Source: a virus
IMG/VR virus record: IMGVR_UViG_3300007516_000057
Span: 1-36,864 of that record
Length of the DNA: 36,864 bases
Strand: one strand, 5' to 3'
Under the pieces are notes generated by a model. The model was not told the origin of the DNA. It searched no databases and saw only the letters and a list, made by a program, of their open reading frames with translations. How positions within the stretch are numbered: the stretch's first letter is position 1; each line of letters begins with the position of its first letter. Below, piece by piece: positions 1-36,864 of the stretch. The translations under genes were made by a program, and so were the position numbers.

Positions 1-137
1 CTCCTAATCGCGGCGAGTGATCCGGCACCGCCGTTGCGATGCGCGTGGCTACACGACCACCACCCGTCGTATGCTGACTTCGTGATGGCGTAACGAGCGC
101 CGGAAGGAAAAACTGCGGTGTACGCGTAACGGTTCAT
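1..137 (-). CDS. Hypothetical phage protein, 3' end outside window
   Basis: An open frame starts with ATG at 137 and runs without a stop to the window edge, so 45 codons are visible and the C-terminus is missing. The visible protein is rich in Tyr, Trp, His and Gly, including a WWSCSHAHRNGG stretch. I do not recognise a family. The start is preceded by the strong ribosome-binding sequence AAGGAGACACC and overlaps the stop of the upstream gene as ATGA, so it is very likely translated in the same operon. Confidence 0.6.
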   Translation of the reverse strand, partial: MNRYAYTAVFPSGARYAITKSAYDGWWSCSHAHRNGGAGSLAAIR

Positions 138-364
138 GGTGTCTCCTTCGTGGCGGCGTGTTTGGCAATGATCGCGCAACAAAGAATGTCGAACCAAGTC
201 TCCATGAGATTCCATGCGTAGTCACGCTCATCGTCGGGCGCTTCGATGTAACTCGCGTGCGCAGCGTCATATCCGCGCCTCGCGTCACTGATTGTGAAGG
301 CGTTGTCGCGCGCCCTAACAAAAGCCGCTCCAGCCTTCATCACGGTCGTGTCGTCCGCCGTCAT
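134..364 (-). CDS. Hypothetical small helical protein (76 aa)
   Basis: A 76-residue protein of unknown function. It is Ala/Asp-rich and predicted by eye to be mostly helical. The ATG at 364 has a good ribosome-binding site (AAGGAGG) and overlaps the end of the upstream gene. Its last four residues, KETP, are encoded by the AAGGAGACACC ribosome-binding site of the next gene, so coding and translation-start sequence are shared. No membrane segment or metal motif is evident beyond a CC pair near the C-terminus. Confidence 0.6.
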   Translation of the reverse strand: MTADDTTVMKAGAAFVRARDNAFTISDARRGYDAAHASYIEAPDDERDYAWNLMETWFDILCCAIIAKHAATKETP

Positions 365-546
365 ATTTCCTCCTTGTTTGACGAAACACCGCTCTTGTAA
401 TAACTAAGGGCGTCTTCGCGTGCCTCTTCGTGCTTCTCGTTTACGGCTTTTATCTCTTCAATGAAGATCCGGTCAGCAGCGGCAATAGCCCTATCAAGAG
501 CTGCCTCACGGAACACAATTGACTTCGCCAACTTTTCCATGCTCAT
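361..546 (-). CDS. Hypothetical small charged helical protein (61 aa)
   Basis: A 61-residue protein rich in Glu, Lys and Ala, with the look of a single long amphipathic or coiled-coil helix. The ATG at 546 follows TAAAGGAGACACC, one of four near-identical start-proximal sequences in the left arm. ATGA overlaps join it to both neighbours. A second ATG two codons in gives an alternative start. No function recognised. Confidence 0.6.
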   Translation of the reverse strand: MSMEKLAKSIVFREAALDRAIAAADRIFIEEIKAVNEKHEEAREDALSYYKSGVSSNKEEI

Positions 547-737
547 GGTGTCTCCTTTATTCCTAGATACCAGTATGGTCTAGGTCGCCCGCCCTGCCGA
601 CGGTCTGTGTATGGTCGAGAGTTGCGCTCAAGACGAATGTCTTCAACAGCGGAGTCATAGACAGCTTGGGCTTTTGCCACCTCGTCGTGATAGATCATCG
701 TGGCCAAGTTGATTGCGTATTGATAGTCGGTGCTCAT
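543..737 (-). CDS. Hypothetical small protein (64 aa), first gene of a left-arm operon
   Basis: The frame is open upstream to 776, but I choose the ATG at 737. It begins an ordinary protein, whereas the upstream residues would be read from promoter-like DNA. The N-terminal half is helical and the C-terminal half is rich in Arg, Tyr and Pro. There is no Shine-Dalgarno sequence. Instead a TACCGT box ends exactly six bases before the ATG, with TTGCGA 17 bases further upstream, consistent with a leaderless mRNA. The C-terminus KETP is encoded by the next gene's ribosome-binding site. Function unknown. Confidence 0.55.
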   Translation of the reverse strand: MSTDYQYAINLATMIYHDEVAKAQAVYDSAVEDIRLERNSRPYTDRRQGGRPRPYWYLGIKETP

Positions 738-743
738 GCCTAC

Positions 744-772
744 ACGGTAGCAGGCGTAAGGCGAACTCGCAA
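744..772 (-). promoter_or_regulatory. Putative leaderless promoter for the 737 gene
   Basis: On the minus strand TTGCGA (772-767), a 17-base spacer and TACCGT (749-744) are followed by six bases and then the ATG at 737. A TGC just before the hexamer fits an extended -10 element. The geometry and the shared GCCTGCTAC core match the promoter-like sequence before the gene starting at 3289. Transcription would begin at or next to the ATG. This is inferred from sequence only. Confidence 0.45.
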
Positions 773-883
773 CCATCGCTGACTGCTTTATGGCTCAATC
801 GAGTCGAATATGGCTCAAGCCGGTGAACGCCTACATGCCCTGTTTGTTGGCGTACACCATCAATACACCATGTTCGAGGGAAC

Positions 884-937
884 ATAGTGATACAGAAATG
901 CACAATGTGCGAAAATCGTGCATAATTGTATCACTAT
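884..937. repeat. Long inverted repeat / hairpin
   Basis: Outer arms ATAGTGATACA (884-894) and TGTATCACTAT (927-937) are perfectly complementary over 11 bp. Inside them, ATGCAC and GTGCAT form a further 6-bp stem after a three-base internal loop, leaving a 14-base terminal loop. It lies in the gene-poor stretch upstream of the leaderless promoter for the 737 gene. It could be a dimeric operator or a structured transcript. Confidence 0.7.
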
Positions 938-949
938 GACGTCAATTGA

Positions 950-1072
950 GTACCGAAAACGGTACTGTTCTGCCATCGTTGCATCGAAAAACGATGCAAT
1001 TCTACCGTTTATGCGCAGAAAGCCGCACCCTCATGGCTCTGTGAAGGTTTTCCAATTTCCAGAATCTGGAAA
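950..1072. repeat. Chain of three tight hairpins
   Basis: Three perfect short hairpins follow the large inverted repeat. GTACCG/CGGTAC has a 4-base loop (950-965), TTGCATCG/CGATGCAA a 5-base loop (979-999), and TTTCCAG/CTGGAAA a 3-base loop (1056-1072). In addition AAACGGTA (957-964) can pair with TACCGTTT (1003-1010), giving an alternative fold. None is followed by a clear T-run on either strand, so they do not look like simple terminators. Confidence 0.55.
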
Positions 1073-1100
1073 AAGTACGGATATCAGCACAATCACCGTG

Positions 1101-1348
1101 TCAGCCACGAATGTGCGGTTTTGCGTGCATTTCTATGTGACAATTGGCACACATGACGTCGCACTTGGAAATCTCTAAGAGAATATCCTCCCACGGGCGG
1201 CCACTTAAGTCCCCGATGTTAAACTTTTTGGCGGAAGGGTCGCGATGATGGAAGTGGAGAGCGGCGAAACATTTATTGTAACCACGTCAGATCCTTCCGC
1301 CTCTGCTTCTTCTCTAAGTTCCTTAATGAATTGGTCGAATGTTGTCAA
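1101..1348 (-). pseudogene. Decayed HNH endonuclease gene (frameshifted)
   Basis: An intact ribosome-binding site (GAGGA) precedes a TTG at 1348. That frame encodes an HNH-like N-terminal helix (residues about 1-20, LTTFDQFIKELREE...) and then runs into a non-homologous tail and a stop. The +1-related frame, about 60 nt after the start, encodes the remainder of a typical HNH domain: GYNKCFAALHFHHRDPSAKK, then a GRPWEDILLEISKC stretch and CANCH, ending at TGA 1101. The HFHH and C..CANCH elements are the zinc/active-site signatures of the family. The join lies near 1286 and loses at least one base plus the first expected Cys. It is either a real pseudogene or a base-call error. Confidence 0.7.
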
Positions 1349-1365
1349 TTTGTTGTCCTCAGTCT

Positions 1366-1448
1366 GTTCACAAAACCGACTCGCGAATCAGTTTTGATGC
1401 TATTTTGTGAACGCATTTTGTGGTCATATGACCTCGTTTTGCGGTCAT
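1366..1448. repeat. Inverted and direct repeat cluster
   Basis: GTTCACAAAA (1366-1375) and TTTTGTGAAC (1403-1412) form a perfect 10-bp inverted repeat. It is followed by the 12-bp palindrome GGTCATATGACC (1422-1433). TTTTGTGGTCAT (1416-1427) recurs as TTTTGCGGTCAT (1437-1448), 21 bp apart, which is two helical turns. The cluster lies between the 86-residue gene ending at 1470 and the HNH remnant, a likely site for protein binding. Confidence 0.6.
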
Positions 1449-1469
1449 CACTGATGCGCAGAACTAACC

Positions 1470-1730
1470 TTAAGTGAGTGTTGTAGGTACCTGCGCCCGG
1501 AGTTGCGCCAGCGAGAGTCCGATTTCGTAGTTGAGTCTCGCCTTTTCGACGTAGGCCGCCATTCCAAACGGAGTGAGAGCCCCGTCATGCCCAGCAAGCC
1601 ACCAGATCATTCCATACATCTGCTCAACAGCCTCGTATACGTCTCCACCGTTCTCTATCGACCAGTTGAGTTCCTGATTGGAGAGCAATGCTCCCGACTC
1701 GTCTACACAATGCAGGTAACTGCCGCTCAT
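1470..1730 (-). CDS. Hypothetical small phage protein (86 aa)
   Basis: An 86-residue protein with a helical core around YGMIWWLAGHD and a VEKARLNYEIGL segment. The general pattern, an aromatic helix followed by a 'VE.AR.NY..G' helix, is one I associate with small actinobacteriophage proteins, but no function is known to me. ATG at 1730 follows CAAGGAGACAGC, a variant of the shared start-proximal sequence. It overlaps the upstream gene by 4 bases. Confidence 0.6.
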   Translation of the reverse strand: MSGSYLHCVDESGALLSNQELNWSIENGGDVYEAVEQMYGMIWWLAGHDGALTPFGMAAYVEKARLNYEIGLSLAQLRAQVPTTLT

Positions 1731-2131
1731 GCTGTCTCCTTGTCTGAACTGAGGAAAACACTAGAGCCCTCGATCCGTATTCTGAATCGAGCATCGGCGA
1801 TGAGGCTATAGAGTTCTTGGGCTCTCTTGACTCTGAGTTTGGCGTCTTTGAGTGCTGCTCGGGCTAGGAGGACCTCCTTGTATGCGGCCTGGCAGGATTC
1901 GTCTAGTGGATCCTCATCCGCCATTGTCAACTCTTGGAATTCGTTTGCCACTTCTAAGAATTCGTCTAGGGACAATCTCTCGCCCGTATCTTCAGAGACT
2001 CTCTTTTGCGCCTGAAGCGCCGTGATCAAATCCAATGCGTACTTGGTGTCTGAGGCTGCTACTACTCTGCTGACAATCTCGCCGATCTCGCGTCTAGACA
2101 GCGGCACCGTATATGTGGTGGTGTTTTTCAC
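1727..2131 (-). CDS. Hypothetical helical protein (134 aa)
   Basis: A 134-residue protein that starts at GTG 2131 with GGGAGG eight bases upstream. It has a short N-terminal strand region, then long charged helices (about residues 15-115). I see no catalytic or metal motif. The final KETA is encoded by the ribosome-binding site of the downstream gene. ATGA-type overlaps place it in the middle of a three-gene unit with 2128-2436 and 1470-1730. Confidence 0.55.
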   Translation of the reverse strand: MKNTTTYTVPLSRREIGEIVSRVVAASDTKYALDLITALQAQKRVSEDTGERLSLDEFLEVANEFQELTMADEDPLDESCQAAYKEVLLARAALKDAKLRVKRAQELYSLIADARFRIRIEGSSVFLSSDKETA

Positions 2132-2436
2132 TTCAGCCTCCCTGTGGGCTTTGTGGACTTTGTGGAATCAGCGGCTTTGCGGGAATCGTAGTCCCCTGTG
2201 GTGTAATCAGCAGAATTGGATATGCGCAATACTTCGTTGGCGACGTCTGAAGCGGTATGCGCCGCAAAGTAAGCCTTCTCGGTTTTTATCCTAAGCGAGC
2301 TAGCGTCCCACGCCACCTTGTCGGCTACATCGCTCTCGTGACATGCGGTTTTGAACGCGGCGTAGGCGTGGATTTTGGCCGCATCTGCCTCAACAGCGAT
2401 ATCGTAAGCGGACTCAATAGTTTTTATGACGTTCAT
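2128..2436 (-). CDS. Hypothetical Ala-rich helical protein (102 aa)
   Basis: A 102-residue Ala/Asp-rich protein, helical for most of its length with a disordered Ser/Thr/Lys tail. Function unknown. The ATG at 2436 has the start-proximal sequence GAAGGAGACACA. It is the first gene after a 150-base gap filled with inverted repeats and a plausible promoter, so it probably leads a small operon. Confidence 0.6.
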   Translation of the reverse strand: MNVIKTIESAYDIAVEADAAKIHAYAAFKTACHESDVADKVAWDASSLRIKTEKAYFAAHTASDVANEVLRISNSADYTTGDYDSRKAADSTKSTKPTGRLK

Positions 2437-2456
2437 TGTGTCTCCTTCGTGCGTTA

Positions 2457-2494
2457 TTTACTGTTCAGTAAATATTCACGCTCGTTGTGAATAT
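2457..2494. repeat. Two adjacent palindromes over the -10 region
   Basis: TTTACTG/CAGTAAA with a 2-base centre (2457-2472) abuts ATATTCAC/GTGAATAT with a 7-base centre (2472-2494). The second overlaps the TATATT box of the proposed promoter, and both fall in or beside the predicted start of the transcript for the 2436 gene. This is the position of a repressor operator. Inferred from symmetry alone. Confidence 0.5.
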
Positions 2495-2518
2495 AGCACT
2501 TTTAGTGAATATGGACAA
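2490..2518 (-). promoter_or_regulatory. Putative sigma70-type promoter for the 2436 gene
   Basis: Minus-strand TTGTCC (2518-2513), a 17-base spacer and TATATT (2495-2490) form a reasonable -35/-10 pair in an AT-rich gap. The 5' leader of about 50 bases carries the strong AAGGAGACACA ribosome-binding site. Both boxes are embedded in inverted repeats, so the promoter is probably regulated. Confidence 0.45.
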
Positions 2519-2598
2519 AGAGTATCTTTTCGAACCTCTTTGTCCACAAGTATCGCTCAAATATGGGACAAATAGTATCATTATGCGACTATTCGTCC
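2513..2598. repeat. Pair of covarying inverted repeats
   Basis: GGACAAAGAG...CTCTTTGTCC (2513-2545) and GGACAAATAG...CTATTCGTCC (2566-2598) have identical geometry: 10-bp arms and a 13-base spacer, starting 53 bases apart. The second copy changes G to T in one arm and C to A in the other, keeping the symmetry; a second difference introduces one mismatch. The first overlaps the proposed -35 box and the second overlaps the stop codon of the upstream gene. Confidence 0.65.
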
Positions 2599-3083
2599 AC
2601 ATGTTCGATTATTCGTTCGTTTCTCGCCTTCATCCACTTTTCAAGGTCTTCTTCTGACATATGCACTAGAGTGCTCAAACCGTGTGTGTCGACCAGCATG
2701 TTTGGGTCACAACAACCATCGCATCCGTGAACAGTGTTGTCATAGGGCGCGGCGACAAGTTCGTCTGGGTCTGGATGGCCGATTCCGTGTGGACAGATGC
2801 GCTCTATCATCATTCTGTCTGGTCGCCAGTTTTGCGGCCACGATCTCATGTGGTGATCGCTGCGATTGTGGACGGTACAGGGCTGCCCCTGGCACTGTTT
2901 AGTACTGTGGAGAGCCAAAAACACTATGTCTGTGTTCTCTAGTGTCGTCTCAGCGATGTCCCTATACATGCAATCCGTCCACCAAGCAGCGGCAGTATCC
3001 TTATTGGCCCACGCATTCCACCACGCTGACGCCTTCCTAAGCCCAGCGAGACCCTTCTCGTCCGTCTCATGGCTGTCGGTCAT
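2589..3083 (-). CDS. Cys/His-rich phage protein, probably zinc-binding (164 aa)
   Basis: A 164-residue protein with many Cys and His residues. They occur in a CQGQPCTVHNRSDHHM block (about residues 64-79), an ERICPHGIGHPDPD block (about 94-107) and a CDGCC cluster (about 121-125). I recall the 'ERICPHG.GHPDPD' pattern as recurrent in actinobacteriophage proteins of unknown function. Metal binding is inferred from the residues. The ATG at 3083 overlaps the stop of the 3080-3289 gene, and the 3' end overlaps an inverted repeat. Confidence 0.65.
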   Translation of the reverse strand: MTDSHETDEKGLAGLRKASAWWNAWANKDTAAAWWTDCMYRDIAETTLENTDIVFLALHSTKQCQGQPCTVHNRSDHHMRSWPQNWRPDRMMIERICPHGIGHPDPDELVAAPYDNTVHGCDGCCDPNMLVDTHGLSTLVHMSEEDLEKWMKARNERIIEHVDE

Positions 3084-3289
3084 AGTGCCGCCCTAATGGC
3101 CTCACGCACAGCGTCAGCACACTGCTGGTAAGTGAAAATGCTGTCAGCGCAAGACTCTATCTGCACAATGACGTCCTGCGTCAAGCACTGCGGGATCAGA
3201 TGGTTCATCATGTGCTCAGTCTCGTCGCTCTTGCGCTTGTCGTAGTCTCTGGCTACTGAGGCTGCTCTGCGGATCTCGTCAATCGTCAT
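3080..3289 (-). CDS. Hypothetical small protein (69 aa), leaderless start
   Basis: A 69-residue mainly helical protein with three Cys residues and no recognised function. The ATG at 3289 lacks a Shine-Dalgarno sequence. TACGCT sits six bases upstream and TTGCTT 17 bases before that, the same arrangement as at the 737 gene. It overlaps the Cys/His-rich gene by four bases, so the two are presumably co-transcribed. Confidence 0.55.
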   Translation of the reverse strand: MTIDEIRRAASVARDYDKRKSDETEHMMNHLIPQCLTQDVIVQIESCADSIFTYQQCADAVREAIRAAL

Positions 3290-3295
3290 GTGGCC

Positions 3296-3324
3296 AGCGT
3301 AGCAGGCTAGCGAGAAAGAAGCAA
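3296..3324 (-). promoter_or_regulatory. Putative leaderless promoter for the 3289 gene
   Basis: Minus-strand TTGCTT (3324-3319), 17 bases, TACGCT (3301-3296), six bases, then ATG (3289). The core GCCTGCTAC is identical to that of the 744-772 promoter. The -35 box lies inside one arm of a long inverted repeat, suggesting control by a bound protein. Confidence 0.45.
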
Positions 3325-3359
3325 GCGATTAGATCCACTTGCGTATTGCTTGCGAGCCT
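3304..3359. repeat. Long imperfect inverted repeat over a promoter
   Basis: Arms of 24 bases (3304-3327 and 3336-3359) match at 18 positions without gaps around an 8-base centre, ATTAGATC. The left arm overlaps the proposed -35 box of the 3289 promoter, and the right arm reaches the stop codon of the upstream gene. It could be an operator, or a terminator-like hairpin for the upstream gene, although there is no T-run. Confidence 0.5.
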
Positions 3360-3612
3360 ACAACTTGTTTGCGATTTGAACAAAGATCGCACTAGCCGTA
3401 GAAACGATGGTTGTGATGATGACGATTGTGGCGTACAAGTTCTTCCTACTTGTCGACCGAAACTCTTCTCGTGTTTCTTCTCGCGTCTCTACCTCGGCGC
3501 TCGCCACTTCTAGTTTACGAAGGCGACCATTAAGATCGGCTCGATAGCCTTTTACTTCATCCTGAAGAGACGTTAACGCTCTATACAGACGATCAATTTC
3601 GGCGTCGCTCAT
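3358..3612 (-). CDS. Small coiled-coil plus membrane-anchor protein (84 aa), holin-like topology
   Basis: An 84-residue protein. Residues about 1-57 are a charged helix with heptad character and repeated EETREE. Residues about 58-84 are one hydrophobic segment (LYATIVIITTIVSTASAIFV) ending in a short polar tail. The topology resembles XhlA-type haemolysin/holin-associated proteins, but it is equally compatible with any phage membrane-anchored coiled coil. No endolysin is visible next to it, so a lysis role is a weak inference. No clear ribosome-binding site precedes the ATG at 3612; a hairpin lies just upstream. Confidence 0.55.
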   Translation of the reverse strand: MSDAEIDRLYRALTSLQDEVKGYRADLNGRLRKLEVASAEVETREETREEFRSTSRKNLYATIVIITTIVSTASAIFVQIANKL

Positions 3613-3619
3613 ATAGATT

Positions 3620-3640
3620 AACGGGCGCTACTCTCCCGTT
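3620..3640. promoter_or_regulatory. Hairpin in the leader of the 3612 gene
   Basis: AACGGG (3620-3625) and CCCGTT (3635-3640) form a 6-bp stem with a 9-base loop, eight bases upstream of the ATG at 3612. The purine stretch GGGAGAG on the minus strand falls in the stem and loop, so the hairpin could hide a distant ribosome-binding site. There is no T-run. Confidence 0.35.
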
Positions 3641-3671
3641 TGTAGTCTAGTTCGTGAGCACAAGTTCAATG

Positions 3672-3730
3672 TCGCAACATAATGCGATTTCAAGCCCAAA
3701 AAATGACACACAATTCGCAACATTTTGCGA
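3672..3730. promoter_or_regulatory. Two copies of the palindrome TCGCA-N6-TGCGA
   Basis: TCGCAACATAATGCGA (3672-3687) and TCGCAACATTTTGCGA (3715-3730) differ only in two central bases. Their centres are 43 bp apart, close to four helical turns. They occupy the gap before the 3612 gene, and the second abuts the stop of the gene ending at 3731. This arrangement is typical of paired dimeric operators. Confidence 0.6.
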
Positions 3731-4003
3731 CTAAAATTTGTAAATGTTTTTGATGGCTCTGACAAGATCGATGTGGCTGAGATTGCCATCTTTGAAGAGT
3801 TCGACGAGTTCAAGAACTCTTTCCTTCTTGGCGGTCTCCGCCGCAGCCCTCGTAACCGCATCATCTCTCGCCACAGACGCATCGTCAAAAGCCTCCATAG
3901 AAGGGTATTCCTTTCCCAGACCGTCACGCACAACGCCCGACAGCATCTCTGCGCGTGTAGCAATTCGCCTACCCAAAGTACACCGCCGAAAGAACCTCTC
4001 CAC
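3731..4003 (-). CDS. Hypothetical charged protein (up to 90 aa), start uncertain
   Basis: The frame encodes a small protein with a mostly helical C-terminal half rich in Ala, Glu, Lys and Val. The listed start is GTG 4003, which overlaps the upstream gene by 35 bases and has no clear ribosome-binding site. TTG at 3976 and ATG at 3946 are alternatives. No family recognised. Confidence 0.45.
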   Translation of the reverse strand: MERFFRRCTLGRRIATRAEMLSGVVRDGLGKEYPSMEAFDDASVARDDAVTRAAAETAKKERVLELVELFKDGNLSHIDLVRAIKNIYKF

Positions 4004-4160
4004 AGGTCAGAGCTTCGTCAAATCCAACAGCATAGACACTAATCAGAACAACGTTTTGAGATCCGAGACTGGTCATAGAGACTCGATATTCGCGAAATCT
4101 TTCTGAGCGATCTTCAGGATCTGAGAAGAACGAGTAGTCGGGCCACCAGTCCTCATCCAT
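3969..4160 (-). CDS. Hypothetical small protein (63 aa)
   Basis: A 63-residue protein beginning MDEDWWPDY, acidic and aromatic at the N-terminus. The start is coupled to the giant upstream gene through TAATG. No motif recognised. It is probably real because of the coupling and the lack of another frame here. Confidence 0.5.
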   Translation of the reverse strand: MDEDWWPDYSFFSDPEDRSERFREYRVSMTSLGSQNVVLISVYAVGFDEALTCGEVLSAVYFG

Positions 4161-7100
4161 TACAACAGTTTTGACCTAAGGCGAGCGATTCTTACTCTTG
4201 AAGCGATTGAACCCCTCTTAAGCCTGTCCCAGGCCTTTTGTTCCTTGGGGGTCCTTTTCTTCTGGTTACCAATTTCAGTCTTTTTGTTGACGACAGATGG
4301 TTCGGCGTTAGGCGTTTTAGGCGTTTTAGGCGTTTTAGGCGTTTTAGGCGTTTTAGGCGTTATCGTTTCTCCAGCGCCTTCAGGCTTCGCCCTACCCGGT
4401 ATCCGCCTATCGCTCCAGTCAGTATTCTTCCTTGCGAGATCCAGAACACGATCCGAAAGAGCACCATACTGCTCTTTCATTCCTGTTGAAGTTATTTCCA
4501 TGTTCTTGTTTTCGGTCTTAAAGGCCTCATTGTATCCCCGTGCGAGAGCTGTCCAGTTTGTAAACACGCCATCGTTCTTCGCTTGCGCTTTTTCAACAAA
4601 GTTCTCATAGTGCTTAGGGCTATCGTAGTCATACAGAAACTTAATAAGTTGTTCTTGTCGAGGAGTCGTATCACGACGGACCGCTTTAAGAATGTCTTTG
4701 TACGAAGCGTCGTTTTTGTCTTCAACGTCGGTTGAATACGCTCCTTCAAGGATTTTTTCTCCAGAAACTAGGTCTTTATTGTCTGGACCTTTTTCGCTTA
4801 AGGTTCCACTTGGGTCAACAAAATTAGAATCACCGTCTCTCATCGCCCTCAATTCGTCTTGTTTGAGTTCAGTACCGACCTGAGAGAAATCTGTTGGTAT
4901 GTACTTCCTGCCGTTGAGCGTGTATCGATAGTAATCTTTTTGGACAGATCGCTTTGCCGCGATCATCATATATCTTTTCATTGTTAGGTATTCGTCAAAA
5001 TTGTTTCCTTCTAAGTCCGAACGAGAAAGTCCATCATTAATCGCTTTAGTGCGAAACTTTTTCTTGAATTTTTCGTAACTCATTCCAGTCCTGCGATCAT
5101 TTTGCCACTTAATCCAGAGGAAGATATTATTCTCCATTGAGGCAATAAAGGATGGATCCATATCGCCGTCTTTTGTTTTCTCCACAGTTCCGGGCATTCT
5201 TTTCGCAAGTGCTCGACCTTTATGTTTAATGAACTGCATAAGGTCTGGATCTTCTCTAGCCATATTCATCGCCATATATTCTTCGATCTTTTCTTTCTGA
5301 AGGCGAACAAGAAAAGATTGTTTTTCACTATCTTCCAACGCCGAGAAAGATGGTTCAGAATTAAGTTCATCAATCTCCTCTTTCAAAATAGACGATGTCG
5401 GCATATTAGAGATAAGACGCATAATTTCTTTATTTTCCGCTTTGTCTTCAAACATCTCTCTTTTCGTTAAAACCGTCATGTATCTTTCAATCGAATCAAG
5501 CTCCTCCTTGGTGGCCTCACCAGTGTTGTCTTCTTCAAACTCACCCTTAAGTACCTCCTTGTTAACACCAGTGGCCTCGTCAATCTTGTCTATATCTTCG
5601 AACGCTTTATCAGTAGGACCCTTTTCTCTTAGTTCCCGCATTCGGTCAACCTGATCGCTACGAGATTTTTCTATCAGTTCAGAGTCTTCGCCCTTTTCGC
5701 TTTTTTCTAACTTTTTTGCATCGGCGACTTCTTCAGCTTTTAGGTCGTCTTCTCTTAGGCGTTCCCGCAACTCCCTTGATTGTTCTAAAACTTTGTCTTT
5801 TTCTTCTTTGGTCAGGTTCCCGGCTTCCAGTTTGTCATCGAGATCACCCGCATTGATCACGTCCTGCAACCAGCCTGGCCGATTGTGTTCAACCCACGGC
5901 ACGTCTCTCTTGTCTTTTTTGCGTTGGTTGAGATCGCCCTTTTCTTCTTCAGAAGGATCCAGTTTGCCGACAAGAGTGTCGACCTTAATTTCTGGGTACT
6001 TAGAATTGATCAGGTTTACGATCATTTCCTCAAGATTTGCGACCCCAAAGCTCTTCATGTCAATGTTGGGGCTGTTGATGTCGGGGGTGTTCGTCTGACC
6101 AAATTCTCCACCCATCAAGAAGTCTTCAATAACTCTGTCGACTTGCCCCTTGATTAATATCTTTTTGTTTTCTTCCACCATCTTCTTAATACTGTCAGAG
6201 AAAATGGGTCTTCCTCTCTGATCAACCTCAATAACTCCTTTGTTTAGAAGTTCCTGCTGACCCTCTTGAGTTTGTAGTTTACTGGCTATTTCGTACGGAA
6301 TATGCTGAAGAACCCAGCCATCGACAAGCCCAGTGCCGTTTCTACCAGCATGATCGTACCCGTCTTGCCATTTAGCCCAGTAAGCATTTTGCGACCTAAA
6401 AGCTTCTTTATAATTTAGACTATCTGTGTCGCCTTTATGTAGTGCCTCCCAAACTTCACCGGGAATCCACCCTTGGGGATCCTTTTGCGTCTTGTCTGTT
6501 CGTTTTAGCGAATCTTCTTTTTTAGGAACTTCTTTAGAAACTTCTTTAGGATCTTCTTTAGGATCTTCTTTAGGAGCTTCTTCAAAAGGGGCATACATAT
6601 GAGGGGGAGTGTGGTAGAACCCTTTCTCCTCTTTTGTCTTATCTTCTGGTAGTCCTCTTTCTTTTCGATCTTTTTTCTCTAATTGTTGTCGTTGTGATTT
6701 TTGTTCTTCTTCGACTCTTTTGCGTTCTTCTTTTTCAGGAAAATCAGCAATTTGTTTCTCAAACTGCTTGACGAGGTGCTCTCGCTCCTCTATTCCGAAC
6801 CGGTCGCCAGCCGCTATGGCTCTCTCAAGGTCGGCTTTGTTAGCGTTTAAAGCTTGCTGGAGCTCCTCGTAAGTGTAGGACTGAATCGGAGACGTGGCTG
6901 TACGAAGAATGTCTCCCCGGAGAGGCTTTTGTCCGGGAGTGTCAGGCAAAGTGGGAACAGGACCACCGTAAACGCGAGACTGCTGGACAACGTTGAAAAG
7001 ATCCTGCATGAACTCTTGAGTGCGAGCTGGGCTCTTTCTGTCCGACAGGGAGCCCTGAAGAAGTCTGAATATTGTTTCTTTCTCAACATCTCCAAGTCGA

Positions 7101-7966
7101 CCTTTCGGATAATTCTGGACCGCCTCAAGATTCTTCCAAACCCGATCAGAAAGGTATTCCTCAATGCCGCGTCGCCGTTGCGTTGTTTGTTGTGTCTCGT
7201 CCAGTATTGATGGAAAGTCTTTCTTGCGCATTTCTAAAATACGATTAATGATGCGGTCGCGGCCATCGCGGTCGGCTTCGCGTTCGTCGTCGCCATCCTC
7301 CGCCCATAACAAACTGGTCGGCGGATTTTTTTCTTTGTTCCTTTTGACAACCTCGTCACGCAGCGTGTTCTCGTGGCCCGGGGCATCGGGAACTCGCAAC
7401 CCTCTCTCTTCTATTTTCTTTTTGCGTTCGGCTTCATAACTTTCGTCGGCTAGGTTTTTCGCGTCTTGACGTCTTCTTGCGTACGCGGATCCGTCGTAAA
7501 ACATTTTATTGTTTCCGTCCGCTTCCGTCCTGACCCAAAGATTTCCGGGATCTGGCTTCGGGTTCTCAACGTCCCACTCTTTCATTAGTTCTTGAACCTG
7601 ATCGTACGTGTTATCCTTGTTGCCGTTTTCGCCTTTAATTGTCGACTGTTCCCAATAGTAATCTTTTCGTGCCTGTGTGTGCTTCCGACCCTCCTCCCCC
7701 GAATTGTCTCTATACGAGTCCCCGCTCTCTTGAGTCAGTGTTAGTTTTTCGTTATTGAACACAATCGTGAATTTCAGTTCACCGTTTGGACCCTTAACCG
7801 CCCGCTTATTTTTTACCAACAGGGTTCCCTTGTACAACTCGTCATCCTCTGACCCGGGTCTTACCTCTTCACCTTTTTCGTTTTTATAGTAAGCGCTCTC
7901 AACAGCGACGACTGATGTTCGTGGACCGTAAAGGAGTTCTTTGCGTGTTTCGATTCTAAAAGGCAT
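4160..7966 (-). CDS. Very large, highly charged repeat-bearing protein (1268 aa), probably virion-associated
   Basis: A 1268-residue, extremely Glu/Lys/Asp-rich protein with no recognised enzymatic motif. The first 90 residues look like beta structure. Most of the remainder is long charged helices and probably disordered linkers (a PKEDPKED...KEVPKKED tract around residues 462-482). Near the C-terminus is a (TPK)5 tract followed by a very basic end. The location among late genes and the composition suggest a structural, scaffolding or internal-head protein, but that is inference. The ATG at 7966 has no Shine-Dalgarno sequence; TAACCT lies six bases upstream, as at the two leaderless starts in the left arm. 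Repeat tracts at 4311-4355 and 6521-6580 lie within it. Confidence 0.8.
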   Translation of the reverse strand: MPFRIETRKELLYGPRTSVVAVESAYYKNEKGEEVRPGSEDDELYKGTLLVKNKRAVKGPNGELKFTIVFNNEKLTLTQESGDSYRDNSGEEGRKHTQARKDYYWEQSTIKGENGNKDNTYDQVQELMKEWDVENPKPDPGNLWVRTEADGNNKMFYDGSAYARRRQDAKNLADESYEAERKKKIEERGLRVPDAPGHENTLRDEVVKRNKEKNPPTSLLWAEDGDDEREADRDGRDRIINRILEMRKKDFPSILDETQQTTQRRRGIEEYLSDRVWKNLEAVQNYPKGRLGDVEKETIFRLLQGSLSDRKSPARTQEFMQDLFNVVQQSRVYGGPVPTLPDTPGQKPLRGDILRTATSPIQSYTYEELQQALNANKADLERAIAAGDRFGIEEREHLVKQFEKQIADFPEKEERKRVEEEQKSQRQQLEKKDRKERGLPEDKTKEEKGFYHTPPHMYAPFEEAPKEDPKEDPKEVSKEVPKKEDSLKRTDKTQKDPQGWIPGEVWEALHKGDTDSLNYKEAFRSQNAYWAKWQDGYDHAGRNGTGLVDGWVLQHIPYEIASKLQTQEGQQELLNKGVIEVDQRGRPIFSDSIKKMVEENKKILIKGQVDRVIEDFLMGGEFGQTNTPDINSPNIDMKSFGVANLEEMIVNLINSKYPEIKVDTLVGKLDPSEEEKGDLNQRKKDKRDVPWVEHNRPGWLQDVINAGDLDDKLEAGNLTKEEKDKVLEQSRELRERLREDDLKAEEVADAKKLEKSEKGEDSELIEKSRSDQVDRMRELREKGPTDKAFEDIDKIDEATGVNKEVLKGEFEEDNTGEATKEELDSIERYMTVLTKREMFEDKAENKEIMRLISNMPTSSILKEEIDELNSEPSFSALEDSEKQSFLVRLQKEKIEEYMAMNMAREDPDLMQFIKHKGRALAKRMPGTVEKTKDGDMDPSFIASMENNIFLWIKWQNDRRTGMSYEKFKKKFRTKAINDGLSRSDLEGNNFDEYLTMKRYMMIAAKRSVQKDYYRYTLNGRKYIPTDFSQVGTELKQDELRAMRDGDSNFVDPSGTLSEKGPDNKDLVSGEKILEGAYSTDVEDKNDASYKDILKAVRRDTTPRQEQLIKFLYDYDSPKHYENFVEKAQAKNDGVFTNWTALARGYNEAFKTENKNMEITSTGMKEQYGALSDRVLDLARKNTDWSDRRIPGRAKPEGAGETITPKTPKTPKTPKTPKTPNAEPSVVNKKTEIGNQKKRTPKEQKAWDRLKRGSIASRVRIARLRSKLL
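4311..4355. repeat. Five perfect 9-bp tandem repeats (GGCGTTTTA)
   Basis: Five exact copies, with a degenerate copy on each side, lie inside the 1268-residue gene. Read on the minus strand they encode Thr-Pro-Lys units. Such a tract is prone to copy-number change by slippage. Confidence 0.95.
6521..6580. repeat. Five imperfect 12-bp tandem repeats
   Basis: Units of the form TTTAGGATCTTC vary at one or two positions and encode the PKED/PKEV/SKEV series in the 1268-residue protein. The variation among units shows it is older than the perfect 9-bp repeat near the 3' end of the same gene. Confidence 0.85.
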
Positions 7967-8005
7967 AGGTACAGGTTAAGGTTGGGGATTGGGTCTGTTT
8001 GATGG

Positions 8006-8608
8006 TCAATTTTTCCAGCGGCCTTTAGACGACATGTCGTCCATGTTTTCTTTTTGAGTACCACTAAAAAGATGTCTTGGGTTGCAGCACTTAGGGTTGT
8101 CGCAGGAGTGGCAAACGTAACGACCCTTCTTGAGAGGACCACTGCCCAACTCAAGAGCTATACGGTGAGCATCGCAAATCTTTTTGCCAATTCGAAACTG
8201 CCCATAACCAAGAGATCCACGGGTGCTGTTGATCCACGGCCAACAATCGTTTACCTTGCCAACATCGATCTTATTCCAGAAGCGGCCGAGGTCGTTGTCG
8301 GACAACTTGACTCCACAGGCAATGCGATGACGCATCGCCGACTTCGCTGCTCTAGGAATGTCTGCGCTAGACCTTCTATATCCAAGATCTTCCCAGGGAC
8401 CGTCCTTTGTTGGCTCCTTCGGCTTTAGTTCCGGCTCGGCCATAAACTCCGGGAACTGTTCCCTGGTTATGCGAGACCTTTCCTCGCGAGACTCCTCTAT
8501 TGAGATCTCTCCAGCCATCTGCCTCAAGACTATGGCGCTCATCGCGCTATTGTATTCGCCCTGCCGAGGGTTTCTCGGCTGGAAGTATCCATCATATCTA
8601 CGCGCCAT
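8006..8608 (-). CDS. HNH-domain protein with an unrelated N-terminal domain (200 aa)
   Basis: Residues about 108-197 are a classic HNH endonuclease domain: C122-W-P-W, GYGQF, AHRIALE with H148, [15 protein letters not shown] with N176 and H179, and a C-terminal [12 protein letters not shown] helix. These are the zinc ligands and active-site His/Asn of the family that nicks or cuts DNA. The first 107 residues do not belong to this domain; they resemble a small phage protein with a charged helical region. It is either a fusion or an HNH inserted into a host gene. No Shine-Dalgarno sequence precedes ATG 8608. The sequence TTAACCTGTA directly upstream also occurs before the 7966 start. Confidence 0.85.
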
Positions 8609-8633
8609 ACAGGTTAAGTGTAAGGAAGTTCCT

Positions 8634-8825
8634 CTATTCCTTGCCGAAACCCTCCATGTAAAGTTCTCTTGTGGTCTTCACTGCGACGGATCCTGTTCCT
8701 GACTCGCTGCTGCCTGTAACGATTGATCTTGGCAACTTAGGATCCGGCGTGGGATCTTCAAGCGGTAACGTCGGCACTGGGGACGGAGGAGCAATTTTCT
8801 CGTCTTCCGCTTTGGGCTTAATCAT
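8634..8825 (-). CDS. Hypothetical Pro-rich protein (63 aa)
   Basis: A 63-residue protein with a Pro-rich, probably disordered centre ([20 protein letters not shown]) and a short charged C-terminus. The ATG at 8825 is chosen because it has GGAGAA upstream and overlaps the stop of the membrane protein gene. The longer frame to 8873 would read through that gene. Function unknown. Confidence 0.5.
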
Positions 8826-8973
8826 TGATTTTTCTCCAAATAAATAGAATCGCCACAAAAGCGGCGGACGCAATAGTTGCTACTGCGATTTTGTTGATCT
8901 TGATTTCTTCCTTGCTCGGAATTGGGGAACCTGTCTCTGGATTTCGAGCAACGACTCTCTGCGCGATCCTCAT
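8818..8973 (-). CDS. Small single-pass membrane protein (51 aa)
   Basis: A 51-residue ORF starting at ATG 8973, linked to the upstream gene by ATGA and overlapping the next gene by eight bases. Residues 1-26 are basic and polar. Residues about 27-46 (NKIAVATIASAAFVAILFIW) form one transmembrane helix, ending with RKIND. The coupling, the ribosome-binding site AAGGAC and the clean hydrophobic segment make it credible. The position before a Pro-rich small protein is faintly reminiscent of lysis cassettes, but I have no further support. Confidence 0.55.
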   Translation of the reverse strand: MRIAQRVVARNPETGSPIPSKEEIKINKIAVATIASAAFVAILFIWRKIND

Positions 8974-9167
8974 GGCTTGTCCTTTTTGAAATCTCGAACG
9001 ATTGCGTTGAACTGTATCCTATCACGGAAGAAGGCGTCAAGGCAAAACTCCCCGCAAAACTCGTACTCCTCTTCGTTTTTATCTGGGGACGAAATAGAAT
9101 AGAACGTAATCGCAGACTGGCTGGTTGCCCCTACGGGCTTCTTGCATTTGAAACATTTCTTTCGCAC
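8970..9167 (-). CDS. Small zinc-finger-like protein (65 aa)
   Basis: A 65-residue protein with CFKCKK at residues 5-10 and CGEFC at about 38-42, two CxxC/CxxxC knuckles typical of a treble-clef or MYM-like zinc site. It probably binds one zinc ion. Start is GTG 9167, overlapping the previous stop as TAGTG, with no strong ribosome-binding site. Specific role unknown. Confidence 0.55.
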   Translation of the reverse strand: MRKKCFKCKKPVGATSQSAITFYSISSPDKNEEEYEFCGEFCLDAFFRDRIQFNAIVRDFKKDKP

Positions 9168-9604
9168 TACTGATTAAAGCGATGTTTTCTAATCTTTTCA
9201 TAGACGTCTTCGCCAACATAGTCTCCACTTATCTTTATTGTGAAGTATGTTGGTATGCAGCCTATCTCTTTGAACGTCTTAAAAGCAATTGTAGAGCATA
9301 TTTGATTCGCCACATTGTACTTGTTGCACATTGAGTGGTCGCCATCGAGATGCTCAAAAAACGATTCATCGTTTGGATCGAAATCCAAAACAAAATTGAC
9401 CTCATGTGTCCCAGGAGTAACCGCCTGTAGCGTTTCCTCTTCTTCGTCTTCTGGCTCTGGTCTTGGAATCAAAACGGCAACACCAGAAGTTATGGGGATG
9501 TCATAGTGTTTCGCAATAGCATCGATAATGTCACCGACCTCCTCAGTTTCAAACTGGGGATCGACAATGCCAAAAACCATATGAACGGAGAAGATGGACT
9601 TCAC
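9167..9604 (-). CDS. Hypothetical acidic protein (145 aa)
   Basis: A 145-residue protein with predicted alternating strands and helices and an acidic loop (PEPEDEEEE, about 49-57). I do not recognise it. The start GTG 9604 follows the previous stop, with a GGAG eleven bases upstream; an internal ATG eight codons later is an alternative. It sits among small genes between large virion-like proteins. Confidence 0.55.
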   Translation of the reverse strand: MKSIFSVHMVFGIVDPQFETEEVGDIIDAIAKHYDIPITSGVAVLIPRPEPEDEEEETLQAVTPGTHEVNFVLDFDPNDESFFEHLDGDHSMCNKYNVANQICSTIAFKTFKEIGCIPTYFTIKISGDYVGEDVYEKIRKHRFNQ

Positions 9605-9607
9605 GGA

Positions 9608-10030
9608 TCATACTTCTCCGCAGTAAAGAAGCAAGGAAACGTAGTGACCGAACAGGAGAGGAAGATCAAGGTCTTCATCCGAGATATTGACAGTTGGGGT
9701 GTTGACAACGAAAGAGTTGTCTTCGTTCTCAGACCCAAGGAGCACATAACCGCTTGAGCGAATGAAATTGCGATGACGCTTGAGGCTGAGATTGCTTTTG
9801 TCCTCAACACAGAACGAGTAAAGCCCTCTGTCCGAGAACTGCAGAAGATCGTCTTCTTCTCGGTAATAGGCAAAAACAGAAACCTGCTGGTCAACACTGA
9901 AGTTGAAGAAAGGAGTTTCGATCCTGAACACAACAACATCTTCACCTGGCTGGTCCGCCATGTGTTCAACTTTCACGCCCGGGATGGAGGACTTAAGAAG
10001 GTCTTCGATCTTTTTAACAGTTTTGCTCAT
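9608..10030 (-). CDS. Hypothetical protein with faint DUF1828-like pattern (140 aa)
   Basis: A 140-residue protein. The order 'i-TPF-f-f--d--v-v-a-y---dd-l-fsD-Gl' (about residues 40-75), followed by a KRHRNFIRSSGY helix, resembles DUF1828-like domains found in phage and restriction-associated proteins. The match is by memory and weak. The start is ATG 10030, coupled by ATGA to the 48-residue ORF upstream and preceded by GGGGAGAAAA. A longer frame to 10042 is less likely. Confidence 0.5.
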   Translation of the reverse strand: MSKTVKKIEDLLKSSIPGVKVEHMADQPGEDVVVFRIETPFFNFSVDQQVSVFAYYREEDDLLQFSDRGLYSFCVEDKSNLSLKRHRNFIRSSGYVLLGSENEDNSFVVNTPTVNISDEDLDLPLLFGHYVSLLLYCGEV

Positions 10031-10173
10031 TTTTCTCCCCAAACATGATCAAAAATAAGGGTTTTAATCTCCTTGCTTTCTTTTTCGTCTTCACTGTCGC
10101 GCCAAGTTGTGTAGGAGTCGGGATCGTTGAGCAGATCCTCAATCGAGTCCTTGTTAGATTTACGATTTTTCAT
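10027..10173 (-). CDS. Small charged ORF (48 aa)
   Basis: A 48-codon ORF from ATG 10173 to TGA 10027, ending in ATGA overlap with the next gene. It is rich in Asp, Glu and Lys. No ribosome-binding site is obvious. It fills a gap between two certain genes, which is the main argument for it. Function unknown. Confidence 0.45.
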   Translation of the reverse strand: MKNRKSNKDSIEDLLNDPDSYTTWRDSEDEKESKEIKTLIFDHVWGEK

Positions 10174-10199
10174 GATCGCAGACTACCAAACTTATTTGA

Positions 10200-12617
10200 T
10201 TATATCAAGTCGACATCTTTAATTGGTATCCAAAGCTTTATGTAACTGTGGTTTGGTTCGTTTGTTTCAAGTTCGTGACGAACCAACAAGAGTCTTTCCT
10301 TTGGGTCAACAGCCTGAATGTCTACCTCACCGCCGATAGGGATCATTCCGTAAGTGCTTCGCTCTTCCATTGAGTGACCCATTTCTCCGATCTCTGGGTG
10401 GTATCCAAGATCGTCTGGACCGTACACAAACGAACCGTCAGACTTCATTGATGTGGGAATCGCGTCTGGATGTGGGTGTAGACCTCCGCGCTGTTCCCCC
10501 CACACGTCTCTGCGGACATACGCTTTTGGCTTTTTGTTTTGAGACAGTTCAGACTGAATGTAAATTGTGATGTCGTTTATTGAAATATCGAAGGACAGAA
10601 CGGTGACGCCTGTGTGGGCAGCAGATATTACAGTCCTTGTGTACTCTTTCATAACTGGATTGCCGTTCTCGTCTAGAAGCGGGGTTCCGTCGGGACTCAA
10701 GGCTGGGCGCATTTCCGTAGTAACTACGTCAGGCGCTTTAGGGCTATATCCCAGTTCAGCTTCGCGCCTCTCTCGTTCCTCGGTCATTTTAATAACGACT
10801 CTGCCGGGGACTTGCGGATCCCCATTCTCTTTACGAAGAGCGTTAGCTTCTTCTTCTGCTTTAATCTCTTTTACGCGCTCTTTGTATTCGTTTTTACTTC
10901 CGTTGTTTTTCAACCACTCAAGTTCTTTACGAACGTCCATCGTCTTAGAACCAGACTGATCTTCGAACGCAGGAAGTGGTGTTTTAGTATTTTCTTCCTG
11001 AAACGGGTTAACATCAATCAACATAGCCATTAGCATATCGGTTATTAGACGTTTAATCTTTTTGATCTGCTTGTCTACTGGTCGGTCGGTTTGATCGGGA
11101 TCGTCTCTGGGATCCGGCGTGAGATTCCTTCGCCTCCTCGGAGCGGACGGGTCATCGGGGTCAGGATCATCGTACCGTGGCACTGTTTGTTTGCGCTTCT
11201 CCTCTTCAAGTTCGACAAGATTCTTCATAAGTTCAGAAATTTCTGATTCTGGTCTAATCATTTTCTTCAAGGTGAGAAATATACGCAAACGATCATTTCT
11301 TTTCTTGATGTCGCCATTAAGTTTTCTAATCTTATTGTTTAATTCGTTAGTTAACCGCGTCTTCTCTTTCTTTTCTTCTTCCTTTTCCTCTTTAGTTTCT
11401 CCCTTTCCTTTTTCATTTTGAACTTTTTCAATCTTTTTTTCTTTAGAAGACCGGTCTTCATTAAGTTTTTTAAGTTCATCTTTTATCTCTTCGATTATAT
11501 CGTCATAGTCTTCGTCGCCCCACTTCTGAACTCCATCAAATATCTCCTCATTAATAAACTCTCTTAGTGCCGGATCGTCTAGAGTCATCTGAACGGCCTG
11601 ATTGGGATTTCCCACAGACTCGCCAAGACCTTCAAGTCTTGCCCTCTGACTTTCAAGTTTGTCCTCAAGATCCTTGATCTCGTTGATGTCACCACCTTCT
11701 AGATCCTTTATCTTTTCTTCAATTTTTCTAATCTCCCCCCTTACTTCGTCAGGAGTAATACCGCCCGGGCTTGGCGTTCGTTTGCGTCTCTCGTCTTCTA
11801 AAGACTTAAGTTCTTTTCCTATTTCTTCTTTTCTTGTTTCTATTTCTTCTCTTCTTGCTTCTCGTTTGTTCTTGTCTACCTCGTTATTTTCAAGATTTGC
11901 AAGTTCGTCTTCAAGTTTTGCAAGTTCATCTTTTAGTGCTTTTTCTTTCTTTTCCAAAGAGGAAGGACCAACAGCGTCTTGATCTGCCTTGTCGAATTTT
12001 TCTTTACTGAGATCGCTTAGAATTTCTCCGTCTTGACCAAACAAATGCCCCTGATCGACCAGCGTTTTAAGATCCCTTGCGAGAATCTCTGGCGGAACGT
12101 CTTCATAAGATACATTTATTCCTGACACGACCCACCAAGCAGCAAGAACATGAGAGCAGATACGACCTTCAAATTTCTTATTGATCTCTCTTCTAATCCC
12201 AGCCCGATCAACTATGTATATAGGGCTTCTGTCCCAGACATATCTTCGCCAAGCGCATTGGCAGTCCCACCAGCGGATCGCTCTGCTGCGAGGGTGCGGC
12301 TGATGGATCAGCACTTGGTAAGACCCGTGATCTCCCTGGACTCGCGCCTTAGACTCGATAACGTTTGTTGGGTCGTGAGTATCGTACGGCCTCTTATGAA
12401 TGGGGACGACTCCGCCAGAACTAACGATGCGTTTTGCCTTTCGCTCAACATCAACCCACTTCGCTTTATGCTGAACACGGCCAAGCTTTTCGATATCTAC
12501 ACAGCCGTTATTGTGAAGATCGTACTTGACTGGGTCGAAGAGATACTCTCGCTCTTCGTCTTCAAGTTGAGAGTCAGGCTTGTCCCAAGCGGATGCCTTT
12601 TCAAACAGGTCAAGCAT
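10200..12617 (-). CDS. SWIM zinc-finger and long coiled-coil protein (805 aa), probably virion-associated
   Basis: The N-terminal 165 residues contain a SWIM-type zinc motif: an AKRIVSSGGVVPI strand, a YQVLIHQPH strand, then DCQCAW (C119, C121) and, after an insert, GRICSHVLAAWW (C154, H156). SWIM domains mediate DNA or protein binding. Residues about 215-480 are Lys/Glu-rich coiled coil. A Pro/Asp/Arg-rich linker follows, and the last 150 residues look globular with beta strands (VTVLSFDISINDITIYIQ). I take ATG 12617, with GAAGG six bases upstream, over the TTG two codons earlier. The gene overlaps the C2H2 gene. A structural role is inferred from position, next to other large late genes. 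Confidence 0.75.
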   Translation of the reverse strand: MLDLFEKASAWDKPDSQLEDEEREYLFDPVKYDLHNNGCVDIEKLGRVQHKAKWVDVERKAKRIVSSGGVVPIHKRPYDTHDPTNVIESKARVQGDHGSYQVLIHQPHPRSRAIRWWDCQCAWRRYVWDRSPIYIVDRAGIRREINKKFEGRICSHVLAAWWVVSGINVSYEDVPPEILARDLKTLVDQGHLFGQDGEILSDLSKEKFDKADQDAVGPSSLEKKEKALKDELAKLEDELANLENNEVDKNKREARREEIETRKEEIGKELKSLEDERRKRTPSPGGITPDEVRGEIRKIEEKIKDLEGGDINEIKDLEDKLESQRARLEGLGESVGNPNQAVQMTLDDPALREFINEEIFDGVQKWGDEDYDDIIEEIKDELKKLNEDRSSKEKKIEKVQNEKGKGETKEEKEEEKKEKTRLTNELNNKIRKLNGDIKKRNDRLRIFLTLKKMIRPESEISELMKNLVELEEEKRKQTVPRYDDPDPDDPSAPRRRRNLTPDPRDDPDQTDRPVDKQIKKIKRLITDMLMAMLIDVNPFQEENTKTPLPAFEDQSGSKTMDVRKELEWLKNNGSKNEYKERVKEIKAEEEANALRKENGDPQVPGRVVIKMTEERERREAELGYSPKAPDVVTTEMRPALSPDGTPLLDENGNPVMKEYTRTVISAAHTGVTVLSFDISINDITIYIQSELSQNKKPKAYVRRDVWGEQRGGLHPHPDAIPTSMKSDGSFVYGPDDLGYHPEIGEMGHSMEERSTYGMIPIGGEVDIQAVDPKERLLLVRHELETNEPNHSYIKLWIPIKDVDLI

Positions 12618-13725
12618 TGGCAACCTTCTCCTTAATGCTTTTTCCGCCTTTTGTTTCTATTATGTAAACATGCTTGATTTCATATTCGGGATGCATTTGA
12701 TCCCAAAGATGCATAAGATGGCTGATGGTATAAGGAATCGTTGCTTGAGCAGTAATCAACAGATCGCCGTCTGGTGTGTAATACCCCTCGGCCAATCCGA
12801 AAGCGTTTGACTGATCGATCTCAACTCGTTCATCGCCTGGCTCTCCAACATAGATTCGATCATCTTCGACATCATAGGAGAAAGGAATAGGACCTTCAAG
12901 TTCTGCTTCCTTCTTCTTCTTAGTTGCAGACATAAGCATGATGTCGTCGCCAGACGGTCTGCTGGCCTCGTTGTCGTAGCTGTCGCCGTTGATGCCGCCC
13001 TTCTCGTGATACTCGTACTCGGGTCCTGTTTGGTCCTTTTTTATGTGTTCGGACGAATGATCCAGCATCTCGCGATAAGACTCAAAGACCTTTCTACAAT
13101 TCGGACACTGATACGCGGTATCGGTGAGACCGTACTCGACTATTCTTAGATCTCCCTGGCCAGGAAATTTACCCCTGTCGTTGTCTTGAATTTGAATATC
13201 AGTCGCGGGGTCTCTATCAGTCAGCGGCCAATCCTTGGGAACGGTTTGCCAACCAGAGCCGGGATCTGACGACGTTCTTCGCGTGTCGATGGGGAACGGG
13301 ATTCCGTTCTTGTCCTTCATAGACTGAAGTTCCAACCTATGGTTCCGTGGTTCGTTGCTGATCGATGGGTTATTGGCCCAACGCTTAAAAACGTTGAACA
13401 AGACAACAAGATCAATGTTCGTTTCTTCAACAAGAACGCTCAGAGTCCATCTTGTAGTTATCTCTAGAGTGCCAACGCCGAACGCATTGAAATGATCCCT
13501 CTGAGCACCAACGGACGCAATTGCTCCGTCAATCATGTCAAGGTCCACGACCTTAAGATTCTTTACGTTCTGACCAGAAAGAACCCAACCATATGTCTCA
13601 GACATAGAGGTTGGCATTTTGTGATACTGATGGCTTTCCTCCTGGTTCTGGAGTTCGTTCGAAGTTTCGCCAGTATACGGCGTGGTGCCCCAGCCCTGAT
13701 CAGATTGTTTGTGAATTTTGCTCAT
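12610..13725 (-). CDS. C2H2 zinc-finger-containing phage protein (371 aa), possible structural protein
   Basis: A 371-residue protein. Residues about 50-115 look like a beta-rich domain (VLSGQNVKNLKVVDLDMIDG...TLEITTRWTLSVLV). Residues 207-227 are a textbook C2H2 finger, C207-x2-C210-x12-H223-x3-H227, with an aromatic at the usual place. The C-terminal 85 residues are again beta-rich. C2H2 fingers bind DNA or protein and are uncommon in phage virion genes. The start is ATG 13725; AAGAGAG lies about 13 bases upstream, so initiation signals are weak. Its position between the portal block and the SWIM protein suggests a late, perhaps head-associated protein. Confidence 0.7.
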   Translation of the reverse strand: MSKIHKQSDQGWGTTPYTGETSNELQNQEESHQYHKMPTSMSETYGWVLSGQNVKNLKVVDLDMIDGAIASVGAQRDHFNAFGVGTLEITTRWTLSVLVEETNIDLVVLFNVFKRWANNPSISNEPRNHRLELQSMKDKNGIPFPIDTRRTSSDPGSGWQTVPKDWPLTDRDPATDIQIQDNDRGKFPGQGDLRIVEYGLTDTAYQCPNCRKVFESYREMLDHSSEHIKKDQTGPEYEYHEKGGINGDSYDNEASRPSGDDIMLMSATKKKKEAELEGPIPFSYDVEDDRIYVGEPGDERVEIDQSNAFGLAEGYYTPDGDLLITAQATIPYTISHLMHLWDQMHPEYEIKHVYIIETKGGKSIKEKVANA

Positions 13726-13748
13726 AAGAAAAAGACTCTCTTACTTAT

Positions 13749-13943
13749 TTATTCTTCGTCAGAAAGAGATAGCAAGTAGAGAGCCTTCTTGGGATCACCG
13801 CATTTGATCGCCGCTTCTGCAACACGCAGATCGATGTTGAATCGACCAGCGATGTCCGACGCAGCGGCAGATTCCCATCCAGCTTTAATGAGAACCTCCT
13901 TGCGCCAAGAGACCACTTGCTGTTCCTTGTCAGATGTAGCCAT
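13749..13943 (-). CDS. Small helical phage protein (64 aa)
   Basis: A 64-residue all-helical protein with a GWESAAASDIAGRFNIDLRVAE core followed by a GDPKKALYLL helix. I have seen this 'aGw...Aa-iA-rf-iDl--Ae-li--Gd---Al-iL' pattern as a recurrent small protein near head genes of actinobacteriophages; function unknown. Start is ATG 13943, or the GTG immediately before it. Confidence 0.6.
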   Translation of the reverse strand: MATSDKEQQVVSWRKEVLIKAGWESAAASDIAGRFNIDLRVAEAAIKCGDPKKALYLLSLSDEE

Positions 13944-13949
13944 CACCTA

Positions 13950-14126
13950 TTAAGGCGATGACTCTCGCTTCAATGAGTGTCGGCTCGGAGATCCGCCCGC
14001 ACCGACAATACTTGAGACACCAAAAGAAAAAACCCGTGTCCATTTGTTCTTTTTATTCGGTGGAACATCGTACGCTTCTGTCGTCGCAATATTCCCTTTT
14101 TCGTCTATCCACTCATAGGTCGGCAC
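13950..14126 (-). CDS. Hypothetical small protein (58 aa)
   Basis: Within a longer open frame, the GTG at 14126 has GAGGG about eight bases upstream and overlaps the end of the preceding gene by 14 bases. This yields a 58-residue protein, PTYEWIDEKGNIATTEAY..., with a basic Ser/Arg-rich tail. Its N-terminus resembles the short strand-turn segments of small phage proteins, but I recognise no family. Confidence 0.5.
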   Translation of the reverse strand: MPTYEWIDEKGNIATTEAYDVPPNKKNKWTRVFSFGVSSIVGAGGSPSRHSLKRESSP

Positions 14127-14412
14127 GAATGGGTCCCTCGGTTTTAGAACCCTGAACGTATTCGCGCAGATAGCGATTGATGATTTTGTAAGCGTTTCTC
14201 GCAGGTCGTAGAGCGGCACCGTCGTACTCTTCACGCTCAAGTTCAGAAAGAATCTTGAGAATGTCAGTTTGCAGATCATAGAGAGCGCGGCTCTCAGGAG
14301 CAAGCGAAGGCTTTTTTCGTGGCTTCTTGATGCCGCCCTTGGGGACTCTTTGAATCTTGAAAGGATCCCCAAAAGGATTCAGCGGGTCTTTATAATAATC
14401 ATCTTTAGACAT
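14113..14412 (-). CDS. Hypothetical protein (99 aa)
   Basis: A 99-residue protein with a basic, Pro-rich N-terminal part (GGIKKPRKKPSLAP, about 26-39) and a helical C-terminal half. ATG 14412 overlaps the preceding stop. Possibly nucleic-acid binding because of the basic patch; no family recognised. Confidence 0.55.
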   Translation of the reverse strand: MSKDDYYKDPLNPFGDPFKIQRVPKGGIKKPRKKPSLAPESRALYDLQTDILKILSELEREEYDGAALRPARNAYKIINRYLREYVQGSKTEGPIRADL

Positions 14413-14662
14413 CTTCTCCTTCTTTCTCTTCCTCGGCTTCCTCTTCGTCTTGATGAATGCCGAACACGTAATCCTTCAAGAAGCCAGAGAGTCTCTCGTG
14501 AACTCTTACCAACTCATTCGTAAGTGGTCGATATTTAACTGTTTGCTGGAGGTTGTTATACGCCTCTGCAACGTCCTCAGATTGATAAGCGCTAGAAGAC
14601 AGGTGCAGAATTGCTATAACGTCCTCAAGATCCTCGACAGGAATGTTGACCATCTTATCCAT
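14405..14662 (-). CDS. Hypothetical acidic helical protein (85 aa)
   Basis: An 85-residue helical protein with a strongly acidic C-terminal tail (QDEEEAEEEKEGED). It is coupled by overlaps on both sides. Function not recognised. Confidence 0.55.
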   Translation of the reverse strand: MDKMVNIPVEDLEDVIAILHLSSSAYQSEDVAEAYNNLQQTVKYRPLTNELVRVHERLSGFLKDYVFGIHQDEEEAEEEKEGEDV

Positions 14663-14996
14663 TCTCGTTCATCCATTCTGGCGTGGGTGGTGTAACAAAA
14701 GAGACCGCAACGATATCTTTAAGAAGAATCGCCTTCTTGTTGTAGTCCTTGTCGGTAAGAAAGATGAACGTCATGTTGCGATCATCGGACAGAGAGTCCC
14801 ACCAAGTGGCAACGAAAGACATCATGTGGTTAAGACTCTTGATCGGGTCTTCCTTTTGGAAAAAGAATATATGTTCCGCGAACAACGGTTCGGATCGATC
14901 TCTTAAATACACAACCATCTCAATCGGGACACGATAAACCTCTTCGTCCATCAAGTCTTCCTCAAAATCCATATCGTCTCCGTATGCGTTATCCAT
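14655..14996 (-). CDS. Hypothetical protein (113 aa)
   Basis: The ATG at 14996 is chosen because it overlaps the preceding stop by eight bases with AAGG immediately upstream; the open frame to 15107 would overlap the previous gene deeply. The protein has an acidic N-terminus (about 1-20), then an alternating strand/helix region with FFFQKEDPIKSL and MTFIFLTDKDYNKKAILLKDIVAV. This could be a small alpha/beta fold. No family recognised. Confidence 0.5.
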   Translation of the reverse strand: MDNAYGDDMDFEEDLMDEEVYRVPIEMVVYLRDRSEPLFAEHIFFFQKEDPIKSLNHMMSFVATWWDSLSDDRNMTFIFLTDKDYNKKAILLKDIVAVSFVTPPTPEWMNENG

Positions 14997-15240
14997 CCTT
15001 GGCCTCGTTGTTGTTGTAGTCCACAAGGCGTAGAAAACCACCACAAACTCCGCAGACAAATAGGTTCTGCGGCTGTCCATTTCGGATGGTCGATCCATGG
15101 TCTTCAATCACCCAGTCAATCGCAGAGATTGGGTGGGGGCATCCTGTGTTTGCGACACTGCCGGTTTTCGCTCTAGCCGCTTCTCTGGCACGAATGATCG
15201 CCGCATCTGGGGAACTGATATGCTTAAGAAAATCAGTCAT
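14989..15240 (-). CDS. Small zinc-binding protein (83 aa)
   Basis: Start ATG 15240 overlaps the DUF3310 gene's stop by eight bases. The protein carries CPHP around residue 33 and LFVCGVCGGFLR around 61-72. Together these make a plausible CxH plus CxxC zinc ribbon. The same layout is common in small phage proteins of unknown role. Confidence 0.55.
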   Translation of the reverse strand: MTDFLKHISSPDAAIIRAREAARAKTGSVANTGCPHPISAIDWVIEDHGSTIRNGQPQNLFVCGVCGGFLRLVDYNNNEAKDG

Positions 15241-15649
15241 CCATAAAGCCCTTAGTGTAGTTCGATTTGGCTTCCTTAATGGCTTTGGCTTTGGTGTTTT
15301 CAATCATGCTGATGTAGCGGTCAAGATACCAAGAAGCCTTCTTGAGATCCTCAAGCTCCTTGCCCTTGCGCTTGGCGCGAGCAACATATTTTACAACGTT
15401 ACCGAGATGGTAGGGGAGACCCCAGGCCTCAATGACATCAATGACCTCGTGTGGACCGAAGTCATAGTGCGGAGGATGATTGACCATATCGACAACAGCA
15501 ACTCCCGTTATCGAAACGTCAACCCCGCTCGAAGCGTTGGCGCTTTTCGAAGACTTGCCCGTCGAGGCGTTGCTTGTGCCGCGTTGCGAGTATGTGCCGC
15601 ACCACATCGCTCCTGTTGTCGACTGGGGGACTCCACGACCCGTTGTCAT
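15233..15649 (-). CDS. DUF3310 family phage protein (138 aa)
   Basis: Residues about 56-118 match the DUF3310 pattern: VNHPPHYDFGPHEVIDVIEA, then GLPYHLGNVVKYVARAKRKG, then EDLKKASWYLDRYI. These short proteins are widespread in tailed phages and are sometimes labelled nucleotide kinase, although I know of no firm evidence for that. ATG 15649 is joined to the preceding gene by ATGA. The first 50 residues are Ser/Thr/Gly-rich and unusual for the family, so translation may start later. Confidence 0.8.
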   Translation of the reverse strand: MTTGRGVPQSTTGAMWCGTYSQRGTSNASTGKSSKSANASSGVDVSITGVAVVDMVNHPPHYDFGPHEVIDVIEAWGLPYHLGNVVKYVARAKRKGKELEDLKKASWYLDRYISMIENTKAKAIKEAKSNYTKGFMDD

Positions 15650-15873
15650 TCTTTCTGCCCCTTGAGTTCAGCATATCCGTCTTCAACATAGCCATCAATG
15701 TCCTTCTTGAGGGCTTCACGACGTGCTGCGATAAAAGCGTTGACCTTTTCGTCAGGCTCATCAATAACCGCCCACGTTTCTGAACGGCTTTCGGAAACAT
15801 CGGCAGACTGATAATTGCCAAGATTTACCTTTACGCTTGCTCGATACGAAATTGTTATCTCTCTGAGTTCCAT
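15646..15873 (-). CDS. Small phage protein of 'VNLGNYQS' type (75 aa)
   Basis: A 75-residue protein with an N-terminal beta-hairpin (EITISYRASVKVNLGNYQSADV) and a helical charged C-terminus. Small phage proteins with a 'kvnlGnYe--dv' strand recur near replication or nucleotide genes, but I know of no function. ATG 15873 directly follows TAATG overlap with the previous ORF and has AGGAGG upstream. Confidence 0.6.
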   Translation of the reverse strand: MELREITISYRASVKVNLGNYQSADVSESRSETWAVIDEPDEKVNAFIAARREALKKDIDGYVEDGYAELKGQKE

Positions 15874-16049
15874 TAGGAGACCTCCTGCGCCTTTTCTTCG
15901 CGCTTCGTAGTGTAAAGAAGGCGAATACCTTCCTTATTGTCCACACTCCTGAGAACGCCCTCTATGGCTCTCTCAAGAGCGTCTACCGTCCCCTGTGGGA
16001 TCGGACCGCCGTTCATGTTCCAAATTGTAGAGTATAGGTACTCGGTCAT
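15873..16049 (-). CDS. Small hypothetical protein (58 aa)
   Basis: A 58-codon ORF from ATG 16049 to TAA 15873. It is joined to the phosphoesterase stop by ATGA and to the next start by TAATG. A short aromatic N-terminus (MTEYLYSTIWNM) leads into a helix. Both junctions are tight, so I believe it is real; no function recognised. Confidence 0.6.
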   Translation of the reverse strand: MTEYLYSTIWNMNGGPIPQGTVDALERAIEGVLRSVDNKEGIRLLYTTKREEKAQEVS

Positions 16050-17071
16050 GCGTAAACAAGCTCCTGGTCGTAGACGTTGCCATAGAATTTTCCGCCATAG
16101 ATGTATCCGTTGTGGACGGCTCGGACAAGTTCCACATGGTAGTTCTCTGTTTTAGTGGAGAAATGACACACCGCGATGCCCGGCTGCCAGTTGGTCTCAC
16201 CAATCTTGTAGTCGGCATTGCGAGAACAGAGACAGCCTTGCTCGTACCACGTCAGGTTGCGATAGCCGAACTTAGGATACTCGGCCATGCGGTGCGTGTG
16301 ACCCATAAGTCCCGAGATAAGGGTGCTGCTTAGACGAGCCTTGGCCGATGCTCCTGCCTCACCACGAACGATGTGACCATGCTCAAAAACGAACTCAGGA
16401 CGAATACGATGACCGCTACGACCAAATAGCGTTATTTCGAGCTCGTCAAGACCGAGGAGAGCCTCCGGCTTAAGCGCTCTAAGGCTAGACAGAGATCTTG
16501 CATTGTTCTCGATATACGAGAGAATTCTTTCATCATGATTTCCAAGGTTCTCTCTGATCGTTGCGTTGGGAATAATCTCTCTCGCAGCTTTTCTAAACTC
16601 AAAACCCATATCGATCTCGTCTTGTAGGTCATCAAGGCGCTCAAGTCCTTGATTAAAACGAGATAACTGGAAGAAGTCATTTACATCGCCGTTGATCACA
16701 AGAACGTCCGGCTGGATGTCTTGAATCAGAATAAGCGTAGACTCGAGCAATTGCTTATTGTGGTAGGGGAAATGAATATCCGAGACAGACACAACGGTCT
16801 CAAACAAATCGTTTGTTGTCTGCTCAAGCAGGGGAGCAACTCCCTCCCCCCACTTCTCCGTGTCTGGGACTACAAAACCCGAACCCGGAATGAAACGACC
16901 TGTCCTGTTCCTGAGAGTGCGATATTCAGCGACACGAGAACGAAGACCAGAAATTGATCCTACCTCAACATCAAACTCGCTTTTAATCATTTCTGACAGG
17001 TCTTGCCACGATGGCTTCGTGGAGTACTTTTGCTTTTGTTCTATGCAAAAGTCGAGAATTTCTCTATTCAT
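16046..17071 (-). CDS. Calcineurin-like metallophosphoesterase (341 aa)
   Basis: All five blocks of the binuclear metallophosphoesterase fold are visible in order after a helical N-terminal region of about 90 residues: SDIHFP (D-x-H), INGDVND (G-D), GNHDER (G-N-H-D), FEHGH, and GLMGHTHR (G-H-x-H). Such enzymes hydrolyse phosphomono- or diesters with two metal ions. In phages they are often found near head or replication genes with unknown substrate. The N-terminal region contains a short HTH-like segment. ATG 17071 has AGGA nine bases upstream and lies right behind the portal gene. Confidence 0.85.
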   Translation of the reverse strand: MNREILDFCIEQKQKYSTKPSWQDLSEMIKSEFDVEVGSISGLRSRVAEYRTLRNRTGRFIPGSGFVVPDTEKWGEGVAPLLEQTTNDLFETVVSVSDIHFPYHNKQLLESTLILIQDIQPDVLVINGDVNDFFQLSRFNQGLERLDDLQDEIDMGFEFRKAAREIIPNATIRENLGNHDERILSYIENNARSLSSLRALKPEALLGLDELEITLFGRSGHRIRPEFVFEHGHIVRGEAGASAKARLSSTLISGLMGHTHRMAEYPKFGYRNLTWYEQGCLCSRNADYKIGETNWQPGIAVCHFSTKTENYHVELVRAVHNGYIYGGKFYGNVYDQELVYA

Positions 17072-17072
17072 G

Positions 17073-19190
17073 TTATTCCTGAGTGAGTTTGAAGGAGCGA
17101 GGACTCTTCGCTAGGGTAGCCCTCTTTATAGCAGACTCTCCGTCAGGATTCAAGTCTGGATCAACTTCATATTCAAGTTTATTAGCAATAGAACTCGCCC
17201 GGTTGTACTGAAGACCGGGACGACGCTCATTGCTAATGTCAGGAACCGGACCATCGCCCGGAGTAACGGGACCAGCCGGTGGAGGACCGCCCATTGGAAC
17301 CGCCCCACCCATGCCGCCGGGGCCAAGCATATCTTCTGGCATATTAGGCATTGGGATAGGACCGCCGCCCGGAGAAGGAGGCATGCCTGGAGCGCCCTCT
17401 GGGCCACCCATACCGGCAGCCATGCCGCCATCAGGATTCATGGCAGCAATCTCAGCCTCAAGCGCTGGTGGCACCGGAAGCCCCTTCGCCTTAAGAATCT
17501 TGTAGGAGTCCATCTTTGCTTCTTGCGAGGAGATCGTCTTCATGATCATCTCCTTCTCCATACGATCAAGAGTCTCCTTGAAGTCAAAGTTGACGCCAAC
17601 CATCATGTGCTGGTCAGCGATTGGCACACCCATGGAGCGCAGCGTCTGGAGGAACTGACGCTCTGTTGCCTCGTCGCGCATGTCAAGAACTGCCATTTCC
17701 ATATCAGGTATTAAAAGTTTTCTTCTGCGCTCGATGCGAAAGCCGTTTTTTGCTTCAGGATCTTCCACAACAACCTCTTCGAAGATCGGAACTCTTGTGT
17801 GTCCCTTCTTCTCATAGTCGTAATATTCGTGAGCCTCAGCCACAACCATCGCTCTATCTCGGTAGTGATTCTTTAGGTAGTCTTGATAGGTGCGAAGCAT
17901 TTGATTCATGAATTCAGCCTGCAGAGCTGAAGACGCATACGGCTGAGAACTAGATCCGCCGCCAAGAAGCGATGGATTGATTCCAAAGACCTGCATAAGA
18001 CGACGCTCAATCTGCTGGAAGTCCTCCCAGAGATTCGGCATCTGCTCTCGGCCGAAGACGCTAGTGACCTCAAGACCAAAATGGTGAACGAGAAGACGGA
18101 AGTCTGAAGACAGAGCAATGTCCATGTCGTCACGGAACTGTTCAAGATCTTCTGGACCTGGGATCCATGGACCCTGACCGTCACCAAGGTCGGTGGCACC
18201 GAGTTTGGCAAGAATGAGGGGAGAATAAAGGCGCTCTGCGATAGCGTCCTGCGATGCGAGCAACTTCTCTTCATGAATGAGGGTGCGGAGCCCACGAAGC
18301 AGGATCGGGGTACCGTGGTCGTCCCACGGATTTGCCCTGAAAGCGATCTGCTTCAGTAGAACGTCGGAGACGGGGAAGGCTTCGCTCCGCTCCAAGTATG
18401 GAATCAGATCCCCGTAGTGCTGAACGAGGAGTTTGTACTCATCGTTGGGGTTCTTAGTGCGAGCAAGACGCTTGAGGTACTCTGGAGGGACGATCTTGAT
18501 CTGCTTGGACCCAAGGAGCGGGAAGTTCTGGATGATCACATCTTCAGGATTAATCAGTTCCTCGCGCTCCCACGTTCCAAGATGCTCGTTGAACGAAGCA
18601 AGAGGGAAGGCTTCACCAATTGTCCAGTACTCACGACCCAAAGAGACAAGAAAGTCTGGGTAATTGAGCTGACCAAGAAAGACTTCCTCGTAAAACCCTG
18701 TGAGCTGGTCGTCCTTGGACGTAAGGGACATCCCAGCAAGAGGGAAACGTGTGAAGATATCAACAAGGATAGGAACAAGATAGTGCGTCATGTAGTAAAG
18801 ACGCATCCACTTGTGTAGTTTGTGGCGATGCCCCTCGTCAGCCATGTTCCACGGAAGACCAGAAAGATCCCAGTACTCCATTGGGTCATAAAAACGAGGA
18901 ATGGCAGCATATGCGTCACTGCCACCGGCACCGGATCCAACCTTGTGCATTCTGGTGCTACGAACAGCACGGGCGAGACGCGAGTTCTCTCGCATTATCT
19001 TCGTGGTTGCTTCGTTGTCCCCACTGGCAATACGAGTCAGGTCCGACTTCATGGACCGAGACGACGCCATGCCATGCATGTCCTGCACGGTCATTACGGC
19101 GCGAAGCGGATTTTTGGGAAGAACGAGGTTCTGTTTTTTAAGCCTGTTCAGTTCCCGATCCAAATTCGATGTGCGGATTTTCTTTTCCAT
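17073..19190 (-). CDS. Portal protein (705 aa)
   Basis: The middle of the protein has the look of a portal: FRANPWDDHGTPILLRGLRTLIHEEKLLASQDAIAERLYSPLILAKLG, then a helical LWEDFQQIERRLMQVFGINPSLLGGGSSSQPYASSALQAEF segment, the hallmark long helices of this ring protein. Portals form the dodecameric DNA channel at one head vertex and bind the terminase. The length (705) is at the large end for the family. Residues about 590-665 are a Met/Pro/Gly-rich low-complexity tail, unusual for a portal. The location downstream of the terminase supports the call. The ribosome-binding site is weak. Confidence 0.8.
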   Translation of the reverse strand: MEKKIRTSNLDRELNRLKKQNLVLPKNPLRAVMTVQDMHGMASSRSMKSDLTRIASGDNEATTKIMRENSRLARAVRSTRMHKVGSGAGGSDAYAAIPRFYDPMEYWDLSGLPWNMADEGHRHKLHKWMRLYYMTHYLVPILVDIFTRFPLAGMSLTSKDDQLTGFYEEVFLGQLNYPDFLVSLGREYWTIGEAFPLASFNEHLGTWEREELINPEDVIIQNFPLLGSKQIKIVPPEYLKRLARTKNPNDEYKLLVQHYGDLIPYLERSEAFPVSDVLLKQIAFRANPWDDHGTPILLRGLRTLIHEEKLLASQDAIAERLYSPLILAKLGATDLGDGQGPWIPGPEDLEQFRDDMDIALSSDFRLLVHHFGLEVTSVFGREQMPNLWEDFQQIERRLMQVFGINPSLLGGGSSSQPYASSALQAEFMNQMLRTYQDYLKNHYRDRAMVVAEAHEYYDYEKKGHTRVPIFEEVVVEDPEAKNGFRIERRRKLLIPDMEMAVLDMRDEATERQFLQTLRSMGVPIADQHMMVGVNFDFKETLDRMEKEMIMKTISSQEAKMDSYKILKAKGLPVPPALEAEIAAMNPDGGMAAGMGGPEGAPGMPPSPGGGPIPMPNMPEDMLGPGGMGGAVPMGGPPPAGPVTPGDGPVPDISNERRPGLQYNRASSIANKLEYEVDPDLNPDGESAIKRATLAKSPRSFKLTQE

Positions 19191-19257
19191 TGAGTCTTTG
19201 GCTCACGATCCATGAGGGGAGTGTTGGCTTGAGCATACCATAATACTCCTCAAGATG

Positions 19258-21207
19258 TTATTTCTTCTTTTTCTCTAGATGTTTCGCTACCGAACTCATC
19301 ATCTGATCAAGATTCTTCTGGGTTCCTGGGAAAACGGAGTCCCCAATTTGGACCTTCTGAGGATTGCGCATCGGCTGAGGTTTTGGCATTATTCCAACTG
19401 CTGGGACGTGAGTAATGCCAGTAGCCGGATCGTACCTCATGCCCTTTCTTTTGGCTTGTTGTACCCGTCTCTTGTGTACTCCGGCATCGTAATCAGCATC
19501 AGCATCAGCATCAGCATCAGCAGCCGGATCGGCTTTATAGCCAGGAGGATACAGCCCAGCAGGATCGTGGGGGATTTCGGCTTCCTCTGTCTTCGGTGAC
19601 CATGAGCCATTGTCATAGATCCAAGTCTGGTCGCCTTGATCCATTGTGTCGCCCTGCAAAGGGGCGTTCATGATTTGTTGTAGCGAGCGAGCACCGTCAG
19701 GGGCTTGCTCTTCCATCTCTTCTGGCTCGACATCAGCGCTGACTGGAACGTCGTCAACAAACTCAGCCTCTGCGTCTTGGTCAGCCATCATAAGATCGGA
19801 CTTCGCGTTTTCGAGAAGAGGAGCAACGTCATCACTCCTTTCAGGATGATTTTCAAGAATGCCTTCTAGCATCGAAACCATATCCCTCTTAAGACCAAGT
19901 TCCGTTATATCAACAGACGTCTTCACGCCAGAGACAGCAGAGATGTTCATTGCTTCACTGATCATGCTCTCGTATTCTGCCGTTTTCTCCTCGCCATAGC
20001 GATCTTGCCAAATTGCGAGAAGAGTGTCCGCGAAATCTTGTGCGCTTGCAAACTGATTGCCCAAAGCTTGATACAGACTCGAAACGCCTTCAGCCGACGG
20101 AGCGTCAGCCTCGTTCGACAGTTCGATGTCTGCCGGATTTTCTGGGTCCCAAGAGGATGTCCAGTGCTTAGCTGCCCATTCGGGATGATGGTTCACGTAT
20201 GTCCAAACGCTGTCTTCTGCCTCGTGTTTAGGCATGCCCTCTTTGTGGAGGTAACTGATCGCTTCAGACGGCTTCATCATTTCAGAAAGCGTATTGAAGT
20301 CCATCGCTTCTGCGGCTCTTTTGATCAATGCCGCATTTACTGGTCGGTGCTGCTCGTTACGATGGTTCTTCCAGTTAGGATGGTTGTAGCCCCTCTCCCA
20401 ATTAGAAGCGTACAGTTCATCACGAGTTTTTCCATGATTCTTGTCCTCTTCTGCTGGTCGCATGTAGACACCACCACCCATTCCTCCAGCGGGTGGCAAT
20501 TCATCAAGTTCAGAATGTTCGTTACTATCCTCAACAGAATTAAAGCCGACTAAAGGGTAATCGCTATACTCGCCCTCGTCCTCCTCGTCCGTATCTTCGT
20601 CCTCTACTGCGGTATTGCTAGTAACTGGATCAGCCTGGCCCTTATTGGGGAAGGTGCTAGTTGGGGGACCGACCTGTTCAGCCTTCTGTTTTAACACGTC
20701 GACGCGCTTGCGACCTTCGCCTTCGTCGGGGAGATCGCTGTCATGCGGCCAACCCTTCTCTGTAACGTCCTGACTCTCGTCGGGCTCAAGTCCTGGAATA
20801 GCCGGATTGGTGTTGTGCGTGTTGTCACCAGACGAACCAGGATTCAACTTAGGCGACGGATCTGTGTAGTAACCATCAGGATCTTGCGTCTTTAGTTTCT
20901 GTGTTTCGTCTGCTTTGCCTTCAGACTCTGGACTTGCGACAGAAAAGAGTTCCAACTGACCAAGCACAAGACGAGCGATGTGTTGGAAGTCGTCGTATCC
21001 ATACTCGCCGCAAGTGTCGATTGCGATTTTAAGAATTTCCTCTTCAACTAGAGCGATGCGAGCATTAAACTCTTTTACGCCCTTGGCTTCTCCAACGAAC
21101 GCACCGAAACGACGCTCAGAGCGATCAATAGCGATAGCGGCAGCGTTCTTGAAAGGAAGGTTCTCTTCTTGGGCTTGCACCTCTAGGTATTCGAACAGGT
21201 CACTCAT
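19258..21207 (-). CDS. Large acidic protein between terminase and portal (649 aa)
   Basis: A 649-residue protein of unknown function. The N-terminal 105 residues are helical. Residues about 105-260 are Asp/Glu/Pro/Ser-rich and probably disordered. A central part (about 260-420) contains an aromatic VWTYVNHHPEWAAKHWTSSWDPENP segment. The tail has an (Ala-Asp)5 tract followed by a basic region. I recognise no family. Packaging-module position and composition suggest a scaffold or accessory head protein (inference). ATG 21207 has GAGGGA eight bases upstream. Confidence 0.65.
   Translation of the reverse strand: MSDLFEYLEVQAQEENLPFKNAAAIAIDRSERRFGAFVGEAKGVKEFNARIALVEEEILKIAIDTCGEYGYDDFQHIARLVLGQLELFSVASPESEGKADETQKLKTQDPDGYYTDPSPKLNPGSSGDNTHNTNPAIPGLEPDESQDVTEKGWPHDSDLPDEGEGRKRVDVLKQKAEQVGPPTSTFPNKGQADPVTSNTAVEDEDTDEEDEGEYSDYPLVGFNSVEDSNEHSELDELPPAGGMGGGVYMRPAEEDKNHGKTRDELYASNWERGYNHPNWKNHRNEQHRPVNAALIKRAAEAMDFNTLSEMMKPSEAISYLHKEGMPKHEAEDSVWTYVNHHPEWAAKHWTSSWDPENPADIELSNEADAPSAEGVSSLYQALGNQFASAQDFADTLLAIWQDRYGEEKTAEYESMISEAMNISAVSGVKTSVDITELGLKRDMVSMLEGILENHPERSDDVAPLLENAKSDLMMADQDAEAEFVDDVPVSADVEPEEMEEQAPDGARSLQQIMNAPLQGDTMDQGDQTWIYDNGSWSPKTEEAEIPHDPAGLYPPGYKADPAADADADADADYDAGVHKRRVQQAKRKGMRYDPATGITHVPAVGIMPKPQPMRNPQKVQIGDSVFPGTQKNLDQMMSSVAKHLEKKKK
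19492..19521. repeat. Five perfect hexanucleotide repeats (ATCAGC)
   Basis: Five exact tandem ATCAGC units (GCTGAT on the coding strand) inside the 649-residue gene encode an Ala-Asp repeat. Because the unit is six bases long, a slippage event would change length without shifting frame. Confidence 0.95.
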
Positions 21208-22586
21208 AGGAATAGTCCCTCATCTGGTACAGATCTTGCGATCTTATATTGGGTGTCGACGTTTTCTCCCAGGTCTTGCTTAACACGGTCAAGAGCGGAG
21301 CGTCGAGCATTCTCTGTCTTTTCAAGATACATAGAAATGACCTTATTTTTAATGTCTTCTTCAAGAGGGCCAGCAACAGAACTCACGCGCTCAAGAGCTA
21401 TACTGCGCACTGCTGTAGCATTCGCAATAACCTCTTCAGTGAGGCTGGCGACGAGAATAAGCGGATCCTCGTTGGTCAATTTATCAATGTCGATTGCTTC
21501 TGCTTCGGCCGACTGCTTTTCAATGATTTCGTCCATCCATCCGTCGTTCTCTCTGCTGAAACTAGAAACAGAAATGTTCTTCCCGACCTCGTACTTCGGG
21601 AGATCTCCGAGATACTCAACGTCGGCCTCCGTCATGGCGGAAGCAAGACGACTCTGGAGCGTTTCAATTCTGCGCTCACAAGCGGTGTGAACCGAATCGA
21701 TTGAAGCCTCTTCGGAAACGGAGAAATCGTGACCCTCAGTGATAAGACGGTAAGCAATGTCTTTGGCGATTTTCAAGTTGTGAATGTTCGCTTTGATCTC
21801 AGATTTTGTCGTAACCTCTTCAGGAACATTGGAGACAAACTCTTTCAATTCCCTGATCGGATCAATCGCTTCCGTCGAAGTGATCTCAAGGAGCTCACGA
21901 GGAACGTCAATGGTTTGACCGTTTACCGACACACGAACGAGGTCTTCGCCCCACATGCCTCGATAGGCGTCAATAATTGTTGCTTCCTCACCACGGAAAT
22001 ATGCTTTTTTCTTCATAGTTTTCTTTGCCTGTGACCAAGATATCGCCGCCGCCGATGCTTGCTCCTCTTTGGTTGGCTCTCCCTTTCCATCTTTGTCGCG
22101 AATTATCGCGTGGTAGACTTCGTTTGCTTTGTCCGCAACGGGACCTGTACCATTTAGGTGTCGCTTACGGCCCTTTTTATTCTTTTCTGTTTTGGCATAC
22201 ACGTTAGGACCTGGAGCATTGTGCGGGACAGTGCTATCAATTTCAAGAGGACCCTCATCAGCCATCATGCTTTCCTGGTTGACAGGGTTCTCTATCTGCG
22301 GTTCAATTCGCGGCTGTTCTGGCTCTGGTCTTTGTCTGTCTCGCACTCTTTGGGCGCGATAATCGTCGACAGTGTCTTGTGACTTCTCAGGAGTATCGAC
22401 GTAGCTTAAATCTTCTCTTTGAAGAAACTGGATCAGTTCTTCGTCTGTGTGATCCTCTTCGGGATCCAGACCTTTTAGATAGTCAATGTCTCCGCGTTCG
22501 GCCTCTTGTTGCTCACCGCTAAGAGAGGCGTTATCGCGTGCGTCGGCTTCCGACATGATCTTCCATTTAGATTTCTTTACTGGCAT
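21204..22586 (-). CDS. Hypothetical protein downstream of terminase (460 aa)
   Basis: A 460-residue, strongly charged protein. The first 130 residues are acidic and Pro-rich. Residues about 150-190 contain ANEVYHAIIRDKDGKG...EQASAAAISWSQAKK, a 'Y-aii-d-----e-AaaiaW-q-kk' pattern seen in small phage head-region proteins and reminiscent of ChaB-like motifs. The remainder is long helices. The ATG at 22586 follows a 43-base gap containing the palindrome TGACA-N6-TGTCA. A head-assembly role is only inferred from location. Confidence 0.6.
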   Translation of the reverse strand: MPVKKSKWKIMSEADARDNASLSGEQQEAERGDIDYLKGLDPEEDHTDEELIQFLQREDLSYVDTPEKSQDTVDDYRAQRVRDRQRPEPEQPRIEPQIENPVNQESMMADEGPLEIDSTVPHNAPGPNVYAKTEKNKKGRKRHLNGTGPVADKANEVYHAIIRDKDGKGEPTKEEQASAAAISWSQAKKTMKKKAYFRGEEATIIDAYRGMWGEDLVRVSVNGQTIDVPRELLEITSTEAIDPIRELKEFVSNVPEEVTTKSEIKANIHNLKIAKDIAYRLITEGHDFSVSEEASIDSVHTACERRIETLQSRLASAMTEADVEYLGDLPKYEVGKNISVSSFSRENDGWMDEIIEKQSAEAEAIDIDKLTNEDPLILVASLTEEVIANATAVRSIALERVSSVAGPLEEDIKNKVISMYLEKTENARRSALDRVKQDLGENVDTQYKIARSVPDEGLFL

Positions 22587-22629
22587 AGCAACCTACACAT
22601 TAAGATTAGCGGTGTGTGACATATAAGTG

Positions 22630-23967
22630 TCATCTGGCTTTAGGTCTGTTCCTGTAATCCATAGATCTTGTCGGTCCTGAACCAGTCTTTTTTGCATTTT
22701 TGTAATAGTCTTCAAAACTCCTGTCTCTACCGAGACCGTAGCCGCCCGGAGCGCCGTACTTCAGACCAGTCTTTAGACCCGCCATTATGCCTGGGCCTCC
22801 ACCAAGAATTATGGATGTGACTTCCGCAATACAATCGGAGATGTCCTTTGTTTGAACGGGTCCAAGATCTTGCTTGTCGACTCTTCCGTTTCTGATTTGA
22901 AGGAACTTCATTTCCATTTTTGTATATTCAGAGTCTGGACAATCAACGGGGATATGAACTAGATCAAGATTTATAGCAGTCTTTAATGATTCGTACTTTT
23001 GCATGTTGATCACCGCCGTTGCTGTCTTTTCAATAACTCTTGTGCTTATCTTGTTTTTCATCAAACGATTGCGCATGCTCTGAATCAAAACGTTTGAGTA
23101 GTATTGATCGAAACTCAGTTCCACAGGGCGAAAGACTCGCATCCATTGCAGAATTTCGTCAAGTACGGTTTCGTAGTGAATCGTTTCGCCAGGGAAGTCT
23201 TTCGGATTCCAGCGTTTCACAACATCAAAAACAACATGCGGTTCTGGTTCGCCGTCTTCGCCTGCGAACTCTTGCATGTGACCAATGGCAAACCCGAATC
23301 CGGCAGTTGTAGACGAGGGATCGCAATGAGCAAAATACTGATACGTGTACGTTCCAGACGTTTGCATCCTGACGGGGGTGTCTTTAAAACTGGAAACAAA
23401 TGCTCGTTCGACATTCTCCGCATTAAGGAACGAATCAACGACCTCGGCCCACTGGCCGCGCCTCTCGACCTTAAACTTCTCGGGGTTCGCCTTTTCCGAC
23501 AGTTCTGCCTCTCGCGCCTTGTCCTTGTCGTCCGGGCTTAGCTTGTCGTGGTCTCCGTCGGGCGAAACCATGATCGCGCTTTTGAACCTTTTACCTGGAT
23601 CCTTTTCGTAGTCTCTATAGAGTTCCCAAGACGGGAACTGAAAACTAAGAAGCGTTGGGAACTTCGCCATATCGTCGACAACCTGATGGCTTTGCAGAAA
23701 CCTGTCGTAGAAGAATCCAATCTTCGTGTATGGCGAAGAGTTCAAAAAGATCATTCCGTCTTTTCCGAACTGAGCAAGCGAAGGTTCTGCCGCGTAATAG
23801 CACTGTTCGAGAGACGAAGAGTTCCCCTCGGTGCTTGTCATGAATGCGGCCTCATCGAAAACAACAACCATTGTGGCAGAACCACGGATGGAGTCAGCGT
23901 TTGCCGACTTGGGAACACCACGAATTTTGGAGAAGTCTCTGCCGATCTTCATTCCCTTCATTCTCAT
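22630..23967 (-). CDS. Terminase large subunit, C-terminal part (Walker B and nuclease)
   Basis: The listed frame starts at ATG 23967 (445 aa), but the same frame is open and conserved-looking up to the TGA at 24052-24054. The true coding part is therefore 473 codons after that stop. MVVVFDEAAFM (D38, E39 from the ATG) is Walker B of the packaging ATPase. FAHCDPSST (D216), ELSFDQYYSN (D287) and DISDCIAE (D378) are the three acidic residues of the RNase H-like nuclease that cuts concatemeric DNA. No ribosome-binding site or start codon occurs between the TGA and ATG 23967. As annotated, this half would lack Walker A. Confidence 0.9.
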   Translation of the reverse strand: MRMKGMKIGRDFSKIRGVPKSANADSIRGSATMVVVFDEAAFMTSTEGNSSSLEQCYYAAEPSLAQFGKDGMIFLNSSPYTKIGFFYDRFLQSHQVVDDMAKFPTLLSFQFPSWELYRDYEKDPGKRFKSAIMVSPDGDHDKLSPDDKDKAREAELSEKANPEKFKVERRGQWAEVVDSFLNAENVERAFVSSFKDTPVRMQTSGTYTYQYFAHCDPSSTTAGFGFAIGHMQEFAGEDGEPEPHVVFDVVKRWNPKDFPGETIHYETVLDEILQWMRVFRPVELSFDQYYSNVLIQSMRNRLMKNKISTRVIEKTATAVINMQKYESLKTAINLDLVHIPVDCPDSEYTKMEMKFLQIRNGRVDKQDLGPVQTKDISDCIAEVTSIILGGGPGIMAGLKTGLKYGAPGGYGLGRDRSFEDYYKNAKKTGSGPTRSMDYRNRPKAR

Positions 23968-24051
23968 CTGAGCGAGATACTGTTCATCTGCAGAGGTCTT
24001 AAGAGTGAACGTCTCTTCTTGAACCTTTCCGATATGTGGCTGAAGATGACG

Positions 24052-24054
24052 TCA
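24052..24054 (-). other. In-frame TGA between the two terminase halves
   Basis: Reading minus-strand codons through the junction gives ...ACT CGT TGA CGT CAT..., with the amino-terminal and carboxy-terminal terminase parts in the same frame on either side. It is a single stop codon, not a frameshift. The TGA-C context is a comparatively leaky one. Confidence 0.85.
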
Positions 24055-24534
24055 ACGAGTAATGACCGACACGAGGTCGGCGTACTGATACGCCTTTGCC
24101 TGCGTAAGAGCAGTAGCCAGACACATAAAGTAGATCTCTTTGTCTGGGTCAATACTGTAGTACCGACCTGGGTCGCCCAACTTCCAAGTGTCGAACATCT
24201 TCTTGCCTACGGCAAGAGACGTGACATAGCCCTTAGAGGAGCGACGACCACCAACCAACTGGACTTCTGGAAAATTCTGATAGCCATTCTCTCTCAACCA
24301 TTCTGTTTGTTGTCTAACCATTGGAGAAATTATTATTTCCCCGTCTGGCGCAAGCCAACCATTAAGAATATCTTCTTCCCACCCCTCCAACTCTTCCAAG
24401 AACATGGTCTTTAGTAAAACCTTTTGTCTTGGATAGAGAGGCTTGTTACAGAACTGGTCGCTTTCTGCGAATTCAACAATGCTGACTTTTGTTGTATCGA
24501 AAGCTCGAAGGACCTGATCTGCGAGAATAGACAT
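24052..24534 (-). CDS. Terminase large subunit, N-terminal part (Walker A)
   Basis: This 160-codon frame encodes the start of the packaging ATPase: LYPRQKVLLKTMF (adenine-binding region, about 33-45) and FPEVQLVGGRRSSKG (Walker A, 95-102, with Lys101). It ends IYFMCLATALTQAKAYQYADLVSVITR, typical of the strand and helix that follow Walker A. On its own it lacks Walker B and the nuclease and would be inactive. It continues in the same frame past a TGA into the 22630-24051 region, giving about 634 residues in total, a usual length for the family. ATG 24534 has AAAGG four bases upstream. Confidence 0.85.
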   Translation of the reverse strand: MSILADQVLRAFDTTKVSIVEFAESDQFCNKPLYPRQKVLLKTMFLEELEGWEEDILNGWLAPDGEIIISPMVRQQTEWLRENGYQNFPEVQLVGGRRSSKGYVTSLAVGKKMFDTWKLGDPGRYYSIDPDKEIYFMCLATALTQAKAYQYADLVSVITR

Positions 24535-24872
24535 TAACCTTTGTAATTTTCTTTCTCACCACGGAATTTCTCACCACGAGCATTACCGCTAAGAACCTCC
24601 CACTGTTTCTTTTCGTGATCGAATTCTTGCTTTGCGGCGGCAGTTGTTTCAATCCTTCCGATAACCTCAATGCACGGTGGCTGGAAGAACAGAACAGGAG
24701 CGAGGTCCACATACACCTTGAAGCCAGCAGCATGAAACTTGTCCTCTGCTCTCTTCGCCATCTCTGCAAGATTCATTTGAGTATTCGTTCTCTTAGAAAA
24801 GTCTGACGCCAACTCAGACGTGATCTTTCCTATCTTCATAATCTCATAATCGTAAAGATCGTTATTGTCCAT
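24534..24872 (-). CDS. Hypothetical protein between terminase subunits (112 aa)
   Basis: A 112-residue helical/charged protein. The middle contains a hydrophobic strand pair (FKVYVDLAPVLFFQPPCIEVIGRI, about 51-74). The C-terminus is basic and ends directly at the terminase start. I recognise no family. Its position suggests a packaging accessory, by inference only. ATG 24872 overlaps the preceding gene by 11 bases. Confidence 0.6.
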   Translation of the reverse strand: MDNNDLYDYEIMKIGKITSELASDFSKRTNTQMNLAEMAKRAEDKFHAAGFKVYVDLAPVLFFQPPCIEVIGRIETTAAAKQEFDHEKKQWEVLSGNARGEKFRGEKENYKG

Positions 24873-25590
24873 CTTCTTCTTCGTCCTCGTTGTCTTCCTC
24901 GGTTAGTTCCATTACCGCTGACGCCTGGCTTGTTAGTGATTGTCTTGTGCTTGTGGGAAGGCTTTCGATAATTATTGGAGCACCACTAAAGTTGTCAGTG
25001 ACCATTCTGTCTTGCTCAAGTATTCTATTGAACCTGAAAAGAATTTTGTCATAACTTCCTTGTCCGACAATTTCCTTCACTGCTTGTGTAAACGCATTGA
25101 AGTCCCTCATCATTTCATCTACCTGAACAGACGCCGTATCTTTTTCCATTTTCTCCATAAGGGAGATCATCTGAATGATGTCGCGTGGCTCGGGAACAAC
25201 CGTTCCATCAAGAATCGACTGGTAAGACTTCATGAGGGCGACTTCCATATATCCCCTTCGAGTCAAAAGAAGTCTGCTCGTGCTGTCTACGTCTTCACCG
25301 ATCTGTCGCGCCTTCTCTTCGATAACGCGACGAATTGCGGCTTGCTCAACGCTCAGATGTTTTCGCTTGTGGTTCGACAGCCCACGGCGCGTAATGCCCT
25401 CCTCCTCAAACTGTCGAGCTATCTCAGAAAAAGGGACACCCATGACCAGCAACTGATCAATGGTCCTTCTCCATTTAGATTTGCAAATAGAACAGCGAGG
25501 CTCAACGATCTCATTGGTGGCAAAAGACACAGTCATTCCGCCACCACTGTTGCCGCCGGGCGGAGTTGGGGTGTTTCCGAATCTACTCAT
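24862..25590 (-). CDS. Zinc/HTH protein in small-terminase position (242 aa)
   Basis: After a Gly/Pro-rich leader, residues about 33-80 combine a CSIC knuckle with a helix-turn-helix, PFSEIARQFEEEGITRRGLSNHKRKH, ending in two His residues that could complete a zinc site. The rest is helical with a very acidic tail. DNA-binding small terminase subunits recognise the packaging start and sit just before the large subunit, so that is the favoured role; a general regulator is possible. ATG 25590 has AGGA upstream. Confidence 0.6.
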   Translation of the reverse strand: MSRFGNTPTPPGGNSGGGMTVSFATNEIVEPRCSICKSKWRRTIDQLLVMGVPFSEIARQFEEEGITRRGLSNHKRKHLSVEQAAIRRVIEEKARQIGEDVDSTSRLLLTRRGYMEVALMKSYQSILDGTVVPEPRDIIQMISLMEKMEKDTASVQVDEMMRDFNAFTQAVKEIVGQGSYDKILFRFNRILEQDRMVTDNFSGAPIIIESLPTSTRQSLTSQASAVMELTEEDNEDEEEDGQ

Positions 25591-25596
25591 ACAATC

Positions 25597-26067
25597 CTAA
25601 CGATAAAAGGAAGCTCCGTGTCGTCGGCGCTGCTCGTCGCTGTTGACTTTTCTTCCTTGCGGATGCGGTCGCCAGAACATGCCCTCGTTGATGGAAGGCT
25701 CAGGAACTCCGTTCTGGTTGTAGATCTCTCTTCGCTTGCGTGCGTAAATGTGCTCTTCAAAAAGAATAGGAGCGTCGCCCTTAATCCCGTTGGGCTTTCC
25801 CGTTTCGGGACTGGTCGCACGGGAATGAGCACGAAGGATGTCGTCGGCCATAAGGTCGAGCTCCGTGCCAGTGTACTTGTTGTTTTCTTCGATAACAAGA
25901 GTGTCTTTTCCAGCACCGAGATCAACAACGATCTTCTTTCCGCCCTTTTTGCGCGGCGTCCCGTCTAGATTGAATTCCGATCTTTCCCGATACTCATCAA
26001 GAAAGTCGTCCTCAACGCGATCATCGTCGTCGGAATCATCATCTTCAAAATCTTCGTCGTCAGTCAA
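25597..26067 (-). CDS. Acidic hypothetical protein (156 aa)
   Basis: I place the start at TTG 26067: GGAG lies eight bases upstream and the TTG overlaps the regulator's TGA. A longer frame from TTG 26139 would overlap that gene by 80 bases. The N-terminus is a run of Asp/Glu (about 2-25), followed by a Gly/Lys patch and a basic C-terminal third with WRPHPQGR. It precedes the packaging genes; function unknown. Confidence 0.5.
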   Translation of the reverse strand: MTDDEDFEDDDSDDDDRVEDDFLDEYRERSEFNLDGTPRKKGGKKIVVDLGAGKDTLVIEENNKYTGTELDLMADDILRAHSRATSPETGKPNGIKGDAPILFEEHIYARKRREIYNQNGVPEPSINEGMFWRPHPQGRKVNSDEQRRRHGASFYR

Positions 26068-26410
26068 CTGGTTTTCTCCGTTTTCTTTTTGGCTTCTCTC
26101 CTTGATTGTCTCCAAAATACTCTTTGGCAATCTGAGCAAAACCAGACTCTACATATTGACAGACAGATACGGTAGTAATTCCCATCTTTTCTGCAACATC
26201 TCTTTGCTTCATATCGAGAGTTACGTTGTAATAAATCGCTTCTCTCTTCCTCGGAGAAAGAGTTTCCAGCGCATCTTTAAGATCTATGAAGCACATATCA
26301 AGACCCGCATATGAAATAACAAGAATGCCCTTGTGTCTGAAAAGATTTTCCATCTCTTCATAGTGACGAACGGCTTCTCTTAAGACTCGGTGTTTTTTCT
26401 TTTCGTCCAT
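26060..26410 (-). CDS. Sigma region 4-like transcription regulator (116 aa)
   Basis: Residues about 44-100 (DLKDALETLSPRKREAIYYNVTLDMKQRDVAEKMGITTVSVCQYVESG) match sigma-70 region 4: the 'L-p--r--i----l-g-s--eIA-----s---V' helix-turn-helix. There is no region 2, so it cannot act as a full sigma factor alone. It may bind -35 elements or act as a late-gene activator or appropriator. A basic tail (KPKRKRRK) ends the protein. It lies between recombination and packaging genes, a suitable place for a late switch. Confidence 0.75.
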   Translation of the reverse strand: MDEKKKHRVLREAVRHYEEMENLFRHKGILVISYAGLDMCFIDLKDALETLSPRKREAIYYNVTLDMKQRDVAEKMGITTVSVCQYVESGFAQIAKEYFGDNQGEKPKRKRRKPVD

Positions 26411-26928
26411 GCTATCGGTATCGCTAACGCATCTGTCTCATCGGCCAGATACTTGTTGGATTTTAGTTCAGGAAACACTTCAAGAACGGCATTTTTAACT
26501 TGCACTTTTGTAGCCATGCCGTGACCCGTCATTTGTTTTTTTACTGTCGATGCTGTTATCTCCGACCAGTAGACACCGCTTAGTTCGGCCATAACCTGAC
26601 CGACGGTAGCGACCGCAAAAGCAAGAAGACGCTGCCCTGCGGCAGCGCCAACGTTAGTCACTGGAAGAAACTCAAAAATAAACAGATCTGGATTGTGCTC
26701 TTCGATCTTCCTCTGGAATACCTCAATGGCGTTCGTAATCAAACGCATCTTGTATGCGCTGTACGTTTCTTGTATTTCGTCTTTACGGCTAAGACCAAAG
26801 ATGCCCGACGCAACAAAGCGGGGGTTAGAGAACTGGTCTGTCGAACCGTCTAGATCAAAGTCCAGTACTGAGAACCCACAGCGTTTTGCTCCTGGGTCTA
26901 TTCCTATGATTCTTACTTGCTCTATCAA
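26380..26928 (-). CDS. ruvC: RuvC-type Holliday junction resolvase (182 aa)
   Basis: The RNase H-like fold's catalytic acids are in place: IIGIDPGAKRCGFS (D11), FIFEFLPV (Glu in the second strand), and DETDALAIP near the C-terminus. GVYWSEITASTVKKQMTGHG corresponds to the RuvC helix that precedes the last motif. The enzyme cuts four-way junctions symmetrically; in phages it clears branched replication products before packaging. The length is typical. The start is TTG 26928. It overlaps the regulator gene by 31 bases. Confidence 0.85.
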   Translation of the reverse strand: MIEQVRIIGIDPGAKRCGFSVLDFDLDGSTDQFSNPRFVASGIFGLSRKDEIQETYSAYKMRLITNAIEVFQRKIEEHNPDLFIFEFLPVTNVGAAAGQRLLAFAVATVGQVMAELSGVYWSEITASTVKKQMTGHGMATKVQVKNAVLEVFPELKSNKYLADETDALAIPIAWTKRKNTES

Positions 26929-26931
26929 CGT

Positions 26932-27612
26932 TCATCCGCATGTTGTGCAGACCACAGGGGTTTTGTTTTTGACTGCTTCGGAGACTCTTCCCCACTTGCC
27001 GTATATCGTTTCAAGCATTTGGTTGTCTCTGTGAAACACGAATTCTTTAAACTCATGTGGTGTGTCTTTTTGTATGCCAACAATTATAGCAGACTCCACA
27101 CGATTATCCCAAGCCATGTAGCAATTAACTTGCATCGCCCATTTGGCAAGCAACACATCAGCTGGCTTTTGGTAACTAAAAGAGTTCATTGTTTTGAAAT
27201 CAATAAGGTAAGATCCCTTGCCGGGGATGTCACATTTTGCAACATCCGCAAATCCCCTAGCCCACCACCCATCGCCGTCGTGGCGAAGTTCCTTCTCGAT
27301 GTCTTCTTTTTCACAGAAGCCAAGTTGGTTGCACAATATGTCCTGCAGAAGACCATGCCAGAAATGACCCACAAAGAAGTTTTTGTGGCTGGTCGCTGTG
27401 AAGGTCTCCTTCTCTACCTGTCCTGAGAACTTCTTGTAAAGTTCGCATTCACAAGGATAGCAATCAGAGGACGGATGAAAAGCGTCATCGGGCTCCTTGC
27501 CTGGTCTGATTTCTGTGTCAAAGCTGTCCGGGAATTGAGCACGGGCAAGATAGTTGTTGATGTGGGGAACGAGGATCTCTTTCTTTGCGAGATCCTTAAC
27601 GAAACTAGCCAA
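26932..27612 (-). CDS. Cas4/RecB-like PD-(D/E)xK nuclease (226 aa)
   Basis: The order of motifs fits the Cas4/RecB nuclease family: a Cys-bearing PSSDCYPCECELYK segment (C51, C54, C56), a GHFWHGLLQ helix (H86), RGFADV (D123), YLIDFKT (D138, K140), and a Q161VNCY helix. C222 and C225 near the C-terminus could join the N-terminal Cys residues in an Fe-S cluster. Such enzymes act as 5'-3' single-strand exonucleases. It sits in the RecA/resolvase block, suggesting end processing for recombination, not a CRISPR role, as there is no CRISPR locus here. TTG 27612 is the apparent start. Confidence 0.75.
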   Translation of the reverse strand: MASFVKDLAKKEILVPHINNYLARAQFPDSFDTEIRPGKEPDDAFHPSSDCYPCECELYKKFSGQVEKETFTATSHKNFFVGHFWHGLLQDILCNQLGFCEKEDIEKELRHDGDGWWARGFADVAKCDIPGKGSYLIDFKTMNSFSYQKPADVLLAKWAMQVNCYMAWDNRVESAIIVGIQKDTPHEFKEFVFHRDNQMLETIYGKWGRVSEAVKNKTPVVCTTCG

Positions 27613-27961
27613 CGTATTTCTTCCAGTCTTTTAGTAGAACACAAACAAGATCGACATTCCCTTTGTGGTCGGACAGGACCGACTCTGGGTTGTGAATGCG
27701 AAGAGCCATCATGGGAGTTTTGCGGTTGAGCGCAGCCTCGTCAAAAACCTTCTCAACATCCGTGAGCCGGACGCTGATGCTCTTTGAGGACTTCTCTGGG
27801 TTTCCAGACAGTTTGCACTCGACGATGAACTCTTTCGAGTCAACGTCTCCGTCGTCGTATATCCAAGCCCCAGACGACGGGGATCGACGCCCACCCATGC
27901 TCTTAGCAATGTGCTCTTCTTGTGCAACAGAGTGCTCCTTAATCAGTTTGCGGTTTGGCAA
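27605..27961 (-). CDS. PD-(D/E)xK resolvase-like nuclease (118 aa)
   Basis: I choose TTG 27961, seven bases after GAGAGG; the longer frame reads deep into recA. The protein has an N-terminal helix with an acidic pair (Q14EEHIAKSMGGRR), then SSGA, DDGDVDSKEFIVECK (D39/D41, E48, K50) and a C-terminal helix/strand. This is the core of small PD-(D/E)xK nucleases such as archaeal Hjc-type Holliday junction resolvases. In this operon a branched-DNA role is likely. It overlaps recA by 23 bases. Confidence 0.65.
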   Translation of the reverse strand: MPNRKLIKEHSVAQEEHIAKSMGGRRSPSSGAWIYDDGDVDSKEFIVECKLSGNPEKSSKSISVRLTDVEKVFDEAALNRKTPMMALRIHNPESVLSDHKGNVDLVCVLLKDWKKYVG

Positions 27962-28985
27962 TGCCGAACCTCTCAAGCGCGAGTTCACGAATCTCGTCGA
28001 ACCTCTCGGCGTACAGAAGTTGCGCCAACTCTCGCTCTCGAAAACTTTTGCCGTCGTACTTGAACCAGCCGCGATTGTTCTCCACAATGTTGAGACGAAG
28101 AGCCACAGAAAGCAGGTCTCCCTCCTTGTCAATGCCGAAGGGCAGTCCTTCAATTGGAGTGTTGTAGAAGTCAAAACGTGTTTCACGACGACCGCCGAGC
28201 GCAACCTTATTGCGCTGCGTGATGATGCGAACCTCATGAGAGACCTGGATGGATCCGTCCTTGCCTCTCTCCACCAGTTCGTTTGTCATTGGGTCGTAGA
28301 AACGATCACCCTTGGAGTCCCCCTTGCGAAGTTGCAAGATGATCTGTTCGTGATGCTCAAGCGCATTACCGCCAGGCTGTGAGTACACGCCCGGAACGGT
28401 AGCGCTCATAACGGCACGAACCTGATTCAAAAGGATCACACAGGCGTTTTTGGTGTACATGCGGGGAGTCATCGCCTTGACAGCGAAACTGATCAGGTTG
28501 GCCTGACCGCCCTGACGAGGCTTACCATCTTTGGCGTCCATCTCACTCGCGTGAGCCATTGCGCCAATTGAATCAAAGACAAGAAAACGAATGCCGTTGT
28601 CTATCATATAGAGAGCGCCCTTGACAGCGTCCTCTCCGCTTTCAGGCCGAAAGATGACAAGCTTGCTTGTGTCCACTCCATGCAGTTCCGCCCAGCTTTC
28701 GCTGAAGTCTGGCTCAACCGCAACCCATCCGCAAGCCATTCCCATCTTCTGAGCGTTAGCGATGCCCGCTAGCGCGAGCACAGATTTTCCGACATCCCTC
28801 GGCCCGAAAATTCCAATCATGCGACGAGTCGGCCACCCACCCGTTCCAAGGTGAAGGTCAAGCGAAAGGCAGCCCGTCGGGACAACGTCATACCCAAGGC
28901 TTTTGTTTGCGGTGGTGACTACCCCCTTGATCCCTGCGGCGCTTGACAACTTCTTTGCGATCTCGTCTGCTTCGGTGTTAACCAC
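27939..28985 (-). CDS. recA: RecA recombinase (348 aa)
   Basis: Full-length RecA. Walker A is GPRDVGKS (61-68, a variant of GPESSGKT that keeps Lys and Ser). FLVFDSIGA is Walker B. KNACVILLNQVR matches the segment with the catalytic Gln (the bacterial 'INQ' block), and GGNALEHHEQIILQLRKG is the DNA-binding/loop region. It polymerises on ssDNA and drives strand exchange in phage recombination-dependent replication. GTG 28985 overlaps the dnaE stop, with GGAG nine bases upstream. The C-terminal third is shorter than in E. coli. Confidence 0.9.
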   Translation of the reverse strand: MVNTEADEIAKKLSSAAGIKGVVTTANKSLGYDVVPTGCLSLDLHLGTGGWPTRRMIGIFGPRDVGKSVLALAGIANAQKMGMACGWVAVEPDFSESWAELHGVDTSKLVIFRPESGEDAVKGALYMIDNGIRFLVFDSIGAMAHASEMDAKDGKPRQGGQANLISFAVKAMTPRMYTKNACVILLNQVRAVMSATVPGVYSQPGGNALEHHEQIILQLRKGDSKGDRFYDPMTNELVERGKDGSIQVSHEVRIITQRNKVALGGRRETRFDFYNTPIEGLPFGIDKEGDLLSVALRLNIVENNRGWFKYDGKSFRERELAQLLYAERFDEIRELALERFGIAKPQTD

Positions 28986-31900
28986 TTAGTTTTTCTCCGT
29001 TTTGTAGAACAAGACCGCGATCTCCAACCTTAACGTTCCAAATACCAAGAGTCATTGGCTTGAGAAGCCAGGTCTTATACTCGGCCCATTTGTTTTCATT
29101 GTTCCAGTGAGAAGAACCGAACACAGCGAACTCCGCCTCGGCTCCGTTCCACTCTATCTTAACTCTGCCCATAGTGCTTCCGTTTTTTGTTTTTATCTCT
29201 TTCACCTCTACGACAACACCGGGAATCTGAACAGTAGAGCCAAGAAGAGAATCAAGTTCATCGTATCCGACGAGAGACTCAAGTCTGTCTTTGTTGTCTG
29301 TAATGATAGCAGAGTTTGGGTCTACAATTGCAAAGCCAAACAATTCTTTTTGTCTCTCCGCTTCTTCGCGGACATCATAACTTCGCGGATCTGTTCGATC
29401 AAAAGCGCCAGCAGCAATCAGCGTGTCAATCTGGCTTGATCGTAGAGTTTGACGAGGAGATTTTCCTTTCTTGTTTCCCTCCCACTCCTTTTGAAGACCG
29501 GCGTGTACGGATCTAAAGTCTTCAATGTTCTTGTACGGACGATTGTCGACAACAAAACGCGCAGCATCATCGCCAATCCATTTGATATTGCGAAGACCGA
29601 ACCAAATCTCTCCATCCTTCTGGGCAATCTCGGCTTCTGACATATTAATGTCCGGGGCGTTGATCTTGATCCCCATGAAACTCGCCTCACGAATGTAAGA
29701 ACCAACATCGGCTGGACTGGTGTGGATCGAGGACATAACAAACTCAACCGGATACTTCCACTTTGCATACATGGTGCGAGCTAGGATAATTGCATAAGAA
29801 ACAGCGTGGGCCTTGTTGAAGGAGTACTTGGAGAATTCGATAATAAGATCCCAGATCCTCTTGGCTCGTCGCTCTGCCATAAAGACAGACGCACGCTCAA
29901 GATAACGAGGGTACTCGTTCTCCATTTCGACAACCAGTTTCTTCCCCAGCATCTTTCGGATTCCGTCTGCCTCTTTCATGTCATAACCGATAGCACGGAA
30001 GTAAGCGATCACCTGCTCCTGATAAACGAAGTCTCCATAGGTGTCGGAAAGGATAGGCTCAAGGATCGGGTCTTCGTATTCGACTGGTTCAAGTCCACTA
30101 CGGCGAGCAATGAAACGATCCACCACACCAGAACGCAAAGGACCGGGACGATTGAGCGCAACAATTGCAGCAAGGTCTTGAATCGAGCGAGGCTTTAACT
30201 TTTTACCAATGCGTTTTGCATCATTGCCGCTCTCAATTTGGAACAGCCCCAGAGTCAGTCCACCGTCAATCATTTCCCAGAACTCTTCTGGAAGAGTCTC
30301 CCAGTCGATAGTCTTGTACGACCAGTCGTCCCCAGTCAATTGGACGACAGAACGAAGCGTGCTTAGATTGCGAAGACCCAAGCGATCAAATTTTGGGAAC
30401 CCACACTTTTCAACTTCGCGCATATCAACCTGCGTAGCAAGAACCTTCTTGCCCTTCGAGCCGTCATCTGTCTTCGTTCTCATCATAGTCGGCAGAACGC
30501 CACGAATATCGACGTCCGATATGATGATTGCCGAAGCGTGGACTCCGTAGGTTACAAGTCGTCCACCAAGAGCTTTGACATGATCAAACATTTCAGGATA
30601 TTTTTCCATGTACGGTCTTAGTTTAGTTGCCGCTGCCTCGTCTTCCAGTACCGCGATCTTGATGTTGTCGCCCGGATCCCACCCAATCTGGTCAGCAGAA
30701 ATTATGTTGATGTCGGGAATCATGTCGATGATCTTTTTGATAGCCTCAGCGTCACCAAAAGGAACACCAAGGGCTTTCGACACGCGATCAATTGTCATCT
30801 TCGGCTTCATGCGAATGTGATTGCCAATGGGGATAACCTGATTCGCTCCGTAGCGACTTCTCAAATAGTCATCGATCTCTGTGCGCCGCTCAGGCTCAAA
30901 GTCGATATCAATGTCCGGGAGACCCTCATCGCGACCAGCGTTATAGAATCGTTCAAAGAACAAATTGTATTTCAATGGATCAACGTCGGTGATCCCAAGG
31001 GCGAAAGCAATCAGAGACCCGCCAACAGACCCACGACCAGGACCACGCTCGATACCGGCATCGTCGGCCCAAGAGCAGAAGTCTGCCGTGATTAGAAAGT
31101 AATCAGCTAGCCCTGCATCAATGATCGTCTCTAGTTCGTAAATCGCTCGGTCTTCAGCTTCCTCTGTGACAACATCAAAGCGATCCTTAAGCCCCTCTTC
31201 AACGAGACGGACTAGAAGATGATCGTTTGTCTTGTCCTCGGTTGCCTCTCTGGGGACGTAGACAGGAAGGTGCATACGAGGCTCTGGCAATGACGCATCT
31301 CGGCATCGCTCAAGAATGTTTAGAGAATTTGAAACCGCCTCGTCCACAACAGAGTCGGAGAGATACGATAGTCGATTTCTAACATCGTCTTCGTCCATGA
31401 TGTAAAGGCACGGGGGGTGAGACATTCTCTTCTCATCAGTGATCTTGGCCCCAGTCTGCATGCAAAGCATAACCTCGTGGTGTCTATAATCGTCAGCGCA
31501 GGCGTAGTGGGAATCGCTCGCATACACAAGAGGAACACCGTGCTCTTTCGAAATACTGACCAGTTCCTTATTGATCTCTACTTGATAAGGATCGTCATAA
31601 GTATGAAGTTCAATAAAGAAGTCATCACCAAAAATGTCAATATACCTGTAAAGGTCGGACCTGTCGTCGTTCGCAATGCCCTTCGCTACAAGTCCCGAAA
31701 GACACGCCGACGTCGCCATCACGCCTTCCTTGTACTGTTCTAGAATCTCCCAGTCAACACGGGGAACAAAGTAGAACCCAGTACGGTTCGCCTCATCAGA
31801 GATCCTCATAAGGTTCTCCACACCCTTGTTGTTCTTTGCTAGAAGAACGAGGTGGCTCTGGTCGCGGCTCCGCTTCTTAGACTCGGGTCGAGAACTGCGA

Positions 31901-32127
31901 TGAACTGCGGCCTGGTAGGCTTCTATCCCGAAGCCCGCCTGCAGCCCGCGCCCGCTCATCTCTTTGTGAAATGGACGCCAGCCTGCGACAACGCCATGAT
32001 CGGTTAGAAATGCTCCAGGAGCACCGATCTGCTCAATGCGGTTGGCGATCTCAACGACGGTAGAGAACCCATCAAGGGCGCTGTACTCGCTGTGGTTGTG
32101 GACCGGTATGGCCAAGTTTCCTCCCAT
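28978..32127 (-). CDS. dnaE: DNA polymerase III alpha subunit (DnaE type, 1049 aa)
   Basis: A PHP domain (1-270) carries all nine expected metal ligands: H10, H12, D19, H44, E69, H92, C142, D205, H207. The palm follows with GPGRGSVGGSL (362-372) and PDIDIDF (404-410, catalytic Asp pair), then KCGFPKFDRLGLRNL (third Asp). YQEQVIAYFRAIGYDMKEADGIRKMLGKK and FNKAHAVSYAIILARTMYAKWKYPVEF mark the fingers/helix-hairpin region. A C-terminal OB-like segment (TVQIPGVVVEVKEIKTKNG) ends it. It is about 110 residues shorter than E. coli DnaE. ATG 32127 lacks a ribosome-binding site; TTG four codons in has GGGAGG four bases upstream and may be the real start. Confidence 0.95.
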   Translation of the reverse strand: MGGNLAIPVHNHSEYSALDGFSTVVEIANRIEQIGAPGAFLTDHGVVAGWRPFHKEMSGRGLQAGFGIEAYQAAVHRSSRPESKKRSRDQSHLVLLAKNNKGVENLMRISDEANRTGFYFVPRVDWEILEQYKEGVMATSACLSGLVAKGIANDDRSDLYRYIDIFGDDFFIELHTYDDPYQVEINKELVSISKEHGVPLVYASDSHYACADDYRHHEVMLCMQTGAKITDEKRMSHPPCLYIMDEDDVRNRLSYLSDSVVDEAVSNSLNILERCRDASLPEPRMHLPVYVPREATEDKTNDHLLVRLVEEGLKDRFDVVTEEAEDRAIYELETIIDAGLADYFLITADFCSWADDAGIERGPGRGSVGGSLIAFALGITDVDPLKYNLFFERFYNAGRDEGLPDIDIDFEPERRTEIDDYLRSRYGANQVIPIGNHIRMKPKMTIDRVSKALGVPFGDAEAIKKIIDMIPDINIISADQIGWDPGDNIKIAVLEDEAAATKLRPYMEKYPEMFDHVKALGGRLVTYGVHASAIIISDVDIRGVLPTMMRTKTDDGSKGKKVLATQVDMREVEKCGFPKFDRLGLRNLSTLRSVVQLTGDDWSYKTIDWETLPEEFWEMIDGGLTLGLFQIESGNDAKRIGKKLKPRSIQDLAAIVALNRPGPLRSGVVDRFIARRSGLEPVEYEDPILEPILSDTYGDFVYQEQVIAYFRAIGYDMKEADGIRKMLGKKLVVEMENEYPRYLERASVFMAERRAKRIWDLIIEFSKYSFNKAHAVSYAIILARTMYAKWKYPVEFVMSSIHTSPADVGSYIREASFMGIKINAPDINMSEAEIAQKDGEIWFGLRNIKWIGDDAARFVVDNRPYKNIEDFRSVHAGLQKEWEGNKKGKSPRQTLRSSQIDTLIAAGAFDRTDPRSYDVREEAERQKELFGFAIVDPNSAIITDNKDRLESLVGYDELDSLLGSTVQIPGVVVEVKEIKTKNGSTMGRVKIEWNGAEAEFAVFGSSHWNNENKWAEYKTWLLKPMTLGIWNVKVGDRGLVLQNGEKLSG

Positions 32128-32132
32128 CTAGT

Positions 32133-32179
32133 AAGTTGGGACGGAGGGAGGAAATCCCGTTCTGCCCTCCGTCCCACTT
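32133..32179. promoter_or_regulatory. Strong hairpin between ssb-like gene and dnaE
   Basis: GGGACGGAGGG (32138-32148) and CCCTCCGTCCC (32165-32175) pair perfectly over 11 bp. AAGT/ACTT extends the stem by four across a one-base bulge, with a 16-base loop. No T-run follows on either strand. It sits just upstream of dnaE, so attenuation, RNA processing or translational control of polymerase expression are the options. Confidence 0.65.
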
Positions 32180-32196
32180 CCCCGTTAGGGAAATCG

Positions 32197-33009
32197 TTAC
32201 TCGTTGACCTCTTCGATTCTAGCACGAAGGGCGGAGAACTTGGCGTTCTTCGGGGCCTCTTCGTCATCCCATGGAGCATCTTGCTCCAGCGGAGTCTGCC
32301 TCGCCGCCGCTGTCTTGTCCGGCATGTATTGGGAGAGCCTCCAACCGTCAGGAAGCGGGTCGATCAGCTTGCGCATGCGTTGCTCATCAGCAAGACCGAC
32401 CAGATACTCGTCAATATCAGGGATAGAGTCCGAGAAGGCGCTGCTCGGAAGCGGCGGGAGATCCGTCTTGATGAAGTCGTATCTGGTGCTGATCTTCTCA
32501 CCACGACGTGTGACAGAGAACACGCAGTCCTGAATCGCGGTTCCGGTATCGCTCTCAAACGTGGCAAGCCACGAAAAGAAATTGCCGGAATGCTGGACAA
32601 TTATTCCAACCTCTGGGGACGACTCGCCCCTCTTGTTGGTCTTTGTGGCGACTTCCCAGCCAGAGATCTTGTTGTCGCTATTGCGAAGCGGGTTAAGACA
32701 AACGGCGGCAGCGACACAGCGATCCTTTGGCGGCATATCGAAGCGCGTCCAGATCGGGTCGTAACCGTCTGCGCCGTCAAGACCTGCGTCACGACGAGAG
32801 ACAAAGTCGTTGTAAATCTTCGATCCATCATCACGAGTTCCCGTGATGATAAACTGGTGCATCTTCACACGAGGAATCTCCTCAAGCGGCGTGATGAACT
32901 GGATGAACTTCTTTTCTTCCTGTCCCCATTGAATAAACTGCGGGCGGGAACTATCGAAGGTGGTTGTTGTTTCGAGGATGGCGGTACCACCCTTGCGGAA
33001 ATTAGGCAT
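32197..33009 (-). CDS. Putative single-stranded DNA-binding protein (270 aa)
   Basis: A 270-residue protein with an N-terminal beta-rich region (KKFIQFITPLEEIPRVKMHQFIITG, about 33-57), an aromatic YDPIWTRFDMPPKDRCVAAAV segment (about 83-103), and an acidic tail containing DAPWDDEEAP. The acidic tip and position, between primase and polymerase, fit a phage gp32-like ssDNA-binding protein. It lacks a sequence match I could call certain. The start is ATG 33009; the ribosome-binding site is weak, but it overlaps the 53-residue ORF by eight bases. Confidence 0.5.
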   Translation of the reverse strand: MPNFRKGGTAILETTTTFDSSRPQFIQWGQEEKKFIQFITPLEEIPRVKMHQFIITGTRDDGSKIYNDFVSRRDAGLDGADGYDPIWTRFDMPPKDRCVAAAVCLNPLRNSDNKISGWEVATKTNKRGESSPEVGIIVQHSGNFFSWLATFESDTGTAIQDCVFSVTRRGEKISTRYDFIKTDLPPLPSSAFSDSIPDIDEYLVGLADEQRMRKLIDPLPDGWRLSQYMPDKTAAARQTPLEQDAPWDDEEAPKNAKFSALRARIEEVNE

Positions 33010-33163
33010 TATCGTTCTCTTTCTGTAGATCTTCGTTTAGGTTGTTTTTCTCTTCGTCTGTCATCTCAGACACTGAAGACTTTGCCGTCTTCTCAAGATG
33101 ACCACTGACTTTTTCTGTCACGTTTTCTATTTCTTCTGCTTTTTGATACTTTTTAAAACCCAT
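33002..33163 (-). CDS. Small charged ORF (53 aa) between primase and ssb-like genes
   Basis: A 53-codon ORF from ATG 33163, lying within the last codons of the primase gene, to TAA 33002. AGAGGA six bases upstream is a good ribosome-binding site. The product is Lys/Glu-rich and helical. It exactly fills the space between the two flanking genes, so it is likely translated. Function unknown. Confidence 0.55.
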   Translation of the reverse strand: MGFKKYQKAEEIENVTEKVSGHLEKTAKSSVSEMTDEEKNNLNEDLQKENDNA

Positions 33164-34181
33164 TCTGTTTTCCTCTCATGAACCACGGCTTTGAGTCTTT
33201 GATAAGACTTTCGACCATCTCTGGCGGAACATCGTTCAAGTCTTGTTTCTCCGAACCAAAGGAATCTATAACGTGCACTGGAATCGTTTTATGCAAACGC
33301 TTGACAAGTGTATCACAGGCAGACCGCCCAGGATCGTCATTGTCGAAAGACAGTGTAACACCCCAGCGGAACGATTGCAACAACTTGATCTGGTCGTCTG
33401 TCACCTGCGCTCCGAAGGTTGCAACAGCGGGGTGGTTGCACTGATACAGGTATACGGCGGTGAGGGCGCTTTCAACGACAACCACCGACTCTCTTGACGA
33501 CACGGCGCGGTCGTATCCGAAAAGCGTTTCAGCCTTTGGAAAGCCTTTCGTGTTCGTGTACTTTGGGATGCTCTTTGGGCGCTGGTCGTCCGTCCATCTT
33601 TCTTGATATCCAACAAGTTTCTCATCGAAGAAGTGCGGGATGATCGCCGCAGGACCAGAGTAGCCAGCGCGTTCGTGCTTGGGGTCAAAACCAAGCATGA
33701 AGTCTTTTTGTGTTTCTCGATTAATTCCGCGAGAAGAGAAATAGGACGTGTCGCTCTCCAACCAATCATCAAGCACCGACCGGCTATAGACTGGCAGCGG
33801 TTTTGATATGGACATTCCCATTTTTTCTCTAGCCATAATGCTTTCTATCTTACGGCCAAAAGCGAATGGATCGTCACGACCAAGCGTTTGATCATCATAC
33901 GTCTTACAGAATCTGTAAGCGTCCTCGTAATCGACATCAAGAACTCTTGCGACCAGATCTATAACGCTTCCGCCGACCCCGCAGGCAAAACAGTTGTATA
34001 GCAGTTTCGCCCTATTAAGAGAAAAGCTGGGATTCGCGTCGACACCACTATGGGAGGGGAGAGGACACCGACAGATGTCTTCATCTCCCAACTTATTGAT
34101 CACGTCTATTCCTAGAGCGTCCTCAAGAAGATCAACATCAATCGACCCCCTCAAAGAGTCTACTTTTTCCTTGATGCTCAT
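33153..34181 (-). CDS. dnaG: DnaG-type DNA primase (342 aa)
   Basis: The N-terminal CHC2-type zinc domain is visible (ICRCPLPSH at about 38-46, and YNCFACGVGG at about 64-73). A TOPRIM domain follows: VVVVESALTAVYL, ATFGAQVT, and LSFDNDDPGRSA with the D-x-D metal site. It makes RNA primers for lagging-strand synthesis. At 342 residues it lacks the C-terminal helicase-binding domain of bacterial DnaG. The start ATG 34181 has GGGAG four bases upstream and overlaps the helicase stop as ATGA, consistent with a primase-helicase pair. Confidence 0.9.
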   Translation of the reverse strand: MSIKEKVDSLRGSIDVDLLEDALGIDVINKLGDEDICRCPLPSHSGVDANPSFSLNRAKLLYNCFACGVGGSVIDLVARVLDVDYEDAYRFCKTYDDQTLGRDDPFAFGRKIESIMAREKMGMSISKPLPVYSRSVLDDWLESDTSYFSSRGINRETQKDFMLGFDPKHERAGYSGPAAIIPHFFDEKLVGYQERWTDDQRPKSIPKYTNTKGFPKAETLFGYDRAVSSRESVVVVESALTAVYLYQCNHPAVATFGAQVTDDQIKLLQSFRWGVTLSFDNDDPGRSACDTLVKRLHKTIPVHVIDSFGSEKQDLNDVPPEMVESLIKDSKPWFMRGKQNGF

Positions 34182-35416
34182 ACCGCTCCCGTCACACGGA
34201 AGTTTGAGTTCTGCGACAGTTCAACGATGAGTTCCCATTTTGCGGCACGATAAGACCTTGCCTCGATCACGCCAAGTTGTAGAACCCTGGACTTCCTCAT
34301 ATCTTCGGTCTGATGAAGACCAAGGATCACGTCAGCGGTCTGACCGATTGAATCAGATAGACCGATCTTCGATAGGTCGGCCATCTCTGCCAGATTTGCC
34401 GCCTCTCTGTTGAACTGCGCAGCTAAATAAATCGGGAAGTCAGAGCAGGCATCTTTTAGATCCTCATTGATGTACTCAATCTCTCGGAACCTTAGTTCTG
34501 CTTTAACCTTGACTATAGACTCAACAAACTTCAACTGATCGATGTAAACAATATCAGCACCGTGCTCTTTGGCTATCTGCTTCAAAGAGTGAACGCTTCT
34601 TTGTCCCCTTGGGGGTTTGATGATACTTACTTCAGAGTTTGTGTTTGCCTTGTCAAGACGGTCCATCATTTTGTCCATGTCCATCGGAATTAGTTCTTTG
34701 TTCTTAAAAGCGCTCCAAGAAATGCCAGACGCCATGCAAGCATACCTTTGAAACATTTCTGGAATGTCCATCTCAAGAGTAAAGAATACAGCCTTGGCTC
34801 CAGCTTTCTGTGCTTCCACCATGCTCTTCATCAGCATCCAAGACTTGTAACGTTTTGGACGACCAATAACGTAGACCAGTTCTCCCTTTTTTAAACCCTT
34901 AAGGACATCATCTACTTCACGGAACCCGTAGGTGACAGAGTCTGACTCTTCTGTTTCCCAATAATGCTCAAGAGCTGGTCTGTAGTCGGCGGAAGACATT
35001 TCTGTCTTTCGTTCTCTTATGCTTTCTCTGATCCGATAGAGTTCGTTACTGATATCGTCAATAACATCTTCCGGAGAGTCTTTATAGATCCTTCTGGCAA
35101 TGCTCTCTATCGCAACTTCTGTTTCTGCCCGAGCGTACCTTTCTCGGAATTGGTCGATGAGCCACCCGACCTCCGAGGATGGTGGAAGGAAAGAAAGGTC
35201 AACAAAGCGAGACTCAAGGACTTCCTTCGATGCGGGATTTCCGTATTTCCGTATATGGGAGAATTGAAATTCAAGTATCGATCTTCCGGTTGCTTCTTCA
35301 TCACTTAGATGGCTCGGGTTGAATCTCTGCTCGTAAAACTTTTGAGCGCTCTCAAAGACGGCAAGGTGATCAATTAGTTCGTTCTCCAGAGAGAGAACCT
35401 TGAGGGCCTGTTCCAT
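34178..35416 (-). CDS. dnaB: DnaB-type replicative helicase (412 aa)
   Basis: The RecA-like helicase core occupies about residues 160-412. Walker A is a divergent GRPKRYKS (185-192) that keeps Lys-Ser; AVFFTLEMDIPEMFQRY is motif H1a; DIVYIDQL is Walker B/H2; IYLAAQFNRE is H3; and VIEARSYRAAKWEL carries the arginine-finger strand H4. The hexameric enzyme unwinds DNA at the fork. I place the start at ATG 35416, five bases after GGAGA. The frame extends to 35530, but that part lies in the kinase gene. It overlaps that gene by 47 bases. Confidence 0.9.
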   Translation of the reverse strand: MEQALKVLSLENELIDHLAVFESAQKFYEQRFNPSHLSDEEATGRSILEFQFSHIRKYGNPASKEVLESRFVDLSFLPPSSEVGWLIDQFRERYARAETEVAIESIARRIYKDSPEDVIDDISNELYRIRESIRERKTEMSSADYRPALEHYWETEESDSVTYGFREVDDVLKGLKKGELVYVIGRPKRYKSWMLMKSMVEAQKAGAKAVFFTLEMDIPEMFQRYACMASGISWSAFKNKELIPMDMDKMMDRLDKANTNSEVSIIKPPRGQRSVHSLKQIAKEHGADIVYIDQLKFVESIVKVKAELRFREIEYINEDLKDACSDFPIYLAAQFNREAANLAEMADLSKIGLSDSIGQTADVILGLHQTEDMRKSRVLQLGVIEARSYRAAKWELIVELSQNSNFRVTGAV

Positions 35417-36023
35417 TTTTCTCCGACTTGATCGCGTTGACAACAGCCTGAACGTTCTTGTGATGCTTATCGTTGAGCATCGTAGCAGGGTTCCCGTAGC
35501 GCCGCAAAGCGTCTTGCAAGGTCTTGTCAAGAGCCTGCATTTCCGGAGAAACCTTGAGTTCTGTTTCGTAGGGGATCACGACAAGCAGGTCGGGATCTGT
35601 GACTGGCAAATAGAACACATGAGTGAAGGAGAACAGATCAATAGCCATATAGGCGAACAGTTGTGCTGCCGTCATCTCTCTCATCAGAAGACCGGTCTTC
35701 TTTTCTTGATCACCGGCAGAACTCGCAAGGACTTCTGCGTGAAAGCCTGCATAACAAAGAGTGTCAAAAGTAGTTCCGCAAAGAATGTAGTTCTTTTCTT
35801 CAAGAACAAGTTTTCTAACTTCCTGTTCTCTCTTTGTTGCTATATGGAGGTTTGGAAGATATGTTGCTTCTATGCCGATTTGCATATCCATCTCCTCTCC
35901 AATCTTCTCTGCGTATTTGTCGCAAACGATAAACTTGTATTCTGGAAGAGCTCTTTTGACAGCGTTTGCCAATTTTGTCTTTCCAGCGCCTGGCACACCC
36001 ATTAGTCCGATACGAGCGTTCAT
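35370..36023 (-). CDS. P-loop kinase/NTPase (217 aa)
   Basis: Residues 9-16, GVPGAGKT, form Walker A right after the first strand (MNARIGLM). FIVCDKYAEKIGEEM follows as in nucleotide/NadR-like kinases, and FTHVFYLPV forms a later core strand. The substrate cannot be told. A deoxynucleotide or nicotinamide-type kinase, or a regulatory AAA-like NTPase, are possibilities. It precedes the helicase gene, which argues for a DNA-metabolism role. ATG 36023 overlaps the preceding stop. Confidence 0.7.
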   Translation of the reverse strand: MNARIGLMGVPGAGKTKLANAVKRALPEYKFIVCDKYAEKIGEEMDMQIGIEATYLPNLHIATKREQEVRKLVLEEKNYILCGTTFDTLCYAGFHAEVLASSAGDQEKKTGLLMREMTAAQLFAYMAIDLFSFTHVFYLPVTDPDLLVVIPYETELKVSPEMQALDKTLQDALRRYGNPATMLNDKHHKNVQAVVNAIKSEKNGTGPQGSLSGERTN

Positions 36024-36607
36024 TCTTCAGAAACCTTCTTTGGAGACGAGAGCCTTAATTGGATCTTACCAAGCTTTGTGCTTTCTTGCAAGGTTGACAA
36101 GAGTTCTGGATGCTGCTCAATAAGATCTTGGGCTTTCTTCTCGTTTAGTTCGTAAACCGTTTTTGCTTCAACAATCCGATCAAACAGATCTGGAGCGTTT
36201 TCTCTTAGATAGTCGAAATCAAATTTTGTTCCAACAACAGCTGTAGTTCTGCTTATTTGATAACCGTCTTCTGTTACCCAGACAAACTTCATCTTCGCTG
36301 GGTCTTCTTCGATAACCGTCTGATTAAAGTCAAACTGTATGATCTTCCATTCGGGGTAGTTGTCCTGAATGTGAGACTCCGCCTCCCCGCGTGAGGCAAA
36401 TTTTATACCGACCACTTGAGTCTCTAGTGTTCCCGACACACGAATGTGTTCATTCGCAAGTTCGAAAAATTGAGAACGAAGAGATTCTTTTTTCGTTTCG
36501 TACTCTTTAGTTTTTCTACCAACCTCCTCTAAACTTTTTGTTGTGATGTCTAAAAGTTTAGATATCTCTTGTGTACGATCCACATTTTGGACAGATTCCT
36601 TTGTCAC
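36020..36607 (-). CDS. Hypothetical coiled-coil-start protein (195 aa)
   Basis: GTG 36607, with AAAGGA nine bases upstream, is preferred to the start at 36667, which would overlap the SWIM gene by 110 bases. Residues about 10-45 form a charged coiled coil (EISKLLDITTKSLEEVGRKTKEYETKKESL). A globular segment with VWVTEDGYQISRTTAV follows, then helices. No family recognised. It sits at the head of the replication block. Confidence 0.5.
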   Translation of the reverse strand: MTKESVQNVDRTQEISKLLDITTKSLEEVGRKTKEYETKKESLRSQFFELANEHIRVSGTLETQVVGIKFASRGEAESHIQDNYPEWKIIQFDFNQTVIEEDPAKMKFVWVTEDGYQISRTTAVVGTKFDFDYLRENAPDLFDRIVEAKTVYELNEKKAQDLIEQHPELLSTLQESTKLGKIQLRLSSPKKVSEE

Positions 36608-36860
36608 TGTTTCGTTCCTTTCCCTCGCGCACGTCTTGTTCTTCACTCCACTCACAGAAATAATCATTATAAACTTTTTCTATGTGTGAACATTTATGTC
36701 TGTATCTAAATCCATTACATGTACATTTAGAATTATTCATCATCCAAGGATATATTGTAACATCATAAAATGTATCTTTATTTTTATTTGATTCTATAGA
36801 TACACTCATACTTCTTTCAAAATCTGAAATCATATCTAAAAATTTAGAACATATTTCCAT
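36558..36860 (-). CDS. Small SWIM-type zinc-finger protein (about 100 aa, may be 5'-truncated)
   Basis: Residues about 46-60, CTCNGFRYRHKCSHI, fit the SWIM pattern CxC...CxH, and a second CPKCG knuckle lies near the C-terminus. It therefore probably binds two zinc ions and nucleic acid or protein. The ATG at 36860 is four bases from the window edge, so the true start may lie outside. The stretch is clearly more AT-rich than the neighbouring genes. Confidence 0.6.
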   Translation of the reverse strand: MEICSKFLDMISDFERSMSVSIESNKNKDTFYDVTIYPWMMNNSKCTCNGFRYRHKCSHIEKVYNDYFCEWSEEQDVREGKERNSDKGICPKCGSYTRDI

Positions 36861-36864
36861 AAGA

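Follow-up and report, generated by a model that had tools for sequence, protein, structure and literature searches.

The large terminase is essential for packaging. In Bxz1-like and related actinobacteriophages (Tonenili, Finch, Stormageddon and Pupper) its gene is annotated as a single uninterrupted frame, and the same protein, at 30-33% identity, can be followed along most of its length in a phage contig from an environmental metagenome, an uncultivated viral record whose 36,864 bases we refer to as the window. Unlike the genes of these phages, the terminase gene of the window is broken by one in-frame TGA. Three further records, IMGVR_UViG_3300032223_001985, 3300043446_003411 and 3300021519_000046, are like the window in their terminase (79-80% identical) and in the neighbouring genes, but have a Cys codon where the window has the TGA. 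We take this lone TGA to be, most plausibly, an error of sequencing or an isolated nonsense mutation rather than a new control mechanism.

An in-frame TGA in the terminase gene

The large-terminase frame occupies 22630-24534 on the minus strand and comprises 634 codons; translated from 24534 to 22630, it yields 160 codons, the TGA as codon 161, and 473 open codons before the terminal TGA at 22630-22632 (Table 1). A sequence-only reading of this DNA had placed the Walker A half and the Walker B/nuclease half in one reading frame, separated by the TGA alone, and both the translation and an alignment of the whole protein bear this out. Residues 18-630 of the read-through protein align with the annotated terminase of Rhodococcus phage Finch (33% identity, E 9e-95), the C-terminal part by itself matches the PHROG family phrog_9, terminase large subunit (E 3e-7), and the full-length ORFs of close viral contigs can be aligned with the two halves as a single protein. 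Since the two parts align jointly to annotated terminases as well as to the ORFs of relatives, it is not by chance that they lie side by side. The locus therefore has the homology of a phage large terminase subunit along both halves, while a single uninterrupted frame holding Walker A, Walker B and the nuclease domain is prevented by the stop between the two Walker motifs.

The neighbouring genes, which include those for a portal protein, a UvsX-like recombinase, DNA polymerase III alpha, a primase-like protein and a DnaB-like helicase, fit, as expected, a tailed phage that encodes replication proteins of its own. Two long genes of the window (19258-21207 and 10200-12623) are only partly conserved among close relatives and possibly encode host-interaction proteins.

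Table 1. Features of the interrupted terminase gene, in window coordinates
Feature	Position	Strand	Basis
Large terminase, N-terminal 160 codons, with Walker A-like motif GGRRSSKG	24055..24534	-	Translation; aligns jointly with the C-terminal part to annotated terminases and to relatives' intact ORFs
In-frame TGA at codon 161, where every close relative has a Cys codon	24052..24054	-	Translation; alignment of relatives
Large terminase, C-terminal 473 codons and TGA stop, with Walker B VVVFDEAA, NSSP motif and nuclease domain	22630..24051	-	Translation; phrog_9; homologues
First in-frame start codon past the TGA (ATG 23967), without evident ribosome-binding site	23965..23967	-	Sequence inspection
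RNA hairpin predicted over or immediately past the TGA (-14.1 kcal/mol, z -2.2), not common to relatives and probably incidental	24008..24053	-	Folding

Codon 161 in relatives and homologues

Four close viral contigs match the C-terminal half at 77-79% identity, and three of the four cover the site of the TGA. The terminases of relatives G001-G003, 79-80% identical to that of the window over the full protein, are uninterrupted and have TGC, TGC or TGT at this position; the gene of a somewhat more distant locus (L031, 68% identity) is likewise open and has TGC. Among 77 other homologous loci, a set that contains some near-duplicates, codon 161 specifies Cys in 45, Ala in 16, Gly in 14 and Ser in 2, and is a stop in none. 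These counts include a correction: the raw alignment gave Cys 42, Ala 16, Gly 14 and Ser 5, but three of the Ser calls came from terminases with a misaligned intein-like insert, of which one (L047), read directly, has Cys, and the other two share its aligned sequence. The residue at this site in homologous terminases, which the sequence-only reading had proposed to compare, is thus Cys, Ala, Gly or Ser, with TGA in the window only; no homologue is split here into two separate genes, the arrangement that would have spoken against that reading. Within the matched part of the homologues' terminase genes, internal stops were confined to one relative that reads TGA as sense, described below. A degenerate DNA pattern search, over records from which those nearest the window may be missing, found no second TGA allele, its matches being two relatives already known, and a scan of genome contigs found no relative.

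The intein-like insert, of about 240 residues, lies just before the NSSPYTK motif in L047 (1174-3813) and also occurs in L048 and L106; its ends are apparently of the splice type, and it has no Pfam match.

Recoding, genetic code and re-initiation

The rival explanation that fares best, improbable as we judge it, is programmed or tolerated readthrough, in which a leaky UGA-C, perhaps aided by a 3' hairpin, would give rise to little full-length terminase. A UGA followed by C is generally known as a leaky stop context, the frame downstream of the stop is conserved, and a hairpin is predicted directly 3' of the TGA. However, in four relatives the corresponding stretch shows no more stable folding than its shuffled versions, no convincing common fold was obtained for the five sequences (the window and these four relatives), and no Rfam family was found in the window, where chance matches to eukaryotic snoRNAs, far below threshold, were the only ones. 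Both marks of a programmed readthrough gene are thus missing at this locus, in that a stop is conserved in 0/77 homologues and the stimulatory structure 3' of it does not recur in the four relatives. In addition, the split falls inside the ATPase domain, leaving a short product without evident function. Within the literature covered by our search, we found no report of terminase readthrough. More generally, we give little credence to a TGA that is real and fixed, with the terminase made only by rare UGA decoding, be it near-cognate readthrough or selenocysteine, so as to limit packaging-motor levels. Of the options that the sequence-only reading had listed, a nonsense mutation and a base-call error are therefore the ones we favour, whereas readthrough as a means of limiting terminase levels finds no support, as the homologues have no stop and the hairpin is unshared.

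The pairing of a TGA with a conserved Cys made it worthwhile to test for selenocysteine, that is, decoding as Sec of a UGA standing in place of the Cys codon, which we find highly improbable. A published search for bacterial selenoproteins relied on such TGA/Cys pairs with conserved Cys homologues, combined with a downstream hairpin bearing a guanosine in its apical loop (PMC1088965), and the window offers both the pair and a stem-loop directly after the TGA. None of the folds within 6 kcal/mol of the optimum, however, contains a hairpin that has both the spacing expected and a G in its apical loop; by our home-made criteria, with size and spacing limits that we set ourselves, SECIS-like hairpins occurred in 42 of 100 shuffled sequences, versus none in the window. 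Bacterial Sec mostly stands in for redox-active Cys (PMC1794560), whereas no redox role is known for this terminase site, which is Ala or Gly in other homologues, and the contig carries no tRNA-Sec. We rejected selenocysteine on the absence of a SECIS-like fold.

An altered code, with phage or host reading TGA as an amino acid (Trp), has a precedent in a distant relative, L026/L109 (IMGVR_UViG_3300015371_000242, 1-19024; 19 kb, 47% G+C, 38% identical in the polymerase gene). On this fragment about ten genes contain TGAs in frame, the terminase gene having two such codons, the genes end in TAA or TAG, and the plus strand of L109 has 11 TGA versus 64 TGG. Several of the TGAs, found in the genes for the terminase and for RecA-like and RuvC-like proteins, stand at conserved positions where the window or its relatives have Trp. 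It probably reads TGA as Trp, and no tRNA, suppressor or other, was found on the fragment. It resembles the window in having in-frame TGAs in the terminase, but there they are at other positions and TGA is sense in many genes, while the site of the window's TGA is a Cys codon. Its reading of TGA does not explain the TGA of the window. In the window, 13 of 30 likely genes end in TGA, and for several genes, the terminase itself among them, the terminal TGA of the window is replaced by TAA or TAG in the orthologues of relatives. The 10,459 codons of these 30 genes contain this single in-frame TGA and no other in-frame stop of any kind. The exchange at gene ends and the single occurrence indicate that TGA is a real stop in this lineage, as the sequence-only reading had concluded from TGA ending other genes. 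The window thus lacks the traits of a TGA-sense code, namely disuse of TGA as a stop and its in-frame presence in many genes, and Trp occurs at codon 161 in no homologue. An altered code was rejected on stop usage and is, in our estimate, scarcely credible. No tRNA genes were found in the window, and a cluster of them is present in a 57 kb relative (G002; L020 3500-7089).

Equally hard to credit is a two-gene terminase produced by re-initiation past the TGA, which we rejected for the absence of a start signal near the stop: although the downstream part is open for 473 codons, in agreement with the earlier reading, our in-frame scan places the next ATG, GTG or TTG at ATG 23967, which lies 28 codons downstream with no evident Shine-Dalgarno before it, the break falls between Walker A and Walker B and not at a domain border, and no homologue is split here.

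A probable base error or recent nonsense variant

The TGA is observed, the homologues are intact, the code is standard and recoding signals are lacking; from this we infer that the TGA is very probably a single isolated base difference, either a consensus error or a recent nonsense variant, in an otherwise intact and conserved terminase gene. One base change, lying either in the data or in the phage that was sampled, would have turned a Cys codon into a stop. The most likely origin is an error in the consensus or base call, with somewhat better than an even chance in our estimate; a nonsense variant that is real and recent in the genome sampled is less likely, and we entertain it tentatively. 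In the latter case a defective variant may have been assembled, in which translation would end after residue 160 and, barring rescue, there would be no functional packaging motor. As the terminase is essential, a fixed nonsense allele would be lethal without such rescue, which favours an error or a defective minority variant.

The state of the gene is consistent with this. Of 137 near-invariant columns, the terminase of the window departs from the consensus at 5, counting the TGA, which is within the range of its relatives, and it contains no frameshift or second stop, indicating that the gene has not been decaying. With the rest of the gene conserved, any inactivation would be very recent. 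In a dN/dS comparison of the two halves, synonymous sites are saturated, which leaves the similar dN values as the only informative part. By our computation, a random substitution in coding sequence yields a stop in about 4.2% of cases, so that a 37 kb contig needs only a modest error rate to acquire one; given a few base errors over 31 kb of coding DNA, a single stop is unremarkable when many contigs are scanned. A scan of other loci for lone stops returned too many false matches in G+C-rich contigs to give a base rate.

Three observations weigh against an error or mutation. The main one is that a TGA at a well conserved Cys codon represents a minor route, about 2% of the possible nonsense routes and 11% of the routes to TGA. 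Moreover, no other obvious gene damage is present on the contig, which thus gives no visible sign of a high error rate, and the hairpin 3' of the TGA (z -2.2) is specific to the window.

Were the TGA real and fixed, an essential phage motor would here depend wholly on stop-codon recoding, which would be unusual. As the evidence stands, the lone TGA mainly illustrates that, before any mechanism is claimed, single stops in metagenomic phage genes need checking against both relatives and reads.
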